DNA from: Pseudomonas sp. ML2-2023-3 | GTDB taxonomy: Bacteria; Pseudomonadota; Gammaproteobacteria; Pseudomonadales; Pseudomonadaceae | Length of the DNA: 64,000 nt | Direction: 5' to 3' | Assembly (NCBI RefSeq): GCF_037055275.1 | Contig: NZ_CP146343.1 | Span: 4,586,001-4,650,000 of the forward strand | Shown: positions 1-64,000 of the stretch, in pieces | Layout of the letters: every line of letters starts with the position of its first letter | Position numbering within the stretch: the stretch's first letter is position 1 | Made by a program: the position numbers and the translations under genes | Notes under the pieces: model-generated | What the model saw: only the letters and a program-made list of their open reading frames with translations | The model's database searches: none | Told to the model about the DNA's origin: nothing

Positions 1-60
1 CATCACTTCGTAGTCTTCGACGTAATCGCCGACCAGCATCAGAATTTTTTTCGCTGCCAT
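1..60 (-). CDS. DJ-1/PfpI family protein, N-terminal fragment
   Basis: Only the first 20 codons lie in the window; the gene runs off the left edge. The peptide starts MAAKKILMLVGDYVEDYE, typical of DJ-1/PfpI glutamine-amidotransferase-like proteins (a class-1 GATase-like fold including deglycases and stress proteins). The start has a clear AGGAG ribosome binding site about 9 bases upstream. The catalytic Cys/His region is outside the window, so the subfamily cannot be assigned. Confidence 0.7.
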   Translation of the reverse strand, partial: MAAKKILMLVGDYVEDYEVM

Positions 61-176
61 GGTGCGTGCTCCTGTGGGGTAAGACCTTGGGCCAGTAAGA
101 GTAGCCAAAGTAACCCCTCAGCGCCCAAGCGGGTAATAGCCAAGTACTACGTACCCGCCAGACGCAACTTACAGGC

Positions 177-1394
177 TTATTTCAGCAAGCCATCGGCCTG
201 CAGCAGCGTTTCAAGACAGTGTTCCTGGATGTTGTAGAACGCCTTGAGCTCCTGGATTTTCACCAACAGCTGAGCCGGATCAAGCGGCTCGGCGCGCTTG
301 ACCGCGAGGATCATCTTGTTTTTGTTGGTGTGCTCCAGGGAGATGAACTCAAACACCTTGGTTTCATAACCGCAGGCTTCCAGGAACAGTGCGCGCAAGC
401 TGTCAGTGACCATTTCGGCCTGCTGGCCCAGGTGCAGGCCGTATTGCAGCATCGGCTTGAGCAATGCCGGGCTCTGGATTTGCAGGCGGATCTGCTTATG
501 GCAGCACGGCGAACACATGATGATCGCAGCCCCGGAGCGAATCCCCATATGGATGGCGTAGTCGGTGGCAATGTCGCAGGCATGCAGCGCGATCATTACG
601 TCGATCGGGGTCGGCGCAAAACTGCGCACATCACCATGCTGGAACGTCAGGCCCGGATGTTCGAGGCGCTGAGCGGCGTTGTTGCACAGCGTGACCATGT
701 CTTCGCGCAACTCAACCCCGGTCACCAGGCCTTCGGCTTGCAGGCTGTGGCGCAGGTAATCGTGGATGGCAAACGTCAGATAACCCTTGCCCGAACCAAA
801 ATCCACCACCTTGACCGGTTGATCCAGCTTGAGGGGCGAGTTACTTAGGGCGTGGGAAAACACCTCGATAAACTTGTTGATCTGCTTCCACTTGCGCGAC
901 ATCGCCGGGATCAGTTCTTGCTGCTTGTTGGTCACGCCCAGATCAGCCAGAAACGGCCGAGTCAGATCCACAAAGCGGTTCTTTTCACGGTTGTGCTCGG
1001 CCGACGGCACTTCCCGCTCTTGCTGGCTTTTGCCTTTGAACAGCGAGCTTTTGCCTTTTTTGCTGTATTCCAGCTGCACTTCGTCGGTCAGGGTCAACAA
1101 ATGTGCGTTCTTGAACGCTTCCGGCAGCAGCTCGGCAATGTTGGCCACGCCCTCTTGCAGCGGGAAGTTCTTGGTGATGTCACGGGTTTTGTAGCGATAC
1201 ACAAACGACAGGCAGGCCTGATCCTTGACCGTGACCTGCTTGATGATGATCCGCTGCAGCTCGGCTTCAGCACCCACGTACTTGGCCAGGACCAGCTTGA
1301 TAAAGGAGTTCTGGGCCAGGCCGGTTTCCAGCAGGCTCAAAAATTGCGCACGATGATCCGGCACAGACGCGGCGGTGGTAGCAGTCACTGACAT
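177..1394 (-). CDS. SAM-dependent class I methyltransferase
   Basis: A 405-residue cytosolic protein. The C-terminal half carries a Rossmann methyltransferase fold: motif I VVDFGSGKGYLTF near residue 200 binds S-adenosylmethionine, followed by VTGVELRED and the acidic stretch IDVMIALHACD. A CSPCCHKQ motif near residue 295 resembles that of the METTL25/RRNAD1-like methyltransferase group; its cysteines could bind metal or act in the reaction. The N-terminal half, with a Lys-rich linker near residues 110-140, is not recognised. The substrate is unknown; RNA is a reasonable guess from relatives only. It stands alone, between the PfpI-like gene and the TPM cluster. Confidence 0.75.
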   Translation of the reverse strand: MSVTATTAASVPDHRAQFLSLLETGLAQNSFIKLVLAKYVGAEAELQRIIIKQVTVKDQACLSFVYRYKTRDITKNFPLQEGVANIAELLPEAFKNAHLLTLTDEVQLEYSKKGKSSLFKGKSQQEREVPSAEHNREKNRFVDLTRPFLADLGVTNKQQELIPAMSRKWKQINKFIEVFSHALSNSPLKLDQPVKVVDFGSGKGYLTFAIHDYLRHSLQAEGLVTGVELREDMVTLCNNAAQRLEHPGLTFQHGDVRSFAPTPIDVMIALHACDIATDYAIHMGIRSGAAIIMCSPCCHKQIRLQIQSPALLKPMLQYGLHLGQQAEMVTDSLRALFLEACGYETKVFEFISLEHTNKNKMILAVKRAEPLDPAQLLVKIQELKAFYNIQEHCLETLLQADGLLK

Positions 1395-1500
1395 TGAAAA
1401 AGGTGCCTCGGGGGTGCAGGAGGGGAAATCAAAAAACGAATGGCGGCCATTTTAGGCGTGTTGGCCGCCGGGGGCACGGAGTTATTTCAGACAGCGGCAA

Positions 1501-2115
1501 TTACAACATCACCAACCGATTCGGTAATTGATTACGTGTCTGCGTCTTGGGCACATGCTGTTTGAGCACTTCGGCACAGGCATCGATGCAGGTAATAAAG
1601 CCCTCTGCCGTATGCCCCAGCGCCACGCGCCGCACGAAGTCGTTAACGATGGTACCCCAGTCGCTGTTGTCCAGATGACGCGAGATGCCTTCGTCTACCA
1701 GGATTTCGACATAACGCTCAGCCTCACTGACAAAAATCAGCACGCCGGTGCGCCCCGCCGTGTGATGCAGTTTCTGTTCGAGAAACTGGCGTCGGGCCAG
1801 ATTACTCGCGCGCCAGTGCCGCACACGGGGCGGAATGAGCCGGGTGGTGATGGCCGGGAGGCGAAAGATCAGACTAAGGAAGACAAAGCTGGCCCACTGC
1901 AGCATCAGCAGCGTGTAAGTCGTCAGCCCGCTGTTTAAAAAGTGCACCACAGCGGGCACCACCAGGGCGATGAGGCTGGCCCACAGCAAGGGGATGTAGC
2001 TGTAGTCGTCGGCACGGGGAGCCAGCACGGTGACGATTTCGGCGTCGGTGTGCAATTCGGCACGGGTGACGGCTTCTTCGACCTGCCGCTGTTGCTCTGG
2101 AGTTAATAAAGCCAT
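1501..2115 (-). CDS. TPM domain membrane protein
   Basis: A 204-residue protein, third gene of a lemA-TPM-TPM cluster. The N-terminus (LLTPEQQRQVEEAVTRAELHTDAEIVTVLAPRA) begins a TPM-type domain. Two hydrophobic segments follow at about residues 40-60 and 68-85. The second half (FLEQKLHHTAGRTGVLIFVSEAERYVEILVDEGI) is the rest of the TPM fold, as in YgcG/Psb32-like proteins. It starts 27 bases after the stop of the preceding TPM gene, so they are probably cotranscribed. TPM proteins next to LemA are widespread and thought to act at the cell envelope; the biochemical role is unknown. Confidence 0.75.
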   Translation of the reverse strand: MALLTPEQQRQVEEAVTRAELHTDAEIVTVLAPRADDYSYIPLLWASLIALVVPAVVHFLNSGLTTYTLLMLQWASFVFLSLIFRLPAITTRLIPPRVRHWRASNLARRQFLEQKLHHTAGRTGVLIFVSEAERYVEILVDEGISRHLDNSDWGTIVNDFVRRVALGHTAEGFITCIDACAEVLKQHVPKTQTRNQLPNRLVML

Positions 2116-2142
2116 AAGTCTCGATACTCGTTGAAAAATGAA

Positions 2143-2883
2143 TTACCAGCCGCCTGAGGCCCCGCCGCCGCCAAAGCTGCCACCGCCGCCGCGAAAACCT
2201 CCGCCACCGCCTCCTCCGAACCCGCCACCCCCAAAACCGCCCGAGCGCGAACCACCGCCACCGCCCGAGTGGCAGATGCCCAGGAACTGGCAGGCAGCGA
2301 CAATCAGCACAAACAGTATAAATAGCAGCACAACCACGCCCGGGTGCTCAGCCATGAAATCATTGCCGCCGCCCTGCCCGGTGGCGTAGGCCGGTTCGGC
2401 CAAGGGAGCACCGCCCAATACCTGCAGGATGGCGCCGACACCGTCGCTGATCCCCTGGTTGTAGTTCCCTGCCTTGAAGGCCGGAGTGATGACCTGATTG
2501 ATGATCACAGAGGACTGGGCGTCAGTGAGCCGATCTTCCAGGCCATAGCCGACCTCGATGCGCAACTTGCGGTCGTCACGGGCCACGATCAGCAAGGCGC
2601 CGTTGTTTTTGTCCTTTTGGCCGATGCCCCAGGCGCGACCCAACTGGTAGCCGAAGTCTTCAATCGGGGTGCCTTGCAGGTCGGGCACCGTGACCACCAC
2701 CACTTGCTCGCCGGTGGCTTTTTCGTGGGCTTGCAGGGTTTGCGTCAATTGCTGGCGAGTGGCGGGATCAAGCATTTGCCCGTCATCCACCACCCGCCCG
2801 CTGAGCGCGGGAAAGGTCAGTGCCTGGGCCGTGGCTATAAAGAGCCACAGCAACAGGCCAAGCCCCGGTCTTGATAAGCGCAT
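2143..2883 (-). CDS. TPM domain protein, YgcG-like, with glycine-rich C-terminus
   Basis: A 246-residue protein: an N-terminal signal peptide (residues 1-21), then a periplasmic TPM domain (residues about 27-150; FPALSGRVVDDGQMLDP, GEQVVVVTVPDLQG, KLRIEVGYGLEDRLTDAQ), one transmembrane helix (about 183-203, VVVLLFILFVLIVAACQF), and a Gly/Ser/Arg-rich tail ending GASGGW. That layout is the YgcG family. It lies between lemA and a second TPM gene on the same strand. The glycine tail comes from GC-rich repeated codons, so its length may vary between strains. Function is not established for the family beyond envelope association. Confidence 0.8.
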   Translation of the reverse strand: MRLSRPGLGLLLWLFIATAQALTFPALSGRVVDDGQMLDPATRQQLTQTLQAHEKATGEQVVVVTVPDLQGTPIEDFGYQLGRAWGIGQKDKNNGALLIVARDDRKLRIEVGYGLEDRLTDAQSSVIINQVITPAFKAGNYNQGISDGVGAILQVLGGAPLAEPAYATGQGGGNDFMAEHPGVVVLLFILFVLIVAACQFLGICHSGGGGGSRSGGFGGGGFGGGGGGGFRGGGGSFGGGGASGGW

Positions 2884-2913
2884 CGCTACCTCGATATTAA
2901 AGCCCGGACTCTT

Positions 2914-3004
2914 GTAGTCGCTGCCGCAGGCTGCGAAGGGGTTCGCAGGGTCTTTGAGGAAACGGTTTGCTCCGCAAACCTTCGCAGCCTGCGGCAGCGA
3001 CTAC
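2914..3004. repeat. REP pair, GTAGTCGCTGCCG family
   Basis: A large inverted repeat: GTAGTCGCTGCCG... on the left arm and its complement ...CGGCAGCGACTAC on the right arm, with a GGTTTGC-TCC-GCAAACC hairpin between. It sits in the gap between lemA and the YgcG-like gene. The same family recurs at 14408-14518, 36995-37065 and 60871-60960. Confidence 0.85.
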
Positions 3005-3020
3005 AACATCACACAAGCAA

Positions 3021-3629
3021 TTAGAACTTCACTTCAGGCGCTTTGTCGGCGTCCGGGGTGGTGGCTTCAAAGGTCGAGCGTACTGGCAGGTCGCTGTACA
3101 TCACCGCATGCCACAAACGCCCCGGAAAGGTGCGGATTTCAGTGTTGTAGCGCTCTACCGCAAGGATAAAGTCGCGACGGGCCACGCTGATGCGGTTTTC
3201 CGTGCCTTCAAGTTGTGACTGCAGCGAGAGGAAGTTCTGGTTCGACTTGAGGTCCGGGTAACGCTCGGACACCACCATCAATCGGCTCAAGGCTCCCGTC
3301 AGCTGGTTCTGCGCTTCCTGGAACTGCTTGAGTTTTTCGGGATTGTTCAGGGTGCTGGCATCGACCTGGATCGAGGTCGCCTTGGCCCGCGCCTCAATCA
3401 CCGCCGTCAAGGTGGCTTGCTCCTGCTTGGCCGCGCCCTTGACCGTTTCGACCAGGTTGGGGATCAGGTCCGAGCGACGCTGATACTGGTTCTGCACTTG
3501 CGACCAGGCCGCCTTGACCTGCTCGTCCAGGGTCGGAATGGTGTTGATCCCGCACCCCGCCAGCAGGCTGCTCAAGGCCAGCAGGGCGATCACTTTCCAG
3601 CCCACAACTCTAACGTTTTGTATTCCCAT
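3021..3629 (-). CDS. lemA: LemA family lipoprotein
   Basis: 202 residues from the start chosen at 3629 (MGIQNVRVVGWK), which has GGAG 11 bases upstream; in-frame Met codons at 3671 and 3656 lack as good a site. The N-terminus has a hydrophobic segment ending in a lipobox (LLAGC), then the LemA domain (TLDEQVKAAWSQVQNQYQRR followed by DLIPNLVETVKG, and later LMVVSERYPDLKSNQNFLSLQ), a helical bundle facing the periplasm. LemA proteins are commonly encoded beside TPM proteins, as here. The molecular role is unknown. The name lemA is also used for the unrelated GacS kinase in Pseudomonas; this is not that gene. Confidence 0.85.
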   Translation of the reverse strand: MGIQNVRVVGWKVIALLALSSLLAGCGINTIPTLDEQVKAAWSQVQNQYQRRSDLIPNLVETVKGAAKQEQATLTAVIEARAKATSIQVDASTLNNPEKLKQFQEAQNQLTGALSRLMVVSERYPDLKSNQNFLSLQSQLEGTENRISVARRDFILAVERYNTEIRTFPGRLWHAVMYSDLPVRSTFEATTPDADKAPEVKF

Positions 3630-3871
3630 GCTTGTGACGCTCCGAAATAACGACATTTGGTTATTGACCACACACCACGCCTAAAAACTCCCGGCAATAC
3701 TGGATTGCACGCGGCGAATCAGCTAAAAGACTGCCTACCATTCAGGAATACTCCGTTCTAAAGGTAGGTCAATTCTTTAATTCGAGTACTCCTGATACCT
3801 CCCCAGAACAATATCGCTGCACAAGCGTGGGCTTCCCTCGCTTCAAGTGAGCGGCTGCGCAGAAGAATCCA

Positions 3872-6163
3872 ATGAGAAAAATGTGTTTGCTGGGCATTGT
3901 CATCAGCCTGGCCAGTCACACCGTGTGGGCTCAAACCCCTGCGGCCCCGCTCCCGCATAAAGACGTGTTCGTCGCTGACCTGCTGAAGAAAATGACCGTC
4001 GATGAAAAGATCGGCCAATTACGCCTGATCAGCATCGGCCCGGAAATGCCCCGCGAGATGATCCGCAAGGAAATCGCCGCAGGCCGTATCGGTGGCACCT
4101 TCAACTCCATCAGCCGTGACGAAAACCGCCCGATGCAAGACGCTGCCATGCGCAGCCGTCTGAAGATCCCGATGTTTTTTGCGTACGACGTGATCCATGG
4201 CCATCGCACTATTTTCCCGATCAGCCTGGCCCTGGCCTCCAGCTGGGACATGGATGCCATCGGCCTGAGCGGTCGCGTGGCCGCCAAGGAAGCCAGCGCC
4301 GACAGTATCGACCTGACCTTCGCACCCATGGTGGATATCGCCCGCGACCCGCGCTGGGGCCGTACCTCCGAGGGCTTTGGTGAAGACACTTACCTGGTCT
4401 CGCGCATCGCCAGGGTCATGGTGCAGGCCTATCAGGGCGCGTCACCGGCCCTGCCCGGCAACATCATGGCCAGCGTCAAACACTTCGCCCTGTATGGCGC
4501 AGTGGAAGGCGGCCGGGACTACAACACGGTGGACATGAGCCCGACACGCATGTTCCAGGACTATCTGCCGCCCTACCATGCAGCGATTGAAGCCGGCGCC
4601 GGCAGCGTGATGGTGGCCCTGAACTCGATCAATGGCATACCGGCCACCTCGAACATGTGGCTGATGCAGGATTTGCTGCGCAAGGACTGGGGCTTTAAAG
4701 GCGTTGCTGTCAGCGACCACGGCGCAATCATCGAGTTGATCAAGCATGGTGTGGCCAAGGACAGCCGGGAGGCCGCCAAGCTGGCGATCAAGGCCGGTAT
4801 CGACATGAGCATGAACGACAAGGCCTACGGTGAGGAGTTGCCCGGCCTGCTCAAGTCCGGCGAAGTGCCGCAAAGCGATCTGGATAACGCGGTGCGTGAG
4901 GTGCTTGGCGCCAAATACGACATGGGCCTGTTTGGCGACCCGTACCTGCGGATCGGCAAGGCTGAAGATGATCCGGTCGATACCAAGGCCGACAGTCGCC
5001 TGCATCGCAGCGAAGCCCGTGAAGTGGCGCGCAAGAGCCTGGTGCTGCTGAAAAACCAGTCTGAAACCCTGCCGCTGAAAAAAGAGGCGCGCATCGCGCT
5101 GGTTGGCCCGCTGGCCAAGGCCCCGATTGACATCATGGGCAGTTGGGCGGCGGCCGGTCAGCCAGCACAATCTGTCACCGTATACGACGGCATGCGCAAC
5201 GCACTCGGCGAACAGGGCAACTTGATCTATGCCCGTGGCGCCAACATCACTGACGACCAGAAAATCGTCGACTACCTCAACTTCCTCAACTTCGATGCAC
5301 CCGAAGTGGTCAATGATCCGCGCCCGGCGCAGGTGATGATTGACGAAGCGGTCAAGGCAGCACAGCAGGCAGATGTGGTGGTTGCCGTGGTGGGCGAGTC
5401 GCGGGGCATGTCCCACGAATCATCAAGCCGCACCAACCTCGACATTCCTGCCAGCCAGCGCGCCCTGATTACAGCGCTCAAGGCTACGGGCAAGCCGTTG
5501 GTGCTGGTATTGATGAACGGCCGGCCGCTGTCGATTGATGTACAACAGCAACAGGCCGACGCAGTGCTGGAAACCTGGTTCAGCGGCACCGAAGGCGGTA
5601 ATGCAATCGCTGACGTGCTGTTCGGTGACTACAACCCGTCCGGCAAATTGCCGATTACCTTCCCGCGCTCGGTTGGTCAGATTCCGACTTATTACAGCCA
5701 CCTGAGCATTGGCCGACCGTTCACGCCGGGCAAGCCGGGCAACTACACCTCGCAGTATTTCGATGAGCCCAACAGCCCGCTGTACCCGTTTGGCTATGGC
5801 CTGAGCTACACCGACTTCAGCCTGTCGGATGTCAGCCTGTCGGCCAAGACCTTGAAGCCGGGTGCCACCCTGACGGCCAGCGTGACCGTCAAAAACACCG
5901 GCAAGCGTGCTGGCGAAACAGTGGTTCAGCTGTATATCCAGGACGTCACCGCGTCCATGAGCCGTCCGCTCAAGGAACTGAAAAACTTCCAGAAGATCAT
6001 GCTCCAGCCTGACGAGGAAAAGGTGGTGCAGTTCAACATCGACGAGAACGACTTGAAGTTCTATAACGCACAATTGAAGTACGCCGCAGAACCGGGTGAA
6101 TTCAACGTGCAGATCGGCCTCGATTCGCAAAACGTCCAGCAAAACAGCTTCCAATTGCTGTAA
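3872..6163 (+). CDS. bglX: Periplasmic beta-glucosidase, GH3
   Basis: 763 residues, the usual BglX size, with a signal peptide cleaved after about residue 20 (HTVWA/Q). The order is GH3 N-terminal barrel (about 30-350), GH3 C-terminal alpha/beta sandwich (about 390-620, KSLVLLKN through FGDYNPSGKLPITFPRS) and a fibronectin-III-like domain (about 665-750). The nucleophile is Asp282 in VSDHGA. Substrate-pocket motifs DVIHGHRTIFP and KHFALYGAVEGGRDYN are present. It hydrolyses terminal non-reducing beta-glucosyl residues of oligosaccharides in the periplasm. It is monocistronic, divergent from lemA, with its own terminator. Confidence 0.93.
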   Translation: MRKMCLLGIVISLASHTVWAQTPAAPLPHKDVFVADLLKKMTVDEKIGQLRLISIGPEMPREMIRKEIAAGRIGGTFNSISRDENRPMQDAAMRSRLKIPMFFAYDVIHGHRTIFPISLALASSWDMDAIGLSGRVAAKEASADSIDLTFAPMVDIARDPRWGRTSEGFGEDTYLVSRIARVMVQAYQGASPALPGNIMASVKHFALYGAVEGGRDYNTVDMSPTRMFQDYLPPYHAAIEAGAGSVMVALNSINGIPATSNMWLMQDLLRKDWGFKGVAVSDHGAIIELIKHGVAKDSREAAKLAIKAGIDMSMNDKAYGEELPGLLKSGEVPQSDLDNAVREVLGAKYDMGLFGDPYLRIGKAEDDPVDTKADSRLHRSEAREVARKSLVLLKNQSETLPLKKEARIALVGPLAKAPIDIMGSWAAAGQPAQSVTVYDGMRNALGEQGNLIYARGANITDDQKIVDYLNFLNFDAPEVVNDPRPAQVMIDEAVKAAQQADVVVAVVGESRGMSHESSSRTNLDIPASQRALITALKATGKPLVLVLMNGRPLSIDVQQQQADAVLETWFSGTEGGNAIADVLFGDYNPSGKLPITFPRSVGQIPTYYSHLSIGRPFTPGKPGNYTSQYFDEPNSPLYPFGYGLSYTDFSLSDVSLSAKTLKPGATLTASVTVKNTGKRAGETVVQLYIQDVTASMSRPLKELKNFQKIMLQPDEEKVVQFNIDENDLKFYNAQLKYAAEPGEFNVQIGLDSQNVQQNSFQLL

Positions 6164-6176
6164 TTTCGCTCAATGA

Positions 6177-6212
6177 CCGGGAAGGTCTGCCCTGACCTTC
6201 CCGGTGCTTCTT
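6177..6212 (+). terminator. Rho-independent terminator of bglX
   Basis: A perfect 11-bp stem (CCGGGAAGGTC / GACCTTCCCGG, 6-base loop) begins 13 bases after the bglX stop and is followed by a short T-rich run (TGCTTCTTCG). The T-tract is weak. Confidence 0.6.
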
Positions 6213-6452
6213 CGTAGCAATATCCCCTTGACCTTTCCTATCTTTGCACCCGCCTGAAAATGCGTTCGGACAGCGCTGTTTTTTATGGTAGGGTTCGCGC
6301 CCTCAAAATTCAGCACGCACAGTTTAATCCGGTAAAAATTGGTGACAAACGGTCTGATGCAGAGCCTGTGGGGCCTACGCCGTTTTTTATACTTTCATAC
6401 ACAAATCGAGCATGGATTCAAGCCAAGATCCTACGTTGCAGAGACTCGGCAA
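6213..6452. other. Gene-free stretch upstream of nrdA
   Basis: No convincing coding region is seen here. The short reading frames have no ribosome binding sites and poor codon use. Local AT content is higher than in flanking genes, which fits a promoter region for nrdA. No -35/-10 pair stands out well enough to call. Confidence 0.5.
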
Positions 6453-6499
6453 AACGCATATCTTGTATCTATCCAGCCAAAAAACCCCATATGTAGGGT
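6453..6499. promoter_or_regulatory. Two NrdR-box-like sites upstream of nrdA
   Basis: Box 1 is AACGCATATCTTGTAT (6453-6468) and box 2 is ACCCCATATGTAGGGT (6484-6499). Both centre on ATAT, and the centres are exactly 31 bp apart, about three helical turns. That tandem arrangement is what is described for NrdR repressor boxes before ribonucleotide reductase genes (consensus ACACWATATATWGTGT-like). Box 2 is the better palindrome. Binding by the dATP/ATP-sensing NrdR repressor is inferred. Confidence 0.7.
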
Positions 6500-6611
6500 T
6501 TTAAGCAAAAAGACCAAGCACAACTCAGACGAGAATTTCAAGCCCTTTTCTCGCGCCTGCCTGGTGAACCAAACACGATTTTAAAGACCAAACCGCTCAT
6601 GCGGATGGCAA

Positions 6612-6641
6612 CCGCTTTCCAACGTAAATGTCGGAAAGCGG
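6612..6641 (+). other. Stable hairpin in the nrdA leader
   Basis: CCGCTTTCC (6612-6620) pairs perfectly with GGAAAGCGG (6633-6641) around a 12-base loop. No T-run follows, so it is not an ordinary terminator. It lies in the roughly 360-base stretch between the NrdR-like boxes and the nrdA start and may shape a long 5' untranslated region. The rest of 6642-6856 contains no recognisable gene. Confidence 0.45.
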
Positions 6642-6856
6642 CCCGGGTGTTGCAGTAAAAATACTGTCATCCAACAGGAATACGGTTTCACGCGGTCTGC
6701 GTGAATCAAGACTTCGGCACGGAAGCGGCTCAACCCCCCTTCTGTACGTCCCGAAGTTGTTATGCCCGGCTCATCACCGGTTGTAGTGCTTCAGGACGTA
6801 ACGGTGGGCACCCAAAAGGCGCCCAAACAAACATAGAGAATGTGGAGACACCCCCC

Positions 6857-9730
6857 ATGCAAACCGATACAACTCGCGAGAACTCGCAGGGTTCCGATTC
6901 AAATCTGGATCTGTCTGCGACCGCGCCAGGCCAACTGCGCGTGATCAAACGTAACGGGGCTGTGGTTCCTTACACCGATGACAAGATCACCGTTGCCATC
7001 ACCAAGGCGTTTCTCGCAGTTGAGGGCGGCAACGCTGCTGCCTCGTCCCGCATTCACGACACTGTTGCGCGCCTGACCGAACAAGTCACCGCGACCTTCA
7101 AGCGTCGCATGCCATCGGGTGGCACCATCCACATCGAAGAAATCCAGGACCAGGTTGAACTGGCCCTGATGCGCGCCGGCGAGCAAAAAGTGGCTCGCGA
7201 CTATGTGATCTACCGTGACGCCCGCTCCAAGGAACGCGCCATCCGCGCTCCGGCCCAAGACGCCGTGAATGCTCACCCGTCGATCCGCATCACCCTTGCC
7301 GACGGTACTTTTGCACCCCTGGACATGGGCCGCCTGAACACCATCGTCACCGAGGCCTGCGAAGGTCTGGAAGAAGTTGACGGCGACCTGATCCAGCGCG
7401 AAACCCTGAAAAACCTCTACGACGGCGTAGCGCTGAGCGACGTCAACACCGCCCTGGTGATGACCGCCCGCACCCTGGTAGAGCGCGAGCCCAACTACTC
7501 GTTCGTGACCGCTCGCCTGCTGATGGACACCCTGCGTGCCGAAGGCCTGAGCTTCCTGAAAGTAGCTGACAGCGCCACCCACCACGAGATGGCTGACCTG
7601 TACGCCAAGGCCCTGCCTGCCTACATCGCCAAGGGTATCGAGTTCGACCTGCTGAACCCTGTGCTGGCCACCTTCGACCTGGAAAAACTGGGCAAGGCGA
7701 TCAACCACGAGCGCGATCAGCAGTTCACCTACCTGGGCCTGCAAACCCTGTACGACCGTTACTTCATCCACCACGATGGCGTGCGTTTCGAACTGCCGCA
7801 GATCTTCTTCATGCGCGTGGCCATGGGCCTGGCAATCGAAGAGAAGCAAAAAGAAGACCGCGCCATCGAGTTCTACAACTTGCTGTCGTCCTTCGACTAC
7901 ATGTCGTCGACTCCGACCCTGTTCAACGCCGGTACCCAGCGTCCGCAGCTGTCCAGCTGCTACCTGACCACCGTGCCGGATGACCTGTCGGGCATTTACC
8001 ACGCGATTCACGACAACGCCATGTTGTCCAAATTCGCCGGTGGCCTGGGCAACGACTGGACGCCAGTACGTGCACTGGGTTCGTGGATCAAGGGCACCAA
8101 CGGCAAATCCCAGGGCGTGGTTCCGTTCCTCAAGGTCGTGAACGACACCGCTGTGGCCGTTAACCAGGGTGGCAAGCGCAAAGGCGCTGTGTGTGCCTAC
8201 CTGGAAACCTGGCACATGGACATCGAAGAGTTCATCGAGCTGCGCAAGAACACCGGTGATGATCGTCGTCGTACCCACGACATGAACACCGCCAACTGGA
8301 TCCCTGACCTGTTCATGAAGCGTGTCTTCGATGACGGCCCGTGGACCCTGTTCTCGCCATCCGAAGTACCGGACCTGCACGACCTGACCGGCAAGGCCTT
8401 CGAAGAGCGTTACGAGTACTACGAAGCGCTGTCCCAGTACCCGGGCAAGATCAAGCTGTTCAAGACCATCCAGGCCAAAGACCTGTGGCGCAAAATGCTG
8501 TCCATGCTGTTTGAAACCGGCCACCCGTGGCTGACGTTCAAAGACCCGTGCAACCTGCGCAGCCCGCAGCAGCACGTGGGCGTGGTCCACAGCTCGAACC
8601 TGTGCACCGAGATCACCTTGAACACCAACAAGGACGAAATCGCCGTTTGCAACCTGGGCTCGATCAACCTGCCGAACCACATCGTCAACGGCAAGCTGGA
8701 CACCGACAAGCTCAAGCGCACCATCGACGTAGCCGTTCGCATGCTCGATAACGTGATCGACATCAACTACTACTCGGTGCCGCAAGCACGCAACTCGAAC
8801 CTCAAGCACCGTCCAGTGGGTCTGGGGATCATGGGCTTCCAGGACGCTCTGTACCTGCAGCACATTCCGTACGCTTCGCAAGCAGCCGTGGAATTTGCAG
8901 ACAAGTCGATGGAAGCGGTCAGCTACTACGCAATCCAGGCTTCTTGCGACCTGGCAGACGAGCGCGGCGCTTACGAGACGTTCCAGGGTTCGCTGTGGTC
9001 CAAAGGCATCCTGCCCCTGGACTCGCAACAGATCCTGATCGAGCAGCGTGGCCAGAAGTACATCGACGTTGACCTGAACGAATCCCTGGACTGGGCACCG
9101 GTTCGTGCCCGTGTACAAAAAGGCATTCGTAACTCCAACATCATGGCCATCGCACCGACCGCCACCATCGCCAACATCACTGGCGTATCGCAGTCGATCG
9201 AACCGACCTACCAGAACCTCTACGTGAAATCGAACCTCTCGGGCGAATTCACCGTGATCAACCCGTACCTGGTTCGCGACCTCAAGGCGCGCGATCTGTG
9301 GGACTCGGTCATGATCAACGACCTGAAGTACTACGACGGTTCCGTGCAGCAGATCGAACGCATCCCGCAAGAGCTCAAAGAGCTGTATGCCACCGCGTTT
9401 GAAGTCGATACCAAGTGGATCGTTGACGCCGCCAGCCGCCGTCAGAAGTGGATCGACCAGGCTCAGTCGCTGAACCTGTACATCGCTGGCGCTTCGGGCA
9501 AGAAGCTGGACGTGACCTACCGCATGGCCTGGTACCGTGGTCTGAAAACCACTTACTACCTCCGTGCCCTGGCCGCGACCAGCACCGAGAAGTCCACCGT
9601 CAACACGGGCAAGCTCAACGCCGTGTCGAACGGCAACAACAGCGAAGACGTCGCTGCAGCCCCTGCCGGTCCAGCACCGGTACCAAAGGCTTGCGCGATT
9701 GACGAGCCGGATTGCGAAGCTTGCCAATAA
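6857..9730 (+). CDS. nrdA: Ribonucleoside-diphosphate reductase, alpha subunit (class Ia)
   Basis: 957 residues from ATG 6857 (MQTDTTRENSQG), with GGAGAC upstream; the frame stays open to 6701 but that extension has no ribosome binding site and does not look like NrdA. Two ATP-cone domains occupy about residues 30-115 (RVIKRNGAVVPYTDDKI) and 140-225 (IRITLADGTFAPLDMGRLN); tandem cones are known in Pseudomonas NrdA and give dATP inhibition through tetramers. The catalytic domain has TPTLFNAG...SSCYL and NLCTEI (Cys583, Glu585; thiyl radical site), PTATIANITG, and a C-terminal redox pair in DCEACQ. It reduces NDPs to dNDPs together with NrdB. It is followed by a strong terminator; nrdB is not adjacent. 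Confidence 0.97.
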   Translation: MQTDTTRENSQGSDSNLDLSATAPGQLRVIKRNGAVVPYTDDKITVAITKAFLAVEGGNAAASSRIHDTVARLTEQVTATFKRRMPSGGTIHIEEIQDQVELALMRAGEQKVARDYVIYRDARSKERAIRAPAQDAVNAHPSIRITLADGTFAPLDMGRLNTIVTEACEGLEEVDGDLIQRETLKNLYDGVALSDVNTALVMTARTLVEREPNYSFVTARLLMDTLRAEGLSFLKVADSATHHEMADLYAKALPAYIAKGIEFDLLNPVLATFDLEKLGKAINHERDQQFTYLGLQTLYDRYFIHHDGVRFELPQIFFMRVAMGLAIEEKQKEDRAIEFYNLLSSFDYMSSTPTLFNAGTQRPQLSSCYLTTVPDDLSGIYHAIHDNAMLSKFAGGLGNDWTPVRALGSWIKGTNGKSQGVVPFLKVVNDTAVAVNQGGKRKGAVCAYLETWHMDIEEFIELRKNTGDDRRRTHDMNTANWIPDLFMKRVFDDGPWTLFSPSEVPDLHDLTGKAFEERYEYYEALSQYPGKIKLFKTIQAKDLWRKMLSMLFETGHPWLTFKDPCNLRSPQQHVGVVHSSNLCTEITLNTNKDEIAVCNLGSINLPNHIVNGKLDTDKLKRTIDVAVRMLDNVIDINYYSVPQARNSNLKHRPVGLGIMGFQDALYLQHIPYASQAAVEFADKSMEAVSYYAIQASCDLADERGAYETFQGSLWSKGILPLDSQQILIEQRGQKYIDVDLNESLDWAPVRARVQKGIRNSNIMAIAPTATIANITGVSQSIEPTYQNLYVKSNLSGEFTVINPYLVRDLKARDLWDSVMINDLKYYDGSVQQIERIPQELKELYATAFEVDTKWIVDAASRRQKWIDQAQSLNLYIAGASGKKLDVTYRMAWYRGLKTTYYLRALAATSTEKSTVNTGKLNAVSNGNNSEDVAAAPAGPAPVPKACAIDEPDCEACQ

Positions 9731-9763
9731 GCTGAGCGGGCAGGCGGGTCAAACCGCCTGACC

Positions 9764-9818
9764 AAAAACCCCCGTTAAACCCTGGTAACAGTTGGGTTTA
9801 ACGGGGGTTTTGTTTTTT
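9764..9818 (+). terminator. Strong rho-independent terminator after nrdA
   Basis: A perfect stem of about 17 bp (AAACCCCCGTTAAACCC / GGGTTTAACGGGGGTTT) with a 12-base loop, followed by TTGTTTTTT. It begins 34 bases after the nrdA stop and isolates nrdA as a single-gene unit. Confidence 0.93.
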
Positions 9819-9900
9819 GCGCGATTAAACGACGGGAATCCCCTGCCTGCCTCGTCAGCGACTACATTGCAGGTTGCAGAATTCAACAACAGGACGCCCC

Positions 9901-11136
9901 ATGAACATCATCAATGCCACGTTGCGTAAAACACCCGGCCTGTTCACGGTCAGTTGCGAAGGCGAGCGCATCGGCGCCATCACGTTGCAGCAAGGCACTG
10001 TGCCCGTGCAAAACGGTGATATCGATGCCCGCGACCAACTGTTAATCGCCCCTCTGGTTGAACCCCATATCCATCTGGATGCAGCCCTGACCGCGGGCCA
10101 GCCCGAGTGGAATGTGAGCGGCACCCTGTTCGAAGGCATCGAGCGCTGGGCACAGCGCAAGGAAACCATCACCCACGAAGATACCAAGCAGCGTGCCCAC
10201 ACCACTCTGCGCATGCTGGCCGAGCATGGCATTCAGCACGTGCGCACCCATGTCGATGTGACCGATCCAACCCTGGCCGCACTGCGGGCGATGATTGAAG
10301 TGCGCGAAGAGGCCCGGCATCTGGTTGACCTGCAAATCGTTGCGTTTCCGCAGGAAGGTATCGAGTCGTACGCCGCAGGGCGCGCGCTGATGACCCTGGC
10401 CGTGGAGTTGGGCGCTGATGTGGTCGGCGGCATTCCGCACTTTGAAAACACCCGGGAGCAAGGGGTCAGTTCAATCAAATTCTTGATGGACCTGGCCGAG
10501 CGCACCGGCTGCCTGGTGGATGTGCACTGCGACGAAACCGACGATCCCCATTCGCGCTTTCTTGAAGTGCTGGCCGAAGAGGCCCGCGTACGCGGTATGG
10601 GCAGCCGGGTAACCGCCAGCCACACCACGGCCATGGGCTCTTACGACAACGCCTACTGCTCGAAACTGTTCCGCCTGCTCAAGGCTTCGGGCATCAACTT
10701 CGTCTCGTGCCCGACCGAAAGCATCCACTTGCAGGGCCGCTTCGACAGCTTCCCTAAACGTCGCGGCGTGACACGGGTTGGCGAACTGGATCGGGCCGGG
10801 ATGAACGTGTGCTTCGGCCAGGACTCGATCAAGGACCCTTGGTATCCATTGGGCAACGGCAACATCCTGCGGGTGCTGGATGCCGGCTTGCATATCTGCC
10901 ACATGATGGGCTTTGAAGACCTGGCGCGCTGCCTGGATCTGGTCACTGACAACAGCGCACGCACCCTCGACCTGGGCGAGCGGTACGGCATTGCGGTGGG
11001 CCGTCCGGCAAATCTGCTGGTGCTGGATGCCGAGAACGACTACGAAGCGGTGCGCCGCCAGGCCAAGGCGCGGGTCTCGATTCGTGGAGGCAAGGTACTG
11101 ATGACCCGAGTGCCGGAGCGGGTTGAGTTCACCTGA
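9901..11136 (+). CDS. codA: Cytosine deaminase (CodA-like amidohydrolase)
   Basis: 411 residues from ATG 9901 (ACAGGA about 8 bases upstream). Metal-binding and catalytic motifs of the CodA group are all visible: H56-I-H58 in EPHIHLD, H209 in DVHCDETDD, H241 in SHTTAMGSYD, and D308 in GQDSIKDPWYPLGNGN. It hydrolyses cytosine to uracil and ammonia in the cytosol; relatives also act on isoguanine or creatinine. E. coli CodA has GHDDVFDPW where this protein has GQDSIKDPW, so specificity may differ. There is no codB permease beside it. Function is inferred from motifs. Confidence 0.85.
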   Translation: MNIINATLRKTPGLFTVSCEGERIGAITLQQGTVPVQNGDIDARDQLLIAPLVEPHIHLDAALTAGQPEWNVSGTLFEGIERWAQRKETITHEDTKQRAHTTLRMLAEHGIQHVRTHVDVTDPTLAALRAMIEVREEARHLVDLQIVAFPQEGIESYAAGRALMTLAVELGADVVGGIPHFENTREQGVSSIKFLMDLAERTGCLVDVHCDETDDPHSRFLEVLAEEARVRGMGSRVTASHTTAMGSYDNAYCSKLFRLLKASGINFVSCPTESIHLQGRFDSFPKRRGVTRVGELDRAGMNVCFGQDSIKDPWYPLGNGNILRVLDAGLHICHMMGFEDLARCLDLVTDNSARTLDLGERYGIAVGRPANLLVLDAENDYEAVRRQAKARVSIRGGKVLMTRVPERVEFT

Positions 11137-11151
11137 ACCTGCGCGCTTTGG

Positions 11152-11236
11152 GTAGGAGCTGGCTTTCCTGCGATGCTGACAACGCGGTCACTTGCCAGAC
11201 CGCGCTGCTGCTATCGCGAGCAAGCCCGCTCCCACA
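11152..11236. repeat. REP pair, GAGCAAGCCCGCTCCCAC family (left arm degenerate)
   Basis: The right arm TCGCGAGCAAGCCCGCTCCC (11214-11233) is a full match to the family; the left arm (GTAGGAGCTGGCTTTCCTGC) has drifted. It lies between the convergent ends of codA and flgE. Confidence 0.75.
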
Positions 11237-11269
11237 ATGGTGACGGGCATACCCTCCCGCGACCCGCCA

Positions 11270-12589
11270 TTACGTCATCTGAATAATGGTCTGCATGATG
11301 GTGCTTTGGGTCGAGATGGTTTTGGCGTTGGCCTGGTAGTTGCTCTGCGCCTTGATCAGGTCCACCAGTTCGCTGGTCAGGTTGACGTTGGAGTCTTCCA
11401 GGGAGTTGGACTGGATGGCGCCCAGGCTGCCAATTTTCGGCGCGTCGTAACCGGCCACACCCGAGGAATAGGTTTCTTTCCAGGCGGTGCCACCCACCGG
11501 CTGCAAGCCTTGCTCGTTGGTAAAGCTGGCCAGGGAAATCTGGCCGATGGCGCGGCTCTGGTTGTTGCTGAAGTTGGCGAACATCACGCCCGAACCATCG
11601 ATGGTCAGGTTGTTGATCTGGCCGGTGGCATAGCCGTCCTGGGTGGGCGGGTTACGGGAAGTATCGGTGTTGTACTGGGTGGTTTTGGCCATGTTGATCA
11701 CGATGCCACCCGCTTTGGACGCCGCACCGTTGTCTTTCCATTCGCCATTGATCATGGCGCCCGGCTTCCAGCCACTGACAACCAGGGTGTTTTCAGCCTG
11801 GTCATCAGCCGCGCCTGGCTGCGTCACCTTGGTCAACGCACCGGCCGAATCAAACGCCATGGTTGAAGGCACTGGTGCCGTGGCATTCTCGCCTGTTGGC
11901 AAGGTGCCATCCGGGTTGCGGCCATCGATCAGGGTATAGACGCTCCAGTTGTTGCCACCGGTCTTGACCATGTACTGGTCCATCGGGTGCGCGTTGCCCT
12001 GGGTGTCATAGACCGTGGTGCTGAATTTTTTGGTGTAGCTGGTGGAGACGGTCGGATCGAACGGGACCTTGGCCTGATCGATCGCATCGGCGCTGGAGTT
12101 CAAGTTGATCTCGGACGTGACCGAACCTGTAGGCTTGGGCGCCAGGTTCGAGGTGTCGATACGCAGGTCGGTCAGCACGCCATTGACGATATTGCCGTTG
12201 GCATCCACGCCATAACCCTGCAAGCGCGCAGTGCCATCAGAGCTGGTCACATAACCGTCTTTATCGGACTTGAACGTACCGGCACGGGTGTAGCTCAAGG
12301 AGCCGTTGTCGCTCAGCACGAAGAAGCCGCTGCCCTGAATCCCCATGTCCAGAAGGTTGCCGGTGTTGTTGACTGCACCTTGACCAAAGTTTTGCGAAAC
12401 CGCTGCCAGGTTCACGCCACTGCCGATGGTCTTGCTGCCGATCCCCAGCTTGTTGGCCGAGTAGATGTCGGCAAACTCTGCCCGCGAAGATTTGAAGCCG
12501 GTGGTCGCAGCGTTGGCGATGTTGTTGCCGGTCACGTCGAGCTGCTTGTTCGCCGCATAGAGGCCGCTAAGGCCGATATTGAATGACAT
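11270..12589 (-). CDS. flgE: Flagellar hook protein FlgE
   Basis: 439 residues. The N-terminus MSFNIGLSGLYAANKQLDVTGNNIANAATTG is the conserved flagellar rod/hook signature and the C-terminus (ELVDLIKAQSNYQANAKTISTQSTIMQTIIQ) forms the matching coiled-coil; hook-specific domains lie between. FlgE polymerises into the universal joint outside the cell, exported by the flagellar type III apparatus. Fourth gene of flgBCDE. The usual next genes flgF-flgL do not follow; a REP element and codA on the other strand do. Confidence 0.95.
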   Translation of the reverse strand: MSFNIGLSGLYAANKQLDVTGNNIANAATTGFKSSRAEFADIYSANKLGIGSKTIGSGVNLAAVSQNFGQGAVNNTGNLLDMGIQGSGFFVLSDNGSLSYTRAGTFKSDKDGYVTSSDGTARLQGYGVDANGNIVNGVLTDLRIDTSNLAPKPTGSVTSEINLNSSADAIDQAKVPFDPTVSTSYTKKFSTTVYDTQGNAHPMDQYMVKTGGNNWSVYTLIDGRNPDGTLPTGENATAPVPSTMAFDSAGALTKVTQPGAADDQAENTLVVSGWKPGAMINGEWKDNGAASKAGGIVINMAKTTQYNTDTSRNPPTQDGYATGQINNLTIDGSGVMFANFSNNQSRAIGQISLASFTNEQGLQPVGGTAWKETYSSGVAGYDAPKIGSLGAIQSNSLEDSNVNLTSELVDLIKAQSNYQANAKTISTQSTIMQTIIQMT

Positions 12590-12618
12590 GTTTCTCTCCT
12601 TGAGGCGTATGAGTCGGC

Positions 12619-13344
12619 TTAGAGGCCAATGGTCTGGACTTTGGATATGCCAATGCTGCCCAGGCCTGCGAGGTTGAGCATGATTTCGCCACCGGTCTTG
12701 CTCAGGGTCACGCTGTTAACCGTGGCTGGCAGGTAGGTGGTGAGCGCCGTCGTGCCGGTGTCGGTTTTGCTTGATGCGGTGAAGGTGTACGAGCCCTTGT
12801 CCAGCAGCACGCCTTCGTCGTCCTTGCCATCCCAGGTAAAGCCCGCGTTACCGGCCTTCTGGGTGCCCATGTCGATCGTGCGGACCACTTCACCGTCCGC
12901 ATTGGTAATGCTGATCACGGGATTGGAGTTGGCGTCCTGGACCACCACGGTGCCGTTGAATGGCTTTTCGCTGGCGGGGTCCACATAGGCCTCACCGGTT
13001 TGCACAATCACCGAGCGCCCCACCAGCGACGAGGCCTGCAAGGCTTGCGAAGACTGGAAGTTGCCCGAGAGCGAAGTGACCGTATCGTTGAGCGTGGTGA
13101 TGCCTTCCAGGCTGCTGAACTGGGCCAGTTGCGCGACGAACGCAGTGTTGTCCTGCGGGTCCAGCGGGTTCTGGTTTTTCAGTTGGGTAACCAGCAGTTG
13201 CAGGAACGCATCCTTGCCCAGCGCCGTGTTCCCGGACGCAGCCTTCGAGGCCGCCGCCAGACTGGTATCGGTGGTCTTGGCCTGGGCGGAGTTGGCAAGC
13301 ACCTGGTTAAGGGTCATGCCGCTGGTGGAATCGGTCACACTCAT
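12619..13344 (-). CDS. flgD: Flagellar hook assembly scaffold FlgD
   Basis: 241 residues with the FlgD core (LGKDAFLQLLVTQLKNQNPLDPQDNTAFVAQLAQFSSLEGITTLNDTV). A C-terminal FlgD Ig/Tudor-like region follows (about 140-225, NADGEVVRTIDMG...FTWDGKDDEG). It caps the growing hook so FlgE subunits can add and is discarded later. Lies 29 bases from flgE and 15 bases after flgC. Confidence 0.95.
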   Translation of the reverse strand: MSVTDSTSGMTLNQVLANSAQAKTTDTSLAAASKAASGNTALGKDAFLQLLVTQLKNQNPLDPQDNTAFVAQLAQFSSLEGITTLNDTVTSLSGNFQSSQALQASSLVGRSVIVQTGEAYVDPASEKPFNGTVVVQDANSNPVISITNADGEVVRTIDMGTQKAGNAGFTWDGKDDEGVLLDKGSYTFTASSKTDTGTTALTTYLPATVNSVTLSKTGGEIMLNLAGLGSIGISKVQTIGL

Positions 13345-13359
13345 TTGCGTCGCCCCTTA

Positions 13360-13803
13360 TCACTGACCGAGGGTCAGGACCTTCTGCATCATGGTTTTGG
13401 CGGTATTCATCAGCTCGGCGTTGGTCTGGAACGAACGGCTGGCAGAAATCATGTCAGCCATTTCTTCAACCACATTGACGTTGGGGTAGTACACATAGCC
13501 CTTGGCGTCTGCAGAAGGATGGTTAGGTTCGTAACGGGCCTGAAGCTCGCTTTGGTCCTCAACCACGCCCAGCACCTGCACACCTTGGCCTGCACCGTCC
13601 TGATTCTGGAACAGCGAGTCGCCGGTGGTGCTTTGCGCGCCCTGAAACATAGTGGCAAATACCGGGTGACGAGCACGGTAGGTCTGGTCGATGCTCGAAG
13701 ACACGGTGTCGGCGTTGGCGATGTTGCTGGCCACGGTGTTCAGGCGCGTGGTCTGGGCGCTCATGCCACTACCGGCAATATTGAAAACACTGGATAGAGA
13801 CAT
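13360..13803 (-). CDS. flgC: Flagellar proximal rod protein FlgC
   Basis: 147 residues, the usual length. N-terminal rod motif MSLSSVFNIAGSGMSAQTTRLNTVASNIANADT, the Tyr/Pro-rich middle (GYVYYPNVNVVEEMADMISASRSFQTN) and C-terminal helix MNTAKTMMQKVLTLGQ are diagnostic. It forms part of the periplasmic rod. The gene starts 3 bases after the flgB stop, so translation is probably coupled. Confidence 0.96.
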   Translation of the reverse strand: MSLSSVFNIAGSGMSAQTTRLNTVASNIANADTVSSSIDQTYRARHPVFATMFQGAQSTTGDSLFQNQDGAGQGVQVLGVVEDQSELQARYEPNHPSADAKGYVYYPNVNVVEEMADMISASRSFQTNAELMNTAKTMMQKVLTLGQ

Positions 13804-13806
13804 GGA

Positions 13807-14214
13807 TTACTCCCCACGCAGGGCCGACATCAGCCCTTTGAATTTGCTGTTGAGCAGGGTGAAGCTGGCCTGGAAGTTGACCGCATTCTCTGCGTAGTTC
13901 GATTGCTCCAACTGAGCATCCACGGTGTTCTGGTCGATCGAGGGCTGCATCGGGGTGCGGTACAGCAGCGACTCGTCGCCACTGCTCAGGCCCTGGGCTT
14001 CGATATGGCGAGTGTTGGTCTTGTTCAACGCAAAGGCGCCGTTCTGGTTTTTGTCGCTCTGTGCCGCGAGCACAGAGGCAAAGTCCAGATCCCGAGCCTT
14101 GTAGTTCGGGGTGTCGGCGTTGGCGATGTTGTTGGCCAGTACCTCGGCACGCTGAGCGCGAAAGCCCAGGGCTTGCTCATGGATACCGAGCGCTTTATCG
14201 AAGCTGATGCTCAT
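13807..14214 (-). CDS. flgB: Flagellar proximal rod protein FlgB
   Basis: 135 residues from ATG 14214 (MSISFDKALGIHEQALGFRAQRAEVLANNIANADTPNYKARDLDF). An upstream in-frame start at 14280 would overlap the sigma-54 promoter and is rejected. First gene of flgBCDE, preceded by a near-perfect sigma-54 promoter; in P. aeruginosa this operon is in the middle tier of the hierarchy under RpoN and FleR. Confidence 0.95.
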   Translation of the reverse strand: MSISFDKALGIHEQALGFRAQRAEVLANNIANADTPNYKARDLDFASVLAAQSDKNQNGAFALNKTNTRHIEAQGLSSGDESLLYRTPMQPSIDQNTVDAQLEQSNYAENAVNFQASFTLLNSKFKGLMSALRGE

Positions 14215-14275
14215 GTCGGAAAACCTTTGTGGGCTGACCTGAGAATGTGATTCAGGTTTTACATGACAGGGATAG

Positions 14276-14291
14276 AGCAAACCCCGTGCCA
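14276..14291 (-). promoter_or_regulatory. Sigma-54 promoter of flgBCDE
   Basis: Read on the minus strand the element is TGGCACGGGGTTTGCT, a complete match to the RpoN consensus TGGCAC-N5-TTGCW with -24 GG and -12 GC in register. The start point would fall near 14262, giving a leader of about 48 bases before flgB. Confidence 0.9.
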
Positions 14292-14407
14292 GTTTTTACA
14301 GCCCCGTATTTCAAGGGTTTGCCGGGTTGCGGACAGCGGCAATGCCAGAAAAGCGGCAACGGTTGACCGCTGACTGCCGCTTTTCTGCCGCTTGGAGCAG
14401 GTTTTTT

Positions 14408-14518
14408 GTAGTCGCTGCCGAAGGCTGCGATAAGGGCCGCAGGCCCTTGAAAAGGTTTTGCACTGATCTCGGGAAACGGGTTGCTGCGCAACCCTTCGCA
14501 GCCTGCGGCAGCGACTAC
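14408..14518. repeat. REP pair, GTAGTCGCTGCCG family
   Basis: Left arm GTAGTCGCTGCCGAAGGCTG and right arm CAGCCTGCGGCAGCGACTAC flank two internal hairpins (GGGCCGCAGGCCC; GGGTTGCTGCGCAACCC). It lies between cheR and the flgB promoter, which otherwise make up a 314-base gene-free gap. Confidence 0.88.
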
Positions 14519-14528
14519 GGATAGAGGT

Positions 14529-15356
14529 CTATTTGGCCTGGTAGATGATTCCCGGGCTGCATTGGACCATCTGGTAGTGATCCGGCAAGCCGTTGAGGGC
14601 TTCAGAGGCGCCCAAAAACAAATAGCCACCCGGTTTCAAGGTGCTGTGGATACGCAGCAGAATGTCTTTTTTCACTTCTGCCGAGAAGTAGATCAACACG
14701 TTGCGGCAAAACACGATGTCGAATTTGCCAAACCCTGCGTAACTGTCCAGCAGGTTGAAGGAGCGGAACTCGACCCGATTCTTGATCGGCGTCTTGAGCA
14801 CCCAGCGCCCCGGCCCCTTGGGATCGAAATAGCGCTGCAAGCGTTCTGGCGACAGGCCCCGGCCAATCGCAAGGTTGTCGTATTCGCCGGTTTTACAGGT
14901 ATTGAGCATCTGGGCCGACAGGTCGGTGGCAAAAATCTGCACCCCCGCTTTCAACTGCCCAAGGTTGCTGCGCTCAAACTCGTCAATGGCCATCGACAAC
15001 GAGTACGGCTCCTGCCCCGAAGAACAGGCCGCCGACCAGATTCGCAAACGCTGGCCAGGACTGGCCTTGATTTGCTCGGGCAGCACCTTGTTCTTCAATA
15101 CTTCGAAGGGGTAGGTGTCGCGAAACCACAAGGTTTCGTTGGTGGTCATCGCATCGACCACCAGTTCGCGCAGCCCGCTGCGCGGCTGGCTCTGGATACG
15201 CTGAATCAGCTCGCCCAGGGACTTGATACCTTGCTGCTCCATCAGCTTGTTAAGCCGGCTGGAGACGAGGTACTGCTTGTTTTCACCCAGCAAAATGCCA
15301 CAGGCTTTTTCCAGGAAGACCCGGAACTGTTCAAAATCCAAATTAGCCGTCGACAA
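14529..15356 (-). CDS. cheR: Chemotaxis protein methyltransferase CheR
   Basis: 275 residues, normal for CheR. An N-terminal helical domain (about 1-75) precedes the SAM-binding domain with SAACSSGQEPYSLSM, FATDLSAQMLNTC, FDIVFCRNVLIYF and GGYLFLGASEAL. It methylates glutamates of chemoreceptor signalling domains, setting adaptation opposite CheB. Transcribed after cheV with a 12-base gap. The cheVR pair belongs to the sigma-28 class in P. aeruginosa. Confidence 0.96.
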   Translation of the reverse strand: MSTANLDFEQFRVFLEKACGILLGENKQYLVSSRLNKLMEQQGIKSLGELIQRIQSQPRSGLRELVVDAMTTNETLWFRDTYPFEVLKNKVLPEQIKASPGQRLRIWSAACSSGQEPYSLSMAIDEFERSNLGQLKAGVQIFATDLSAQMLNTCKTGEYDNLAIGRGLSPERLQRYFDPKGPGRWVLKTPIKNRVEFRSFNLLDSYAGFGKFDIVFCRNVLIYFSAEVKKDILLRIHSTLKPGGYLFLGASEALNGLPDHYQMVQCSPGIIYQAK

Positions 15357-15368
15357 ATGTCCTGCCTC

Positions 15369-16331
15369 TTAAATCGATTTGACCGCCAGGGGTGAGCCCT
15401 GGCTATGGTCTGCTGCTTTTATCCGGTCAACTACCCGGGATGCCAGGTCATCAGGTCGGAACTTGGCCAAAAAGTCATCGGCACCGACCTTTTTCACCAT
15501 AGCCTGATTGAATACCCCGGATAACGAAGTATGCAGAATGATGTGCAGCTTTTGCATCCGCGGATCGTTACGGATTTCAGCAGTCAGGGTGTAGCCGTCC
15601 ATTTCCGGCATCTCGATATCCGAGATCATCATCAGAAATTCTTCAGACGGGTCCTTGCCCTCCTCCACCAGCTTGCGCAGGTAGTCCAGCGCCTGACGGC
15701 CATCATTCAACGACACCACTTCAACGCCTACCGTTTGCAGGCAACGGGCTACCTGCTTGCGTGCCACCGACGAATCGTCGACGGTCAGCACCCGCAATGA
15801 CAGTGCCTTGCTCCGGGTTTCGACATCCACTACACCGTGGGTGATGGTTTCAGGTGATGGCGAGACTTCTGCCAGTACCTTCTCGACATCGATGATTTCG
15901 ACCAGTTGATCGTCCAGCCGGGTGACGGCCGTCAAGTAATGGTCGTTACCCGTGCCCTTGGGCGGCGGATGGATCTCTTCCCAGTTCATGTTCACGATGC
16001 GTTCAACCGAGCGAACCAGAAAGCCCTGAGTCTTGGTGTTGTACTCGGTGATGATCACAAACGGGCTGCTTTGATCTTTCAGGGCCCCCGCCCCGGTGGC
16101 CATGGCCAGATCGAGAATCGGGATGGTCGCGCCTCGAATGCTCGCCACACCACATACCACGGGATGAGACTTGGGAATCAAGGTCAGTTTCGGGCATTGC
16201 AGCACCTCCCTGACCTTGAACACATTGATCCCGTAAAGCTGTGGTCCATCCAGACGAAACAACAACAGCTCCAGGCGATTTTGCCCGACCAGCTGAGTGC
16301 GCTGGTTAACCGCATCCATCATCCCGGCCAT
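15369..16331 (-). CDS. cheV: Chemotaxis protein CheV (CheW-REC)
   Basis: 320 residues: a CheW-like coupling domain (about 15-160; FRLDGPQLYGINVFKVREV, IRGATIPILDLA) then a response-regulator receiver (about 185-310; acid pocket VLTVDDSSVARKQ, phospho-acceptor Asp in SDIEMPEMDGY, conserved Lys in FLAKFRPDD). CheV couples receptors to the CheA kinase and is itself phosphorylated for adaptation. It is preceded by AGAGGAG and a candidate sigma-28 promoter, and cotranscribed with cheR. Confidence 0.95.
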   Translation of the reverse strand: MAGMMDAVNQRTQLVGQNRLELLLFRLDGPQLYGINVFKVREVLQCPKLTLIPKSHPVVCGVASIRGATIPILDLAMATGAGALKDQSSPFVIITEYNTKTQGFLVRSVERIVNMNWEEIHPPPKGTGNDHYLTAVTRLDDQLVEIIDVEKVLAEVSPSPETITHGVVDVETRSKALSLRVLTVDDSSVARKQVARCLQTVGVEVVSLNDGRQALDYLRKLVEEGKDPSEEFLMMISDIEMPEMDGYTLTAEIRNDPRMQKLHIILHTSLSGVFNQAMVKKVGADDFLAKFRPDDLASRVVDRIKAADHSQGSPLAVKSI

Positions 16332-16381
16332 TCTCAGCTCCTCTTAAAAACTTCAAGTTTCATCACGCACTTCCCGGTAAA

Positions 16382-16397
16382 CGGCACGGGGCTTGCT
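16382..16397 (+). promoter_or_regulatory. Sigma-54 promoter-like element just upstream of flgA
   Basis: CGGCACGGGGCTTGCT matches TGGCAC-N5-TTGCW at all but the first base. Its -12 GC is only about 13 bases before the flgA ATG, so transcription would begin almost at the start codon (see findings). Confidence 0.65.
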
Positions 16398-16400
16398 TTT

Positions 16401-16408
16401 TTATCGGC
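16401..16408 (-). promoter_or_regulatory. Candidate sigma-28 -10 element for cheVR
   Basis: On the minus strand this reads GCCGATAA, a full match to the FliA -10 box. A TAAA -35 box at the expected 15-base spacing is not clear. The element lies about 70 bases upstream of cheV, consistent with known FliA control of cheVR in Pseudomonas. It partly overlaps the oppositely directed sigma-54 region of flgA. Confidence 0.5.
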
Positions 16409-16409
16409 C

Positions 16410-17180
16410 ATGAACGCAAAAACGACAATTTCCTGCCACCGGCCCTTCCTCCAGACCCTGCGCCGCAGCTGTCTGAGCGTCCTGGCGGCTGGCACCCTGC
16501 TTGGCCTGGGCACTCATACCCAGGCTGATGCGTTTACATCGCCTGATCAGCTTATCGGCGTGACCCAGGGCTTTCTTGAATTCACCGTTGAAGACTACCT
16601 GGCAACCAGCCAGACCGAGGGGCGATATCAGATCCAGGTCAACAACCTTGACCCCCGTCTGCGACTGGCTCATTGCGACAAGGAATTGACAGCAACCCTC
16701 GAAAGCCCGGCACAACCCATGGGCCGGGTGATCGTGCGCGTGCGCTGCGAAGGGGGCTCGCCCTGGACTATCTTCGTTCCAGCCCAGGTCAAACTGTTCC
16801 GTGACGTGGTCATCGTCAATCACCCGCTCAAGCGCGGCATGGTGATCGACTATGCCGATGTCACCTTGCGCGAGCGGGATATCAGCCTGATCAATCAGGG
16901 CTACCTGACGGCGACTGAACTGGCAGTGGGTCAAAAGCTGCTGCGGCCCATGATCACCGATCAGGTACTGACCCTCACGCACCTGGAACAGGTTGCCACC
17001 GTGCGCAAGGGCGACCATGTGGTCATCAGCGCCCGTAGCGGTACGTTAAGTGTCAAAATGCCCGGCGAAGCCCTGTCAGACGGAGGCCTCAGCGAGCAGA
17101 TACGAGTCAAGAACCTGAACTCCAAGCGTGTGATCCGGGCCCGAGTGACAGCACCCGGTCAAGTTGAGGTGGCATTGTAG
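16410..17180 (+). CDS. flgA: Flagellar P-ring chaperone FlgA
   Basis: 256 residues from ATG 16410. It has a cationic N-terminus and signal peptide (about 1-42, ending near THTQADA), then an N-terminal FlgA domain and a SAF domain (ViVNHPLKRGMVIDYADVTLRERDI, about 145-205) and a C-terminal beta domain (GDHVVISARSGTLSVKMPGEAL). FlgA assists P-ring (FlgI) assembly in the periplasm. The chosen ATG has no Shine-Dalgarno site. It diverges from cheV. Confidence 0.9.
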   Translation: MNAKTTISCHRPFLQTLRRSCLSVLAAGTLLGLGTHTQADAFTSPDQLIGVTQGFLEFTVEDYLATSQTEGRYQIQVNNLDPRLRLAHCDKELTATLESPAQPMGRVIVRVRCEGGSPWTIFVPAQVKLFRDVVIVNHPLKRGMVIDYADVTLRERDISLINQGYLTATELAVGQKLLRPMITDQVLTLTHLEQVATVRKGDHVVISARSGTLSVKMPGEALSDGGLSEQIRVKNLNSKRVIRARVTAPGQVEVAL

Positions 17181-17268
17181 GAAAGTTGGCATCAGTCTCC
17201 GGACTTTCCTACACTGTGGTTTGACGCAGATCAGTACAGTTCTGTGTGAAGCTATGATTAATCGAGCC

Positions 17269-17295
17269 TAAAGTTTTTCCGGGTATGGCCGAAAA
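17269..17295 (+). promoter_or_regulatory. Sigma-28 (FliA) promoter of flgMN
   Basis: TAAA (17269-17272), 15 bases, then GCCGAAAA (17288-17295), one mismatch from the FliA consensus TAAA-N15-GCCGATAA. It lies 36 bases before flgM, giving the known feedback loop in which FliA drives its own anti-sigma factor. Confidence 0.85.
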
Positions 17296-17331
17296 CATGG
17301 CAAGCGTCCAAATACCCAGAGGTTTATCGTT

Positions 17332-17658
17332 ATGGTCATCGACTTCAGTCGTCTTGGCAGCGCGCCGCCCTTAACCGGCAGTACGCGCAGCAATGCAAAT
17401 CAGGAAGCAGGCAGCGCCACGCAAGCGGCCCCGGCTAAAGGCCCTGAGCAAACCAGCGCCAGCGCCCCTAGCGGGGAATCTGTACACCTCAGCCAAGAGG
17501 CTCAGCAGTTGCAGAAGATCAGCGACTCGTTGCGTGACCAACCTGTTGTCGACAAAAATCGGGTGGCCGAGCTTAAACAGGCCATCGCCGAGGGCAGCTA
17601 CAAAGTCGACAGCAACCGGGTCGCCAGCAAACTGCTCAACATGGAAGCCCAGCGCTAG
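17332..17658 (+). CDS. flgM: Anti-sigma-28 factor FlgM
   Basis: 108 residues. The disordered, Ala/Ser/Thr-rich first half is followed by the conserved FlgM region ([18 protein letters not shown]...[34 protein letters not shown]). FlgM holds FliA inactive until it is exported through the finished hook. Behind a clear FliA promoter, 51 bases before flgN. Confidence 0.95.
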
Positions 17659-17709
17659 GCCCACATGGCCTGTGCCAGGCTTTTGGACGCTTAACTCCCA
17701 GAGCCCGTT

Positions 17710-18177
17710 ATGCACGACGAAAATTTACTGCAACTGATCAATGATGACCTGGCCCCCGCCGAACAACTGCTCGGCCTGCTGCAAGACGAGTCCATTGCCC
17801 TGAAAGGCCGCGACATGCAGGTGCTGGAAAACATTCTGGCGCGCAAACAGTCGTTGATCATTTTGCTGGAGCAACATGGCCGCAAGCGCAGCGAGATTCT
17901 CGCGGCCCTTGGCCTGGCCACCAACCGCAGCGGCCTCGAAAGCCTTGCCAGCCACTCAAGCGTAGGCGCGCAACTGCTCAGCCAAAGCGATGTGCTGAAC
18001 CAGTTACTGGCCCAATGCCAGGCTGCGAACCTGCTCAATGGACAGTCGATCCAGACCCAGCAGGCAATCACCGCCAACCAGCTGCGCATTCTTCATGGCG
18101 GCGAAGCCCCCTCGTTGTATGACGCCCGCGGCACCACTTCGATGCTCAACAAGCATCGCGCCTACAGCCAGGCTTGA
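17710..18177 (+). CDS. flgN: Flagellar export chaperone FlgN
   Basis: 155 residues, largely helical, with the FlgN pattern (LLQLINDDLAPAEQLLGLLQDESIALKGRDMQVLENILARKQSLIILLEQHGRKRSEIL). It is the cytosolic chaperone for hook-filament junction proteins FlgK and FlgL. Cotranscribed with flgM. Confidence 0.92.
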   Translation: MHDENLLQLINDDLAPAEQLLGLLQDESIALKGRDMQVLENILARKQSLIILLEQHGRKRSEILAALGLATNRSGLESLASHSSVGAQLLSQSDVLNQLLAQCQAANLLNGQSIQTQQAITANQLRILHGGEAPSLYDARGTTSMLNKHRAYSQA

Positions 18178-18273
18178 GCCTGCGCATCCGCAGCCTGTAG
18201 CGAGACACGCACCATAATGGCAGAATGCCTCTTTTTTGCATGTCGCTGTATTTTGTCTGGAGATTGATCAACC

Positions 18274-19014
18274 GTGTTCGACGCCCAAGATGCTCCGCAA
18301 CCGCCAAAGGTGCTGACCACCCCTTTGGAAATTGCCTCCAACCTGCGGATGCTGCAAGAGAGCCATGACCCGCTGATCATCACTTTCCAGGATCGCACCC
18401 AGCGCTTCCAAAGCTATGTGGTGGATATAGACCGTGAGCGCAACACCATGGCGCTGGACGAAATGATCCCCCGTGACGGCGAGCGCTTTCTTGAGGCTGG
18501 CATACCGTTTCGGGTTGAGGGTTTCCACGATGGCGTGCGCATTGCCTGGGAGTGCACCACGCCGCTGACCCTTGATGACAGCAAGGATCACCGCTGCTAT
18601 CGCGGTGCGCTACCCCGCGAAGTGGTTTACCACCAGCGGCGCAACGCATTTCGTGCGGCCCTGCGGCTGGCCAATCTGGTCAGCGTGGAGGTCGCGGGTG
18701 AAAAACTCAAAACCCCGATCAAAGGCAAGTTGCTGGACGTTTCTGCAACGGGCTGCAAATTGCGTTTTGAGGGTGATATCGGCCAGGGCATGCAACTGGG
18801 TCAGGTGTATGAGCGCTTCAGCGCCGACCTGCCGTTTGGCCTGATGTCCACCCCGGTCGAGTTGCGTTACCTGCACTTTGAAGAGCGGCTGAGCATTACC
18901 TTTGCCGGCATGCGCTTTCACAACATCAGCGGCGCCGTACAGCGTCAGGTCGAACGTTTTGTGTATCAACTGCAACGCGAAGCGCGCCAGTTTGATAAAG
19001 ACGACGATTACTGA
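18274..19014 (+). CDS. ycgR: Flagellar brake protein, YcgR-like (PilZ domain)
   Basis: 246 residues from a GTG start (GGAG 11 bases upstream). An N-terminal YcgR domain (about 15-115) is followed by a PilZ domain with the cyclic-di-GMP signature: RRNAFR near residue 125 and the DVSATGCKL motif near 160. Such proteins bind c-di-GMP and act on the flagellar motor to slow swimming. It lies 96 bases after flgN in the same direction and probably belongs to the late flagellar genes. Confidence 0.9.
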
Positions 19015-19035
19015 ACGTGAGTGAACCCTGCACAT

Positions 19036-19077
19036 CCTGTGGGAGCTGCCTTCGCGAGCAAGCCCGCTCCCACAGGG
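19036..19077. repeat. Short REP hairpin, GTGGGAGC...GCTCCCAC family
   Basis: CCTGTGGGAGCTGCC and GCTCCCACAGG form a compact inverted repeat in the gap between the convergent YcgR-like and MFS genes. Its position suggests it could also end transcription from both sides. Confidence 0.75.
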
Positions 19078-19084
19078 AAAGTGT

Positions 19085-20401
19085 CTAGGGCTTGGGTTCT
19101 GGCTTGGGTTCTGGCTCCGGTTCCGGTTCCGGCTCCACGTTATCCACCATCTGCTCCTGCACCACCTGCTCATCCACCCGCGGGTCAAGCGCCGCTACCA
19201 GCGGTGAACTGGACATGCTGTCAGGCATTGCCACGTGATGCAGCGGCGCATCATCGACCTGGTGCAGGTTGGTCACTGCATTCGGGCGAATTCGCCACAC
19301 CAGGATCAAACCCGCCACGCTGAAAAAGGCGTAGAGCATGTGGCTGCCAAGCACCTTCATCAGAACCCCCGCCACCAGCGGGCCCACACTCGCCCCAATG
19401 CCGTAGGTCACCAGTAACATGGCGGTCAGCGACACGCGACGCTCCGGCTCAATGTGGTCATTGGCAAATGCCACGGCCAGCGGATAGATGCAAAACTGCA
19501 TCAACGCCGCCATGCCACCGGCCACAAACAGCACCTCCAGCGGTACCGACGGCAGGATCGCCAGCGGCAATGCGGCCAGCGCCAGCAAGAAGGCGAAGAT
19601 GCGGATCAGCAACGGCCGGTCATAGCGGTCGGACAACCAGCCCAATGGCCACTGCACCAGCAACCCGGCAAAAATACAGCTACCCATGTACAGACCGACC
19701 AGCTCGGTCGACAGCCCCTGCTGCGAGGCATAAAGCGGCGCCAGACCGTAGAACGAACCCACCAGCAGGCCCGCGCCCATCACCGCGATCAACGACTGGG
19801 GTACACGCTTGATAAAAAACTTGGGGTCCATCGGTGCGGGGTGCAGGGGCGCCGGGTGAATACGTCGGGTCATGGCCACGGGCACCAGGCACAGGGCAAA
19901 GCACAACGCCACAACCATCAGCAATTCGAGCCCCAGGGCCGGATGGATCACCAGGATCAATTGGCCGAGCACCAGGCCCAGATAGGAAGCGATCATGTAC
20001 AGGCTGAACACCACGCCTCGCTGCTTGGCATCGGCCTGCTCATTGAGCCAGCTTTCGATGACCATGTACTGGCACATCATGCCCAGACCGACGATCACCC
20101 GCAGCAGCAACCATACCGGCAACCAGTCCGTCAGCCCGTGACACAGCACCGCCGCACCGACAATACCGGCGCAGGTGGCGTAGGCACGGATATGCCCGAC
20201 CCGGGCAATCAGCCGGTGGCCGATCTTGCCGCCCAGGACCAGGCCAAAATAGTTGGCCGCCATCAACGCGCCGACCCACAGGCCGTCAACGTTGTCGGCC
20301 GCCAGGCGCAGCGCCAGATAGGTACTCAAGAGGCCAGAGCCGATCAACATCATCAGCGAGGCAAAGTACAACGCTCGAAAAGACTTCCAGATTTGGTGCA
20401 T
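19085..20401 (-). CDS. MFS transporter (YcaD-type) with Glu-Pro repeat tail
   Basis: 438 residues from ATG 20401 (MHQIWKSFRALYFASLMMLIGSGLL), preceded by GGAAAG. Twelve hydrophobic segments are apparent, with the MFS loop motif GLVLGGKIGHRLIARVGHIRA. The cytoplasmic C-terminus ends in an alternating run EPEPEPEPEPKPEPKP, which is unusual. The N-terminal half resembles YcaD-type permeases of unknown substrate. It is unlinked to its neighbours in obvious function. Confidence 0.8.
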   Translation of the reverse strand: MHQIWKSFRALYFASLMMLIGSGLLSTYLALRLAADNVDGLWVGALMAANYFGLVLGGKIGHRLIARVGHIRAYATCAGIVGAAVLCHGLTDWLPVWLLLRVIVGLGMMCQYMVIESWLNEQADAKQRGVVFSLYMIASYLGLVLGQLILVIHPALGLELLMVVALCFALCLVPVAMTRRIHPAPLHPAPMDPKFFIKRVPQSLIAVMGAGLLVGSFYGLAPLYASQQGLSTELVGLYMGSCIFAGLLVQWPLGWLSDRYDRPLLIRIFAFLLALAALPLAILPSVPLEVLFVAGGMAALMQFCIYPLAVAFANDHIEPERRVSLTAMLLVTYGIGASVGPLVAGVLMKVLGSHMLYAFFSVAGLILVWRIRPNAVTNLHQVDDAPLHHVAMPDSMSSSPLVAALDPRVDEQVVQEQMVDNVEPEPEPEPEPKPEPKP

Positions 20402-20465
20402 TGGCTTTCCGTGCGGCTCCTTGTATCTGCAGCCGGGCAAGGCCCGGTGCCACAGATTTAAACAG

Positions 20466-21809
20466 TTAAGCCTGAGCCGCCAGAACGCGACGCTCCCAGG
20501 GAGTTATTTCGTCATGGAAGCTGGTAAGTTCCAGCGTCTTGGACGCAACGTAACCTTCGATGAACTCCACCCCGAACAGTTCAATCGCCAACTGACTGCG
20601 CTTGAGGCGATCAAGGGCTGCATGCAAGGTACAGGGCAATGACAGCGCCGGGGGCACTTCGAATTCGCCCTGAATCGCAGCGCTCGGTTCCAGCTCATGC
20701 TCAATGCCATATAACCCTGCCGCAAGGCTGGCGGCAATGGCCAGATACGGATTGGCGTCAGCGCCCGGCAAACGGTTTTCAACCCGCCGCGCCACGGGTG
20801 AGCTGGCCGGGATCCGAAGGCCTGCAGCACGGTTATCGTGGGACCAGCACGCATTGTTCGGCGAGGCATAGGGGTGGAACAGACGCTGATAGGAATTGAC
20901 GTTGGGCGCAAACAGCGCCGTGAAGTCAGCCATGCCTGCCTGCTGCCCACCGATAAAGTGGCGAAAGGCGGCCGTCGGCTGCCCCGCCTCGTCGCTGAAC
21001 ACATTACGACCGCTGCCCAGCTCCACCACGCTCTGGTGAATGTGCATCGAGCTGCCGGCGGTGTGGGCCAGTGGCTTGGCCATGCACACAACGGTCAGTC
21101 CATGCTTGAGGGCGACTTCCTTGAGTAAATGCTTAAACAAAAACGTCTGGTCGGCGAGCAGCAGCGGATCACCGTGCAGCAGGTTTATTTCAAACTGACT
21201 GACGCCCATCTCGTGCATAAAGGTGTCGCGCGGCAAGCCCAGTGCCGCCATGCATGCGTAGACCTCGCTGAAAAAAGGCCGCAAGCCGTTATTGGAGCTG
21301 ATGCTGAACGCAGAAAAACCTTCTTCAGGACGACCATCGAGCCCCACAGGCGGACGGAATGGCTGGGTCGGATCGGTGTTGGGCGCAAACACAAAGAACT
21401 CGAGCTCAGTCGCCACCACCGGCTCCAGACCGCGGGCCGCATAACGGGCGATAACGGCCTTCAACTGACCTCGCGTCGACAACGCCGAGCTTTCACCGCT
21501 GAACTCATCGGCGTCACAAATGGCCAGGGCACGGGGTTGCTGACTCCAGGGCAAGCGATGGAGTTGGGCAAGGTCTGGCACCAGGGCCAGGTCGCCATCG
21601 TCGCTGCCATAGAAACGCGACTCGGGGTAGCCGCCCATGATGCATTGCAACAGCACGCCACGGGCCATCTGCAAGCGCCGACCTTCGAGAAATCCCGCAG
21701 CGGTCATCACCTTGCCACGGGGTACGCCATTGAGATCGGGCGTGACGCACTCAACCTCATCAATACCCGCCAATCGCTGTGCGAGTGAGCCCTGGCCATC
21801 GCTCGTCAT
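20466..21809 (-). CDS. Glutamine synthetase family protein (gamma-glutamylpolyamine synthetase-like)
   Basis: 447 residues. The glutamine synthetase catalytic domain is visible: ELEFFVFAPN, MGVSQFEINLLHGDPLLLADQTFLFKH, GSSMHIHQS (metal and ATP site), NVNSYQRLFHPYASPNNACWSHDNR and RVENRLPGADANPYLAIAA. Length and motifs fit the GS-III-like PuuA/SpuI group that joins glutamate to polyamines or other amines, rather than GlnA (about 468 residues with an adenylylation Tyr loop). The amine substrate is not apparent and no other polyamine gene is nearby. Confidence 0.82.
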   Translation of the reverse strand: MTSDGQGSLAQRLAGIDEVECVTPDLNGVPRGKVMTAAGFLEGRRLQMARGVLLQCIMGGYPESRFYGSDDGDLALVPDLAQLHRLPWSQQPRALAICDADEFSGESSALSTRGQLKAVIARYAARGLEPVVATELEFFVFAPNTDPTQPFRPPVGLDGRPEEGFSAFSISSNNGLRPFFSEVYACMAALGLPRDTFMHEMGVSQFEINLLHGDPLLLADQTFLFKHLLKEVALKHGLTVVCMAKPLAHTAGSSMHIHQSVVELGSGRNVFSDEAGQPTAAFRHFIGGQQAGMADFTALFAPNVNSYQRLFHPYASPNNACWSHDNRAAGLRIPASSPVARRVENRLPGADANPYLAIAASLAAGLYGIEHELEPSAAIQGEFEVPPALSLPCTLHAALDRLKRSQLAIELFGVEFIEGYVASKTLELTSFHDEITPWERRVLAAQA

Positions 21810-21908
21810 GACACGTTCCTTGTTGTGCAGGCCACTGAGGGCAATGGGTACAAAATACGCACCTGCTCCAGATTTGTGTAGTCGCTGATGATGGACCGTA
21901 TCGGCATT

Positions 21909-21993
21909 GTGGGAGCGGGCTTGCTCGCGATTCAGGCGGCGCGGTCCACCAGGTACACCGCGTCGATACTATCGCGAGCAAGCCCGCTCCCAC
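21909..21993. repeat. REP pair, GTGGGAGCGGGCTTGCTC family
   Basis: Full-length inverted pair: GTGGGAGCGGGCTTGCTCGC on the left, GCGAGCAAGCCCGCTCCCAC on the right, about 45 bases between. It lies in the divergent promoter region between the glutamine synthetase-like gene and the histidine phosphatase gene. Confidence 0.92.
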
Positions 21994-22081
21994 AGAGCCA
22001 ATACGCCAGGTTGTGCGGTTTTTACCCGATAACTGTCTAAGCTCTTTGCCCACCGTGTCAGGAAGACCAAAAGGAAAAACG

Positions 22082-23380
22082 ATGAAGCCGTTGCCCCCTC
22101 TTTTTACCAGCCTGCTGCTGGCCAGCCTGCTCAGCCCTGCAGCCTTCGCCCAAACCCCCACAAGCGATGGCTATGTGCTGGATAAAGTCGTGCAAATCAG
22201 CCGTCATGGCGTGCGACCTCCCACCCAATCCAATGAAAAACTGCTGACCTCCGTCACTCAGCGTCAATGGCCAACCTGGCTTGTACCCTTGGGCAACTTG
22301 ACCGGCCACGGCTATACCGGTGCTGTCGAAATGGGCCGCTACCGCGGGGAGGTACTGCGCACCGCCGGACTGATCCCCAAGGGTTGCCCGGATGCCAGCC
22401 AGTTGCTGGTACACGCCAGCCCCCTGCAGCGCACCAAGGCCACCGCACAGGCCCTGCTCGATGGCATGTTCCCCGGCTGCGGGCTGCAACCGACCTATGT
22501 CAGCGGCAATCAGGACGCCTTGTTCCAGGCCAATGAAATGCCCTTTGCCGCCCTTGACCCGGTGAAAGCCAAAGCCGAAATCCTCAAAGCCCTGGGGGGC
22601 AGCGTCGAAGCGGCACAGGCGCGCTACCAACCCTTTGAAGAAAAACTCAGGGAAGTCGCCTGCCTGCCCGGGGCTGACTGCCCCTATGGCAAACAAGCCT
22701 GGACCCTTGAACAAAACGCCAAGGGCCGCTTCTCGATCAAGGGCCTGAGCGCGGGCGCCAACATGGGCGAAGTGTTCCGCCTGGAATACAGCCAGGGCTT
22801 GCCACTGGATAAAGTCGCGTTCGGCAACGGTCGTACCGCAGCCCAAGTGTCCAGCCTGATGGTGCTGACCAAAGCCAAGTACGACTACCTCAATGACATC
22901 CCCTATATCGCCAGTCGCGGTGCGTCAGAGCTGATGAACCAGATTTCGCTGGAACTCAAGCAAGGCACCCCGCTGGCCCAAAAAGACGGGCAAAGCATCC
23001 CGCCTGATGTGCCGCTGATGCTGCTCGTGGCCCACGACACCAATATCGCCTACCTGCGCACCATGCTCGGCTTCGGCTGGAAGCTGGGGGACTACATCGA
23101 GAACAATATCCCGCCCGTCGGTACGCTGCAGTTTGAACGCTACAAGGAAGTCAAAACCGGCGAGTACTTTCTGCGCATTGCCTTTGAGGCGCAGTCAATG
23201 GATCAGATCCGCAACCTGACGCAGCTGACCGGCGCCCAAAAACCGCTCAAGCGTGATTTCAACAGCGCCGGGGACTGCCGTAAAACCAGCGTCGGCCTGC
23301 TTTGCCCGCTCAAGGATGCGATGGCCACCGTGGATCAGAACATCGACCCGACTGCACTGACGCCGTACTCATTCGAGTGA
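22082..23380 (+). CDS. Periplasmic histidine acid phosphatase (phytase / glucose-1-phosphatase-like)
   Basis: 432 residues from ATG 22082 (AAGGAA 7 bases upstream). A signal peptide ends near AAFA/Q (residue 23). The catalytic RHGVRPP motif holds His42, and the C-terminal proton donor motif HDTN lies at His318-Asp319: the branch-2 histidine phosphatase signature shared by AppA phytase and Agp. It should release phosphate from phytate or sugar phosphates in the periplasm. Its last 46 bases overlap the 3' end of the convergent REC-EAL gene. Confidence 0.88.
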   Translation: MKPLPPLFTSLLLASLLSPAAFAQTPTSDGYVLDKVVQISRHGVRPPTQSNEKLLTSVTQRQWPTWLVPLGNLTGHGYTGAVEMGRYRGEVLRTAGLIPKGCPDASQLLVHASPLQRTKATAQALLDGMFPGCGLQPTYVSGNQDALFQANEMPFAALDPVKAKAEILKALGGSVEAAQARYQPFEEKLREVACLPGADCPYGKQAWTLEQNAKGRFSIKGLSAGANMGEVFRLEYSQGLPLDKVAFGNGRTAAQVSSLMVLTKAKYDYLNDIPYIASRGASELMNQISLELKQGTPLAQKDGQSIPPDVPLMLLVAHDTNIAYLRTMLGFGWKLGDYIENNIPPVGTLQFERYKEVKTGEYFLRIAFEAQSMDQIRNLTQLTGAQKPLKRDFNSAGDCRKTSVGLLCPLKDAMATVDQNIDPTALTPYSFE

Positions 23381-24600
23381 TCCGGCGCCGTTGAAACCTC
23401 AGCGCCAGGACTGGCTTCACGTTGTTGCAACCAGTGCAGCAAGTCCTGTCCGCTCATGGGTCGTGCAAACCAGTAGCCCTGCCCTTCAACGCACCCCATT
23501 GTCAGCAAGCGCTGAAACTGGGCCTCGGTTTCGATCCCTTCAATGACCACCGACAGGCCCAGGGTTTTACCCAGGGCCAGGGTGTTGGCGATCACCGCTT
23601 CGCAGCGCGGTTCATGCTCCAGGTGGCGAACAAACCCGGCGTCGAGCTTGATTTCATTAAATGGCAACTGACACAGCCGTTGCAGCGAGGAAAACCCGGT
23701 TCCAAAGTCGTCGATCGATAACCGGCAGCCCATCATTCGCAGGCGTACCAGGTTCTCCAGGCTGGCGGCCGGCGCTTGCAGCAGTCCGTTCTCGGTCAGT
23801 TCGAAGGTCAGCCTGGAGCCTGGCGTCGCATGCCGGGTCAGGATGCCCTTGAGGGTGTAAGTCAGCTGGTTATTGGCCAATTGCACGGTTTGCAGGTTGA
23901 ACGCCATGTTCAAGGGAAAGCCCTGAATCCTGGCTTGCTCTTGCAGTCTCAACGCCTGATCCAGTTGGGCAAACAACATGTCGTCCATCAACCCGCAGCG
24001 CTCCAGCACCGGGATAAACATGGCCGGGGGCAGCACCCCTTTACTCGGGTGCTGCCAGCGACACAGCACCTCAACACCACACACCTCGCCGGTCTGCAGG
24101 TTGAACTTGGGTTGGTACCAGGCCTGCAGTTGCTGCAGGGCCAGGGCCTGGCGCACCTCGTCTTCACAGGCCAGTTGCACCTTACTGCCGGGCGTTTTCT
24201 CGGTGGTGCAGGCGCCCTGATACTTTGCCAGCAGAGGCCCAAGCACTTCGGCGTGCAGCGGCTTGCCGACATCACCCAGCAACTCCAACCCCAAAAGGGT
24301 AACGATCTGACGCGCCGTGCGGCGCAAGTCAGCCGACAGGGCACTGCTGATGATGATGGCTTTGGCTTGCCCCGACTTGCCCACCCGGCGCAAAAAGGCC
24401 AGACCGTCCATGCCTTCCATCTGCAAATCGCACACGGCGATATCCACCGCACCTGCCTGCTCAAGAACCGCCAGCGCCTCACTGCCATCACTGGCCTCAA
24501 ACACTTCATGACAGCCCAGCGAGCGAAACAGGCTCACCGCTACGGCGCGCTGGAAGTCGTCATCTTCCAAAATCAGGATACGCAGTGAATGACCAGACAT
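23335..24600 (-). CDS. Response regulator with EAL domain (RocR-like c-di-GMP phosphodiesterase)
   Basis: 421 residues from ATG 24600. An N-terminal receiver domain (about 5-125; LEDDD acid pocket, Asp58 phospho-acceptor in CDLQMEGMDGL, conserved Lys in VGKPLH) is followed by an EAL domain (about 145-400). The EAL signature is EVLCRWQHP, with FELTENGL, IDDFGTGFSSL, IKLDAGFVRHLE and VIEGIETEAQ: the metal and catalytic residues look intact, so hydrolysis of c-di-GMP is likely. The layout matches P. aeruginosa RocR. There is no partner histidine kinase in the window. The start has a weak ribosome binding site. Confidence 0.88.
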   Translation of the reverse strand: MSGHSLRILILEDDDFQRAVAVSLFRSLGCHEVFEASDGSEALAVLEQAGAVDIAVCDLQMEGMDGLAFLRRVGKSGQAKAIIISSALSADLRRTARQIVTLLGLELLGDVGKPLHAEVLGPLLAKYQGACTTEKTPGSKVQLACEDEVRQALALQQLQAWYQPKFNLQTGEVCGVEVLCRWQHPSKGVLPPAMFIPVLERCGLMDDMLFAQLDQALRLQEQARIQGFPLNMAFNLQTVQLANNQLTYTLKGILTRHATPGSRLTFELTENGLLQAPAASLENLVRLRMMGCRLSIDDFGTGFSSLQRLCQLPFNEIKLDAGFVRHLEHEPRCEAVIANTLALGKTLGLSVVIEGIETEAQFQRLLTMGCVEGQGYWFARPMSGQDLLHWLQQREASPGAEVSTAPDHSNEYGVSAVGSMF

Positions 24601-24721
24601 CAGGTTGACCCATCGAAAAACGGTGTAGGTCAATTGTCCCGGAGACAACAGGATAGTTACCTAGGAAATTTCCCCTTAAACGTAGGAATTATCCCAAGCC
24701 GACCCGGCTGTCGATTGAGCG

Positions 24722-25483
24722 TCAGCGAGCACTGCGGGTGAAGATGCGGATCACCTCATCCAGGTGCTCGGCCATGGCCTGACGCGCAGCGTCCGGGTCG
24801 TGCTGCTCCAGCGCTTGCAGCACGCGCCGGTGTTCATTTTCCGAACGATGAATCATGTCGTCCGGGGTGTAATGGCTTTGCAAACGCTGGAACATGCTGC
24901 CGTAACGGTGCCCCAGCAAATGCTGGATCATCAGCGCATAGGCCGGGTTGTCCGAGGCCTGGGCGATGCGGATATGGAACAGGCGGTCGCCCGGGTGGGT
25001 ATGGGAGTCTTCGCGATTGTCCTGCACGTTGCGTTCGAACGCCTCGCGGATGCCCGCCAATTCTTCGTCACTGGCATTCACCGCCGCCAGTGCAGCGGCC
25101 TCGGGCTCGATCAGGCGCCGGGCCTGAAGCAAGGCGAACGGCGGGATTTCAGCGCTGAAATCAACTTCGATGCCCAGTTCGGGGTCCAGTTCTTTCCACT
25201 GATTGCGGGTGGCCTGGGCCATCACCGGCTCATCGGACACCGCCTGCACCGGAGGCTCACAGACCAGCACTCCGTTACCCACGCGCACATCCACCAGGCC
25301 GATGACTTCCAGCGCAATCATCGCCTCGCGCACCGAAGCGCGACTCACGCCCAGCAACTTGGCCAACTCCCGCTCAGCCGGCAAGCGGCTGCCCGGCGGA
25401 AATTCACCGCTGTCGATCAAGGCCCGTAGCTGATCAGCGATTTGCCGATAAAGCCTTTGATTATCAATAACTTGAAATGGCAT
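24722..25483 (-). CDS. GntR/FadR-family regulator of the L-fucose operon
   Basis: 253 residues from ATG 25483 (MPFQVIDNQRLYRQIADQL). Winged helix-turn-helix at about 10-75 (LPAERELAKLLGVSRASVREAMIALEVIGLVDVRVGNGVLV) and an FCD ligand domain at about 125-245 with the metal-binding His pattern of that family. It is divergent from the fucose operon, with two identical 15-bp sites between. FadR-group regulators typically sense a pathway acid, here plausibly L-fuconate or a keto-deoxy acid; that is inference. Confidence 0.85.
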   Translation of the reverse strand: MPFQVIDNQRLYRQIADQLRALIDSGEFPPGSRLPAERELAKLLGVSRASVREAMIALEVIGLVDVRVGNGVLVCEPPVQAVSDEPVMAQATRNQWKELDPELGIEVDFSAEIPPFALLQARRLIEPEAAALAAVNASDEELAGIREAFERNVQDNREDSHTHPGDRLFHIRIAQASDNPAYALMIQHLLGHRYGSMFQRLQSHYTPDDMIHRSENEHRRVLQALEQHDPDAARQAMAEHLDEVIRIFTRSAR

Positions 25484-25575
25484 CAGGAAATAAGCTCTGG
25501 TAAGGACAGCCTTCGACAAGCTCGTTTGGCAAAAAAAGGCGCTTGTTGAAGCTTGAGGTGCATGCTACAAAAGGA

Positions 25576-25594
25576 CCAATGGCCTGACCATTGG
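25576..25594. promoter_or_regulatory. Candidate FadR-type operator 1
   Basis: CCAATGGCCTGACCATTGG is a near-perfect palindrome (mismatched only around the centre). The core AATGGCCTGACCATT is repeated exactly 89 bp downstream. Position and form fit an operator for the divergent FadR-family regulator. Confidence 0.7.
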
Positions 25595-25666
25595 ACGGAT
25601 AACGTAAAGCGATCATAGCAAACCTTATCCACACACTTGCGTCGTTTTGCCATTTGTTACGCCCGC

Positions 25667-25681
25667 AATGGCCTGACCATT
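25667..25681. promoter_or_regulatory. Candidate FadR-type operator 2
   Basis: An exact second copy of AATGGCCTGACCATT, 44 bases before the first operon gene and probably overlapping or just downstream of its promoter. Confidence 0.7.
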
Positions 25682-25724
25682 AGGCCTATAACGACAAAAA
25701 CAACAACATCGCAATGGAGCCCCC

Positions 25725-26465
25725 ATGGATCTTTCCGGCAAACGCGTGCTGATCACTGCGGCCGCTCAGGGTATTGGCCAGGCCAGTGTCCAGGCGTATC
25801 TCGCCGCTGGCGCCGAAGTCTTCGCCGCCGACATCAATGCCGCCGCCCTCGACGCCCTTGAAGGCGCGCACACTCATCTTCTGGACGTCACCGACGCCGC
25901 TGCCATCGAGCGCCTGGCCAAAACACTTGGCCCGCTGGATGTGCTGTTCAACTGCGCGGGCGTGGTTCACAGCGGCAATATTCTGGAATGCAGCGAAAAG
26001 GACTGGAGCTTCGCCCTGGACCTCAACGTGACCGCCATGTACCGCATGATCCGCGCTTTCTTGCCGGGCATGCTGGGCAACGGCGGCGGTTCGATCATCA
26101 ACATGGCCTCGGTGGCCTCCAGCGTCAAAGGCGTGCCCAACCGCTTTGCCTACTGCGCCAGCAAAGGCGCGGTCATTGGCCTGACCCGTTCAGTGGCGGC
26201 TGATTTTGTGAGCCAGAACATCCGTTGCAACGCCATCTGCCCCGGCACCGTCGACTCCCCTTCCCTGCGCCAGCGCATCAGCGAACAGGCTCTGCGCGAA
26301 GGCCGCAGTGTCGACGAGGTGTACGCCGCCTTTGCTGCGCGCCAGCCCATGGGCCGCATCGGCACCGCCGAAGAAATCGCCCAGTTGGCGCTGTACCTGG
26401 GATCGAGTGCCAGCGGCTTCACCACCGGCACGGCACAAATCATTGATGGCGGCTGGAGCAACTGA
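25725..26465 (+). CDS. SDR dehydrogenase, probable 2-keto-3-deoxy-L-fuconate dehydrogenase
   Basis: 246-residue classical short-chain dehydrogenase: cofactor motif AAAQGIG near residue 12, NCAG near 82, catalytic Ser in NMASVASS, Tyr-x3-Lys in YCASKG. Sequence and context fit the NAD-dependent oxidation of 2-keto-3-deoxy-L-fuconate at C4 to 2,4-diketo-3-deoxy-L-fuconate. First gene of the fucose operon. A clear paralogue lies at 36241-36981, alike over the whole length. Confidence 0.8.
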   Translation: MDLSGKRVLITAAAQGIGQASVQAYLAAGAEVFAADINAAALDALEGAHTHLLDVTDAAAIERLAKTLGPLDVLFNCAGVVHSGNILECSEKDWSFALDLNVTAMYRMIRAFLPGMLGNGGGSIINMASVASSVKGVPNRFAYCASKGAVIGLTRSVAADFVSQNIRCNAICPGTVDSPSLRQRISEQALREGRSVDEVYAAFAARQPMGRIGTAEEIAQLALYLGSSASGFTTGTAQIIDGGWSN

Positions 26466-26490
26466 CGCCATCGCTTTTGACTTTGCTCTC

Positions 26491-26520
26491 GTGGGAGCGG
26501 GCTTGCTCGCTTCCACAGGG
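26491..26520. repeat. Short REP element, GTGGGAGCGGGCTTGCTC family
   Basis: One full arm followed by a truncated second arm (GCTTCCACAGGG), inside the operon between the SDR and FAH genes. Possible effects on mRNA stability are inference. Confidence 0.7.
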
Positions 26521-26547
26521 CCCTACCCCTTCCAAAAAGGATTGTTT

Positions 26548-27396
26548 ATGAAACTGCTGCGCTACGGTGACAAAGGTCAGGAACGCCCTGCCCTGCTCGA
26601 CAACAACGGTCAACTGCGCGACTTGTCCGCAGTGGTCGCAGACATCGCAGGCCAAACCCTGAGCCCCGAAAGCATTGCCCGCCTGCAAGATATCGACCCC
26701 TCGACCCTGCCACTGGTTGAGGGCTCCCCACGTATCGGCGCCTGCGTTGGTCAGGTCGGCAAATTTATCTGCATCGGCCTCAACTACGCCGACCATGCTG
26801 CCGAAACCGGCGCCGCCATCCCCGCCGAGCCTGTGGTGTTCAGCAAATGGACCAGCGCCATTGTCGGCCCCAACGACAACGTTGAAATCCCGCGCAACTC
26901 GCGCAAAACCGACTGGGAAGTCGAACTGGGCGTGGTCATCGGCAAAGGCGGTCGCTACATCAGCGAAAGCGATGCCCTTGAGCATGTGGCTGGATATTGC
27001 GTGATCAACGACGTGTCCGAGCGTGAGTTCCAGCTGGAGCTGGGCGGCACCTGGGACAAAGGCAAGGGCTGCGACACCTTCGGCCCGCTTGGGCCGTGGC
27101 TGGTGACCCGTGATGAAATCGCCGACCCGCACCAGCTCGACCTGTGGCTGGAAGTGGACGGCAAGCGCTACCAGAACGGCAACACGCGGACGATGATTTT
27201 CCAGATCCCGAAAATCATCAGCTACCTCAGCCAGTTCATGAGCCTGCAACCGGGCGACGTGATTTCCACCGGCACCCCGCCAGGTGTCGGCCTGGGCATC
27301 AAGCCCGAACCCGTGTACCTGCGCGCAGGCCAGACCATGCGCCTGGGTATCAGCGGGCTGGGCGAACAACAGCAACGCACCGTGAATGCCGACTGA
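26548..27396 (+). CDS. FAH-family hydrolase, probable 2,4-diketo-3-deoxy-L-fuconate hydrolase
   Basis: 282 residues from ATG 26548 (AAAAAGGA upstream). The fumarylacetoacetate hydrolase fold is clear: GKFICIGLNYADHAAETG, EPVVFSKWTSAIVGPNDNVEIP, the metal ligands in DWEVELGVVIGKGGR, FGPLGPWLVTRDEI and GDVISTGTPPGVGLG. In the L-fucose route such an enzyme cleaves the diketo acid to pyruvate and L-lactate. Paralogue at 37108-37956. Follows the SDR after a REP element. Confidence 0.82.
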   Translation: MKLLRYGDKGQERPALLDNNGQLRDLSAVVADIAGQTLSPESIARLQDIDPSTLPLVEGSPRIGACVGQVGKFICIGLNYADHAAETGAAIPAEPVVFSKWTSAIVGPNDNVEIPRNSRKTDWEVELGVVIGKGGRYISESDALEHVAGYCVINDVSEREFQLELGGTWDKGKGCDTFGPLGPWLVTRDEIADPHQLDLWLEVDGKRYQNGNTRTMIFQIPKIISYLSQFMSLQPGDVISTGTPPGVGLGIKPEPVYLRAGQTMRLGISGLGEQQQRTVNAD

Positions 27397-27410
27397 CAGG
27401 GAGCTGCACC

Positions 27411-28688
27411 ATGACCACGATTACTGCCGTACGGGTTGAAGACATCCGCTTCCCCACCTCGCAATCGCTCGACGGTTCTGACGCGATGAACCCGGACCCG
27501 GACTACTCGGCGGCCTATGTCATCCTCGAAACCGACACCCCGGGCCTTGAAGGCCATGGCCTGACCTTCACCATCGGCCGTGGCAATGAAATCTGCTGCG
27601 CCTCGATCAAGGCCCTGTCCAGCCTGCTGGTGGGGTTGAAGCTGGAATGGATCGCCGAAGACATGGGCCGCTTCTGGCGCCACGTCACCAGCGATAGCCA
27701 ACTGCGCTGGATCGGCCCGGACAAGGGCGCCATTCACCTGGCCACTGGCGCGGTGGTCAATGCCGCCTGGGACCTGTGGGCCAAGGCAGAAGGCAAACCC
27801 GTGTGGCGCCTGGTGGCCGACATGAGCCCCGAAGAACTGGTGCGCTGCATTGATTTTCGCTACATCACCGACTGCATAACCCCGGCACAAGCCCTCACGT
27901 TGTTGCGCGAACGCGCCCAGGGCAAGGCCGAGCGCCTGGCTTCGCTCGAAGCTGACGGCTACCCCTGCTACACCACCTCGGCCGGGTGGCTCGGTTATGC
28001 CGATGACAAACTGCGCAGGCTGTGCCAGGAGGCGGTGGATGCAGGCTTCAGCCACGTCAAACTGAAGGTCGGCCATGACCTGCAGGACGACATCCGCCGC
28101 GTGCGTATCGCACGCGAGGTGTTGGGGCCGGATCGCCAGTTGATGATCGACGCCAATCAGGTATGGGAAGTGGACGAGGCCATTGACTGGGTGCGCGAGC
28201 TGTCATTTGCCAACCCGTGGTTTATCGAAGAACCCACCAGCCCGGACGACGTGGAAGGTCATCGCAAGATCCGCCTGGGCGTTACCCCGGTCAAGGTCGC
28301 AACCGGTGAGATGTGCCAGAACCGTATCGTGTTCAAGCAACTGATCATGCGCGAAGCCATTGATGTGGTGCAGATCGACGCCTGCCGTCTCGGCGGGGTC
28401 AATGAAGTGCTGGCCGTGATGCTGATGGCCGCCAAATACAACCTGCCCGTGTGCCCCCATGCGGGTGGCGTAGGTTTGTGCGAATACGTGCAGCACCTGT
28501 CGATGATCGATTACCTGTGCATCGCCGGGACTCACGAAGGCCGGGTGGTGGAGTTTGTCGACCATCTGCATGAGCACTTTGAAGACCCGTGCGTGATTCG
28601 CAACGCGGCCTATATGCCACCCCAGGCGCCGGGCTTCTCGATCCAGATGAAAGCAGCGTCCCGCGAGCAGTATCGGTACCGGGGCTGA
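27411..28688 (+). CDS. fucD: L-fuconate dehydratase (enolase superfamily)
   Basis: 425 residues from ATG 27411, 15 bases after the FAH stop. Capping domain (about 1-150) and barrel with enolase-superfamily residues: K217-L-K219, the metal ligand D247 in MIDANQVW, EEPTSPDD, and HAGGVGLCEYVQH near residue 350. Spacing and motifs match fuconate dehydratases (human ENOSF1, Xanthomonas FucD). It dehydrates L-fuconate to 2-keto-3-deoxy-L-fuconate in the cytosol. The reading frame is open upstream within the FAH gene, but this ATG gives the family N-terminus. Confidence 0.92.
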   Translation: MTTITAVRVEDIRFPTSQSLDGSDAMNPDPDYSAAYVILETDTPGLEGHGLTFTIGRGNEICCASIKALSSLLVGLKLEWIAEDMGRFWRHVTSDSQLRWIGPDKGAIHLATGAVVNAAWDLWAKAEGKPVWRLVADMSPEELVRCIDFRYITDCITPAQALTLLRERAQGKAERLASLEADGYPCYTTSAGWLGYADDKLRRLCQEAVDAGFSHVKLKVGHDLQDDIRRVRIAREVLGPDRQLMIDANQVWEVDEAIDWVRELSFANPWFIEEPTSPDDVEGHRKIRLGVTPVKVATGEMCQNRIVFKQLIMREAIDVVQIDACRLGGVNEVLAVMLMAAKYNLPVCPHAGGVGLCEYVQHLSMIDYLCIAGTHEGRVVEFVDHLHEHFEDPCVIRNAAYMPPQAPGFSIQMKAASREQYRYRG

Positions 28689-28712
28689 ACCCACGGGCGG
28701 AGCACAATAATA

Positions 28713-30669
<1,957 letters not shown>

Positions 30670-30725
30670 CCCGCTTCCACACAGAACCATGCAAGTCGCA
30701 CACAACAATAAAAAGGAGATGCGTC

Positions 30726-31961
30726 ATGTCACTCAAGCACTCGAACGTCGCAGAGCCGTCCTTTACCCGGGCGGTTACGTCCTATCGCTGGGCACTGATT
30801 CTGGTGACCTGCCTGTTTTTCCTGTGGGGGCTGTCCTATGGCCTGCTCGATGTACTGAACAAACACTTTCAGGAAACCCTGCACGTCAGCAAGGCCCAGT
30901 CGGGCCTGCTGCAAAGCGCGTACTTCGGGGCGTACTTTCTGATCGCCCTGCCTGCCGGCTTCATCATGGACCGATACGGCTACAAGGCCGGTATTTTGCT
31001 GGGCCTGTGCCTCTACGCCACCGGCGCCCTGCTGTTCATGCCAGCCGCTGCCGCACAGAGCTTTCAGTTCTTTCTGTTCGCCCTGTTTGTAATCGCCTGC
31101 GGCCTGGGTTGCCTGGAAACCGCCGCCAACCCGTATGCCACGGTATTGGGTGAGCCCGCCGGTGCCGAGCGACGCTTGAACCTGGCACAGTCATTCAACG
31201 GCCTGGGGCAGTTCTTCGGACCGTTGATTGGCGGCGCACTGTTCTTCAGTGGAGCCAACAGCACCGACACCACCCAATCGCTGCAAATGACCTACCTGGT
31301 GATTGCCGCGCTGGTGTTGCTGGTGGCGGTGCTGATCGCCCGCACCCCGTTGCCCGACTTGCGCGAGCAGGAAGTGCAAGCCGGGCAGCACGACCACAAA
31401 ACCCTGTGGCAGCACCGCGAGTTCGTCACAGGGGTGATCACCCAGTTTTTCTATGTGGGCGCCCAGGTCGGCGTGGGTGCTTTTTTCATCAACTACGTCA
31501 CCGAACACTGGGCACACATGAGCAGCCAGCAAGCCGCGTATTTGCTCTCGGTGGCGATGCTCAGCTTCATGTTTGGCCGGTTCTTCAGCACCTGGCTGAT
31601 GGGCCGCGTCAACGCCCAGCGTCTGCTGCTGATCTACGCATTGATCAACGTCGGGCTGTGCGCGGTGGTGGTAACGGGGATTGAAGGCCTGTCGGTGGTG
31701 GCGCTGGTGGCGACGTTCTTCTTCATGTCGATCATGTTCCCGACGCTGTTTGCCATGGGCGTGAAAAACCTCGGGCCGCATACCAAGCGCGGCAGCTCAT
31801 TCATGATCATGGCCATTGTCGGCGGCGCGCTGCTGCCCTACGTGATGGGCCTGGTGGCCGACCACACCTCCACGGCCGTGGCCTACCTGCTGCCGATGGG
31901 TTGCTTTGTGATCGTTGCGGCTTATGCCCGTGGTGCTCTCAGAGGCAAGCCAGCCCTTTAA
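30726..31961 (+). CDS. fucP: L-fucose permease, FucP-like MFS symporter
   Basis: 411 residues from ATG 30726 with a strong AAGGAG site. Twelve transmembrane segments. FucP family marks include FFLWGLSYGLLDVLNKHFQ near residue 36, LPAGFIMDRYGYKAG and the CLETAANPYATVLG signature near residue 130. It should bring in L-fucose with protons. Last enzyme-linked gene of the fuc operon. Confidence 0.88.
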   Translation: MSLKHSNVAEPSFTRAVTSYRWALILVTCLFFLWGLSYGLLDVLNKHFQETLHVSKAQSGLLQSAYFGAYFLIALPAGFIMDRYGYKAGILLGLCLYATGALLFMPAAAAQSFQFFLFALFVIACGLGCLETAANPYATVLGEPAGAERRLNLAQSFNGLGQFFGPLIGGALFFSGANSTDTTQSLQMTYLVIAALVLLVAVLIARTPLPDLREQEVQAGQHDHKTLWQHREFVTGVITQFFYVGAQVGVGAFFINYVTEHWAHMSSQQAAYLLSVAMLSFMFGRFFSTWLMGRVNAQRLLLIYALINVGLCAVVVTGIEGLSVVALVATFFFMSIMFPTLFAMGVKNLGPHTKRGSSFMIMAIVGGALLPYVMGLVADHTSTAVAYLLPMGCFVIVAAYARGALRGKPAL

Positions 31962-32001
31962 ATGCCGTTGTACTCCACAAAAAAAATAATCGGAGCACCT
32001 C

Positions 32002-33324
32002 ATGTCCAACCCCGTCCTGCAACAGGCGCTGAGTAAAATTCGCTGGCGCATCCTGCCCTTTGTCGCGTTGATGTTCGCGATGGCCATCATCGACCGTTCC
32101 AACATCGGCTTTGCCAAACACGCCTTTCAGGCGGACACCGGCCTGAGCAACGCAGCGTTTGCGTTAGGCGCGGGGATTTTCTTTATCGGCTACGCGGTGT
32201 TCGAAGTCCCCAGCAACCTGATGCTGCACAAGATCGGCGCCCGCATCTGGCTGAGCCGGATCATGGTCACCTGGGGGCTGGTGTCGGCGGCGATGATGTT
32301 TGCCCACGACGAAACCAGCTTTTACATCCTGCGTTTTTTGCTGGGCGTGGCCGAAGCGGGTCTGTCGCCGGGGGTGGTGCTGTACCTGACCTACTGGTTC
32401 CCGCAGAACCAGCGCGGCTCGGCCTACGGCATCTACTATTTCGGCGTACCGGTGTCGCTGATGGTGGGCGGGCCCGTGTCGGGCTGGTTGCTGGAAACCG
32501 CGCAATTCGGCCTCACCGGCTGGCAATGGATGTTTGTGACCGAAGGCCTCGCGGCTTCGATCATCGGCGTGTTTGCGTTCTTCTACCTGACCGACAAACC
32601 CCGCGACGCCAAGTGGCTGAGCCCTGAAGAAAAGGCAGTCATCGAACACGAACTGGAAAAAGAACACCTGCTCAAGGCCAACAAGGGCCCTTCGTCGTGG
32701 CGCGCGGCACTGATCAACCCGGTGGTGCTGTACTTCACCCTGATCTATTTCACGATACAGGTCAGCGTCTATGGGGTGCTGTTCTACCTGCCGACGCGGA
32801 TCGCCGAGTTGCTGGGCACCGGCATTGGCTTGAAAGTCGGCGCACTGACTTCAATTCCGTGGATTGCCACCGTGTGCATGCTGTACATCGTGACTCGCCA
32901 TGCCGACCGCACAGGTCAGCAAACCCGCTTCGCCGCGCTGATGCTGGCATTGGCGGCAGTGGGCATGGTGGGATCGACATTGAGTGGCAGCCTGCCACTG
33001 GTGATTTTGGCGTTCTGCGTGGCAGCCGCCGGTTTTATTACCGTGCAACCGTTGTTCTGGACACTGCCTACCCGCTTTTTGGGCGGCGCGGCGGCGGCCA
33101 GCGGGATTGCGGTGATTGGTGCGCTGGGCAACCTTGGTGGTTTCCTGGCACCCACGGTCAAAACCTGGGCCGAGGGCTACTTCAACAACCCCCATGCAGG
33201 CATGTACTTTTTGGCCGGGACGGCGTTGCTGGGCGCGCTGATGTTGATCCGCTGTGCAAGAACCGGACAAGAACCCGGCATCCAGGTTGATTCACCGTCC
33301 GTGACAGCACCTGCGACACGCTGA
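32002..33324 (+). CDS. MFS transporter, anion:cation symporter family
   Basis: 440 residues, twelve transmembrane segments, ACS-family pattern (FVALMFAMAIIDRSNIGFAKHAF, GYAVFEVPSNLMLHKIGARIWLSRIMVTWG, LLGVAEAGLSPGVVLYLTYWFP) as in GudP, ExuT and tartrate carriers. Probably moves a sugar acid such as L-fuconate or galactonate. It starts 40 bases after fucP with GGAG before the ATG, so likely in the same transcript. Confidence 0.82.
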   Translation: MSNPVLQQALSKIRWRILPFVALMFAMAIIDRSNIGFAKHAFQADTGLSNAAFALGAGIFFIGYAVFEVPSNLMLHKIGARIWLSRIMVTWGLVSAAMMFAHDETSFYILRFLLGVAEAGLSPGVVLYLTYWFPQNQRGSAYGIYYFGVPVSLMVGGPVSGWLLETAQFGLTGWQWMFVTEGLAASIIGVFAFFYLTDKPRDAKWLSPEEKAVIEHELEKEHLLKANKGPSSWRAALINPVVLYFTLIYFTIQVSVYGVLFYLPTRIAELLGTGIGLKVGALTSIPWIATVCMLYIVTRHADRTGQQTRFAALMLALAAVGMVGSTLSGSLPLVILAFCVAAAGFITVQPLFWTLPTRFLGGAAAASGIAVIGALGNLGGFLAPTVKTWAEGYFNNPHAGMYFLAGTALLGALMLIRCARTGQEPGIQVDSPSVTAPATR

Positions 33325-33419
33325 CCGCAGCGGCGGGTATTAACACGGGTCACATGTGAGCTACATTGGGAAACAGTTGGAATCAAAACAACAGCCCGAA
33401 ATCTCACAAAGGGTGACCC

Positions 33420-33671
33420 GTGAATACCAATCAAAAACTGAGAACTTTCGACCTGATTCGCGAAGCGGTACTGCCCGAGTACCGCGACCGGGTGAACGAG
33501 TACCTGAGCCTTTATGAAGAGGCGCTCCAAAGCGAAAGCACCCGCACTGCCGATAGACACGCCAGCGCCCATCAACTGCGGGGCTACCTGCGCGGCCTGA
33601 ACACCACCCGGGTGCTGGGCATGGCTGACTGGGAAGAGCTGGACCGACGCATTACCGAGTCGTGGTTGTAA
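33420..33671 (+). CDS. Small protein of unknown function
   Basis: 83 residues from a GTG start preceded by AAAGGGTG. A charged, helical protein with no signal peptide or membrane segment (RTFDLIREAVLPEYRDRVNEYLSLYEEALQ; ...LRGLNTTRVLGMADWEELDRRI). I do not recognise the family. It stands alone between the fucose operon and the next cluster. Confidence 0.6.
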   Translation: MNTNQKLRTFDLIREAVLPEYRDRVNEYLSLYEEALQSESTRTADRHASAHQLRGYLRGLNTTRVLGMADWEELDRRITESWL

Positions 33672-33692
33672 CGGTAAACACCTATCCCCCCC

Positions 33693-33776
33693 GTGGGAGC
33701 GGGCTTGCTCGCGATGATATCGACGCGGTAGTTCAGATACACCGTGTCGCCCGAATTGCGAGCAAGCCCGCTCCCA
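33693..33776. repeat. REP pair, GTGGGAGCGGGCTTGCTC family
   Basis: Full inverted pair between the convergent ends of the small ORF and the MFS gene at 33793. Confidence 0.9.
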
Positions 33777-33792
33777 ACAAACCCTCTCTCAG

Positions 33793-35061
33793 TCAGGCGG
33801 GGACAAACGCAGCCTGCGGTGCCTGCGGGGCTTTCGGCTCCTTGAGCAGCGCAAAGTAGGCGAAAGCCGAACACGCAGCCACCACCGCACTGATCACGAA
33901 TGCCGAAGAAAACGAGCCGCTCTGCTGAACGCTGAACCCCGTCAGGATCGGGGCTATGGAGCCCGCCAGATAACCGCCAAAGTTCTGGATCGAACCAAAC
34001 GAAGCGACACGCTCCGACGGCACGATGGTGTTGACGATCATCCACGCCGTGGCGCTGGAGATGTTGATGAAGAACATGGTCAGGCACAGCAGGATCACGC
34101 ACGCCACCACGTTGGTGGTAAACGCCACGATCAGGGTAAACAGCGCCCCGCCCAGCAGGCCCAGAATCACCATCAGTTTTCGGCTGGCCAGTACCCGCAT
34201 GCCCCTCGCCACCAGGCGGTCGCAGCATTTGCCGGCGACGATGGTGCCCAAGGCGCCGAACAGATAAGCCAGAGATATCACCCAGGCCGTGCGGTACAGG
34301 TCCAGGCCATGCTCGCGCTCAAAGTAGCCGGGCAGCCAGGTGAGATTGAGCCAGATCATGTAGATCACGCCCATGAACCCGAGGAATGCACCCCATGTAT
34401 TGCGGTCCTTGAACAGCGAGGTCCAGCGCACTTTCGGCGCCTTGGCCTGCTGCACCGGTACCGGTTCTGCGCGGCCTGTTTCGGCCATGTATTGCGCTTT
34501 GCTTTTGTAGAACTTGAACCAGCACACCGCCAGTAACAGGCCCATCACACCGGTCAGGATGAACATCCCGCGCCAGCCCAGATGCACCATGAATACGGTC
34601 AACAAAGGCGGCGCCAGGCACGGCCCGATGCAGGTCGAGGACCACACCCAGCCGGTTGCCGTGCCCCGCTCCTGGGTGTCGAACCACTCCGACAAGGCCT
34701 TGGCCGCCGAAGGAAAGACCGGTGCCTCGCCAATCCCCAGCAATACCCTCAGCCCGACCAGATGGCCGTAGCTGCTGAATAGCCCGAAAGCCGCCTGCGC
34801 TACCGACCACACCACCAGCGAGCCACCCAGTGCCAGCTTGCTGCCCAGCTTGTCGATCAAGGCACCGAGGGGGAGTTGGGAGAAGGCGTAGGCAATGGAA
34901 AATGCAGAGAGCATCACGCCCATTTGCATCGGGCTGATGGCCAGGTCTTTCTGGATAGTGGTGTTGGCGATGGACAGCGCACTGCGGTCCAGGTAGTTGA
35001 CCACGCCAATCAGGAACAGGAAGAAGATTGTCAGCGTCTTGTAGCTTTTTATTGTTCTCAT
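33793..35061 (-). CDS. MFS transporter, ACS family
   Basis: 422 residues; GAGAGG precedes the ATG. Transmembrane pattern and motifs (FLFLIGVVNYLDRSALSIANTTIQ; AFSQLPLGALIDKLGSKLALGG; RVLLGIGEAPVFPSAAKALSEWF) place it with hexuronate/glucarate carriers (ExuT/GudP). It is transcribed towards the fucose operon, on the same strand as and downstream of the LysR gene. Substrate is likely a sugar acid of the 36-44 kb cluster; this is inferred from position. Confidence 0.82.
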   Translation of the reverse strand: MRTIKSYKTLTIFFLFLIGVVNYLDRSALSIANTTIQKDLAISPMQMGVMLSAFSIAYAFSQLPLGALIDKLGSKLALGGSLVVWSVAQAAFGLFSSYGHLVGLRVLLGIGEAPVFPSAAKALSEWFDTQERGTATGWVWSSTCIGPCLAPPLLTVFMVHLGWRGMFILTGVMGLLLAVCWFKFYKSKAQYMAETGRAEPVPVQQAKAPKVRWTSLFKDRNTWGAFLGFMGVIYMIWLNLTWLPGYFEREHGLDLYRTAWVISLAYLFGALGTIVAGKCCDRLVARGMRVLASRKLMVILGLLGGALFTLIVAFTTNVVACVILLCLTMFFINISSATAWMIVNTIVPSERVASFGSIQNFGGYLAGSIAPILTGFSVQQSGSFSSAFVISAVVAACSAFAYFALLKEPKAPQAPQAAFVPA

Positions 35062-35177
35062 TCGCGCCTCTCATGAGCGGTTTCGCCCCTACCCGGCAGG
35101 TGGGGCGACGCTCACTTTAGAGGGCGATCTGGCCTGTGCCCAATCACATGATTGGATCAGTTAATAACTGAGGGTTA

Positions 35178-36134
35178 TCAAGATGTCTGGCGAGCACCGC
35201 GCAGGGCATCGGGACCACTTAACAGGGCATCGATAAAGGCTTTGGCAGACCACTGAGGCACTTCGTTGCGCCGGGTAATCACGCCGTAATCCGCCAGTAC
35301 CAGGGGAAACGGCAACGCCAGACGGGTCAAGCGCCCGGCCTGGATTTCCGGCTCGACCATCGACTCCGCCAGCATGGCCACCGCAGGCGTTGTTTGCAGC
35401 AGTTGCATCGTGGTTTGCAGGGACACGGTTTCCACGGTGTTTTCAGGGGTTTGCATACCCGCCTCGACAAAGGCTTTTTCTACCCGCGCCCGCATCGGTG
35501 TGCCCGTGGGGTAAATCACCCAGGGCCAACTGCCGAGTTCGGCCAGGGGGACTTCGCTGGCCCCCGCCAACGGATGCTGACTGCCGGTGACCAGACACAA
35601 CGGCTCCGGTGCCAGCGCCTGGAACTCGAACAGTTCACGGTGACGGTCGAGGGTAAACCGGGCCACCACCAGGTCCAGTTCCTTGTGTTCAAGCAGGGTC
35701 AGCATGTTGGCACTGGTGCCTTCAAGCACTTGCACGGTGAGCAACGGCCACTGCTGCTTGACCCTCACAATCGCCGCGGGCACCGCCAGAGCCGTTGCCG
35801 CATAGATAGTGCCGACCTTCAGCAGGCCATGCCCGCCCTGGCGCAGATGATTGATCTGGCTGACGAACTGGCCGGTATCGTTCAACGCGATCTGGGCGAA
35901 CCGGGCCACGTGGGTACCCAGATCGGTAAGCGTCATGCTGCGCGGCAAACGGGCAAAGACGTCGAAACCCAATTGGTGCTCGATCTCACGCAGCATCTTG
36001 CTGACTGCTGGCTGGCTGATGCTCATTTCCTGCGCGGTGGCATGCATGTTTTGCGTGCGCGCCAGCGTGTCGATAAGCACCAAATGGCGAAACCGCAGCC
36101 AGTTGCACAGTTGGTTAAACCCGACATCCGCCAT
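35178..36134 (-). CDS. LysR-family transcriptional regulator
   Basis: 318 residues from ATG 36134, which has a strong GGAGG site; an upstream in-frame start at 36173 has none. N-terminal winged helix (about 10-70; FRHLVLIDTLARTQNMHATAQEMSISQPAVSKMLREIEHQLGFDVF) and a substrate-binding domain (about 95-310). It is divergent from the SDR at 36241 with about 106 bases between, the usual arrangement for a LysR activator of the divergent operon. It resembles the GbpR/CbhR-type regulators of sugar metabolism. Confidence 0.85.
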   Translation of the reverse strand: MADVGFNQLCNWLRFRHLVLIDTLARTQNMHATAQEMSISQPAVSKMLREIEHQLGFDVFARLPRSMTLTDLGTHVARFAQIALNDTGQFVSQINHLRQGGHGLLKVGTIYAATALAVPAAIVRVKQQWPLLTVQVLEGTSANMLTLLEHKELDLVVARFTLDRHRELFEFQALAPEPLCLVTGSQHPLAGASEVPLAELGSWPWVIYPTGTPMRARVEKAFVEAGMQTPENTVETVSLQTTMQLLQTTPAVAMLAESMVEPEIQAGRLTRLALPFPLVLADYGVITRRNEVPQWSAKAFIDALLSGPDALRGARQTS

Positions 36135-36240
36135 CCGATAACCTCCGGTTATTAAGTCCTGAGAATATCTCATTGGCGATTATCGCAAAGCAACTTTAGT
36201 GTGAAGGGGTTGCGCCAAATAATAACAACGGACTCTTGTC

Positions 36241-36981
36241 ATGAACCTAGCCAACAAACGCGTTCTGATCACCGCTGCAGCGCAGGGCATAGGCCGCGCA
36301 TCGGTACTGGCCTTTCGGGATGCCGGCGCTCAGGTCATCGCCACCGACCTGCATATCGAAGCATTGCACGACATTCCCGGCATTCAAACCCTGTCTCTGG
36401 ACGTGACCCGTGCCTCGGACATTGACGCGATCTGCCAACAGGTGGGCAACGTGGACGTGCTGTTCAACTGCGCCGGTTACGTGCACAGCGGTGCCGTCCT
36501 TGAGTGCGACGAACAGGCCTGGCAATTCTCTTTCGACCTCAACGTAACGGCCATGTACCGGATGATCCGTGCCTTCTTGCCAGGCATGTTGAGCAACGGT
36601 GGTGGCTCGATCATCAACATGGCTTCGGTGGCCTCCAGCGTCAAAGGTGTGCCCAACCGCTTTGCCTACACCGCCAGCAAAGCCGCCGTGATCGGCCTGA
36701 CCAAATCGGTGGCCGCCGACTACGTAGGCCAGGGCATTCGCTGCAACGCCATTTGCCCCGGCACGGTGGACTCCCCGTCGCTGCGCCAGCGCATCGCCCA
36801 GCAGGCACTTGAGCAAGGGCGCTCCGAAGCCGAGGTGTACCAGGCTTTCGTCGACCGCCAGCCCATGGGCCGCATTGGCAACGCTGAAGAAATCGCCCGG
36901 TTGGCGCTGTACCTGGCCAGCGATGCCAGCAGTTACACCACCGGCACGACCCAGGTGATTGATGGCGGGATGAGCAACTGA
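36241..36981 (+). CDS. SDR dehydrogenase, paralogue of the fucose-operon SDR
   Basis: 246 residues, same length as the protein at 25725 and aligning without gaps; blocks such as NVTAMYRMIRAFLPGM and ICPGTVDSPSLRQRI are identical. Catalytic YTASKA and AAAQGIG are present. Probably oxidises C4 of a 2-keto-3-deoxy sugar acid with NAD. Because the neighbours differ, its substrate may be a pentonate or another deoxy acid instead of fuconate. First gene of the cluster controlled by the LysR regulator. Confidence 0.78.
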   Translation: MNLANKRVLITAAAQGIGRASVLAFRDAGAQVIATDLHIEALHDIPGIQTLSLDVTRASDIDAICQQVGNVDVLFNCAGYVHSGAVLECDEQAWQFSFDLNVTAMYRMIRAFLPGMLSNGGGSIINMASVASSVKGVPNRFAYTASKAAVIGLTKSVAADYVGQGIRCNAICPGTVDSPSLRQRIAQQALEQGRSEAEVYQAFVDRQPMGRIGNAEEIARLALYLASDASSYTTGTTQVIDGGMSN

Positions 36982-36994
36982 AACCAGACTCACT

Positions 36995-37065
36995 GTAGTC
37001 GCTGCCGAAGGCTGCGATGGGTAGCGCAGCTACCCCGCTTTTGAAGGGCCTGCGGCAGCGGCTAC
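36995..37065. repeat. REP element, GTAGTCGCTGCCG family
   Basis: Left arm GTAGTCGCTGCCGAAGGCTG, right arm TGCGGCAGCGGCTAC, with an internal GGGTAGC-GCA-GCTACCC hairpin. It sits between the SDR and FAH paralogues, the same slot that in the fucose operon holds a REP of the other family. Confidence 0.85.
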
Positions 37066-37107
37066 AGGAAATGGCTGCACTCTTCTTATTTGGATAAAGG
37101 AGCTTTT

Positions 37108-37956
37108 ATGAAACTGCTGCGCTACGGCGATAAAGGTCAGGAAAAACCCGGTCTGCTGGATGCTCAAGGCAATATCCGTGATGTGTCGGCGCACATCGCC
37201 GATGTCGCAGGCTCCGCGCTCAACCCCGAAAGCCTGGCCGCACTCAGCAAGATCGACCCCGCCACCCTGCCGCTGGTCAGTGGTTCGCCCCGTATCGGCG
37301 CCTGTGTCGGCCAGGTCGGCAAGTTCATCTGCATCGGTCTCAACTATGCGGACCACGCCGCAGAGTCCGGTCTGGCCGTGCCGTCGGAACCGGTGGTGTT
37401 CAGTAAATGGACCAGCGCCATCTGCGGCCCGAACGATAACGTAGAAATTCCCCGCGACTCGACCAAGACCGACTGGGAAGTCGAGTTGGGCGTGGTGATC
37501 GGCAAGGGCGGCCGCAATATCAACGAACACAACGCACTGGAACACGTGGCCGGTTACTGCGTGATCAACGATGTGTCCGAACGCGAATGGCAGCTGGAGC
37601 GTGGCGGCACCTGGGACAAGGGCAAGGGGTTCGACACCTTCGGCCCCCTCGGCCCGTGGCTGGTGACCCGTGATGAAATCACCGATCCACACCAGCTCGA
37701 CCTGTGGCTAGAGGTAGATGGACAGCGCTACCAGAACGGCAATACCCGCACGATGGTGTTCCAGATCCCGGCATTGATTGCCTACCTGAGCCGCTGCATG
37801 TCGCTGCAACCAGGCGATGTGATTTCCACCGGTACGCCACCGGGTGTGGGCCTGGGCGTCAAGCCGTCGCCGGTCTATCTGCGCCCGGGTCAGGAAATGC
37901 GCCTGGGCATCAGCGGCCTGGGCGAACAGCGCCAGCGCACCGTGCAGGCCGACTGA
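37108..37956 (+). CDS. FAH-family hydrolase, paralogue of the fucose-operon hydrolase
   Basis: 282 residues from ATG 37108 (AAAGGAG upstream), colinear with the protein at 26548 and highly similar (MKLLRYGDKGQE; GKFICIGLNYADHAAESG; DWEVELGVVIGKGGRNI; GDVISTGTPPGVGLGVKP). Metal-ligand acidic residues are kept. Expected to split a 2,4-diketo-3-deoxy acid into pyruvate plus a short hydroxy acid: lactate from C6 deoxy acids, glycolate from C5 acids. Confidence 0.8.
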   Translation: MKLLRYGDKGQEKPGLLDAQGNIRDVSAHIADVAGSALNPESLAALSKIDPATLPLVSGSPRIGACVGQVGKFICIGLNYADHAAESGLAVPSEPVVFSKWTSAICGPNDNVEIPRDSTKTDWEVELGVVIGKGGRNINEHNALEHVAGYCVINDVSEREWQLERGGTWDKGKGFDTFGPLGPWLVTRDEITDPHQLDLWLEVDGQRYQNGNTRTMVFQIPALIAYLSRCMSLQPGDVISTGTPPGVGLGVKPSPVYLRPGQEMRLGISGLGEQRQRTVQAD

Positions 37957-37994
37957 TTCACCGCTCAAACAACTATAAGAAACAGGGGCTGTAC

Positions 37995-38969
37995 ATGAGA
38001 ATTCTAATCACCGGCGGTACCGGCTTTATCGGCAAGCAACTGGCTCAGCGTCTGCTTGACCTGAACACCCTGACCCTCGAAGGCCAGGCACCTCGTGCCA
38101 TTGAACGCATCGTGCTGTTTGATGCCTTTGCGGGCGAAGACCTGCCCAGTGATCCGCGCATCGAACTGGTGACCGGTGATGTGGCTGACCCTGAAGTCAT
38201 CGCCCGGGTGACTGACGGCGTGGATCTGGTATGGCACCTGGCAGCGGTGGTCAGCTCGGCTGCCGAGGCGGATTTCGACCTCGGCATGCAGGTCAACCTT
38301 CACGGCCTGATGTTGCTGCTCGAAACCCTGCGCAAACAGGGCAACGCACCGCGCTTTGTGTATGCCAGCGGCTTCGCCGTATTTGGCGGCACGCTGCCGC
38401 CTGTGGTCGATGACAACACCGTACTCACCCCTCAGTCCTCCTACGGCATGCAAAAAGCCGTGGGCGAACTGCTGGTGGCCGACTATGCGCGCAAGGGCTT
38501 TGTCGATGGCCGCGTGCTGCGCCTGCCAACGGTGGCCGTGCGCCCCGGCAAGCCGAACAAAGCGGCATCGACCTTCTTCAGCTCGATCATCCGCGAACCG
38601 CTGGCAGGCCTGCCTGCCGTCTGCCCGGTGCGCCCGGACACCCAGGTGTACCTGACCTCGCCGCGTCGCATTATCGAATCGATGTTGCTGGGCATGACCC
38701 TGTCGCCGCAAACCCTGGGCAACGAACGCATCATCCCGCTGCCGGGTGTGACCACCACCGTGGCGGACATGGTCTCGGCGCTGCAACGGGTCGCCGGTGA
38801 GGACGTCACCCAACTGATTCGCTGGGAGCCGGACGCCACCATCCAGCGCATCGTCGAAAGCTGGCCGAGCAAGGTCCAGGCCCCTCGCGCCCGGGCACTG
38901 GGCTTTACCGCCGACCCGGACTTCGACGCCATCGTGCGCGCCCATATCGAGGATACGGCCCCCAAATAA
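37995..38969 (+). CDS. NAD-dependent epimerase/dehydratase family, D-erythronate dehydrogenase-like
   Basis: 324 residues from ATG 37995. Extended SDR: MRILITGGTGFIGKQLAQRL, VDLVWHLAAVVSSAAEADFD, catalytic YGMQK and the C-terminal region VYLTSPRRIIESMLLGM. The closest known type by motif is DenD, which oxidises D-erythronate at C2. It could oxidise another aldonate in this cluster. Lies 38 bases after the FAH gene. Confidence 0.75.
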   Translation: MRILITGGTGFIGKQLAQRLLDLNTLTLEGQAPRAIERIVLFDAFAGEDLPSDPRIELVTGDVADPEVIARVTDGVDLVWHLAAVVSSAAEADFDLGMQVNLHGLMLLLETLRKQGNAPRFVYASGFAVFGGTLPPVVDDNTVLTPQSSYGMQKAVGELLVADYARKGFVDGRVLRLPTVAVRPGKPNKAASTFFSSIIREPLAGLPAVCPVRPDTQVYLTSPRRIIESMLLGMTLSPQTLGNERIIPLPGVTTTVADMVSALQRVAGEDVTQLIRWEPDATIQRIVESWPSKVQAPRARALGFTADPDFDAIVRAHIEDTAPK

Positions 38970-38980
38970 CCCCACACCTC

Positions 38981-39067
38981 TGTGGGTGCGGGCTTGCTCG
39001 CGACGGGATCGATGCGGTTGTTCAGTGACACCGCGTCGCCTTTATCGCGAGCAAGCCCGCTCCCACA
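38981..39067. repeat. REP pair, GTGGGTGCGGGCTTGCTC family
   Basis: Full inverted pair with a stretch matching those at 33693 and 43193 (ACACCG-GTCGC centre). Between the DenD-like and MFS genes. Confidence 0.9.
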
Positions 39068-39120
39068 AAAAGCAAAAAAGCTCGCGTTACACACAACAAT
39101 AAAAACTGAGGCCGTGCGAT

Positions 39121-40491
39121 ATGACCACAACGCCACTTCCCGATGTCTCCGACATCGAACAACAGACGATCAAGCGCGTTACCAAACGCATGATCCCCTT
39201 TCTTATCCTGCTGTTTGTGGTCGCCTTCCTGGACCGCAACAACGTCGGGTTCGCCGCACTGCGGATGAACGAAGACATCGGCATCAGCCAGACCATTTAT
39301 GGCCTGGGCGCGGGTATTTTCTTCCTCGGCTACTTCATGTTCGAAGTGCCGAGCAACATTCTGCTGCACCGCTACGGCGCCCGTGTCTGGATTGCACGGA
39401 TCATGGTGACCTGGGGCATCATCGCAGGGGCCATGGGCTTTTTGCAGACGCCCGTGCACTTCGTCTCCCTGCGCGTACTGCTGGGTATCGCTGAGGCCGG
39501 GTTCTTTCCGGGGGTCATTTACCTGCTGTCGCTGTGGTTCCCGAGCCGTTACCGCGCCCGCATGATCGCTACCTTTTACCTGGGCGTTCCCATTGCACAA
39601 ATCATCGGCGCGCCCCTGTCGGTAGGCCTGATGGAACTGGGCGATGCCTGGGGCTTGGTCGGCTGGCGCCTGATGTACATCGTTGAGGCCGTACCGGCCG
39701 TGATCCTCGGTGTGGTGTGCTACTTCTACCTCACCGACCACCCGGCGGATGCTCACTGGCTGACCGACAAACAGCGCAACTGGCTGATCAACACCCTGGC
39801 CCAGGAAGAGCGCAACAAACCGCTGGTGGTGGGCATTCAACCGACCAAAGGCCAGATGATCCGCAAGGCACTGTGCAACCGTCAGGTATGGCTGCTGGCG
39901 CTGGTGTATTTCGGCATCACGTCGGGCTCCAACGCGATGAACTTCTTCATGCCCACCGTACTGGCCTCGTTCCGTGGCTCGTTCGGGCTGGAGATCGGCC
40001 TGATGCAGAACGGCTTGATCACCGCCATCCCGTACGCCGTCGCCGCTGTGGCGATGATCTGGTGGAGCCGTCGCTCTGATCGCCTGCAAGAACGTCACTG
40101 GCATGCCGGCGGCGCCGCCATGCTCGCGGCCGTGTCCATTGCCGTGGCGCTGTGGCTCAACCAGCCGTGGATCATCGTCGTCGGTTTCATCCTTCTGGCG
40201 ATGGGTGTTTACAGCGCGATCAACGTGTTCTGGGCCGTCCCGGGGCAAGTACTGACGGGCGTCGGGGCCGCCGTGGGGATTGGCCTGATCAACTCCATCG
40301 GTAACCTCAGCGGCTTTATCGGCCCTTACCTGACCGGCTATCTGTTCACCGTCACCGGCAGCTACACCCCAGGCTTCATGGTGATTGCTGCACTGGTCGG
40401 CCTGGGTGGCCTGGGCATGGTGCTGATGCCACGCAACAAGGTGTCGCAGATTGGCGAGCAAATGGTCCCGGCGGCTGGAGGCAAAGCATGA
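39121..40491 (+). CDS. MFS transporter, ACS family (sugar acid)
   Basis: 456 residues; typical ACS layout (MIPFLILLFVVAFLDRNNVGFAALRM; GYFMFEVPSNILLHRYGARVWIARIMVTWG; LLGIAEAGFFPGVIYLLSLWFPSRYRARMIA), about twelve transmembrane segments. The stop overlaps the next start by 4 bases (ATGA), so it is translationally coupled to the GarR-like reductase. Likely imports the aldonate used by this cluster. Confidence 0.84.
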   Translation: MTTTPLPDVSDIEQQTIKRVTKRMIPFLILLFVVAFLDRNNVGFAALRMNEDIGISQTIYGLGAGIFFLGYFMFEVPSNILLHRYGARVWIARIMVTWGIIAGAMGFLQTPVHFVSLRVLLGIAEAGFFPGVIYLLSLWFPSRYRARMIATFYLGVPIAQIIGAPLSVGLMELGDAWGLVGWRLMYIVEAVPAVILGVVCYFYLTDHPADAHWLTDKQRNWLINTLAQEERNKPLVVGIQPTKGQMIRKALCNRQVWLLALVYFGITSGSNAMNFFMPTVLASFRGSFGLEIGLMQNGLITAIPYAVAAVAMIWWSRRSDRLQERHWHAGGAAMLAAVSIAVALWLNQPWIIVVGFILLAMGVYSAINVFWAVPGQVLTGVGAAVGIGLINSIGNLSGFIGPYLTGYLFTVTGSYTPGFMVIAALVGLGGLGMVLMPRNKVSQIGEQMVPAAGGKA

Positions 40492-41372
40492 GCCTGCCAA
40501 CCGTAGCCTTCATCGGTACCGGGATCATGGGCCAGCCCATGGCCCGCAACCTGCTGCACGCAGGCTTCCCGGTGCGGGCATGGAACCGTTCTTCCGCCAG
40601 GGCGCAGGCACTCGCGGCACAAGGTGCCGAGGCTTTTCAGGCCCCGGCGCATGCCGCAAACGGCGCCCAGGTGCTGATCTGCATGCTCAGCGATGGCCCG
40701 ACCTGCGACGAGGTGCTGTTTGGCGAGAACGGCGCTGCCCTGGCCTTGGCGCCGGGTGCGCTGGTGATTGTGATGAGTTCGATCCCGGTCGACACCGCCG
40801 CCGCACAGGCACGGCTATGTGCCGAACGGGGCCTGCGCTACCTCGACGCCCCGGTGTCGGGGGGCGAGCGTGGGGCGCGGGAAGCCAGCCTGGCGATCAT
40901 GGTCGGTGGTGAAACCGTGGCCTTCGAGCAAGGCCGCGAGGTGCTGGCCGCCATGGGCCGCCCGGTACACGTCGGCCCGGCGGGCACTGGCGAACTGTCC
41001 AAACTGGTCAACCAGTTGATTGTCGCCAGCACCATCGCCACCGTCGCCGAAGGCCTGCTGCTGGCCGAGCGCGGCGGCGCCGACCCGTCAAAAGTCCACG
41101 AAGCGTTGATGGGGGGCTTCATCGATTCGCCGATCTGGCGTCAACACGGCCAACGCATGCTTAACAACGACTTCACCCCCGGCGGCCCGGCCAAGTGGCA
41201 ACTCAAGGACACCCGGACCGCCCTCGCCCAAGCGCAAAAGCTGGGCCTGAACCTGCCCGTGGGCACCCTGGTGGACAGTCTGTTTGCAGCGATGGTCGAG
41301 GCCGGTGACGGCGAACTCGACCACGCCGGACTGATCCGCCAAGTGCGCCGCAACAACCCTTTGCCCGAATAA
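40488..41372 (+). CDS. 3-hydroxyisobutyrate dehydrogenase family (GarR/LtnD-like)
   Basis: 294 residues. Rossmann start VAFIGTGIMGQPMARNLLHAG, substrate motif YLDAPVSGGERGAREASLAIMVGG near residue 120, catalytic Lys in GELSKLVNQLI near 170. The family includes tartronate semialdehyde reductase (GarR) and L-threonate dehydrogenase (LtnD). Which reaction applies here cannot be read from sequence. Coupled to the upstream transporter. Confidence 0.8.
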   Translation: MSLPTVAFIGTGIMGQPMARNLLHAGFPVRAWNRSSARAQALAAQGAEAFQAPAHAANGAQVLICMLSDGPTCDEVLFGENGAALALAPGALVIVMSSIPVDTAAAQARLCAERGLRYLDAPVSGGERGAREASLAIMVGGETVAFEQGREVLAAMGRPVHVGPAGTGELSKLVNQLIVASTIATVAEGLLLAERGGADPSKVHEALMGGFIDSPIWRQHGQRMLNNDFTPGGPAKWQLKDTRTALAQAQKLGLNLPVGTLVDSLFAAMVEAGDGELDHAGLIRQVRRNNPLPE

Positions 41373-41388
41373 TCTGCTGGAGCCTGCC

Positions 41389-43173
41389 ATGACCGATTCA
41401 ACCCCACGCCGCCTGCGCAGCCAGCTGTGGTTCGACGATCCAAGCCACGCCGACCTTACTGCGCTGTACGTTGAGCGCTACATGAACCAGGGCCTGACCC
41501 GGGCCGAACTGCAATCGGGACGGCCCATCATCGGTATTGCCCAGACCGGCAGCGACCTCACGCCCTGCAACCGCCACCACATCGAACTGGCCAAGCGGGT
41601 CAAGGACGGTATTCGCGACGCGGGGGGCATTCCGATGGAATTCCCGGTGCACCCGATCGCCGAACAGTCACGTCGCCCAACCGCGGCGCTGGATCGCAAC
41701 CTCGCCTATCTGGGCCTGGTGGAAGTGCTTCACGGCTACCCGCTGGACGGCGTCGTGCTGACCACCGGCTGCGACAAGACCACCCCGGCCTGCCTGATGG
41801 CGGCGGCCACCACTGACTTGCCCTCTATCGTGTTGTCCGGCGGGCCAATGCTCGACGGCTGGCACAAAGGCCAGCGCATCGGCTCCGGCACCGTCCTGTG
41901 GCATGCGCGCAACCTGCTCAGCGCAGGGGAGATCGACTACGAAGGGTTCATGACCCTGACCACGGCTTCATCGCCGTCCGTGGGCCACTGCAACACGATG
42001 GGCACCGCGCTTTCCATGAACGCACTGGCCGAGGCACTGGGCATGTCGCTGCCTGGTTGCGCGAGCATTCCGGCACCGTACCGCGAGCGCGGTCAAATGG
42101 CCTATGCCACCGGCATGCGCATCGTCGACCTGGTGCGCGAAGACGTGCGCCCATCGCACATCATGACCCACGCCGCCTTTGAAAACGCCATCGCCGTGGC
42201 CTCGGCACTGGGCGCGTCCACCAACTGCCCGCCACACTTGATTGCCATTGCCCGCCACAGTGGCATCGATCTGTCGCTGGAAGACTGGCAGCGTGTGGGC
42301 GAAGACGTCCCGTTGCTCGTCAACTGCATGCCTGCCGGTGAATACCTTGGCGAAAGCTTCCACCGCGCGGGCGGCGTACCGGCAGTGATGCATGAACTGG
42401 ACAAGGTTGGGCGCCTGCACCGCGACTGCCTCACCGTCAGTGGCCGCAGCATGGGGGACGTGGTTGCCGACTGCGTCACCGGCGATCGCGACGTGATCCG
42501 CTCATACGAAGATCCGCTGATGCACCGCGCCGGTTTTATCGTACTCAGCGGTAACTTCTTCGACAGCGCCATCATGAAAATGTCGGTGGTGGGTGAAGCC
42601 TTCCGCAAGACCTATCTCAGCGACCCGTTGCAACCCAACAGTTTCGAAGCGCGGGCCATTGTGTTCGAGGGGCCCGAAGACTATCAGGCGCGCATCAACG
42701 ACCCGACGCTGGACATCGATGAACGCTGCATTCTGGTGATTCGCGGCTGCGGCACTGTCGGTTTTCCCGGCAGTGGCGAGGTGGTGAACATGGCACCGCC
42801 TTCCAACCTGATCAAGGCAGGGATCGACTCGCTGCCGTGCATGGGCGATGGCCGTCAAAGCGGCACCTCGGCCAGCCCGTCGATTCTCAACATGTCTCCG
42901 GAGTCTGCCGTGGGCGGCGGCCTGTCGTTGCTGCGCACGGGGGATCGCCTGCGCGTCGACCTGAATGCGCGCAGTGTCAATTTGCTGGTGGACGAAAGCG
43001 TGCTCAACGAGCGTCGCCAGGAACCCCTGCCACCGCTGGCCCCGTCGCAAACGCCGTGGCAGGAACTGTATCGCCAACTGGTAGGCCAGTTGTCCACGGG
43101 CGGCTGCCTGGAACCGGCAACACTGTACTGGCGCGTGATCCCGGAAAACGGCCCGCCCCGCCACTCTCACTAA
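41389..43173 (+). CDS. IlvD/Edd-family dehydratase (aldonate dehydratase)
   Basis: 594 residues, size and motifs of the pentonate dehydratase branch (L-arabonate / D-xylonate dehydratases): GIAQTGSDLTPCNRHH, TTGCDKTTPACLMAAA, GHCNTMGTALSMNALAEALGMSLPG, and C-terminal IKAGIDSLPCMGDGRQSGTSASPSILNMSPE. The Cys residues at these motifs bind the Fe-S cluster. It would convert an aldonic acid to its 2-keto-3-deoxy acid, feeding the SDR-FAH pair or the XylX-like enzyme downstream. Begins 16 bases after the reductase. Confidence 0.87.
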   Translation: MTDSTPRRLRSQLWFDDPSHADLTALYVERYMNQGLTRAELQSGRPIIGIAQTGSDLTPCNRHHIELAKRVKDGIRDAGGIPMEFPVHPIAEQSRRPTAALDRNLAYLGLVEVLHGYPLDGVVLTTGCDKTTPACLMAAATTDLPSIVLSGGPMLDGWHKGQRIGSGTVLWHARNLLSAGEIDYEGFMTLTTASSPSVGHCNTMGTALSMNALAEALGMSLPGCASIPAPYRERGQMAYATGMRIVDLVREDVRPSHIMTHAAFENAIAVASALGASTNCPPHLIAIARHSGIDLSLEDWQRVGEDVPLLVNCMPAGEYLGESFHRAGGVPAVMHELDKVGRLHRDCLTVSGRSMGDVVADCVTGDRDVIRSYEDPLMHRAGFIVLSGNFFDSAIMKMSVVGEAFRKTYLSDPLQPNSFEARAIVFEGPEDYQARINDPTLDIDERCILVIRGCGTVGFPGSGEVVNMAPPSNLIKAGIDSLPCMGDGRQSGTSASPSILNMSPESAVGGGLSLLRTGDRLRVDLNARSVNLLVDESVLNERRQEPLPPLAPSQTPWQELYRQLVGQLSTGGCLEPATLYWRVIPENGPPRHSH

Positions 43174-43192
43174 ACACTATGGACACATGACC

Positions 43193-43280
43193 TGTGGGAG
43201 CGGGCTTGCTCGCGATGCAGGCGGCGCGCTCTCTCAGGTACACCGCAGCGGCGTCATCGCGAGCAAGTCCGCTCCCGCAC
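43193..43280. repeat. REP pair, GTGGGAGCGGGCTTGCTC family
   Basis: Full inverted pair; right arm slightly diverged (GCAAGTCCGCTCCCGC). Between the dehydratase and the XylX-like gene. Confidence 0.88.
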
Positions 43281-43306
43281 TGCCCATTTTTTCAAGGATC
43301 AGGCCT

Positions 43307-44494
43307 ATGCAAACGCTGCAATTGACCGTAGAAAACTCCCTGCCGAACGACTGGCAGCGCGCGACGCTGGTGGGTCGTGTATGGCTACCTGGCGAGCGTG
43401 GTGGTCCGGCCGTGGTGGTGATTCGAGACGGCGAGGTGATCGACTGCACCGCGCACTTCGCCACCCTGAGCGCGCTACTGGAAAGCGACAAACCGCTGCA
43501 AAGCGTACGCGAAATCAGCGGTACGGCCTTGGGTACGATTCAGGCCCTGCTGGCCAACAGTGGCGAGCAGCGTGACATGGCCAAGCCCTATCTGCTGGCC
43601 CCTGCAGACCTGCAAGTGATCAAGGCCGCAGGCGTGACATTTGCCGCCAGCATGATCGAGCGAGTCATCGAAGAAAAAGCAGGCGGCGATGCCCTGCGTG
43701 CTCAAGAGATCCGCGCCCTGGTACAGGACGTCATCGGTGACAACCTGCGCGACCTGCTCCCCGGCTCGCCCGAGGCCATGCGCCTCAAGCAGGTGCTGAT
43801 CGAACAGAACATGTGGTCCCAGTACCTGGAAGTCGGTATCGGCCCGGACGCCGAGATTTTCACCAAGGCCCCGATACTGGCGGCGGTGGGCAGCGGTAAT
43901 GCCATCGGCATTCACCCGGGTTCAAGCTGGAACAACCCGGAACCGGAAGTCGTGCTCGCGGTGGACAGCCAGGGCCGGATTCACGGCGCAACCCTGGGCA
44001 ACGACGTCAACCTGCGCGACTTCGAAGGCCGCAGTGCGCTGCTGCTGAGCAAGGCCAAGGACAACAACGCATCCTGCGCACTGGGACCGTTTATTCGCCT
44101 GTTCGACGAACACTTCAGTCTCGACGACGTGCGCCAATGCGAAGTGACCTTGCGCGTCGAAGGCACGGACGGCTACGTACTGGACGGCAAGAGTTCCATG
44201 AACCAGATCAGCCGCGACCCGGCCAATCTGGCGGAGCAAACCCTCAATGCCAACCACCAGTACCCGGACGGCTTTGTGCTGTTTCTCGGCACCCTGTTCG
44301 CGCCCACAGAAGACCGCGACCATTCGGGTCAGGGGTTCACCCACAAGGCGGACGACGTAGTGAGCATTTCGTCACCCGCCCTGGGCGCCCTGCACAATCG
44401 CGTGACGGGTAGCGACCAGGCTCCACAATGGGCATTCGGGGTTGGGGCACTGATGAAGAACCTGGCGGGGCGCGGGCTGCTGGGCCAGGCCTGA
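43307..44494 (+). CDS. FAH-superfamily protein, XylX-like 2-keto-3-deoxy-pentonate dehydratase candidate
   Basis: 395 residues from ATG 43307 (CAAGGATCAGG upstream). Longer than the other two FAH proteins in the window and only distantly related. The FAH core has VGIGPDAEIFTKAPILAAVGSGNAIGI, WNNPEPEVVLAVDSQGRI, GNDVNLRDFEGRSALLLSKAKDNNASCALGPFIR. Length and motifs fit Caulobacter XylX, which dehydrates 2-keto-3-deoxy-xylonate to 2-ketoglutaric semialdehyde. The dehydrogenase that would finish that route is not in the window. Last gene of the cluster. Confidence 0.75.
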   Translation: MQTLQLTVENSLPNDWQRATLVGRVWLPGERGGPAVVVIRDGEVIDCTAHFATLSALLESDKPLQSVREISGTALGTIQALLANSGEQRDMAKPYLLAPADLQVIKAAGVTFAASMIERVIEEKAGGDALRAQEIRALVQDVIGDNLRDLLPGSPEAMRLKQVLIEQNMWSQYLEVGIGPDAEIFTKAPILAAVGSGNAIGIHPGSSWNNPEPEVVLAVDSQGRIHGATLGNDVNLRDFEGRSALLLSKAKDNNASCALGPFIRLFDEHFSLDDVRQCEVTLRVEGTDGYVLDGKSSMNQISRDPANLAEQTLNANHQYPDGFVLFLGTLFAPTEDRDHSGQGFTHKADDVVSISSPALGALHNRVTGSDQAPQWAFGVGALMKNLAGRGLLGQA

Positions 44495-44512
44495 CTGATT
44501 GAAAGCCACAAA

Positions 44513-44546
44513 AAAGGCCCCGCCTGTTCAACAGTGCGGGGCCTTT
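44513..44546 (+). terminator. Rho-independent terminator of the sugar-acid cluster
   Basis: AAAGGCCCCGC / GCGGGGCCTTT, 11-bp perfect stem with a 12-base loop, 18 bases after the stop. It can also serve the tRNA gene on the opposite strand, whose 3' end is 8 bases away. Confidence 0.88.
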
Positions 44547-44553
44547 GCGTATC

Positions 44554-44630
44554 TGGTGTCCCAGGCGGGGTTCGAACCTGCAACCTTCCCCTTAGGAGGG
44601 GGATGCTCTATCCAATTGAGCTACTGAGAC
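44554..44630 (-). tRNA. tRNA-Arg (anticodon CCT)
   Basis: 77-base cloverleaf including encoded CCA. Acceptor stem GTCTCAG / CTGGGAC, D-arm GCTCAATTGGATAGAGC, anticodon loop CTCCTAA, T-arm GCAGGTTCGAACCCCGC (two non-Watson-Crick pairs allowed). It reads AGG codons. Confidence 0.95.
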
Positions 44631-44689
44631 AAATGACGGCGAGCATGGTAACGGTCATGCCTTTGTTTGTCATGTCGTGCGTGGCCTTT

Positions 44690-44722
44690 TTAACGGTCAG
44701 ACACACGCCCCTTGACCGTTAA
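44690..44722. repeat. Inverted repeat TTAACGGTCA / TGACCGTTAA
   Basis: Perfect 10-bp arms around a 13-base centre. Related pieces GTAACGGTCA (44648-44657) and AACCGTCA (about 44731) lie close by, so ACGGTCA-type words are clustered upstream of tRNA-Arg. Function unknown. Confidence 0.5.
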
Positions 44723-44820
44723 TGCCGTGTAACCGTCAGACCTGACGCCCAGGACTTACGACCGATCACAACCTCACGCAGCTCAACGACAACCACAGGC
44801 GCATACAGCGCCTAATGATC

Positions 44821-44832
44821 GTATACAAAACG
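44821..44832. promoter_or_regulatory. Candidate operator, copy 1 of GTATACAAAACG
   Basis: GTATACAAAACG recurs exactly at 45078-45089, 257 bp away. The surrounding TCGTATACAA is nearly the palindrome TTGTATACAA, of the type bound by GntR-family regulators. Both copies precede the NCS1 permease gene. Confidence 0.5.
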
Positions 44833-45043
44833 TCACATAACGGTGCACCCAACCGCGCCACAAACCTTTTATGCATCAAAAAGTAACAACCCTCTCTCTG
44901 GTCACAATTGACCACGATCCATCTCCCTTTCTATTCGCTGGTTTTTCAGCTGGCCCGCAAAAAATAAAAAATCCATTAATTTCATACAGATAAAAAACAG
45001 CATAGGGATCCGTGAACACGGCTACTGATCTGTGTGTTTCTGC
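44833..45043. other. Gene-free stretch upstream of the NCS1 permease
   Basis: About 210 AT-rich bases with runs of A (AAAAAATAAAAAATC near 44957). No coding region is supported; it is the upstream half of a long regulatory region that runs from the tRNA to the permease. Confidence 0.5.
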
Positions 45044-45059
45044 TGGCATGAATATCGCT
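45044..45059 (+). promoter_or_regulatory. Sigma-54 promoter-like element before the NCS1 permease
   Basis: TGGCATGAATATCGCT keeps the invariant -24 GG and -12 GC of TGGCAC-N5-TTGCW at correct spacing, with two mismatches. The start site would be near 45070, about 175 bases before the gene. Nitrogen-responsive control would suit a nucleobase or hydantoin permease. Confidence 0.4.
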
Positions 45060-45077
45060 TACACCCACACGACACTT

Positions 45078-45089
45078 GTATACAAAACG
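45078..45089. promoter_or_regulatory. Candidate operator, copy 2 of GTATACAAAACG
   Basis: Here the context is TTGTATACAA, a perfect 10-bp palindrome (45077-45086). It would sit just downstream of the start site of the sigma-54-like element, where a repressor could block transcription. Confidence 0.55.
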
Positions 45090-45246
45090 AACAAAAACTA
45101 AGTACACATTGTTTCGTGGCCTGCTACATAAAAGCAGGCATACCGCGAATTCTCACAACCAGTGATTTCCGCTGCCGTGACGAAGATTTGTCGAGCCAAC
45201 GCTCATGAACAGTCATCACACCAGCGGACATCAGGAGCTTGCCAGA

Positions 45247-46788
45247 ATGCGTTCAAGACTCTCCGATACCCTCGCTCTGGATTTACCTTCACCGGTTTCA
45301 ACTCCCCTCCCCGACTCCCTGGACGCTACTGCATCCACCCTGGCGCTCAGTCCGCGCCTGCACAACAGTGACCTGGCCCCCACTAAAACCGAAGGCCGCC
45401 GCTGGGGCCGCTACAGCATCTTTGCCCTGTGGACCAACGATGTGCACAACATCGCCAACTACTCGTTCGCCATCGGGCTTTACGCCCTGGGCCTCAACGG
45501 CTGGCAGATCCTGCTTTCACTCGGGATCGGCGCTCTGCTGGTGTTCAACTTCATGAACCTGTCGGGCTATATGGGCCAGCGCACCGGCGTGCCCTTCCCG
45601 GTCATCAGCCGGATAAGTTTCGGCATTCATGGTGCGCAGATTCCTGCGCTGATACGCGCGGTCATTGCTATCGCCTGGTTCGGTATTCAGACGTATCTCG
45701 CCTCGGTGGTGTTACGGGTGCTACTGGTGGCCGTGCATCCTGGTTTCGACGCTTACGACCATGACTCGATCCTTGGCCTGTCGAGCTTGGGCTGGGTGTG
45801 TTTTGTCGCGATCTGGCTGGTGCAGCTGACGATCCTGGCCTACGGCATGGAAATGGTTCGCCGCTACGAGGCGTTTGCCGGACCGGTCATTTTACTGACG
45901 GTACTGTGCCTGGCAGGCTGGATGTACTTTCAGGCCAACGGCACCATTGCCTGGTCAGACCGCGTGCCCTTGAGCACCGCCGAGGTGTGGCGCAACGTGT
46001 TTGCCGGAGCCGCGCTGTGGCTGGCGATCTACGGCACGCTGATCCTGAATTTCAGTGATTTCTCACGTTCATCGCCGTGCTGCAAAACCATCAAGGTTGG
46101 TAATTTCTGGGGCCTGCCGGTGAACATTCTGGTGTTTGCCGGTATCACCGTCCTGCTGTGCGGCGCCCAGTTTCAAATCAACGGCACCATTATCGAAAGC
46201 CCGACGCAGATTATCGCGTCGATCCCGAACACCTTCTTTCTGGTGCTGGGCTGCCTGGCATTCCTGATTGTGACGGTGGCGGTGAACATCATGGCCAACT
46301 TCGTCGCACCGGCTTTTGTGCTGAGCAACCTGGCACCCAGGCATCTGACGTTCAAGCGCGCCGGACTGATCAGCGCAACCCTGGCAGTGCTGATCCTGCC
46401 GTGGAATCTCTATAACAGCCCGCTGGTTATCGTGTACTTCCTGTCCGGCCTGGGTGCCCTGCTTGGCCCGCTGTACGGGGTGATCATGGTCGACTACTGG
46501 CTTGTACGAAAAGGCCGTATCGACGTGCCGGCGTTGTACAGCGAAGACCCGAGCGGCGCTTATTACTACAGCCGAGGCGTTAATTTACGCGCCGTCGCGG
46601 CGTTTATTCCTGCTGCTCTGATCGCCATCGTGCTGGCATTGGTGCCAGGTTTTCATACTGTTTCGCCGTTCTCCTGGATGATCGGGGCCGGCATCGCGGC
46701 AATGCTTTACCTGATCATCGCCAGGCGCCAACCCCACTACGCCCACGTCAGCGGCGAGTCGATCGCGGTCGACAACGCTGGCCATTGA
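45247..46788 (+). CDS. NCS1-family nucleobase/hydantoin permease
   Basis: 513 residues from ATG 45247, which has CAGGAG 9-10 bases upstream; an earlier ATG at 45205 adds 14 residues without such a site. About twelve transmembrane segments. NCS1 marks are WTNDVHNIANYSFAIGLYALG, GVPFPVISRISFGIHGAQIPALIRAVIAIAWFGIQT and the LINFSDFSR-like segment LILNFSDFSRSSP. Such carriers import uracil, allantoin, hydantoins or cytosine with cations. The neighbouring racemase relative suggests hydantoin or allantoin. Confidence 0.87.
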   Translation: MRSRLSDTLALDLPSPVSTPLPDSLDATASTLALSPRLHNSDLAPTKTEGRRWGRYSIFALWTNDVHNIANYSFAIGLYALGLNGWQILLSLGIGALLVFNFMNLSGYMGQRTGVPFPVISRISFGIHGAQIPALIRAVIAIAWFGIQTYLASVVLRVLLVAVHPGFDAYDHDSILGLSSLGWVCFVAIWLVQLTILAYGMEMVRRYEAFAGPVILLTVLCLAGWMYFQANGTIAWSDRVPLSTAEVWRNVFAGAALWLAIYGTLILNFSDFSRSSPCCKTIKVGNFWGLPVNILVFAGITVLLCGAQFQINGTIIESPTQIIASIPNTFFLVLGCLAFLIVTVAVNIMANFVAPAFVLSNLAPRHLTFKRAGLISATLAVLILPWNLYNSPLVIVYFLSGLGALLGPLYGVIMVDYWLVRKGRIDVPALYSEDPSGAYYYSRGVNLRAVAAFIPAALIAIVLALVPGFHTVSPFSWMIGAGIAAMLYLIIARRQPHYAHVSGESIAVDNAGH

Positions 46789-46843
46789 TACGTTTGCGGT
46801 CTGGCCAATTCAGACCGCCCACTCTTGATTTGAAGGAGCCCCC

Positions 46844-47572
46844 ATGCGAATTCTCGTGGTCAATGTCAACACGACCGACAGCATCACCCAGGCCATTGCA
46901 CGTCAGGCGCAGTCCGTCGCCGCGCCGGGCACCGAAATCATCGGGCTGACGCCCGGTTTCGGCGCCGAGTCGGTTGAGGGGAATTTTGAAAGTTATCTGG
47001 CCGCAATCGCGGTGATGGACTGCGTCATGTCCTACGACCAGCCCTTCGATGCCGTGATACAGGCCGGGTATGGCGAGCATGGCCGTGAAGGGTTACAGGA
47101 ACTGCTCAACGTGCCCGTGGTGGACATCACTGACGCAGCGGCCAGCACCGCCATGTTTTTGGGCCGCGCCTATTCGGTTGTCACCACGCTGGATCGCACC
47201 GTGCCGCTGATTGAAGATCGCCTGAAACTGTCCGGGCTCTGGTACCGCTGTGCATCGGTGCGCGCCAGCGGCCTTGCCGTTCTGGAACTCGAATCTTCGC
47301 CGCAACGCGCGGTTGAAGCCATTGTTCACCAGGCAGAACTGGCCGTCAGCGAGGACAAGGCAGAGGTCATTTGCCTGGGCTGCGGCGGTATGGCGGGCCT
47401 TGATGAGCAGATTCGCCAGCGCACCGGCGTGCCCGTGGTCGATGGCGTTACCGCTGCGGTGACCATTGCCGAGTCGCTGGTTCGCCTGGGGCTGTCGACG
47501 TCAAAAGTACGCACTTACGCGACCCCACGGCCCAAGGTTATCAGTGGATGGGCCGAACGTTTCGGGCGATAA
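46844..47572 (+). CDS. Asp/Glu/hydantoin racemase family protein
   Basis: 242 residues. Family fold: RILVVNVNTTDSITQAI, VPVVDITDAAASTAMFLG, ICLGCGGMAGLDEQI. Hydantoin and allantoin racemases use two cysteines; the second is present in LGCGGM, but the first, normally in a CFGDPG-like loop, is Gly75 in AGYGEHGREG. Two-base racemisation may therefore be lost or changed. It follows the NCS1 permease by 55 bases with AAGGAG before the ATG. No hydantoinase, carbamoylase or allantoinase is nearby. Confidence 0.8.
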   Translation: MRILVVNVNTTDSITQAIARQAQSVAAPGTEIIGLTPGFGAESVEGNFESYLAAIAVMDCVMSYDQPFDAVIQAGYGEHGREGLQELLNVPVVDITDAAASTAMFLGRAYSVVTTLDRTVPLIEDRLKLSGLWYRCASVRASGLAVLELESSPQRAVEAIVHQAELAVSEDKAEVICLGCGGMAGLDEQIRQRTGVPVVDGVTAAVTIAESLVRLGLSTSKVRTYATPRPKVISGWAERFGR

Positions 47573-47640
47573 CCGATCGCCTGCAGGCGATATCGACTGA
47601 ATCCTTGCCAAGCCCGCTCCCGCGGGCTCTGGCCTGTATC

Positions 47641-47684
47641 GTGCAATTTGCACTACATCAAAAAGCCATCATTGCAAATTGCAC
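47641..47684. promoter_or_regulatory. Two palindromes GTGCAATTTGCAC / TTGCAAATTGCAC, 31 bp apart
   Basis: Copy 1 (47641-47653) is GTGCAATTTGCAC; copy 2 (47672-47684) is TTGCAAATTGCAC. They read as the same site on opposite strands, and centres are 31 bp apart, three helical turns. They lie 65-108 bases upstream of a sigma-54 promoter, the usual distance for enhancer-binding-protein sites. Confidence 0.65.
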
Positions 47685-47748
47685 TGAAACCCTCTTGAAT
47701 ACATACTCCAAGCAGCTGTTTTATAAGGGTTTTTAGCTCTTTAACAGT

Positions 47749-47764
47749 TGGCACGAAGACTGCT
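47749..47764 (+). promoter_or_regulatory. Sigma-54 promoter of the small-protein pair
   Basis: TGGCACGAAGACTGCT fits TGGCAC-N5-TTGCW at 15 of 16 positions. Start point expected near 47775, about 30 bases before the first small gene. Confidence 0.85.
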
Positions 47765-47805
47765 CTATTAACAGTATCCCGTCCATGCTCTCAGAGATGA
47801 CCGCC

Positions 47806-48036
47806 ATGAACAGCACCCTGTTACTGTTAAATGCCCTGGCACTGGCTGTTTTAGTGATTTTTCACTTTCAACCTGAACCCGCCACCGATGAGCAATACGT
47901 CCAGACCTATGACAAACCCCTCGCGCCGCTGCCGCAAGTGGCGGTCATGAATAGCGTGAGCAGCGCGACACCTCATCTGACTACAGACCACCCTGCAGCC
48001 AACCTGGCTCCCGAGGGTGAGCGCTGGGTCTTTTGA
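47806..48036 (+). CDS. Small single-span membrane protein of unknown function
   Basis: 76 residues from ATG 47806; in-frame ATGs at 47785 and 47797 are possible but lie very close to the expected start of transcription. One hydrophobic helix (STLLLLNALALAVLVIFHF, about 3-21), then a hydrophilic Pro/Ala/Thr-rich tail ending PEGERWVF. No family recognised. It is directly behind the sigma-54 promoter and 29 bases ahead of a second tiny gene. Confidence 0.6.
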   Translation: MNSTLLLLNALALAVLVIFHFQPEPATDEQYVQTYDKPLAPLPQVAVMNSVSSATPHLTTDHPAANLAPEGERWVF

Positions 48037-48065
48037 AGCGCATATTGAGAGGTTGGCAGTAAATC

Positions 48066-48242
48066 ATGTCCAAAATTGCTTTGAGTTTGTTGATGCTGGC
48101 GCTATCAAGCCTTGCACTTGATGTCTTCGCCCGTAACGAATTCGGAAACCTGCCCTTGATCGCTGCGGGAGTATTTTTCAGTTGCTGGCTGGTGGCGCTG
48201 ATCATCGGGCGCAGGTTCAAATTTGACCCGCAATTACGCTGA
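48066..48242 (+). CDS. 58-residue two-span membrane protein
   Basis: Starts at ATG 48066 (MSKIALSLLMLALSS), with GAGAGG about 20 bases upstream, which is distant. Two hydrophobic helices (about 3-20 and 31-48, LPLIAAGVFFSCWLVALIIG) separated by a short polar loop, ending with a basic segment GRRFKFDPQLR. It is too short for domain calls but its codon use and topology look real. Probably in the same transcript as the preceding small gene. Confidence 0.55.
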   Translation: MSKIALSLLMLALSSLALDVFARNEFGNLPLIAAGVFFSCWLVALIIGRRFKFDPQLR

Positions 48243-48431
48243 GAGCGCCCTTCTGCTGGAGAACAGACCTTTCAGGATGAACGGTGGATTTGTGCACTAT
48301 CCACGTCGATGCATTTTTTTAATAATCACTACTGGCATAACGCCTTTATCCGGTTCAATATTTGTCACAGAATTGACGCCAGGGAAGTGGCAGATTTGAG
48401 GCATGATGCGCGCCTCCTAGCAATTCAGGTT

Positions 48432-48457
48432 GAACTTTGGCTATAAGGACGGTCTTA
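48432..48457 (+). promoter_or_regulatory. Candidate AlgU/sigma-22 promoter of amrZ
   Basis: GAACTT (48432-48437) followed 15 bases later by TCTTA. The AlgU consensus is GAACTT-N16/17-TCTGA, so the -35 is perfect and the spacing is one short. In P. aeruginosa transcription of amrZ (algZ) depends on AlgT/AlgU, which supports the call. Confidence 0.45.
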
Positions 48458-48515
48458 ATCACATCCTGCGGCCAATTCCCGAGAACCGCTCCCCTGAACT
48501 AACCGGTTAACTAAA

Positions 48516-48842
48516 ATGCGCCCATTGAAACAGGCAATTTACTCCAGCCGTACGGCTGACAAGTTCGTCGTACGCCTGCCAGACGGAATGCGCGAGCGCA
48601 TCGCCGAAGTGGCTCGCAATCATCACCGCAGCATGAACTCAGAAATCATTGCTCGCCTTGAGCAAAGCCTTATTCAGGAAGGCGTACTGGGTGACGAACT
48701 CAGCATGCGCCTGGACAGCCCCGAGCTCTCCCTGCACGAGCGCGAACTACTGCAACGCTTCCGCCAACTGTCCCATCGCCAGCAAAACGCTCTGGTTTCA
48801 CTGATTGCTCACGACGCTGAGGCAGCTTCGGAGGAAGCCTGA
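48516..48842 (+). CDS. amrZ: Ribbon-helix-helix regulator AmrZ
   Basis: 108 residues. The Arc-type ribbon-helix-helix domain ([44 protein letters not shown]) follows an extended N-terminus MRPLKQAI. The C-terminal region ([34 protein letters not shown]) is the AmrZ tetramerisation domain. In Pseudomonas AmrZ regulates alginate, c-di-GMP, flagella and twitching. Its own terminator follows directly. Confidence 0.95.
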
Positions 48843-48857
48843 TTTAATTCAGGTAAC

Positions 48858-48886
48858 AAAAAGCCAGCATTGCGCTGGCTTTTTTT
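48858..48886 (+). terminator. Terminator of amrZ
   Basis: AAAAAGCCAGC, 5-base loop, GCTGGCTTTTTTT: a 6-bp GC stem extended by A-T pairs and a seven-T run, 15 bases after the stop. Confidence 0.92.
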
Positions 48887-48910
48887 ATGGGCGCCATTTG
48901 CGCCAGAAAC

Positions 48911-48947
48911 AAAAACGGCCTGATCTGACAGCTGTCAGATCAGGCCG
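48911..48947 (-). terminator. Terminator of mgtE
   Basis: A perfect 32-base palindrome (48916-48947, arms CGGCCTGATCTGACAG) lies just 7 bases beyond the mgtE stop and, in the minus direction, runs into TTTTTG. Confidence 0.85.
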
Positions 48948-48954
48948 CTGGCCG

Positions 48955-50397
48955 TCAGAGCAGGAAGATGGTTGCCAGCCCCAGGAAGATGAAGAACCCG
49001 CCGCTGTCAGTCATGGCTGTGATCATCACACTTGCACCCATCGCCGGGTCACGCCCAAGCCGGGCAAGTGTCATGGGGATCAAGACGCCCATCAGCGCTG
49101 CCAGCAGCAGGTTAAGCGTCATGGCCGCGGTCATCACCACGCCCAGTGACCAGCTGCCGTACAACAGATACGCGACAACACCGATCACCCCACCCCACAC
49201 CAGGCCATTGATCAAGCCCACGGCCAGCTCCTTGCGCATCAGACGCGAGGTGCTACCGGTATTGACCTGATCGAGCGCCATCGCCCGTACGATCATGGTA
49301 ATGGTCTGGTTGCCGGAGTTACCGCCAATACCGGCCACGATGGGCATCAGTGCTGCCAGTGCCACCAGCTTCTCAATCGAACCTTCGAACAGACCGATCA
49401 CCCGCGAAGCAATAAACGCGGTGACCAGGTTGACTGCCAGCCAGGCCCAGCGGTTACGCAGGGACTTCCAGACCGAAGCGAAGATGTCTTCTTCTTCACG
49501 CAGACCGGCCATGTTGAGCACTTCGTTCTCGCTCTCTTCACGGATCAGGTCGACCATTTCATCGATGGTCAATCGGCCGATCAGCTTGCCGTTCTTGTCG
49601 ACCACCGGGGCCGAGATCAAGTCGTAACGCTCAAACGCCTGTGCAGCATCGTAGGCGTCCTCGTCCGGATGAAAACTTACCGGATCGCTGGCCATGACCT
49701 CGGACACTTGTTTCTCGGGGTCGTTGACCAACAAACGCTTGATCGGCAACACGCCTTTGAGCGCACCGTCGTAATCAACCACGAACAGTTTGTCGGTATG
49801 GCCCGGCAATTCTTTGAGACGACGCAGGTAACGCAATACCACTTCAAGGCTGACGTCCTCACGGATCGTCACCATCTCGAAGTCCATCAGTGCGCCGACC
49901 TGATCCTCGTTATAGGACAGCGCGGAGCGAACACGCTCACGCTGCTGACCATCAAGGGTCTCCATCAGCTCATGGACGACGTCTCGCGGCAGCTCGGGGG
50001 CCAGGTCAGCAAGTTCGTCGGCGTCCATCTCCTTGGCAGCTGCCAGGAGCTCGTGATCGTCCATGTCGGCGATCAGGGTTTCACGTACCGAGTCAGAGAC
50101 TTCAAGCAGGATGTCGCCATCGCGATCGGCCTTGACCAGCTGCCAGACCGTCAGGCGGTCGTCCAGTGGCAATGCTTCAAGGATGTAGGCAACGTCTGCG
50201 GAGTGCAGGTCTTCCAGCTTGCGCTGGAGCTCAACAAGGTTCTGCCGATGAACCAGGTTTTCAACCCGGTCATGGTGATGGCCTTCCTGACGATGAGTCA
50301 GGTCTTCGACCACACGCTGGCGATTAAGCAGCTCAATGACTTGAGCGAGGCGGCTTTGCAGGCTTTCTTGTGTTTTCTTTACTTCAACTTCGGTCAT
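48955..50397 (-). CDS. mgtE: Magnesium transporter MgtE
   Basis: 480 residues from ATG 50397 (GGAG 9 bases upstream). The order is a cytosolic N domain (about 30-135), two CBS domains (about 137-260; VLPIKRLLVNDPEKQVSEVM, ISAPVVDKNGKLIGRLTIDEMVDLI), the connecting plug helix and five membrane helices with the pore signature PIVAGIGGNSGNQTITMIVRAMAL. It imports Mg2+, gated by Mg2+ bound to the N and CBS domains. Convergent with amrZ. Confidence 0.95.
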   Translation of the reverse strand: MTEVEVKKTQESLQSRLAQVIELLNRQRVVEDLTHRQEGHHHDRVENLVHRQNLVELQRKLEDLHSADVAYILEALPLDDRLTVWQLVKADRDGDILLEVSDSVRETLIADMDDHELLAAAKEMDADELADLAPELPRDVVHELMETLDGQQRERVRSALSYNEDQVGALMDFEMVTIREDVSLEVVLRYLRRLKELPGHTDKLFVVDYDGALKGVLPIKRLLVNDPEKQVSEVMASDPVSFHPDEDAYDAAQAFERYDLISAPVVDKNGKLIGRLTIDEMVDLIREESENEVLNMAGLREEEDIFASVWKSLRNRWAWLAVNLVTAFIASRVIGLFEGSIEKLVALAALMPIVAGIGGNSGNQTITMIVRAMALDQVNTGSTSRLMRKELAVGLINGLVWGGVIGVVAYLLYGSWSLGVVMTAAMTLNLLLAALMGVLIPMTLARLGRDPAMGASVMITAMTDSGGFFIFLGLATIFLL

Positions 50398-50660
50398 AGG
50401 CGAACTCCACTCCCAGCAGCAGGGCACGCCGGAAGGATCAATCAGTCAATTCATGATTGGAAAAACGGGATGCTGAGTTACTACTGGGTAAGTCCATGGA
50501 GGTATTCCACAAGCCCCGGCGGGGCTGACGGGCGCAATCATACACGGCTTAAAAATTAATGACGCAAAAATCTTGGCAATAACAAAAGCTTGCGCAGCAC
50601 TGCCAGAATAAACAGAAGAGAAGTCGTCAGGATGACAGCAATAGCCAAATCGCAGATAGC

Positions 50661-50689
50661 AAAAAGCCCGCATATAATGCGGGCTTTTT
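50661..50689 (-). terminator. Terminator of the tRNA-Arg cluster
   Basis: AAAAAGCCCGCAT / ATGCGGGCTTTTT around ATA, symmetric so able to act on both strands. It lies just past the last tRNA-Arg gene in the direction of transcription. Confidence 0.85.
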
Positions 50690-50695
50690 GGTGTT

Positions 50696-50772
50696 TGGTG
50701 CACTCGACAGGATTCGAACCTGTGACCGCTCGGTTCGTAGCCGAGTACTCTATCCAGCTGAGCTACGAGTGC
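50696..50772 (-). tRNA. tRNA-Arg (anticodon ACG), copy 4 in transcription order
   Basis: 77 bases with encoded CCA. Acceptor GCACTCG / CGAGTGC, anticodon loop CTACGAA, T-arm ACAGGTTCGAATCCTGT. The ACG anticodon is normally edited to ICG and reads CGT, CGC and CGA. Confidence 0.97.
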
Positions 50773-50842
50773 AAGTTGTGCTTGATAAACCAGACCACCC
50801 TGGTTGAAGCCAAGTTAACCGCCGAAGCAATTGACTCTTAAA

Positions 50843-50919
50843 TGGTGCACTCGACAGGATTCGAACCTGTGACCGCTCGGTTCGTAGCCGAGTACTCTAT
50901 CCAGCTGAGCTACGAGTGC
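50843..50919 (-). tRNA. tRNA-Arg (anticodon ACG), copy 3
   Basis: Sequence identical to the other copies in the array, with encoded CCA. Confidence 0.97.
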
Positions 50920-50989
50920 AAGTTGTGCTTGATAGACCAGACCACCCTGGTTGAAGCCAAGTTAATCGCCGAAGCAATTGACTCTTAAA

Positions 50990-51066
50990 TGGTGCACTCG
51001 ACAGGATTCGAACCTGTGACCGCTCGGTTCGTAGCCGAGTACTCTATCCAGCTGAGCTACGAGTGC
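50990..51066 (-). tRNA. tRNA-Arg (anticodon ACG), copy 2
   Basis: Sequence identical to the other copies in the array, with encoded CCA. Confidence 0.97.
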
Positions 51067-51136
51067 AAGTTGTGCTTGATAGACCAGACCACCCTGGTTG
51101 AAGCCAAGTTAACCGCCGCAGCGATTGACTCTTAAA

Positions 51137-51213
51137 TGGTGCACTCGACAGGATTCGAACCTGTGACCGCTCGGTTCGTAGCCGAGTACTCTATCCAGCT
51201 GAGCTACGAGTGC
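51137..51213 (-). tRNA. tRNA-Arg (anticodon ACG), copy 1, nearest the promoter
   Basis: Sequence identical to the other copies; the upstream flank differs because it carries the array promoter. Confidence 0.97.
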
Positions 51214-51227
51214 ATTTGAAGCGGCGC

Positions 51228-51255
51228 ATTATAGACCGTTGAATCTCTCTGGCAA
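51228..51255 (-). promoter_or_regulatory. Sigma-70 promoter of the tRNA-Arg array
   Basis: On the minus strand TTGCCA, 16 bases, TATAAT, then a GC-rich discriminator (GCGCCGC) typical of growth-rate-controlled stable RNA promoters. The -10 ends 14 bases before the first tRNA. Confidence 0.85.
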
Positions 51256-51319
51256 GATTTTTTTCAGTAAATTCAATAACTTACCGAAACTACCCAGACC
51301 CAACGTGCTACATGAATAA

Positions 51320-51410
51320 TGGCGGAGAAGGGGGGATTCGAACCCCCGACACCCTTTTGAGATGTACTCCCTTAGCAGGGGAGCGCCTTCGGCCACTCGG
51401 CCACCTCTCC
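51320..51410 (-). tRNA. tRNA-Ser (anticodon GCT)
   Basis: 91-base class II tRNA with long variable arm and encoded CCA. Acceptor GGAGAGG / CTTCTCC, anticodon loop CTGCTAA, reads AGC/AGT codons. Confidence 0.96.
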
Positions 51411-51424
51411 GCAACACGGGGCGT

Positions 51425-51453
51425 ATAATAACCAGCCTTTTCCCCGCTTGCAA
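51425..51453 (-). promoter_or_regulatory. Sigma-70 promoter of tRNA-Ser
   Basis: Minus strand: TTGCAA, 17 bases, TATTAT, followed by the GC-rich discriminator ACGCCCCGT. It lies between rsmA and tRNA-Ser. Confidence 0.82.
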
Positions 51454-51471
51454 CTAAAAACTTAAATAAAA

Positions 51472-51660
51472 TTAGAGACTTGGTTCTTCATCCTTTTCTT
51501 TCTTGATCCGCAGGTAGATCTCCTCACGGTGCACCGCCACTTCCTTGGGGGCGTTCACACCGATACGCACCTGGTTTCCTTTGACGCCGAGTACGGTCAC
51601 AGTAATTTCGCCATCGCCTATGATCAGGCTTTCCGCACAACGGCGAGTCAGAATCAGCAT
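51472..51660 (-). CDS. rsmA: Translational regulator CsrA/RsmA
   Basis: 62 residues, full CsrA family: [45 protein letters not shown] with the RNA-contacting Arg44. It binds GGA motifs in mRNA leaders, controlling secondary metabolism, motility and biofilm under Gac/Rsm. The alaS-lysC-rsmA order is conserved in pseudomonads. AGGAG-like sequence lies just upstream of the ATG. Confidence 0.97.
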
Positions 51661-51802
51661 ACTTTTCTCCTCACACTTTTCATTTCAGTGGCCACAGTCT
51701 GCAAAAAAAAAGGGCTTCGGGCTATTCGCTAAACAGCTATAGCCCGCCGCTCCTTAGTATTGACCAACATGACGAAACAGGAGGTCTTCGTTCATGCCCG
51801 CC

Positions 51803-51835
51803 AAAAAAACAAAGGGCGCGGATTAACCGCGCCCT
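51803..51835 (-). terminator. Terminator of lysC
   Basis: AGGGCGCGG / CCGCGCCCT perfect 9-bp stem with a 5-base loop, followed in the minus direction by TTTGTTTTTTTGG. It begins 12 bases past the lysC stop. Confidence 0.92.
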
Positions 51836-51847
51836 CCAGACAACGCC

Positions 51848-53083
51848 TTATTCGCCCTGTCGGGCTGGCGCGTCCAAATCAAAAGCGGTGTGCAAGGAGC
51901 GCACTGCCAGCTCCAGGTACTTCTCTTCAATCACCACCGACACTTTGATCTCGGAGGTCGAGATCATCAGGATGTTGATGTTCTCTTTGGCCAGGGACTC
52001 AAACATGCGGCTGGCAACGCCCGCGTGAGAGCGCATGCCCACACCGACAATCGAAACCTTGGCAATGTTGGTGTCGCCGACCACTTCACGGGCACCGATC
52101 TCACGCGCCGTGTTTTCCAGCACGCTTTGCGCAGCACTGTAGTCATTGCGGTGCACGGTGAAGGTGAAGTCGGTGGTGTTATCGTGCGCAACGTTCTGCA
52201 CGATCATGTCGACTTCGATATTGGTCGCACTGATCGGACCCAAAATCTTGAACGCCACGCCCGGGGTGTCTGGCACGCCACGGATGGTCAGCTTGGCTTC
52301 ATCGCGATTGAACGCAATACCAGAAATGATCGGCTGTTCCATGGATTCCTCTTCATCAATAGTAATGAGGGTGCCTGGACCCTCCTTGAAGCTGTGCAAA
52401 ACGCGCAGCGGTACGTTGTACTTGCCTGCGAACTCGACCGCCCGGATCTGCAACACCTTGGAGCCCAGGCTGGCCATTTCCAGCATTTCTTCGAAGGTGA
52501 TCTTTTCCAGACGCTGAGCTTTTGCCACAACCCGCGGGTCAGTGGTGTAAACACCGTCGACATCCGTATAGATCTGGCACTCATCAGCCTTGAGGGCCGC
52601 CGCCAGCGCCACACCAGTGGTGTCAGAGCCGCCACGACCCAGGGTGGTGATGTTGCCGTGCTCATCAACGCCCTGGAAACCTGCAACCACAACCACACGC
52701 CCGGCCTTCAGGTCGGCGCGAATCTTCTGATCGTCAATTTTCAGGATGCGGGCTTTGGTGTGCGAACTGTCCGTCAGGATGCGCACCTGGCTGCCGGTGT
52801 AGGACACCGCTGGCACGCCGCGCTTGTTCAGCGCCATTGCCAGCAGACCAATCGTCACCTGCTCACCCGTGGACACAATCACATCCAGCTCACGGGGTAA
52901 CGGCTGATCGCTGATCTGCTTGGCCAGTTCGATCAGGCGGTTGGTTTCGCCGCTCATTGCAGATAGCACGATCACCAGATCATTGCCGGCTTCGCGGAAC
53001 TTCTTAACTTTATCGGCGACCTGCTCGATTCTCTCGACAGTGCCGACCGAGGTGCCTCCGAATTTCTGTACGATCAAAGCCAT
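51848..53083 (-). CDS. lysC: Aspartate kinase
   Basis: 411 residues. Kinase domain (about 1-235) with VQKFGGTSVG, VIVLSAMSGETNRL, LGRGGSDTTGVALAAAL, DVDGVYTTDPR; two ACT domains in the C-terminal third (about 265-400). It phosphorylates aspartate, first step to lysine, threonine and methionine; the ACT domains give feedback inhibition. Single-chain form, as expected for Pseudomonas. Between alaS and rsmA on the same strand. Confidence 0.96.
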   Translation of the reverse strand: MALIVQKFGGTSVGTVERIEQVADKVKKFREAGNDLVIVLSAMSGETNRLIELAKQISDQPLPRELDVIVSTGEQVTIGLLAMALNKRGVPAVSYTGSQVRILTDSSHTKARILKIDDQKIRADLKAGRVVVVAGFQGVDEHGNITTLGRGGSDTTGVALAAALKADECQIYTDVDGVYTTDPRVVAKAQRLEKITFEEMLEMASLGSKVLQIRAVEFAGKYNVPLRVLHSFKEGPGTLITIDEEESMEQPIISGIAFNRDEAKLTIRGVPDTPGVAFKILGPISATNIEVDMIVQNVAHDNTTDFTFTVHRNDYSAAQSVLENTAREIGAREVVGDTNIAKVSIVGVGMRSHAGVASRMFESLAKENINILMISTSEIKVSVVIEEKYLELAVRSLHTAFDLDAPARQGE

Positions 53084-53131
53084 TTCAAAGCAGCCTCAGC
53101 CCATAAAGGGCGCCCATTTATCATTCAAACG

Positions 53132-53158
53132 ACGCGCCATCACTAGACGATGGCGCGT
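53132..53158 (-). terminator. Hairpin between alaS and lysC, possible weak terminator
   Basis: ACGCGCCATC / GATGGCGCGT, a perfect 10-bp stem with a 7-base loop, 8 bases after the alaS stop. No T-run follows (CGTTTGAATG), so it may be a processing or partial termination site. Confidence 0.5.
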
Positions 53159-53166
53159 ACTGGACC

Positions 53167-55785
53167 TCAGATACCCTGTTCGACAAATGGCACAGTCAGG
53201 GCCAATGCGGCATCAAGGGCTGCAGCATCAACACCGCCGCCTTGCGCCATGTCAGGACGACCACCGCCCTTCCCGCCCACTGCCGCAGCAGCCTGCTTCA
53301 TCAAATCACCGGCTTTGAGTTGGCCAGTCAGGTCTTTGGTTACGCCTGCAACCAGTACAACCTTGTCTTCATGGACACTGCCGAGCAGGATCACCGCACG
53401 GCCGAGTTTGTTCTTCAGCTGATCTACCAGCGCCAGTAGCGCCTTGCCATCTTGACCGTCCAGGCGGGCAGTCAGGACTTTCACGCCTTTTACGTCCACC
53501 GCCGACGATGACAGATCGTCACCGGCCGCGCTTGCTGCCTTGGCCTGCAATTGCTCAAGTTGTTTTTCCAACTGGCGATTGCGCTCAAGTACCGCCGACA
53601 GCTTGTCGACCAGATTCTCACGAGAACCCTTGACCAGGCTCGCGGCTTCCTTGAGCTGCTCTTCGGCGGCGTTCAAGTAAGCCAGTGCGGCTGCACCCGT
53701 AACCGCCTCGATACGACGGATACCGGAAGCTACGCCGCCTTCGCTGATGATTTTCATCAGGCCGATGTCACCGGTGCGTTTGGCGTGAATACCGCCACAC
53801 AGCTCAACCGAGAAATCACCACCCATGCTCAGCACGCGCACGTTGTCGCCGTACTTCTCGCCAAACAGCGCCATGGCGCCTTTTTGCTTGGCGGTTTCGA
53901 TGTCGGTTTCTTCAGTCTCGACCTGAGTGTTCTTGCGAATCTGGGCGTTGACAATATCTTCCAGCGCCTTGATCTGCTCGGGCTTGATCGACTCGAAGTG
54001 ACTGAAGTCGAAACGCATGCGCTGGCTGTCGACCAACGAGCCTTTCTGCTGAACGTGCTCGCCCAGCACCTGACGCAAGGCCGCGTGCAGCAAGTGGGTC
54101 GCCGAGTGGTTCAGTGCCGTGGCGTGACGCACATCGGCGTCAACCTGGGCTTCAACGGTTTCGCCAACATTCAGGCCGCCCGCGGCAACCACGCCGTGAT
54201 GCAGGAATGCGCCGCCGGTTTTGGTGGTGTCGCGCACGTCAAAGCGCGCCGCGCCAGCTTGCAGGAAACCGCAATCGCCAACCTGGCCGCCCGATTCGGC
54301 GTAGAACGGGGTCTGATCAAGAATGACCACGCCCTCGTCGCCTTCGCTCAGGCTGGCAACCGATTGACCGTCTTTATAGAGAGCAACGATGGTGGCCGAA
54401 GCCTGGGTCGCGCTGTAACCGACAAACTCGGTCGGCACGTCAACTTTAACCAGCGTGTTGTAGTCCAGGCCGAAAGAGCTGGCCGAACGTGCGCGAACAC
54501 GCTGGGCTTCCATCTCGCGCTCGAAGCCTTCTTCGTCCACGGTCAGGTTGCGTTCACGGGCGATATCGGCCGTGAGGTCCATCGGGAAGCCATAGGTATC
54601 GTAGAGTTTGAACACCACGTCGCCAGGCACTACGGTGCCCTTGAGCTCTGCCAGATCCAGCTCAAGGATTTTCAGGCCCTGCTCCAGCGTCTTGGAGAAC
54701 TGCTCTTCTTCGGCTTTAAGTACGCGCTCGATGTTGGCCTGCTCGCGCACCAGCTCCGGGAAGCTTTCGCCCATCTCGGCAACCAGTGCCGCGACGATCT
54801 TGTAGAAGAAGTTACCGGTAGCACCCAGCTTGTTGCCGTGACGGCAGGCGCGACGAATGATGCGGCGCAGTACATAGCCGCGACCTTCGTTCGATGGCAG
54901 CACGCCGTCAGCAATCAGGAAGCTGCACGAACGGATGTGGTCAGCCACCACCTTGAGCGATGCCTGGCCTTCGTTGGCACAACCGATCGCATCGGCTGCA
55001 GCCGTCAACAGGCTCTGGAACAGGTCGATGTCATAGTTGGAGTTGACGTGCTGCATCACCGCACTGATCCGCTCCAGGCCCATGCCGGTGTCTACCGACG
55101 GCGCTGGCAACGGATGCAACACGCCATCGGCGGTGCGGTTGAACTGCATGAACACGTTGTTCCAGATTTCAATGTAGCGGTCACCGTCTTCGTCTGGCGA
55201 ACCTGGCGGGCCACCCCAGATTTCTGGACCGTGATCGTAGAAAATCTCGGTGCACGGGCCGCACGGGCCGGTATCGCCCATGGTCCAGAAGTTATCCGAC
55301 GCGTACGGAGCACCCTTGTTGTCGCCAATACGGATCATGCGTTCGGCAGGTACGCCGACGTCCTGGGTCCAGATGTCATACGCTTCGTCATCGCTGGCGT
55401 AGACCGTTACCCAGAGCTTGTCTTTAGGCAGGTTGAGTACGCCGGTTAGGAAGGTCCAGGCGAAGTTGATCGCGTCTTTCTTGAAATAATCGCCAAAGCT
55501 GAAGTTGCCGAGCATTTCAAAAAAGGTGTGGTGACGGGCGGTGTAACCGACGTTTTCCAGGTCGCTGTTCTTGCCGCCGGCTCGCACGCACTTCTGGCTG
55601 CTGGTCGCTCGGGTGTAGGCACGTTTTTCTTGACCCAGAAAACAGTCCTTGAACTGGTTCATCCCCGCGTTGGTGAACAGCAGGGTCGGGTCGTTATTAG
55701 GGACCAAGGAGCTGGAAGGGACACGGGTGTGACCTTGCTCCTCGAAGAAGCGAAGGAAGGCTTCACGGATTTCTGCGCTTTTCAT
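53167..55785 (-). CDS. alaS: Alanyl-tRNA synthetase
   Basis: 872 residues from ATG 55785 ([19 protein letters not shown]). Class II core with [19 protein letters not shown] (motif region 1-2) and [12 protein letters not shown]; editing domain [16 protein letters not shown] and [13 protein letters not shown] supply the zinc-binding His/Cys; C-terminal coiled coil and C-Ala domain ([12 protein letters not shown]) follow. Charges tRNA-Ala and clears mischarged Ser/Gly. The frame is open 66 bases upstream, but that part lacks the AlaS N-terminus. Confidence 0.97.
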
Positions 55786-55931
55786 AGGTTCTTCCACGGA
55801 GGCTGCGGCCAGAGGCAAGTAAATCACGTCAATCGACAGTGCGACTCGCAAAGGGCCGCATTATATCGGCCCTTCGCCCCGGGTACAGCGTGTTTATACG
55901 ATAGCGACAAGCAATTGGACGGATCGCAAGC

Positions 55932-56936
55932 TTATTGGCTGGAAAACTCGGCAAAAACGGCTATTACCTGTTCAATCTGGCTGCGATTGACATCCATGTG
56001 CGTCACCATTCGCAAGCGCGACGCGGCACTGAGCACAATCCCCTGCTCGGCCGCAAAGGCCTTGAGGGCTTCGGCCCGCTCACCGATCTGAACGTACACC
56101 ATGTTGGTCTGCACCGGTTCGACGTCATAACCGGCCGCACGCAAACCTTCAGCCAGTAACTGGGCGTTGGCATGGTCATCGGCCAGACGCTCGACCTGAT
56201 GATCCAGCGCATACAGACCGGCTGCCGCCAGTTGACCGGCCTGGCGCATGCCGCCACCGACCATTTTGCGCAAGCGCCGCGCCCTGGCGATCAAGTCAGC
56301 AGTGCCGCACAACACGGAACCCACCGGAGCGCCCAGTCCCTTGGACAGGCACACCGATACCGAATCGAAATGCCGGGTGATCTCACCCGCATCGACACCC
56401 AGCTTGACCGCTGCGTTGTACAGCCGCGCGCCATCAAGGTGCAGCGCCAGGCCATGTTCACGGGTCAGGCGACTGGCAGCTGCCAGATACTCGAGTGACA
56501 GCACCTTGCCCTGCATGGTGTTTTCCAGTGCGAGCAAACGCGTGCGGGCAAAGTGAAAGTCGTCAGGCTTGATTGCAGCTGCAACCTGCCCCAAGTCCAG
56601 CGAGCCATCAGCCTGAACCTCCAGCGGCTGTGGCTGGATGGACCCCAGAACCGCCGCTCCGCCGCCTTCATATTTATAGGTGTGCGCCTGCTGACCCACA
56701 ATGTACTCATCCCCGCGCCCGCAATGCGCCATCAGTGCCAGCAAGTTGCTCATGGTGCCGGTGGGCACGAACAACGCTCTGGCAAAGCCCAGACGCAGCG
56801 CCAGTTCGGACTCCAGCTTGTTCACCGAAGGATCTTCGCCATACACATCGTCGCCCATCGGCGCACTCGCCATGGCCTCGCGCATGCCGGTGCTGGGTTG
56901 GGTAACGGTGTCACTACGAAGATCGATAACAGTCAT
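55932..56936 (-). CDS. ltaE: Low-specificity L-threonine aldolase
   Basis: 334 residues, PLP fold-type I aldolase. Marks: [36 protein letters not shown] at the N-terminus, [10 protein letters not shown], and the PLP Lys in [14 protein letters not shown] near residue 200. It cleaves L-threonine and L-allo-threonine to glycine and acetaldehyde. Monocistronic, divergent from the riboswitch-controlled ribH. Confidence 0.93.
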
Positions 56937-57155
56937 TGGAGCGGCCTCGGCAATAAGTGATCAGCTCTGGATGCTAATCGGGGAGCTCCCTTTCGGACAA
57001 GAGTCGTGCGGCCAGGATTTGACATATTCAGCGGCTTGAGCGGGATCGCGCTGATAACCCAGCGAAAAAATTGATGGCTATTAGCCAAAAGCAGCCATGC
57101 ATCTGCGAAAAAATTATGATACAAAATGTCCGCCACCAGAAAAGCTGGTGGCAAC

Positions 57156-57320
57156 GTTCTCAGGGCGGGGTGCGACTCCCCACCGGCGGTAATTGCGCGC
57201 AATGCGCATAGCCCGCGAGCGCTTGGCTGATCCACCCGCTTGGGTTGTGGGCAGTCAAGGTCAGCAGACCCGGTGTGATCCCGGGGCCGACGGTCATAGT
57301 CCGGATGAAGAGAGAACGGG
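57156..57320 (+). promoter_or_regulatory. FMN riboswitch (RFN element)
   Basis: The conserved RFN ends are intact: TTCTCAGGGCGGGGTGCGA at the 5' end, CCCCACCGGCGGTAA, then AGTCCGGATGAAGAGAGAAC at the 3' end. The region between (TGATCCCGGGGCCGACGGT) holds the other conserved arms. It precedes the lumazine synthase gene by 132 bases, where the expression platform must lie, and would turn the gene down when FMN is plentiful. The part 56937-57155 holds the divergent ltaE/rib promoters; nothing else is seen there. Confidence 0.96.
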
Positions 57321-57452
57321 ATTGGCGCCAAAGGGCCGTCAACCAGGTGGGCAAGTGGCGATGCCGAAAGGCCATGCGCTGCCCTCCTGAACGCACCCTT
57401 TAATCCCATTCGATTCATATGCCCTGTTTTTCACACAAACAGGAATCTGAAC

Positions 57453-57965
57453 ATGCAACCCACTGCAATCGACAGCAAAAGCAAAAGCCACCACAACGAA
57501 CGCGTGGCATTTATCCAGGCCTGCTGGCACAAAGATATTGTCGACCAGAGCCGTAAAGGCTTCCTGGCCGAAATGCTGGTACAGGGCTATCAGGAAAGCG
57601 ACATCGACTTTTTTGAAGTCGGCGGCGCCTTCGAAATCCCGCTGCACGCCAAGCTGCTGGCCAAGACTGGCCGTTATGCAGGCATCGTCGGCGCAGCGCT
57701 GGTAGTGGATGGTGGCATCTATCGTCACGACTTCGTGGCCCAGACCGTGGTCAGCGCCTTGATGCAAGTGCAGCTGGAAACCGAAGTCCCGGTTTTCTCG
57801 GTCAGCCTGACACCGCACCATTTCCATGCAGGTGAAGAGCACCAGAAGTTCTTCTTCGACCATTTCGAACACAAAGGCCAAGAAGCCGCGAAAACCTGCG
57901 CCGACACCCTGCACAAAATCCGCACCATCAAGCGCATGGACTCCCAGCAAAAACGCGCGGTGTAA
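57453..57965 (+). CDS. ribH: 6,7-dimethyl-8-ribityllumazine synthase (second-type RibH)
   Basis: 170 residues, longer than the 150-160 of the housekeeping RibH. Lumazine synthase motifs: FIQACWHKDIVDQSRKGFL, VGGAFEIPLHAKLLAKTG, VVDGGIYRHDFVAQTVVSAL, and a catalytic His pair in LTPHHFHAGEEH. It joins 5-amino-ribitylaminouracil and dihydroxybutanone phosphate. Controlled alone by the FMN riboswitch, apart from any rib operon, as in other pseudomonads with a second RibH. Confidence 0.9.
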   Translation: MQPTAIDSKSKSHHNERVAFIQACWHKDIVDQSRKGFLAEMLVQGYQESDIDFFEVGGAFEIPLHAKLLAKTGRYAGIVGAALVVDGGIYRHDFVAQTVVSALMQVQLETEVPVFSVSLTPHHFHAGEEHQKFFFDHFEHKGQEAAKTCADTLHKIRTIKRMDSQQKRAV

Positions 57966-57976
57966 AGCCAGCTCTT

Positions 57977-58063
57977 GCAGGAGCGGGCTTGCTCGCGACT
58001 GGAGCGGCGCGGTTTGACTCTCTGACCGCGTCGCCTGCATCGCGAGCAAGCCCGCTCCCACAG
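57977..58063. repeat. REP pair, GAGCGGGCTTGCTCGC family
   Basis: Full inverted pair in the convergent gap between ribH and astE; also a likely transcription barrier between them. Confidence 0.9.
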
Positions 58064-58092
58064 TTATCCTTAACTGACAGGCACTGCCCTGG

Positions 58093-59103
58093 CTACGCTA
58101 ACGCCAGAGCGCGAGCCGGCTCGATGATCATCCCGGCCCGCAGGCCGTTTTTCACCTTCGGGTTGGGAAAGATAATCCGCGCACCCTCTTCTTCGACAAC
58201 CCATCGGGTCTTGCCCGCGTCTTGCGCCAGCAAGTAGCCCTTGGGCAACTCACAGAAATTTTCGACGTCCGCCGGCAAGTGCAGGATAAAGGCATCGCTG
58301 TGCTTGATCACCTCGCGGGCCACGCTGAACAGCTGCAAGCCTTCGAGCGAGTCATCGGCCAGTGGCGGCTCGGTGCCTTCGATCATCTGCTGCAAGCGCA
58401 GCTCAAGACGCTCGACATTGACTCCGCCGTTCTGCCCAAAAGGCCGGGCCTTGCCCAGCTCAAGGGTAAACGCCTCGGCGCCCAACTGATCGTAGGTGTA
58501 AGCACTGAACACAATCGATGGCTTATTCTGCAACAAGACCGCTTCCATCCCGGCTGCGCGCAAGCGGGCCAGCTCATCGCGAGAGTGGACACGCCCTTCT
58601 TTATAGGGATACAGCGCGAACTGCTCGATCTTCGACCCACGAATGGCCGTGTGCAAATCGTAATGAAGGCGGGAGCGCTCAGGGAGGCTGAAAAACGTTT
58701 CGGCCAGGTGTTCAAGTTCACACGCACGCAGAGCCTCGGGGCCACTGCTGCTTTCGTGGCGGCCGTTGAACAGCCGGTTAAGGTCTTCTTCGACAAAGCG
58801 CGCACCGGTGCGCATGGCACCCGGGTTGCCGAACAAGAATAGAATTCGTGCGCGGGGCTTGATAACGCCCCGGGCAATGGCCTGCAACAGGCGATCGAGC
58901 AATTCGATCGGCGCTGTTTCATTGCCGTGGATGCCGGCTGACAACAGCAGATCCATACCGTTGTCACTCGCCTGGGGCGGGCGTACTTCGAGCGCGCCCT
59001 CGGTCAGCCAGCGCATCCGCACGCCGTCGACAGTCAGTTGAGTTTTCTCGGCCGGTTCACGTCCGGCCAAGGTCAGTTCAAGCAGTTTGCCGAGAGCGAG
59101 CAT
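58093..59103 (-). CDS. astE: Succinylglutamate desuccinylase
   Basis: 336 residues of the zinc peptidase-like AstE/aspartoacylase fold: [19 protein letters not shown] with the zinc ligands, [33 protein letters not shown] and the catalytic Glu in [14 protein letters not shown]. Final step of the arginine succinyltransferase pathway: N-succinylglutamate to glutamate and succinate. Last gene of the operon. Confidence 0.95.
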
Positions 59104-59116
59104 GGTGCATCCTTAA

Positions 59117-59407
59117 TCAGTGGTTGCAGTCTGGACCGTGTACGTGGCCATCTTCACCGTCTTCTTCAATGTCTGCCGGTTCCATTTCCAGTTGCAGGCT
59201 GACAAGGTTAGTCGCCAATGGACGCAGCAGCAGGTTGGCGTATTCGGCATCGCCTTCTTCAACATCAACACCGATCAGCAGTTGGCCACGGCCGTCATGC
59301 TGGATCCACAATTCCTTGCCCTGCCACATCACGGCAACGCGGGTGCAAGAGGTTTCCAGTTGAGTGCCATCGGTGTCTTCAAGGATCAGCTTCAGGGTAT
59401 CGGTCAT
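59117..59407 (-). CDS. Small conserved protein of the arginine succinyltransferase operon
   Basis: 96 residues: two short beta-rich repeats (LILEDTDGTQLETSC; VAVMWQGKELWIQHDGRGQLLIGVDVEEG) and an acidic tail ending in HVHGPDCNH, which could bind a metal ion. An uncharacterised ORF at this position, between astB and astE, is typical of Pseudomonas ast/aru operons. Lies 13 bases before astE. Confidence 0.75.
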   Translation of the reverse strand: MTDTLKLILEDTDGTQLETSCTRVAVMWQGKELWIQHDGRGQLLIGVDVEEGDAEYANLLLRPLATNLVSLQLEMEPADIEEDGEDGHVHGPDCNH

Positions 59408-59474
59408 TATTTCGCTCTCATTTGGAGGTGAAGGTGCGTGCCACAGGTTAATAATCCCTCAGGCACGCAGCCGT

Positions 59475-60821
59475 TCAATTGATCTGGAAGGGGTAAACCG
59501 CGCCCAGTTTAAGGATTTGCGTCAGTTCATCCAATGCCGCGCGGCATTCAAGCAGCAATTGTGGATCAGCCAGGTCACTTTCGCGCAGAGCATCGCGATA
59601 ATGTTTGTTCACCCAGGCCGTCAGGGTGTCGTACAGCGCCGGCGTCATGATCACGCCGGGGTTGACCGCCGCTAGTTCAGCTTCATTGAGCGCTACACGC
59701 AACCGCAGGCACGCCGGGCCACCACCGTTCTGCATGCTTTGCTTGAGATCAAACACCTTGACCTCACGAATCGGTCCGCCAGCAGCGGTCAGCCCTTGCA
59801 GGTATTGCCAGACTCGCGGATTGGAGCGGCACTCTTCAGGCACGATCAACAACATCGAACCATCTGCACGGCTCAGCAGCTGGCTGTTGAACAGGTACGA
59901 ACGCACTGCATCTTCCACCGCCACCTGATCGCGCGGCACGCTGATCGACTGGAAATTGCCGCCACGTGCTGCCAGCTTGCCATGCAGCTCGGCCAGCATT
60001 TGCTCGGTGTTGAGGAACGCATCCTGGTGATGGAACAGCAGCTCGCCATTACCCACTGCGATCACGTCGTTGTGAAACACGCCCTGGTCGATGACCGACG
60101 GGTTTTGCTGAGCGAATACCACGCCCTCTTCGCTCAGGCCGTGCAGACGCGCCACAGCCTGTGAAGCTTCAAGAGTCTGGCGTGCCGGGTATTTTTGCGG
60201 TGCCGGGTAGCGGCTGTCGAACGCACTGCGCCCGTAGACAAAAAACTCGACACCCGCTTCGCCATATTCACGGCAAAAACGCGTGTGGTTGGCGGCGCCT
60301 TCGTCGCCAAACTGAGCCACTGCAGGCAACGCAGCATGGTGCGCAAAGTGTTGCGGGTCGGCGAACATCGCGCCCAACACGCGACTGGTGGTCGGATGCT
60401 CGATGCTGCGGTGGTATTTGCAGTTGAGGTTGGCTGCGGTGAAGTGCACGCGGCCATCTGCGGTGTCGGCACTTGGGCTGACCGTCGCGGCATTGGCCAC
60501 CCACATGCTCGATGCCGAGCAACTGGCTACCAGCAATGGCATGGCTTCTTTGGCGGCGCGCTCGATGACCTGAGCGTCAGTGCCGCAAAACCCCAGACTG
60601 CGCAGACCCGCGACATCCGGGCGCTCTTGCGGCGCCAGCACGCCCTGGACAAAACCCATGTCCATCAGCGCTTTCATTTTTTCCAGGCCCTGCAGCGCGG
60701 CTTCCTTGGGGTTGGAAGCCTGCTGGCTATTGCTCTGGGAGGCGACGTTGCCAAACGACAAACCGCCGTAGTTATGGGTCGGCCCCACTAAACCGTCAAA
60801 ATTGACTTCAAAGGACTTCAT
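59475..60821 (-). CDS. astB: N-succinylarginine dihydrolase
   Basis: 448 residues, full AstB. N-terminus [24 protein letters not shown], then [41 protein letters not shown] and the C-terminal catalytic Cys in [12 protein letters not shown]. Hydrolyses N2-succinylarginine to succinylornithine, CO2 and two ammonia. A REP element lies in the 148-base gap to astD. Confidence 0.96.
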
Positions 60822-60870
60822 CAGCGAGGCTCCGGAAAACGGTTGTTATAGACACGAAAAATGCACTTCT

Positions 60871-60960
60871 GTAGTCGCTGCCGCAGGCTGCGAAGGGTTG
60901 CGGAGCAACCCGTTTTCTTGAAACCCCACCGATCCCTTCGCACCCTGCGGCAGCGACTAC
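60871..60960. repeat. REP pair, GTAGTCGCTGCCG family
   Basis: Outer arms GTAGTCGCTGCCGCAGGCTG and ACCCTGCGGCAGCGACTAC; internal hairpin GGGTTGC-GGA-GCAACCC. It interrupts the ast operon between astD and astB. Confidence 0.9.
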
Positions 60961-60969
60961 AAAGCCCGC

Positions 60970-63470
<2,501 letters not shown>

Positions 63471-63525
63471 GCTATCTCCTCAAACAGGGCTCGCTGACGA
63501 ACCTCGCGAAACTCGCTCAAACGCG

Positions 63526-64000
63526 TTAAACCGCCACGACTCGTACGCTGGCACCTTCGCCAACGCCCAGTGCTTCGGCCGCTTCCAGATCCAGCGTGAC
63601 CGGCTTGCCCGGTGCCCAATCCAGCTCCAGCAACACCGCGCGGTAATCCTGCAACTGGGCATTGGCCACCAGGTACTGGCGACCGCCACCTTTGCTCAGC
63701 GTGCCGATCTTGACCGGCACCACACGGCTTTGGGCGATCGAGCGAATACCCGAAACCCGCGCATGCAGGGTTGGGCCGCCGTCGAAAATATCGATGTAAT
63801 GATCGGTCTCGAAGCCTTCGCGCATCAGGATGTCGAAGGTAATCTGCGCCCGCGGATGAACCTGCCCCATGGCTTCCTGGGCAGTGTCTGGCAGCAGCGG
63901 CACGTAAATCGGGTAATGGGGCATCAGCTCGGCGAGGAAGGTGCGGCTTTTGAGCCCGCACAGGCGCTCGGCGGCGGCATAGTTCAAGTCGAAGAAGTTG
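63526..64000 (-). CDS. aruF: Arginine/ornithine N-succinyltransferase, alpha subunit, C-terminal part
   Basis: The gene enters from the right edge; about 157 C-terminal residues are present. They parallel the end of AruG: NYAAAERLCGLKSRTFLAELMPHYPIYVPLLPD, DHYIDIFDGGPTLHARV, and end GASVRVVAV. Order aruF-aruG-astD-astB-astE is the Pseudomonas arrangement. The gap to aruG is 55 bases. Upstream control (ArgR in relatives) would lie outside the window. Confidence 0.93.
   Translation of the reverse strand, partial: NFFDLNYAAAERLCGLKSRTFLAELMPHYPIYVPLLPDTAQEAMGQVHPRAQITFDILMREGFETDHYIDIFDGGPTLHARVSGIRSIAQSRVVPVKIGTLSKGGGRQYLVANAQLQDYRAVLLELDWAPGKPVTLDLEAAEALGVGEGASVRVVAV

Follow-up and report, generated by a model that had tools for sequence, protein, structure and literature searches.

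The window analysed here, a 64,000-nucleotide stretch of a Pseudomonas fragi-group chromosome (Pseudomonas sp. ML2-2023-3), contains nine full-length open reading frames with strong family matches between positions 33793 and 44494, which bears out the nine-gene sugar-acid cluster proposed in the initial annotation. The plus strand (36241-44494) carries, in order, genes for an SDR (36241-36981), an FAH-family hydrolase (37108-37956), a DenD-like dehydrogenase (37995-38969), an ACS/MFS sugar-acid transporter (39121-40491), a GarR/LtnD-like beta-hydroxyacid dehydrogenase (40488-41372; PF03446 and PF14833), an IlvD/Edd sugar-acid dehydratase (41389-43173) and a XylX-like protein (43307-44494). Divergent from these catabolic genes, the opposite strand encodes a LysR-type regulator (35178-36173; PF00126 and PF03466) and an MFS transporter of the sugar-acid type (33793-35061). 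Both transporters match PF07690, and their scores against TIGR00893, the D-galactonate transporter family, were below the cut-off of 395 bits (271.7 bits for the MFS transporter and 314 bits for the ACS transporter, which lies between DenD and GarR). The starts of the FAH and XylX-like genes were set at ATG 37108 and ATG 43307 from homologue alignments; the mechanical reading frames open at TTG 37090 and at 43187, respectively, and a reading from the latter position would cross a REP-like palindrome. Promoter and terminator scans gave numbers close to those of shuffled sequences (3 found vs 3.1 expected, and 10 found vs 8.4 expected).

The arrangement is conserved. Among 80 DenD loci, 28 are of the module type, and 14 of these contain all of the genes for LysR, SDR, FAH, DenD, ACS, GarR, IlvD and XylX; the full set is also present in all ten neighbourhoods of IlvD proteins at least 90% identical in other Pseudomonas genomes, some of which belong to the same species as loci in the 80-locus set. 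Thus, the grouping from LysR to XylX is not due to chance. In addition, an orthologue of the ACS transporter (at least 60% identity) was found in 25 of the 28 module loci, and a counterpart of the MFS transporter in 18 of the 19 Pseudomonas-type module loci (L005-L022 and L032). In these comparisons, matches longer than half of the query were kept at an identity of at least 30% (DenD loci) or 27% (canonical xyl loci), and most neighbourhoods spanned about 8-10 kb per side, with less at contig ends.

Concentrating on the dehydratases, the IlvD protein scored 869.7 bits against the Caulobacter D-xylonate dehydratase (5OYN), with the Cys motifs and the C-terminal His retained. In an alignment of 68 module, canonical and outside sequences, the three Cys motifs and GDGRQSG were identical, with one T/A variant adjoining the first motif, and 12 group-specific columns fell outside these elements. 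Homology thus points to an IlvD/Edd D-xylonate dehydratase (XylD) of the kind used in the Weimberg pathway. The XylX-like protein exceeded its Pfam cut-off (35.5 vs 23.9 bits), was matched by none of the NCBIfam models searched, and scored 446 bits against its solved relative 9KKT and 72 bits against the 2-keto-3-deoxy-D-arabinonate dehydratase 2Q18; it is, by homology, a predicted 2-keto-3-deoxypentonate dehydratase corresponding to XylX of the Weimberg pathway.

The SDR scored 336 bits against the L-KDF/D-KDP 4-dehydrogenase chains of Herbaspirillum huttiense (8Y4J, 8XWK and 8Y11). It retains the three substrate Arg residues and, unlike its paralogue in the adjacent L-fucose cluster, which has Trp, it carries Met at the place of Trp252, the residue described as touching the C6 methyl of L-KDF in the L-KDF dehydrogenase (PMC11199699). 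The three Arg residues were present in 43 of 43 aligned rows, while the C6-methyl-contact place held Met in 41 rows, which are not independent cases as some represent the same species drawn from two collections (e.g., L006 and L149), and Trp in the other two, both of them fucose-cluster-type copies. The replacement of this Trp by Met therefore points to a C5 substrate, D-2-keto-3-deoxypentonate (D-KDP); with its three Arg ligands, the protein has the features expected of the D-KDP/L-KDF 4-dehydrogenase of Route III. The same distribution of Met and Trp disfavours an action of the SDR-FAH pair on C6 deoxy acids at this locus. A passage of C4 acids through the whole cluster, with IlvD acting on L-threonate, is likewise disfavoured by the substrate range of the H. 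huttiense L-KDF dehydrogenase, which is reported as inactive on analogues lacking the C5 hydroxyl (PMC11199699).

The FAH protein scored 323 bits against the L-2,4-diketo-3-deoxyrhamnonate hydrolase 8GSR and retains the NYxDHAxES motif (NYADHAAES, aligned with NYEDHAIES of 8GSR). Although the curated model NF053535 gave 432 bits, short of its cut-off of 500, the protein appears to be a 2,4-diketo acid hydrolase with the His/Glu pair, as Route III calls for, and would cleave 5-hydroxy-2,4-dioxopentanoate to pyruvate and glycolate, the latter being the reported product of Route III (PMC6336799). Paralogues of both proteins lie in the L-fucose Route III cluster of the same window (25725-33324), with amino acid identities of 72% for SDR and 83% for FAH; the SDR-FAH pairs of the two clusters therefore share an origin. 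The L-fucose cluster differs in the Trp at the C6-methyl place of its SDR, in an enolase-family protein instead of IlvD, and in the presence of L-fucose dehydrogenase, lactonase-like and FucP-like genes.

Taken together, these genes very probably form a D-xylonate core with two exits from D-KDP, the reactions and substrates being assigned from protein families and gene linkage. Gcd, whose gene is carried by the genome together with glcD and gcl, would oxidise D-xylose to D-xylonate in the periplasm, and XylD would dehydrate the latter to D-KDP. In the first exit (Route III), the SDR would oxidise C4 of D-KDP with NAD+ for the cleavage by FAH; in the second (Weimberg), dehydration of D-KDP by the XylX-like enzyme would give alpha-ketoglutaric semialdehyde, and aldehyde dehydrogenases with genes outside the cluster may convert the latter to alpha-ketoglutarate. 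The two exits suggested in the initial annotation, cleavage by SDR and FAH and dehydration by the XylX-like enzyme, are thus supported. Its further remark that no alpha-ketoglutaric semialdehyde dehydrogenase (KGSADH) is present holds for the cluster but not for the genome, where homology revealed five candidates elsewhere: four aldehyde dehydrogenases of 527-571 aa, of the type adjoining IlvD-XylX in other clusters, and a fifth enzyme 70% identical to that of a Paraburkholderia cluster. These candidates weaken the argument that a missing KGSADH favours the cleavage exit.

The core is not the undescribed route that had been envisaged, as IlvD, XylX, LysR, SDR and FAH match the D-xylose/D-xylonate clusters of Pseudomonas and Route III of H. 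huttiense. The Weimberg xylDXA clusters of P. taiwanensis VLB120, P. putida M2 and BP6 have XylD and XylX orthologues, LysR and an MFS transporter in common with our locus; identities, computed on 33 loci of the genus taken as xylDXA clusters from their gene content, were 82-85% for XylD and 62-75% for XylX (31 of 33 loci), and a LysR relative (47-56%) was present in 27 of the 33. Compared with xylDXA clusters, our locus has no xylA KGSADH, contains SDR and FAH, and has DenD-ACS-GarR in addition; a XylA-type aldehyde dehydrogenase was likewise missing from 24 of the 33 canonical loci as far as the retrieved stretches reach. The closest described gene set found is the xyl cluster of Pseudomonas sp. 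BP8, a P. putida-group strain, which shares xylD, xylX, the SDR (dehydrogenase 1) and the FAH (lyase), all of them raised on xylose in proteomics (PMC10107873). The BP8 cluster differs in also including xylA and 'dehydrogenase 2', a relative of hydroxypyruvate reductase, and section 13 of that account makes no mention of DenD (PMC10107873). Route III of H. huttiense (C785_RS13675, RS13680 and RS20550) employs the same types of SDR, FAH and XylX-like (COG3970) proteins and the same D-KDP branch point, but with a UxaA/GarD-family D-arabinonate dehydratase and with genes spread over several clusters; a DenD/GarR pair is not mentioned in the parts of the report consulted (PMC6336799).

The new part is the DenD-transporter-GarR module. 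DenD scored 457.9 bits against the D-erythronate dehydrogenase model NF043036, above the cut-off of 325. However, module DenDs group apart from OtnK-linked DenDs in a clade of their own (support 100/100), OtnK adjoins DenD at 0 of 28 module loci vs 41 of 52 other DenD loci, and residues specific to the group lie next to the Ser presumed to be catalytic (Gly126 vs Ser). GarR fell below the cut-offs of both the GarR model TIGR01505 (265.5 vs 340.75 bits) and the L-threonate dehydrogenase (LtnD) model NF043037 (167.8 vs 350 bits). Its WNR[ST] signature, which is of the NADP type, is present at every one of the 26 module loci with a GarR, and cofactor signatures suggest that GarR is an NADP-type and DenD an NAD-type enzyme. 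The gene set denD-ltnD-otnK-otnC-otnI constitutes the tetronate pathway, which has the DenD superfamily and a beta-hydroxyacid dehydrogenase in common with the module, while differing in the adjoining OtnK, in the DenD clade with its residues, and in an LtnD of the NAD type. The earlier assumption that the DenD and LtnD-type enzymes act on C4 acids is therefore doubtful here, given the separate clade, the missing OtnK and the low LtnD score, although DenD does pass the D-erythronate cut-off.

The distribution of the module was compared with that of XylD in 199 Pseudomonas genomes. A XylD-like dehydratase, linked or not, was present in all 13 genomes with a module DenD vs 44 of 199 overall (hypergeometric 6e-10, genomes being counted without regard to kinship). 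These counts leave out one of 45 XylD-matching genomes (G164, only 47% identity), and comprise DenD matches of at least 83% only, with 11 further genomes having matches of 38-51%. As 11 of the 13 have the genes in one linked cluster, they are not independent; with the count restricted to the two genomes of the 199 in which the genes are unlinked, the chance value becomes 0.03. In P. viridiflava (L013 and L014), L021, L022 and G155, XylD is encoded at a site apart from the module. DenD and GarR also occur together in Acinetobacter and Psychrobacter, where SDR and FAH orthologues were not found in the stretch examined, and the dehydratases of Caballeronia and Halomonas are 68% and 64% identical, respectively. 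Asaia (L029) has DenD and GarR, and its genome shows no XylD at E<=1e-100; the genomes of L021 and L022 have DenD and no GarR at E<=1e-50. A possible replacement for GarR in L021 (12413-13144) was rejected: it had no Pfam match and, despite an alignable stretch in L022, is probably not a gene.

IlvD sugar-acid dehydratases are reported to require the 2R,3S configuration, and PuDHT to use D-xylonate as sole substrate, leaving ribonate, arabinonate and lyxonate unused (PMC9314677). In the scheme that we propose, the ACS transporter would bring in a second sugar acid whose configuration is wrong for XylD, DenD would oxidise it with NAD to a keto-aldonate, and GarR would reduce this with NADPH to D-xylonate, the two enzymes forming a two-step epimerase ahead of XylD. 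Candidate acids are D-ribonate (inversion at C3) and D-lyxonate (inversion at C2). We advance this funnelling into XylD, suggested by enzyme families and linkage, at slightly less than even odds; that the module is a previously undescribed aldonate-epimerising unit, directing D-ribonate or D-lyxonate to D-xylonate and thus into one Weimberg/Route III trunk for several pentoses, is a shade more tentative. Counted against the funnel are the D-erythronate score of DenD and the full L-threonate pathway of the genome (LtnD, OtnK, OtnC and OtnI), which could accept 2-oxo-tetronate, as well as the Asaia genome without XylD, L021 and L022 without GarR, and the Caballeronia and Halomonas dehydratases.

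The main rival is oxidation of D-erythronate. DenD would then be an ordinary D-erythronate 2-dehydrogenase feeding OtnI-OtnK-OtnC, GarR an L-threonate-type dehydrogenase or tartronate-semialdehyde reductase, and the union of C5 and C4 genes a matter of chance or regulation. Besides the score of DenD, this unlikely alternative draws on the presence of ltnD-otnK-otnC-otnI in a genome with no second DenD at E<=1e-60, and on an OtnK-family kinase being somewhat commoner in DenD-positive genomes (8 of 13 vs 71 of 199; hypergeometric 0.046, Fisher 0.069). However, an OtnK-family match is absent from five of the 13 module-DenD genomes, all of which have XylD, and no module locus adjoins OtnK. Moreover, G022 carries an OtnK-adjoining DenD (49% identical) besides its module DenD, the clade and its residues by the presumed catalytic Ser are distinct, and the genome studied here already has its own LtnD.

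A cluster for D-xylonate only, in which GarR reduces tartronate semialdehyde derived from Route III glycolate and DenD acts on an overflow product, is still less likely. It is consistent with the glycolate expected from Route III (PMC6336799), with glcD and gcl, and with the membership of tartronate-semialdehyde reductases in the GarR family. Yet a separate 2-hydroxy-3-oxopropionate reductase, 44% identical to GarR, lies about 1 kb from gcl and passes TIGR01505 (396.7 bits), which disfavours GarR, itself under the cut-offs, as the glyoxylate-pathway enzyme of this genome. In addition, the DenD-GarR pair is kept in the Acinetobacter and Psychrobacter loci, whose examined stretches show no SDR or FAH orthologues and which would hence not yield glycolate by that path, and 31 of the 44 XylD-positive genomes have no module DenD. 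Least likely is a module that, instead of making D-xylonate from a pentonate, supplies a broad IlvD with D-gluconate or D-galactonate made from a hexonate (e.g., of the D-mannonate or D-allonate type): the Caulobacter enzyme is reported to take D-gluconate in vitro (PMC9314677) and 7M3K, named galactonate dehydratase, is the second-best solved relative of IlvD, but the Met at the C6-group contact of the SDR and the C5 roles of XylX and SDR in described pathways stand against it.

We therefore prefer a catabolic cluster for D-xylonate (and possibly other pentonates) with an accessory DenD-ACS-GarR module, a reading to which we assign a probability of roughly 0.55. The locus is most likely a P. 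fragi-group gene set for D-xylonate breakdown, the extra module being probably for a second sugar acid. This precise combination of genes may well not have been described before, as it was not named in the titles and abstract openings among the matches listed; likewise, no title among the matches listed answered to D-ribonate or D-lyxonate, epimerisation and P. fragi. Acetic acid bacteria are reported to make 4-keto-D-ribonate, in a paper with P. fragi only in its reference list (PMC9171043), and P. simiae to oxidise 2-deoxy-D-ribonate at C3 via other genes (PMC6365646).

The literature traces the oxidative pentose pathway back to Weimberg's studies of P. fragi (PMC9795676, PMC11252243), and its best-studied genes are from Caulobacter (PMC11252243). 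The cluster supplies specific genes for the group of species that yielded the Weimberg pathway and, given its two predicted exits, a view of P. fragi with alpha-ketoglutarate as the only outcome may fall short. Should the module act as an epimerase of two enzymes, it would explain how other pentonates such as D-ribonate could be used despite the 2R,3S requirement of XylD-type enzymes, and the automatic label 'D-erythronate dehydrogenase' would be corrected for the whole DenD clade.

At 33793-44494 of the window, the nine genes reported by the initial annotation were confirmed: those from SDR to XylX (SDR, FAH, DenD, ACS transporter, GarR, IlvD and XylX) run in one direction, with LysR and a second MFS transporter (MFS2) opposite. 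A tRNA-Arg(CCT) gene (44554-44630, minus strand) lies directly past XylX and closes the cluster. The window occupies C1:4586001-4650000 of a 5.4 Mb genome. Across the nine proteins, identity to the counterparts in loci L005, L007 and L008 (Pseudomonas fragi D12, P. bubulae and P. fragi F1801) is 91-99%, which places the host in the P. fragi group. REP-like palindromes were spotted by eye between cluster genes (36982-37107, 38970-39120 and 43174-43306); the 16-base REP core GCGGGCTTGCTCGCGA has five copies per strand in the window, with the gaps 38970-39120 and 43174-43306 among its sites. At 45205-47572, a cytosine/purine/allantoin-type permease gene is followed by an Asp/Glu/hydantoin racemase-family gene.

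Among solved relatives, IlvD scored highest against the D-xylonate dehydratase 5OYN of Caulobacter, at 869.7 bits, followed at 841.8 bits by 7M3K, which bears the name galactonate dehydratase. The XylX-like protein matched 9KKT (446 bits) and the archaeal 2-keto-3-deoxy-D-arabinonate dehydratase 2Q18 (72 bits), the SDR matched the L-KDF/D-KDP 4-dehydrogenase chains of Herbaspirillum huttiense (336 bits), and the FAH matched the L-2,4-diketo-3-deoxyrhamnonate hydrolase 8GSR (323 bits). These matches point to the D-xylonate pathway, an already known route, as the core of the cluster; the initial annotation was right in its general reading of a sugar-acid cluster but not in suggesting that the core route may be undescribed. 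In an alignment of 68 module, canonical and outside IlvD sequences, several of them near-copies, all carried GDGRQSG and the three Cys motifs, the first of which is flanked by a T/A variant, and 67 had a C-terminal His. As these motifs are conserved and just 12 columns separate module-type (n = 26) from canonical (n = 33) enzymes, both would be expected to act on D-xylonate. IlvD-family sugar-acid dehydratases are reported to take 2R,3S acids only, and PuDHT to be active on D-xylonate and inactive on D-ribonate, D-arabinonate and D-lyxonate (PMC9314677).

IlvD at 82% identity or more was found in 44 of 199 Pseudomonas genomes (45 passed the E limit, one of which, at 47% identity, was left out), and its neighbourhood was examined in 43, all except the window's own. 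Ten of these (IlvD 90-98%) carry the window's gene set, with MFS2 absent from one (L155), and 33 (IlvD 82-85%) resemble described xylDX clusters. These canonical loci harbor XylX (31), LysR (27), SDR and FAH (12) and a XylA-type aldehyde dehydrogenase (9); the DenD module was found in none of the 33, the stray matches being a DenD-like protein at 36% (L189) and a GarR-like protein at 28% (L158). Since 10 of the 33 carry the genes of Route III, the SDR-FAH cleavage exit, without a XylA-type dehydrogenase within the examined stretch, this arrangement is common in the genus and not specific to the window. The closest described counterpart seen is the P. putida-group strain BP8, in which xylD, xylX and xylA, together with a 'dehydrogenase 1' and a 'lyase', were reported to be up on xylose in proteomics (PMC10107873).

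In H. huttiense, the source of the reactions assigned here, D-KDP and NAD+ are reported to give glycolate via C785_RS13675 and C785_RS20550; C785_RS13680 forms alpha-ketoglutaric semialdehyde from D-KDP by dehydration (PMC6336799). On the glycolate side, the genome encodes GlcD (glycolate oxidase), Gcl and a tartronate-semialdehyde reductase whose gene lies about 1 kb from that of Gcl. Despite the absence of KGSADH from the cluster, the alpha-ketoglutarate exit (Weimberg/Route II) appears not to be closed, as candidate enzymes are encoded elsewhere in the genome. Among 21 aldehyde dehydrogenase matches, four (L105-L108, 527-571 aa) are of the type encoded next to IlvD-XylX in clusters of Acinetobacter and Psychrobacter and in some of the canonical Pseudomonas loci; they are 51-70% identical to the Acinetobacter enzyme, and L106- or L108-like proteins occur at 72-74% in nine canonical loci. 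Another candidate, L095, shares 70% identity with the enzyme adjoining IlvD-XylX in Paraburkholderia sprentiae; its score with the KGSADH model NF042993 is 528 bits, below the cut-off of 770. Two membrane PQQ dehydrogenases, above cut-off, could make xylonate outside the cell.

A C6 substrate was also considered. In the H. huttiense SDR, Arg148, Arg192 and Arg214 are substrate ligands, Trp252 packs against the C6 methyl of L-KDF, and analogues lacking the C5 hydroxyl are not used (PMC11199699). When residues were mapped by alignment to this enzyme, with an inferred constant offset of five, the three Arg were conserved in all 43 SDR rows; 41, comprising the window's second SDR and those of module and canonical xyl loci, have Met at the Trp252 place, and two have Trp, namely the L-fucose-cluster SDR (window 25725-26465) and its P. 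psychrophila counterpart in L011. In L-KDF dehydrogenases this place is often occupied by Met, among other residues, and mutation W252M is reported to abolish L-KDF activity (PMC11199699), so that Met would lower the likelihood of a C6 substrate without excluding one. The window's two SDRs share 72% identity and its two FAHs 83%, which, with the Met/Trp split, suggests that the pair was probably duplicated and the copies then specialised, the first acting on the L-fucose (C6) route and the second on a C5 acid. The first copy lies in what appears to be a non-phosphorylating L-fucose cluster (window 25725-33324), comprising SDR, FAH, an enolase-family protein (PF13378/PF02746), an L-fucono-lactonase-like protein (below cut-off), L-fucose dehydrogenase, a FucP-like permease and another MFS transporter.

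Among the best 80 of at least 540 DenD relatives, 28 loci (L005-L032) are of the module type, with GarR nearby in 26, an ACS orthologue (at least 60%) in 25, IlvD in 21 and SDR plus FAH in 18. OtnK, the kinase of the tetronate (D-erythronate/L-threonate) pathway, was absent from the examined stretches of all 28 and present in 41 of the other 52; among the 11 others without it are some short stretches as well as six loci from Herbaspirillum. These Herbaspirillum loci (L033, L035, L037, L039, L040 and L047; DenD 53-55%) group in a clade of their own and may represent a third DenD context. In a maximum-likelihood tree, the 29 module DenDs (28 loci and the window) fall to one side of a 100/100 branch, and 12 alignment columns split them from the others, including Trp80 versus Phe80 and Gly126 versus Ser126; from the extended-SDR family, we take position 126 to adjoin the presumed catalytic serine.

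In five Acinetobacter loci (L025-L028 and L087), LysR-DenD-ACS-GarR diverges from XylX-IlvD, and no SDR/FAH orthologues were seen, apart from one 33% SDR match lying at a distance in L025; an aldehyde dehydrogenase follows IlvD in L025 and L087, the two checked for this. Psychrobacter L030 has the order DenD-GarR-XylX-IlvD-aldehyde dehydrogenase, and SDR-FAH is missing from P. japonica L016, where the module stands with IlvD-XylX. The module thus accompanies D-xylonate genes whichever exit, Route II or Route III, is nearby. In L023, about 5 kb separates LysR from DenD. A Dak1/Dak2 kinase and a Crp-type regulator lie close by in the Caballeronia module locus (L024, 14113-15828). The 4.09 Mb L087 record (NZ_CP104448.1), with the module beside XylX-IlvD-aldehyde dehydrogenase, is labelled an Acinetobacter baumannii plasmid and, judging from its size, is probably a mislabelled chromosome.

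Module DenD (at least 83%) occurs in 13 of the 199 genomes, all of which have XylD at 82% or more (chance value 6e-10, uncorrected for kinship), and 31 of the 44 XylD genomes lack it. This asymmetry is the pattern that an upstream feeder would show, since such a feeder would need XylD and XylD would not depend on it. Two of the 13 (G115 and G155), as well as the genomes carrying L013, L021 and L022, have an unlinked XylD (84-85%) at a separate site; the P. viridiflava genome of L014 is represented by both G115 and G200. The pattern has exceptions: XylD was not found at E<=1e-100 in an Asaia genome, nor GarR at E<=1e-50 in those carrying L021 and L022. An OtnK-family kinase is present in eight of the 13 (71 of 199 overall), with no such match in the other five; G022 carries a module DenD in addition to one beside OtnK. 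The window DenD is the sole DenD of its genome at E<=1e-60, and LtnD, OtnK, OtnC and OtnI, each above its curated-model cut-off, lie at L246 4332-9656 (C1:3546-3552 kb), which by these models make up a complete L-threonate pathway.

WNR[ST], presumably an NADP-type signature, follows the second strand of GarR in the window and in all 26 module loci having GarR. At this signature, LtnD-type proteins of otn loci mostly have Asp, which we take to be NAD-type, and DenD has Asp in the module and other groups alike. Oxidation with NAD and then reduction with NADPH is a common pattern in redox epimerisation. D-xylonate differs from D-ribonate at C3 only and from D-lyxonate at C2 only. D-lyxonate would fit as the candidate substrate of the module if DenD and GarR both act at C2. 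D-ribonate may be slightly favoured, as it is the C5 homologue of D-erythronate (2R,3R), the substrate of DenD enzymes, and C3 is the site of action of many beta-hydroxyacid dehydrogenases. A literature search, covering titles and abstract starts among the matches listed and few subscription papers, returned no combination of XylD with DenD-GarR. The new part of the cluster is the DenD-transporter-GarR accessory module, which yields a testable prediction.
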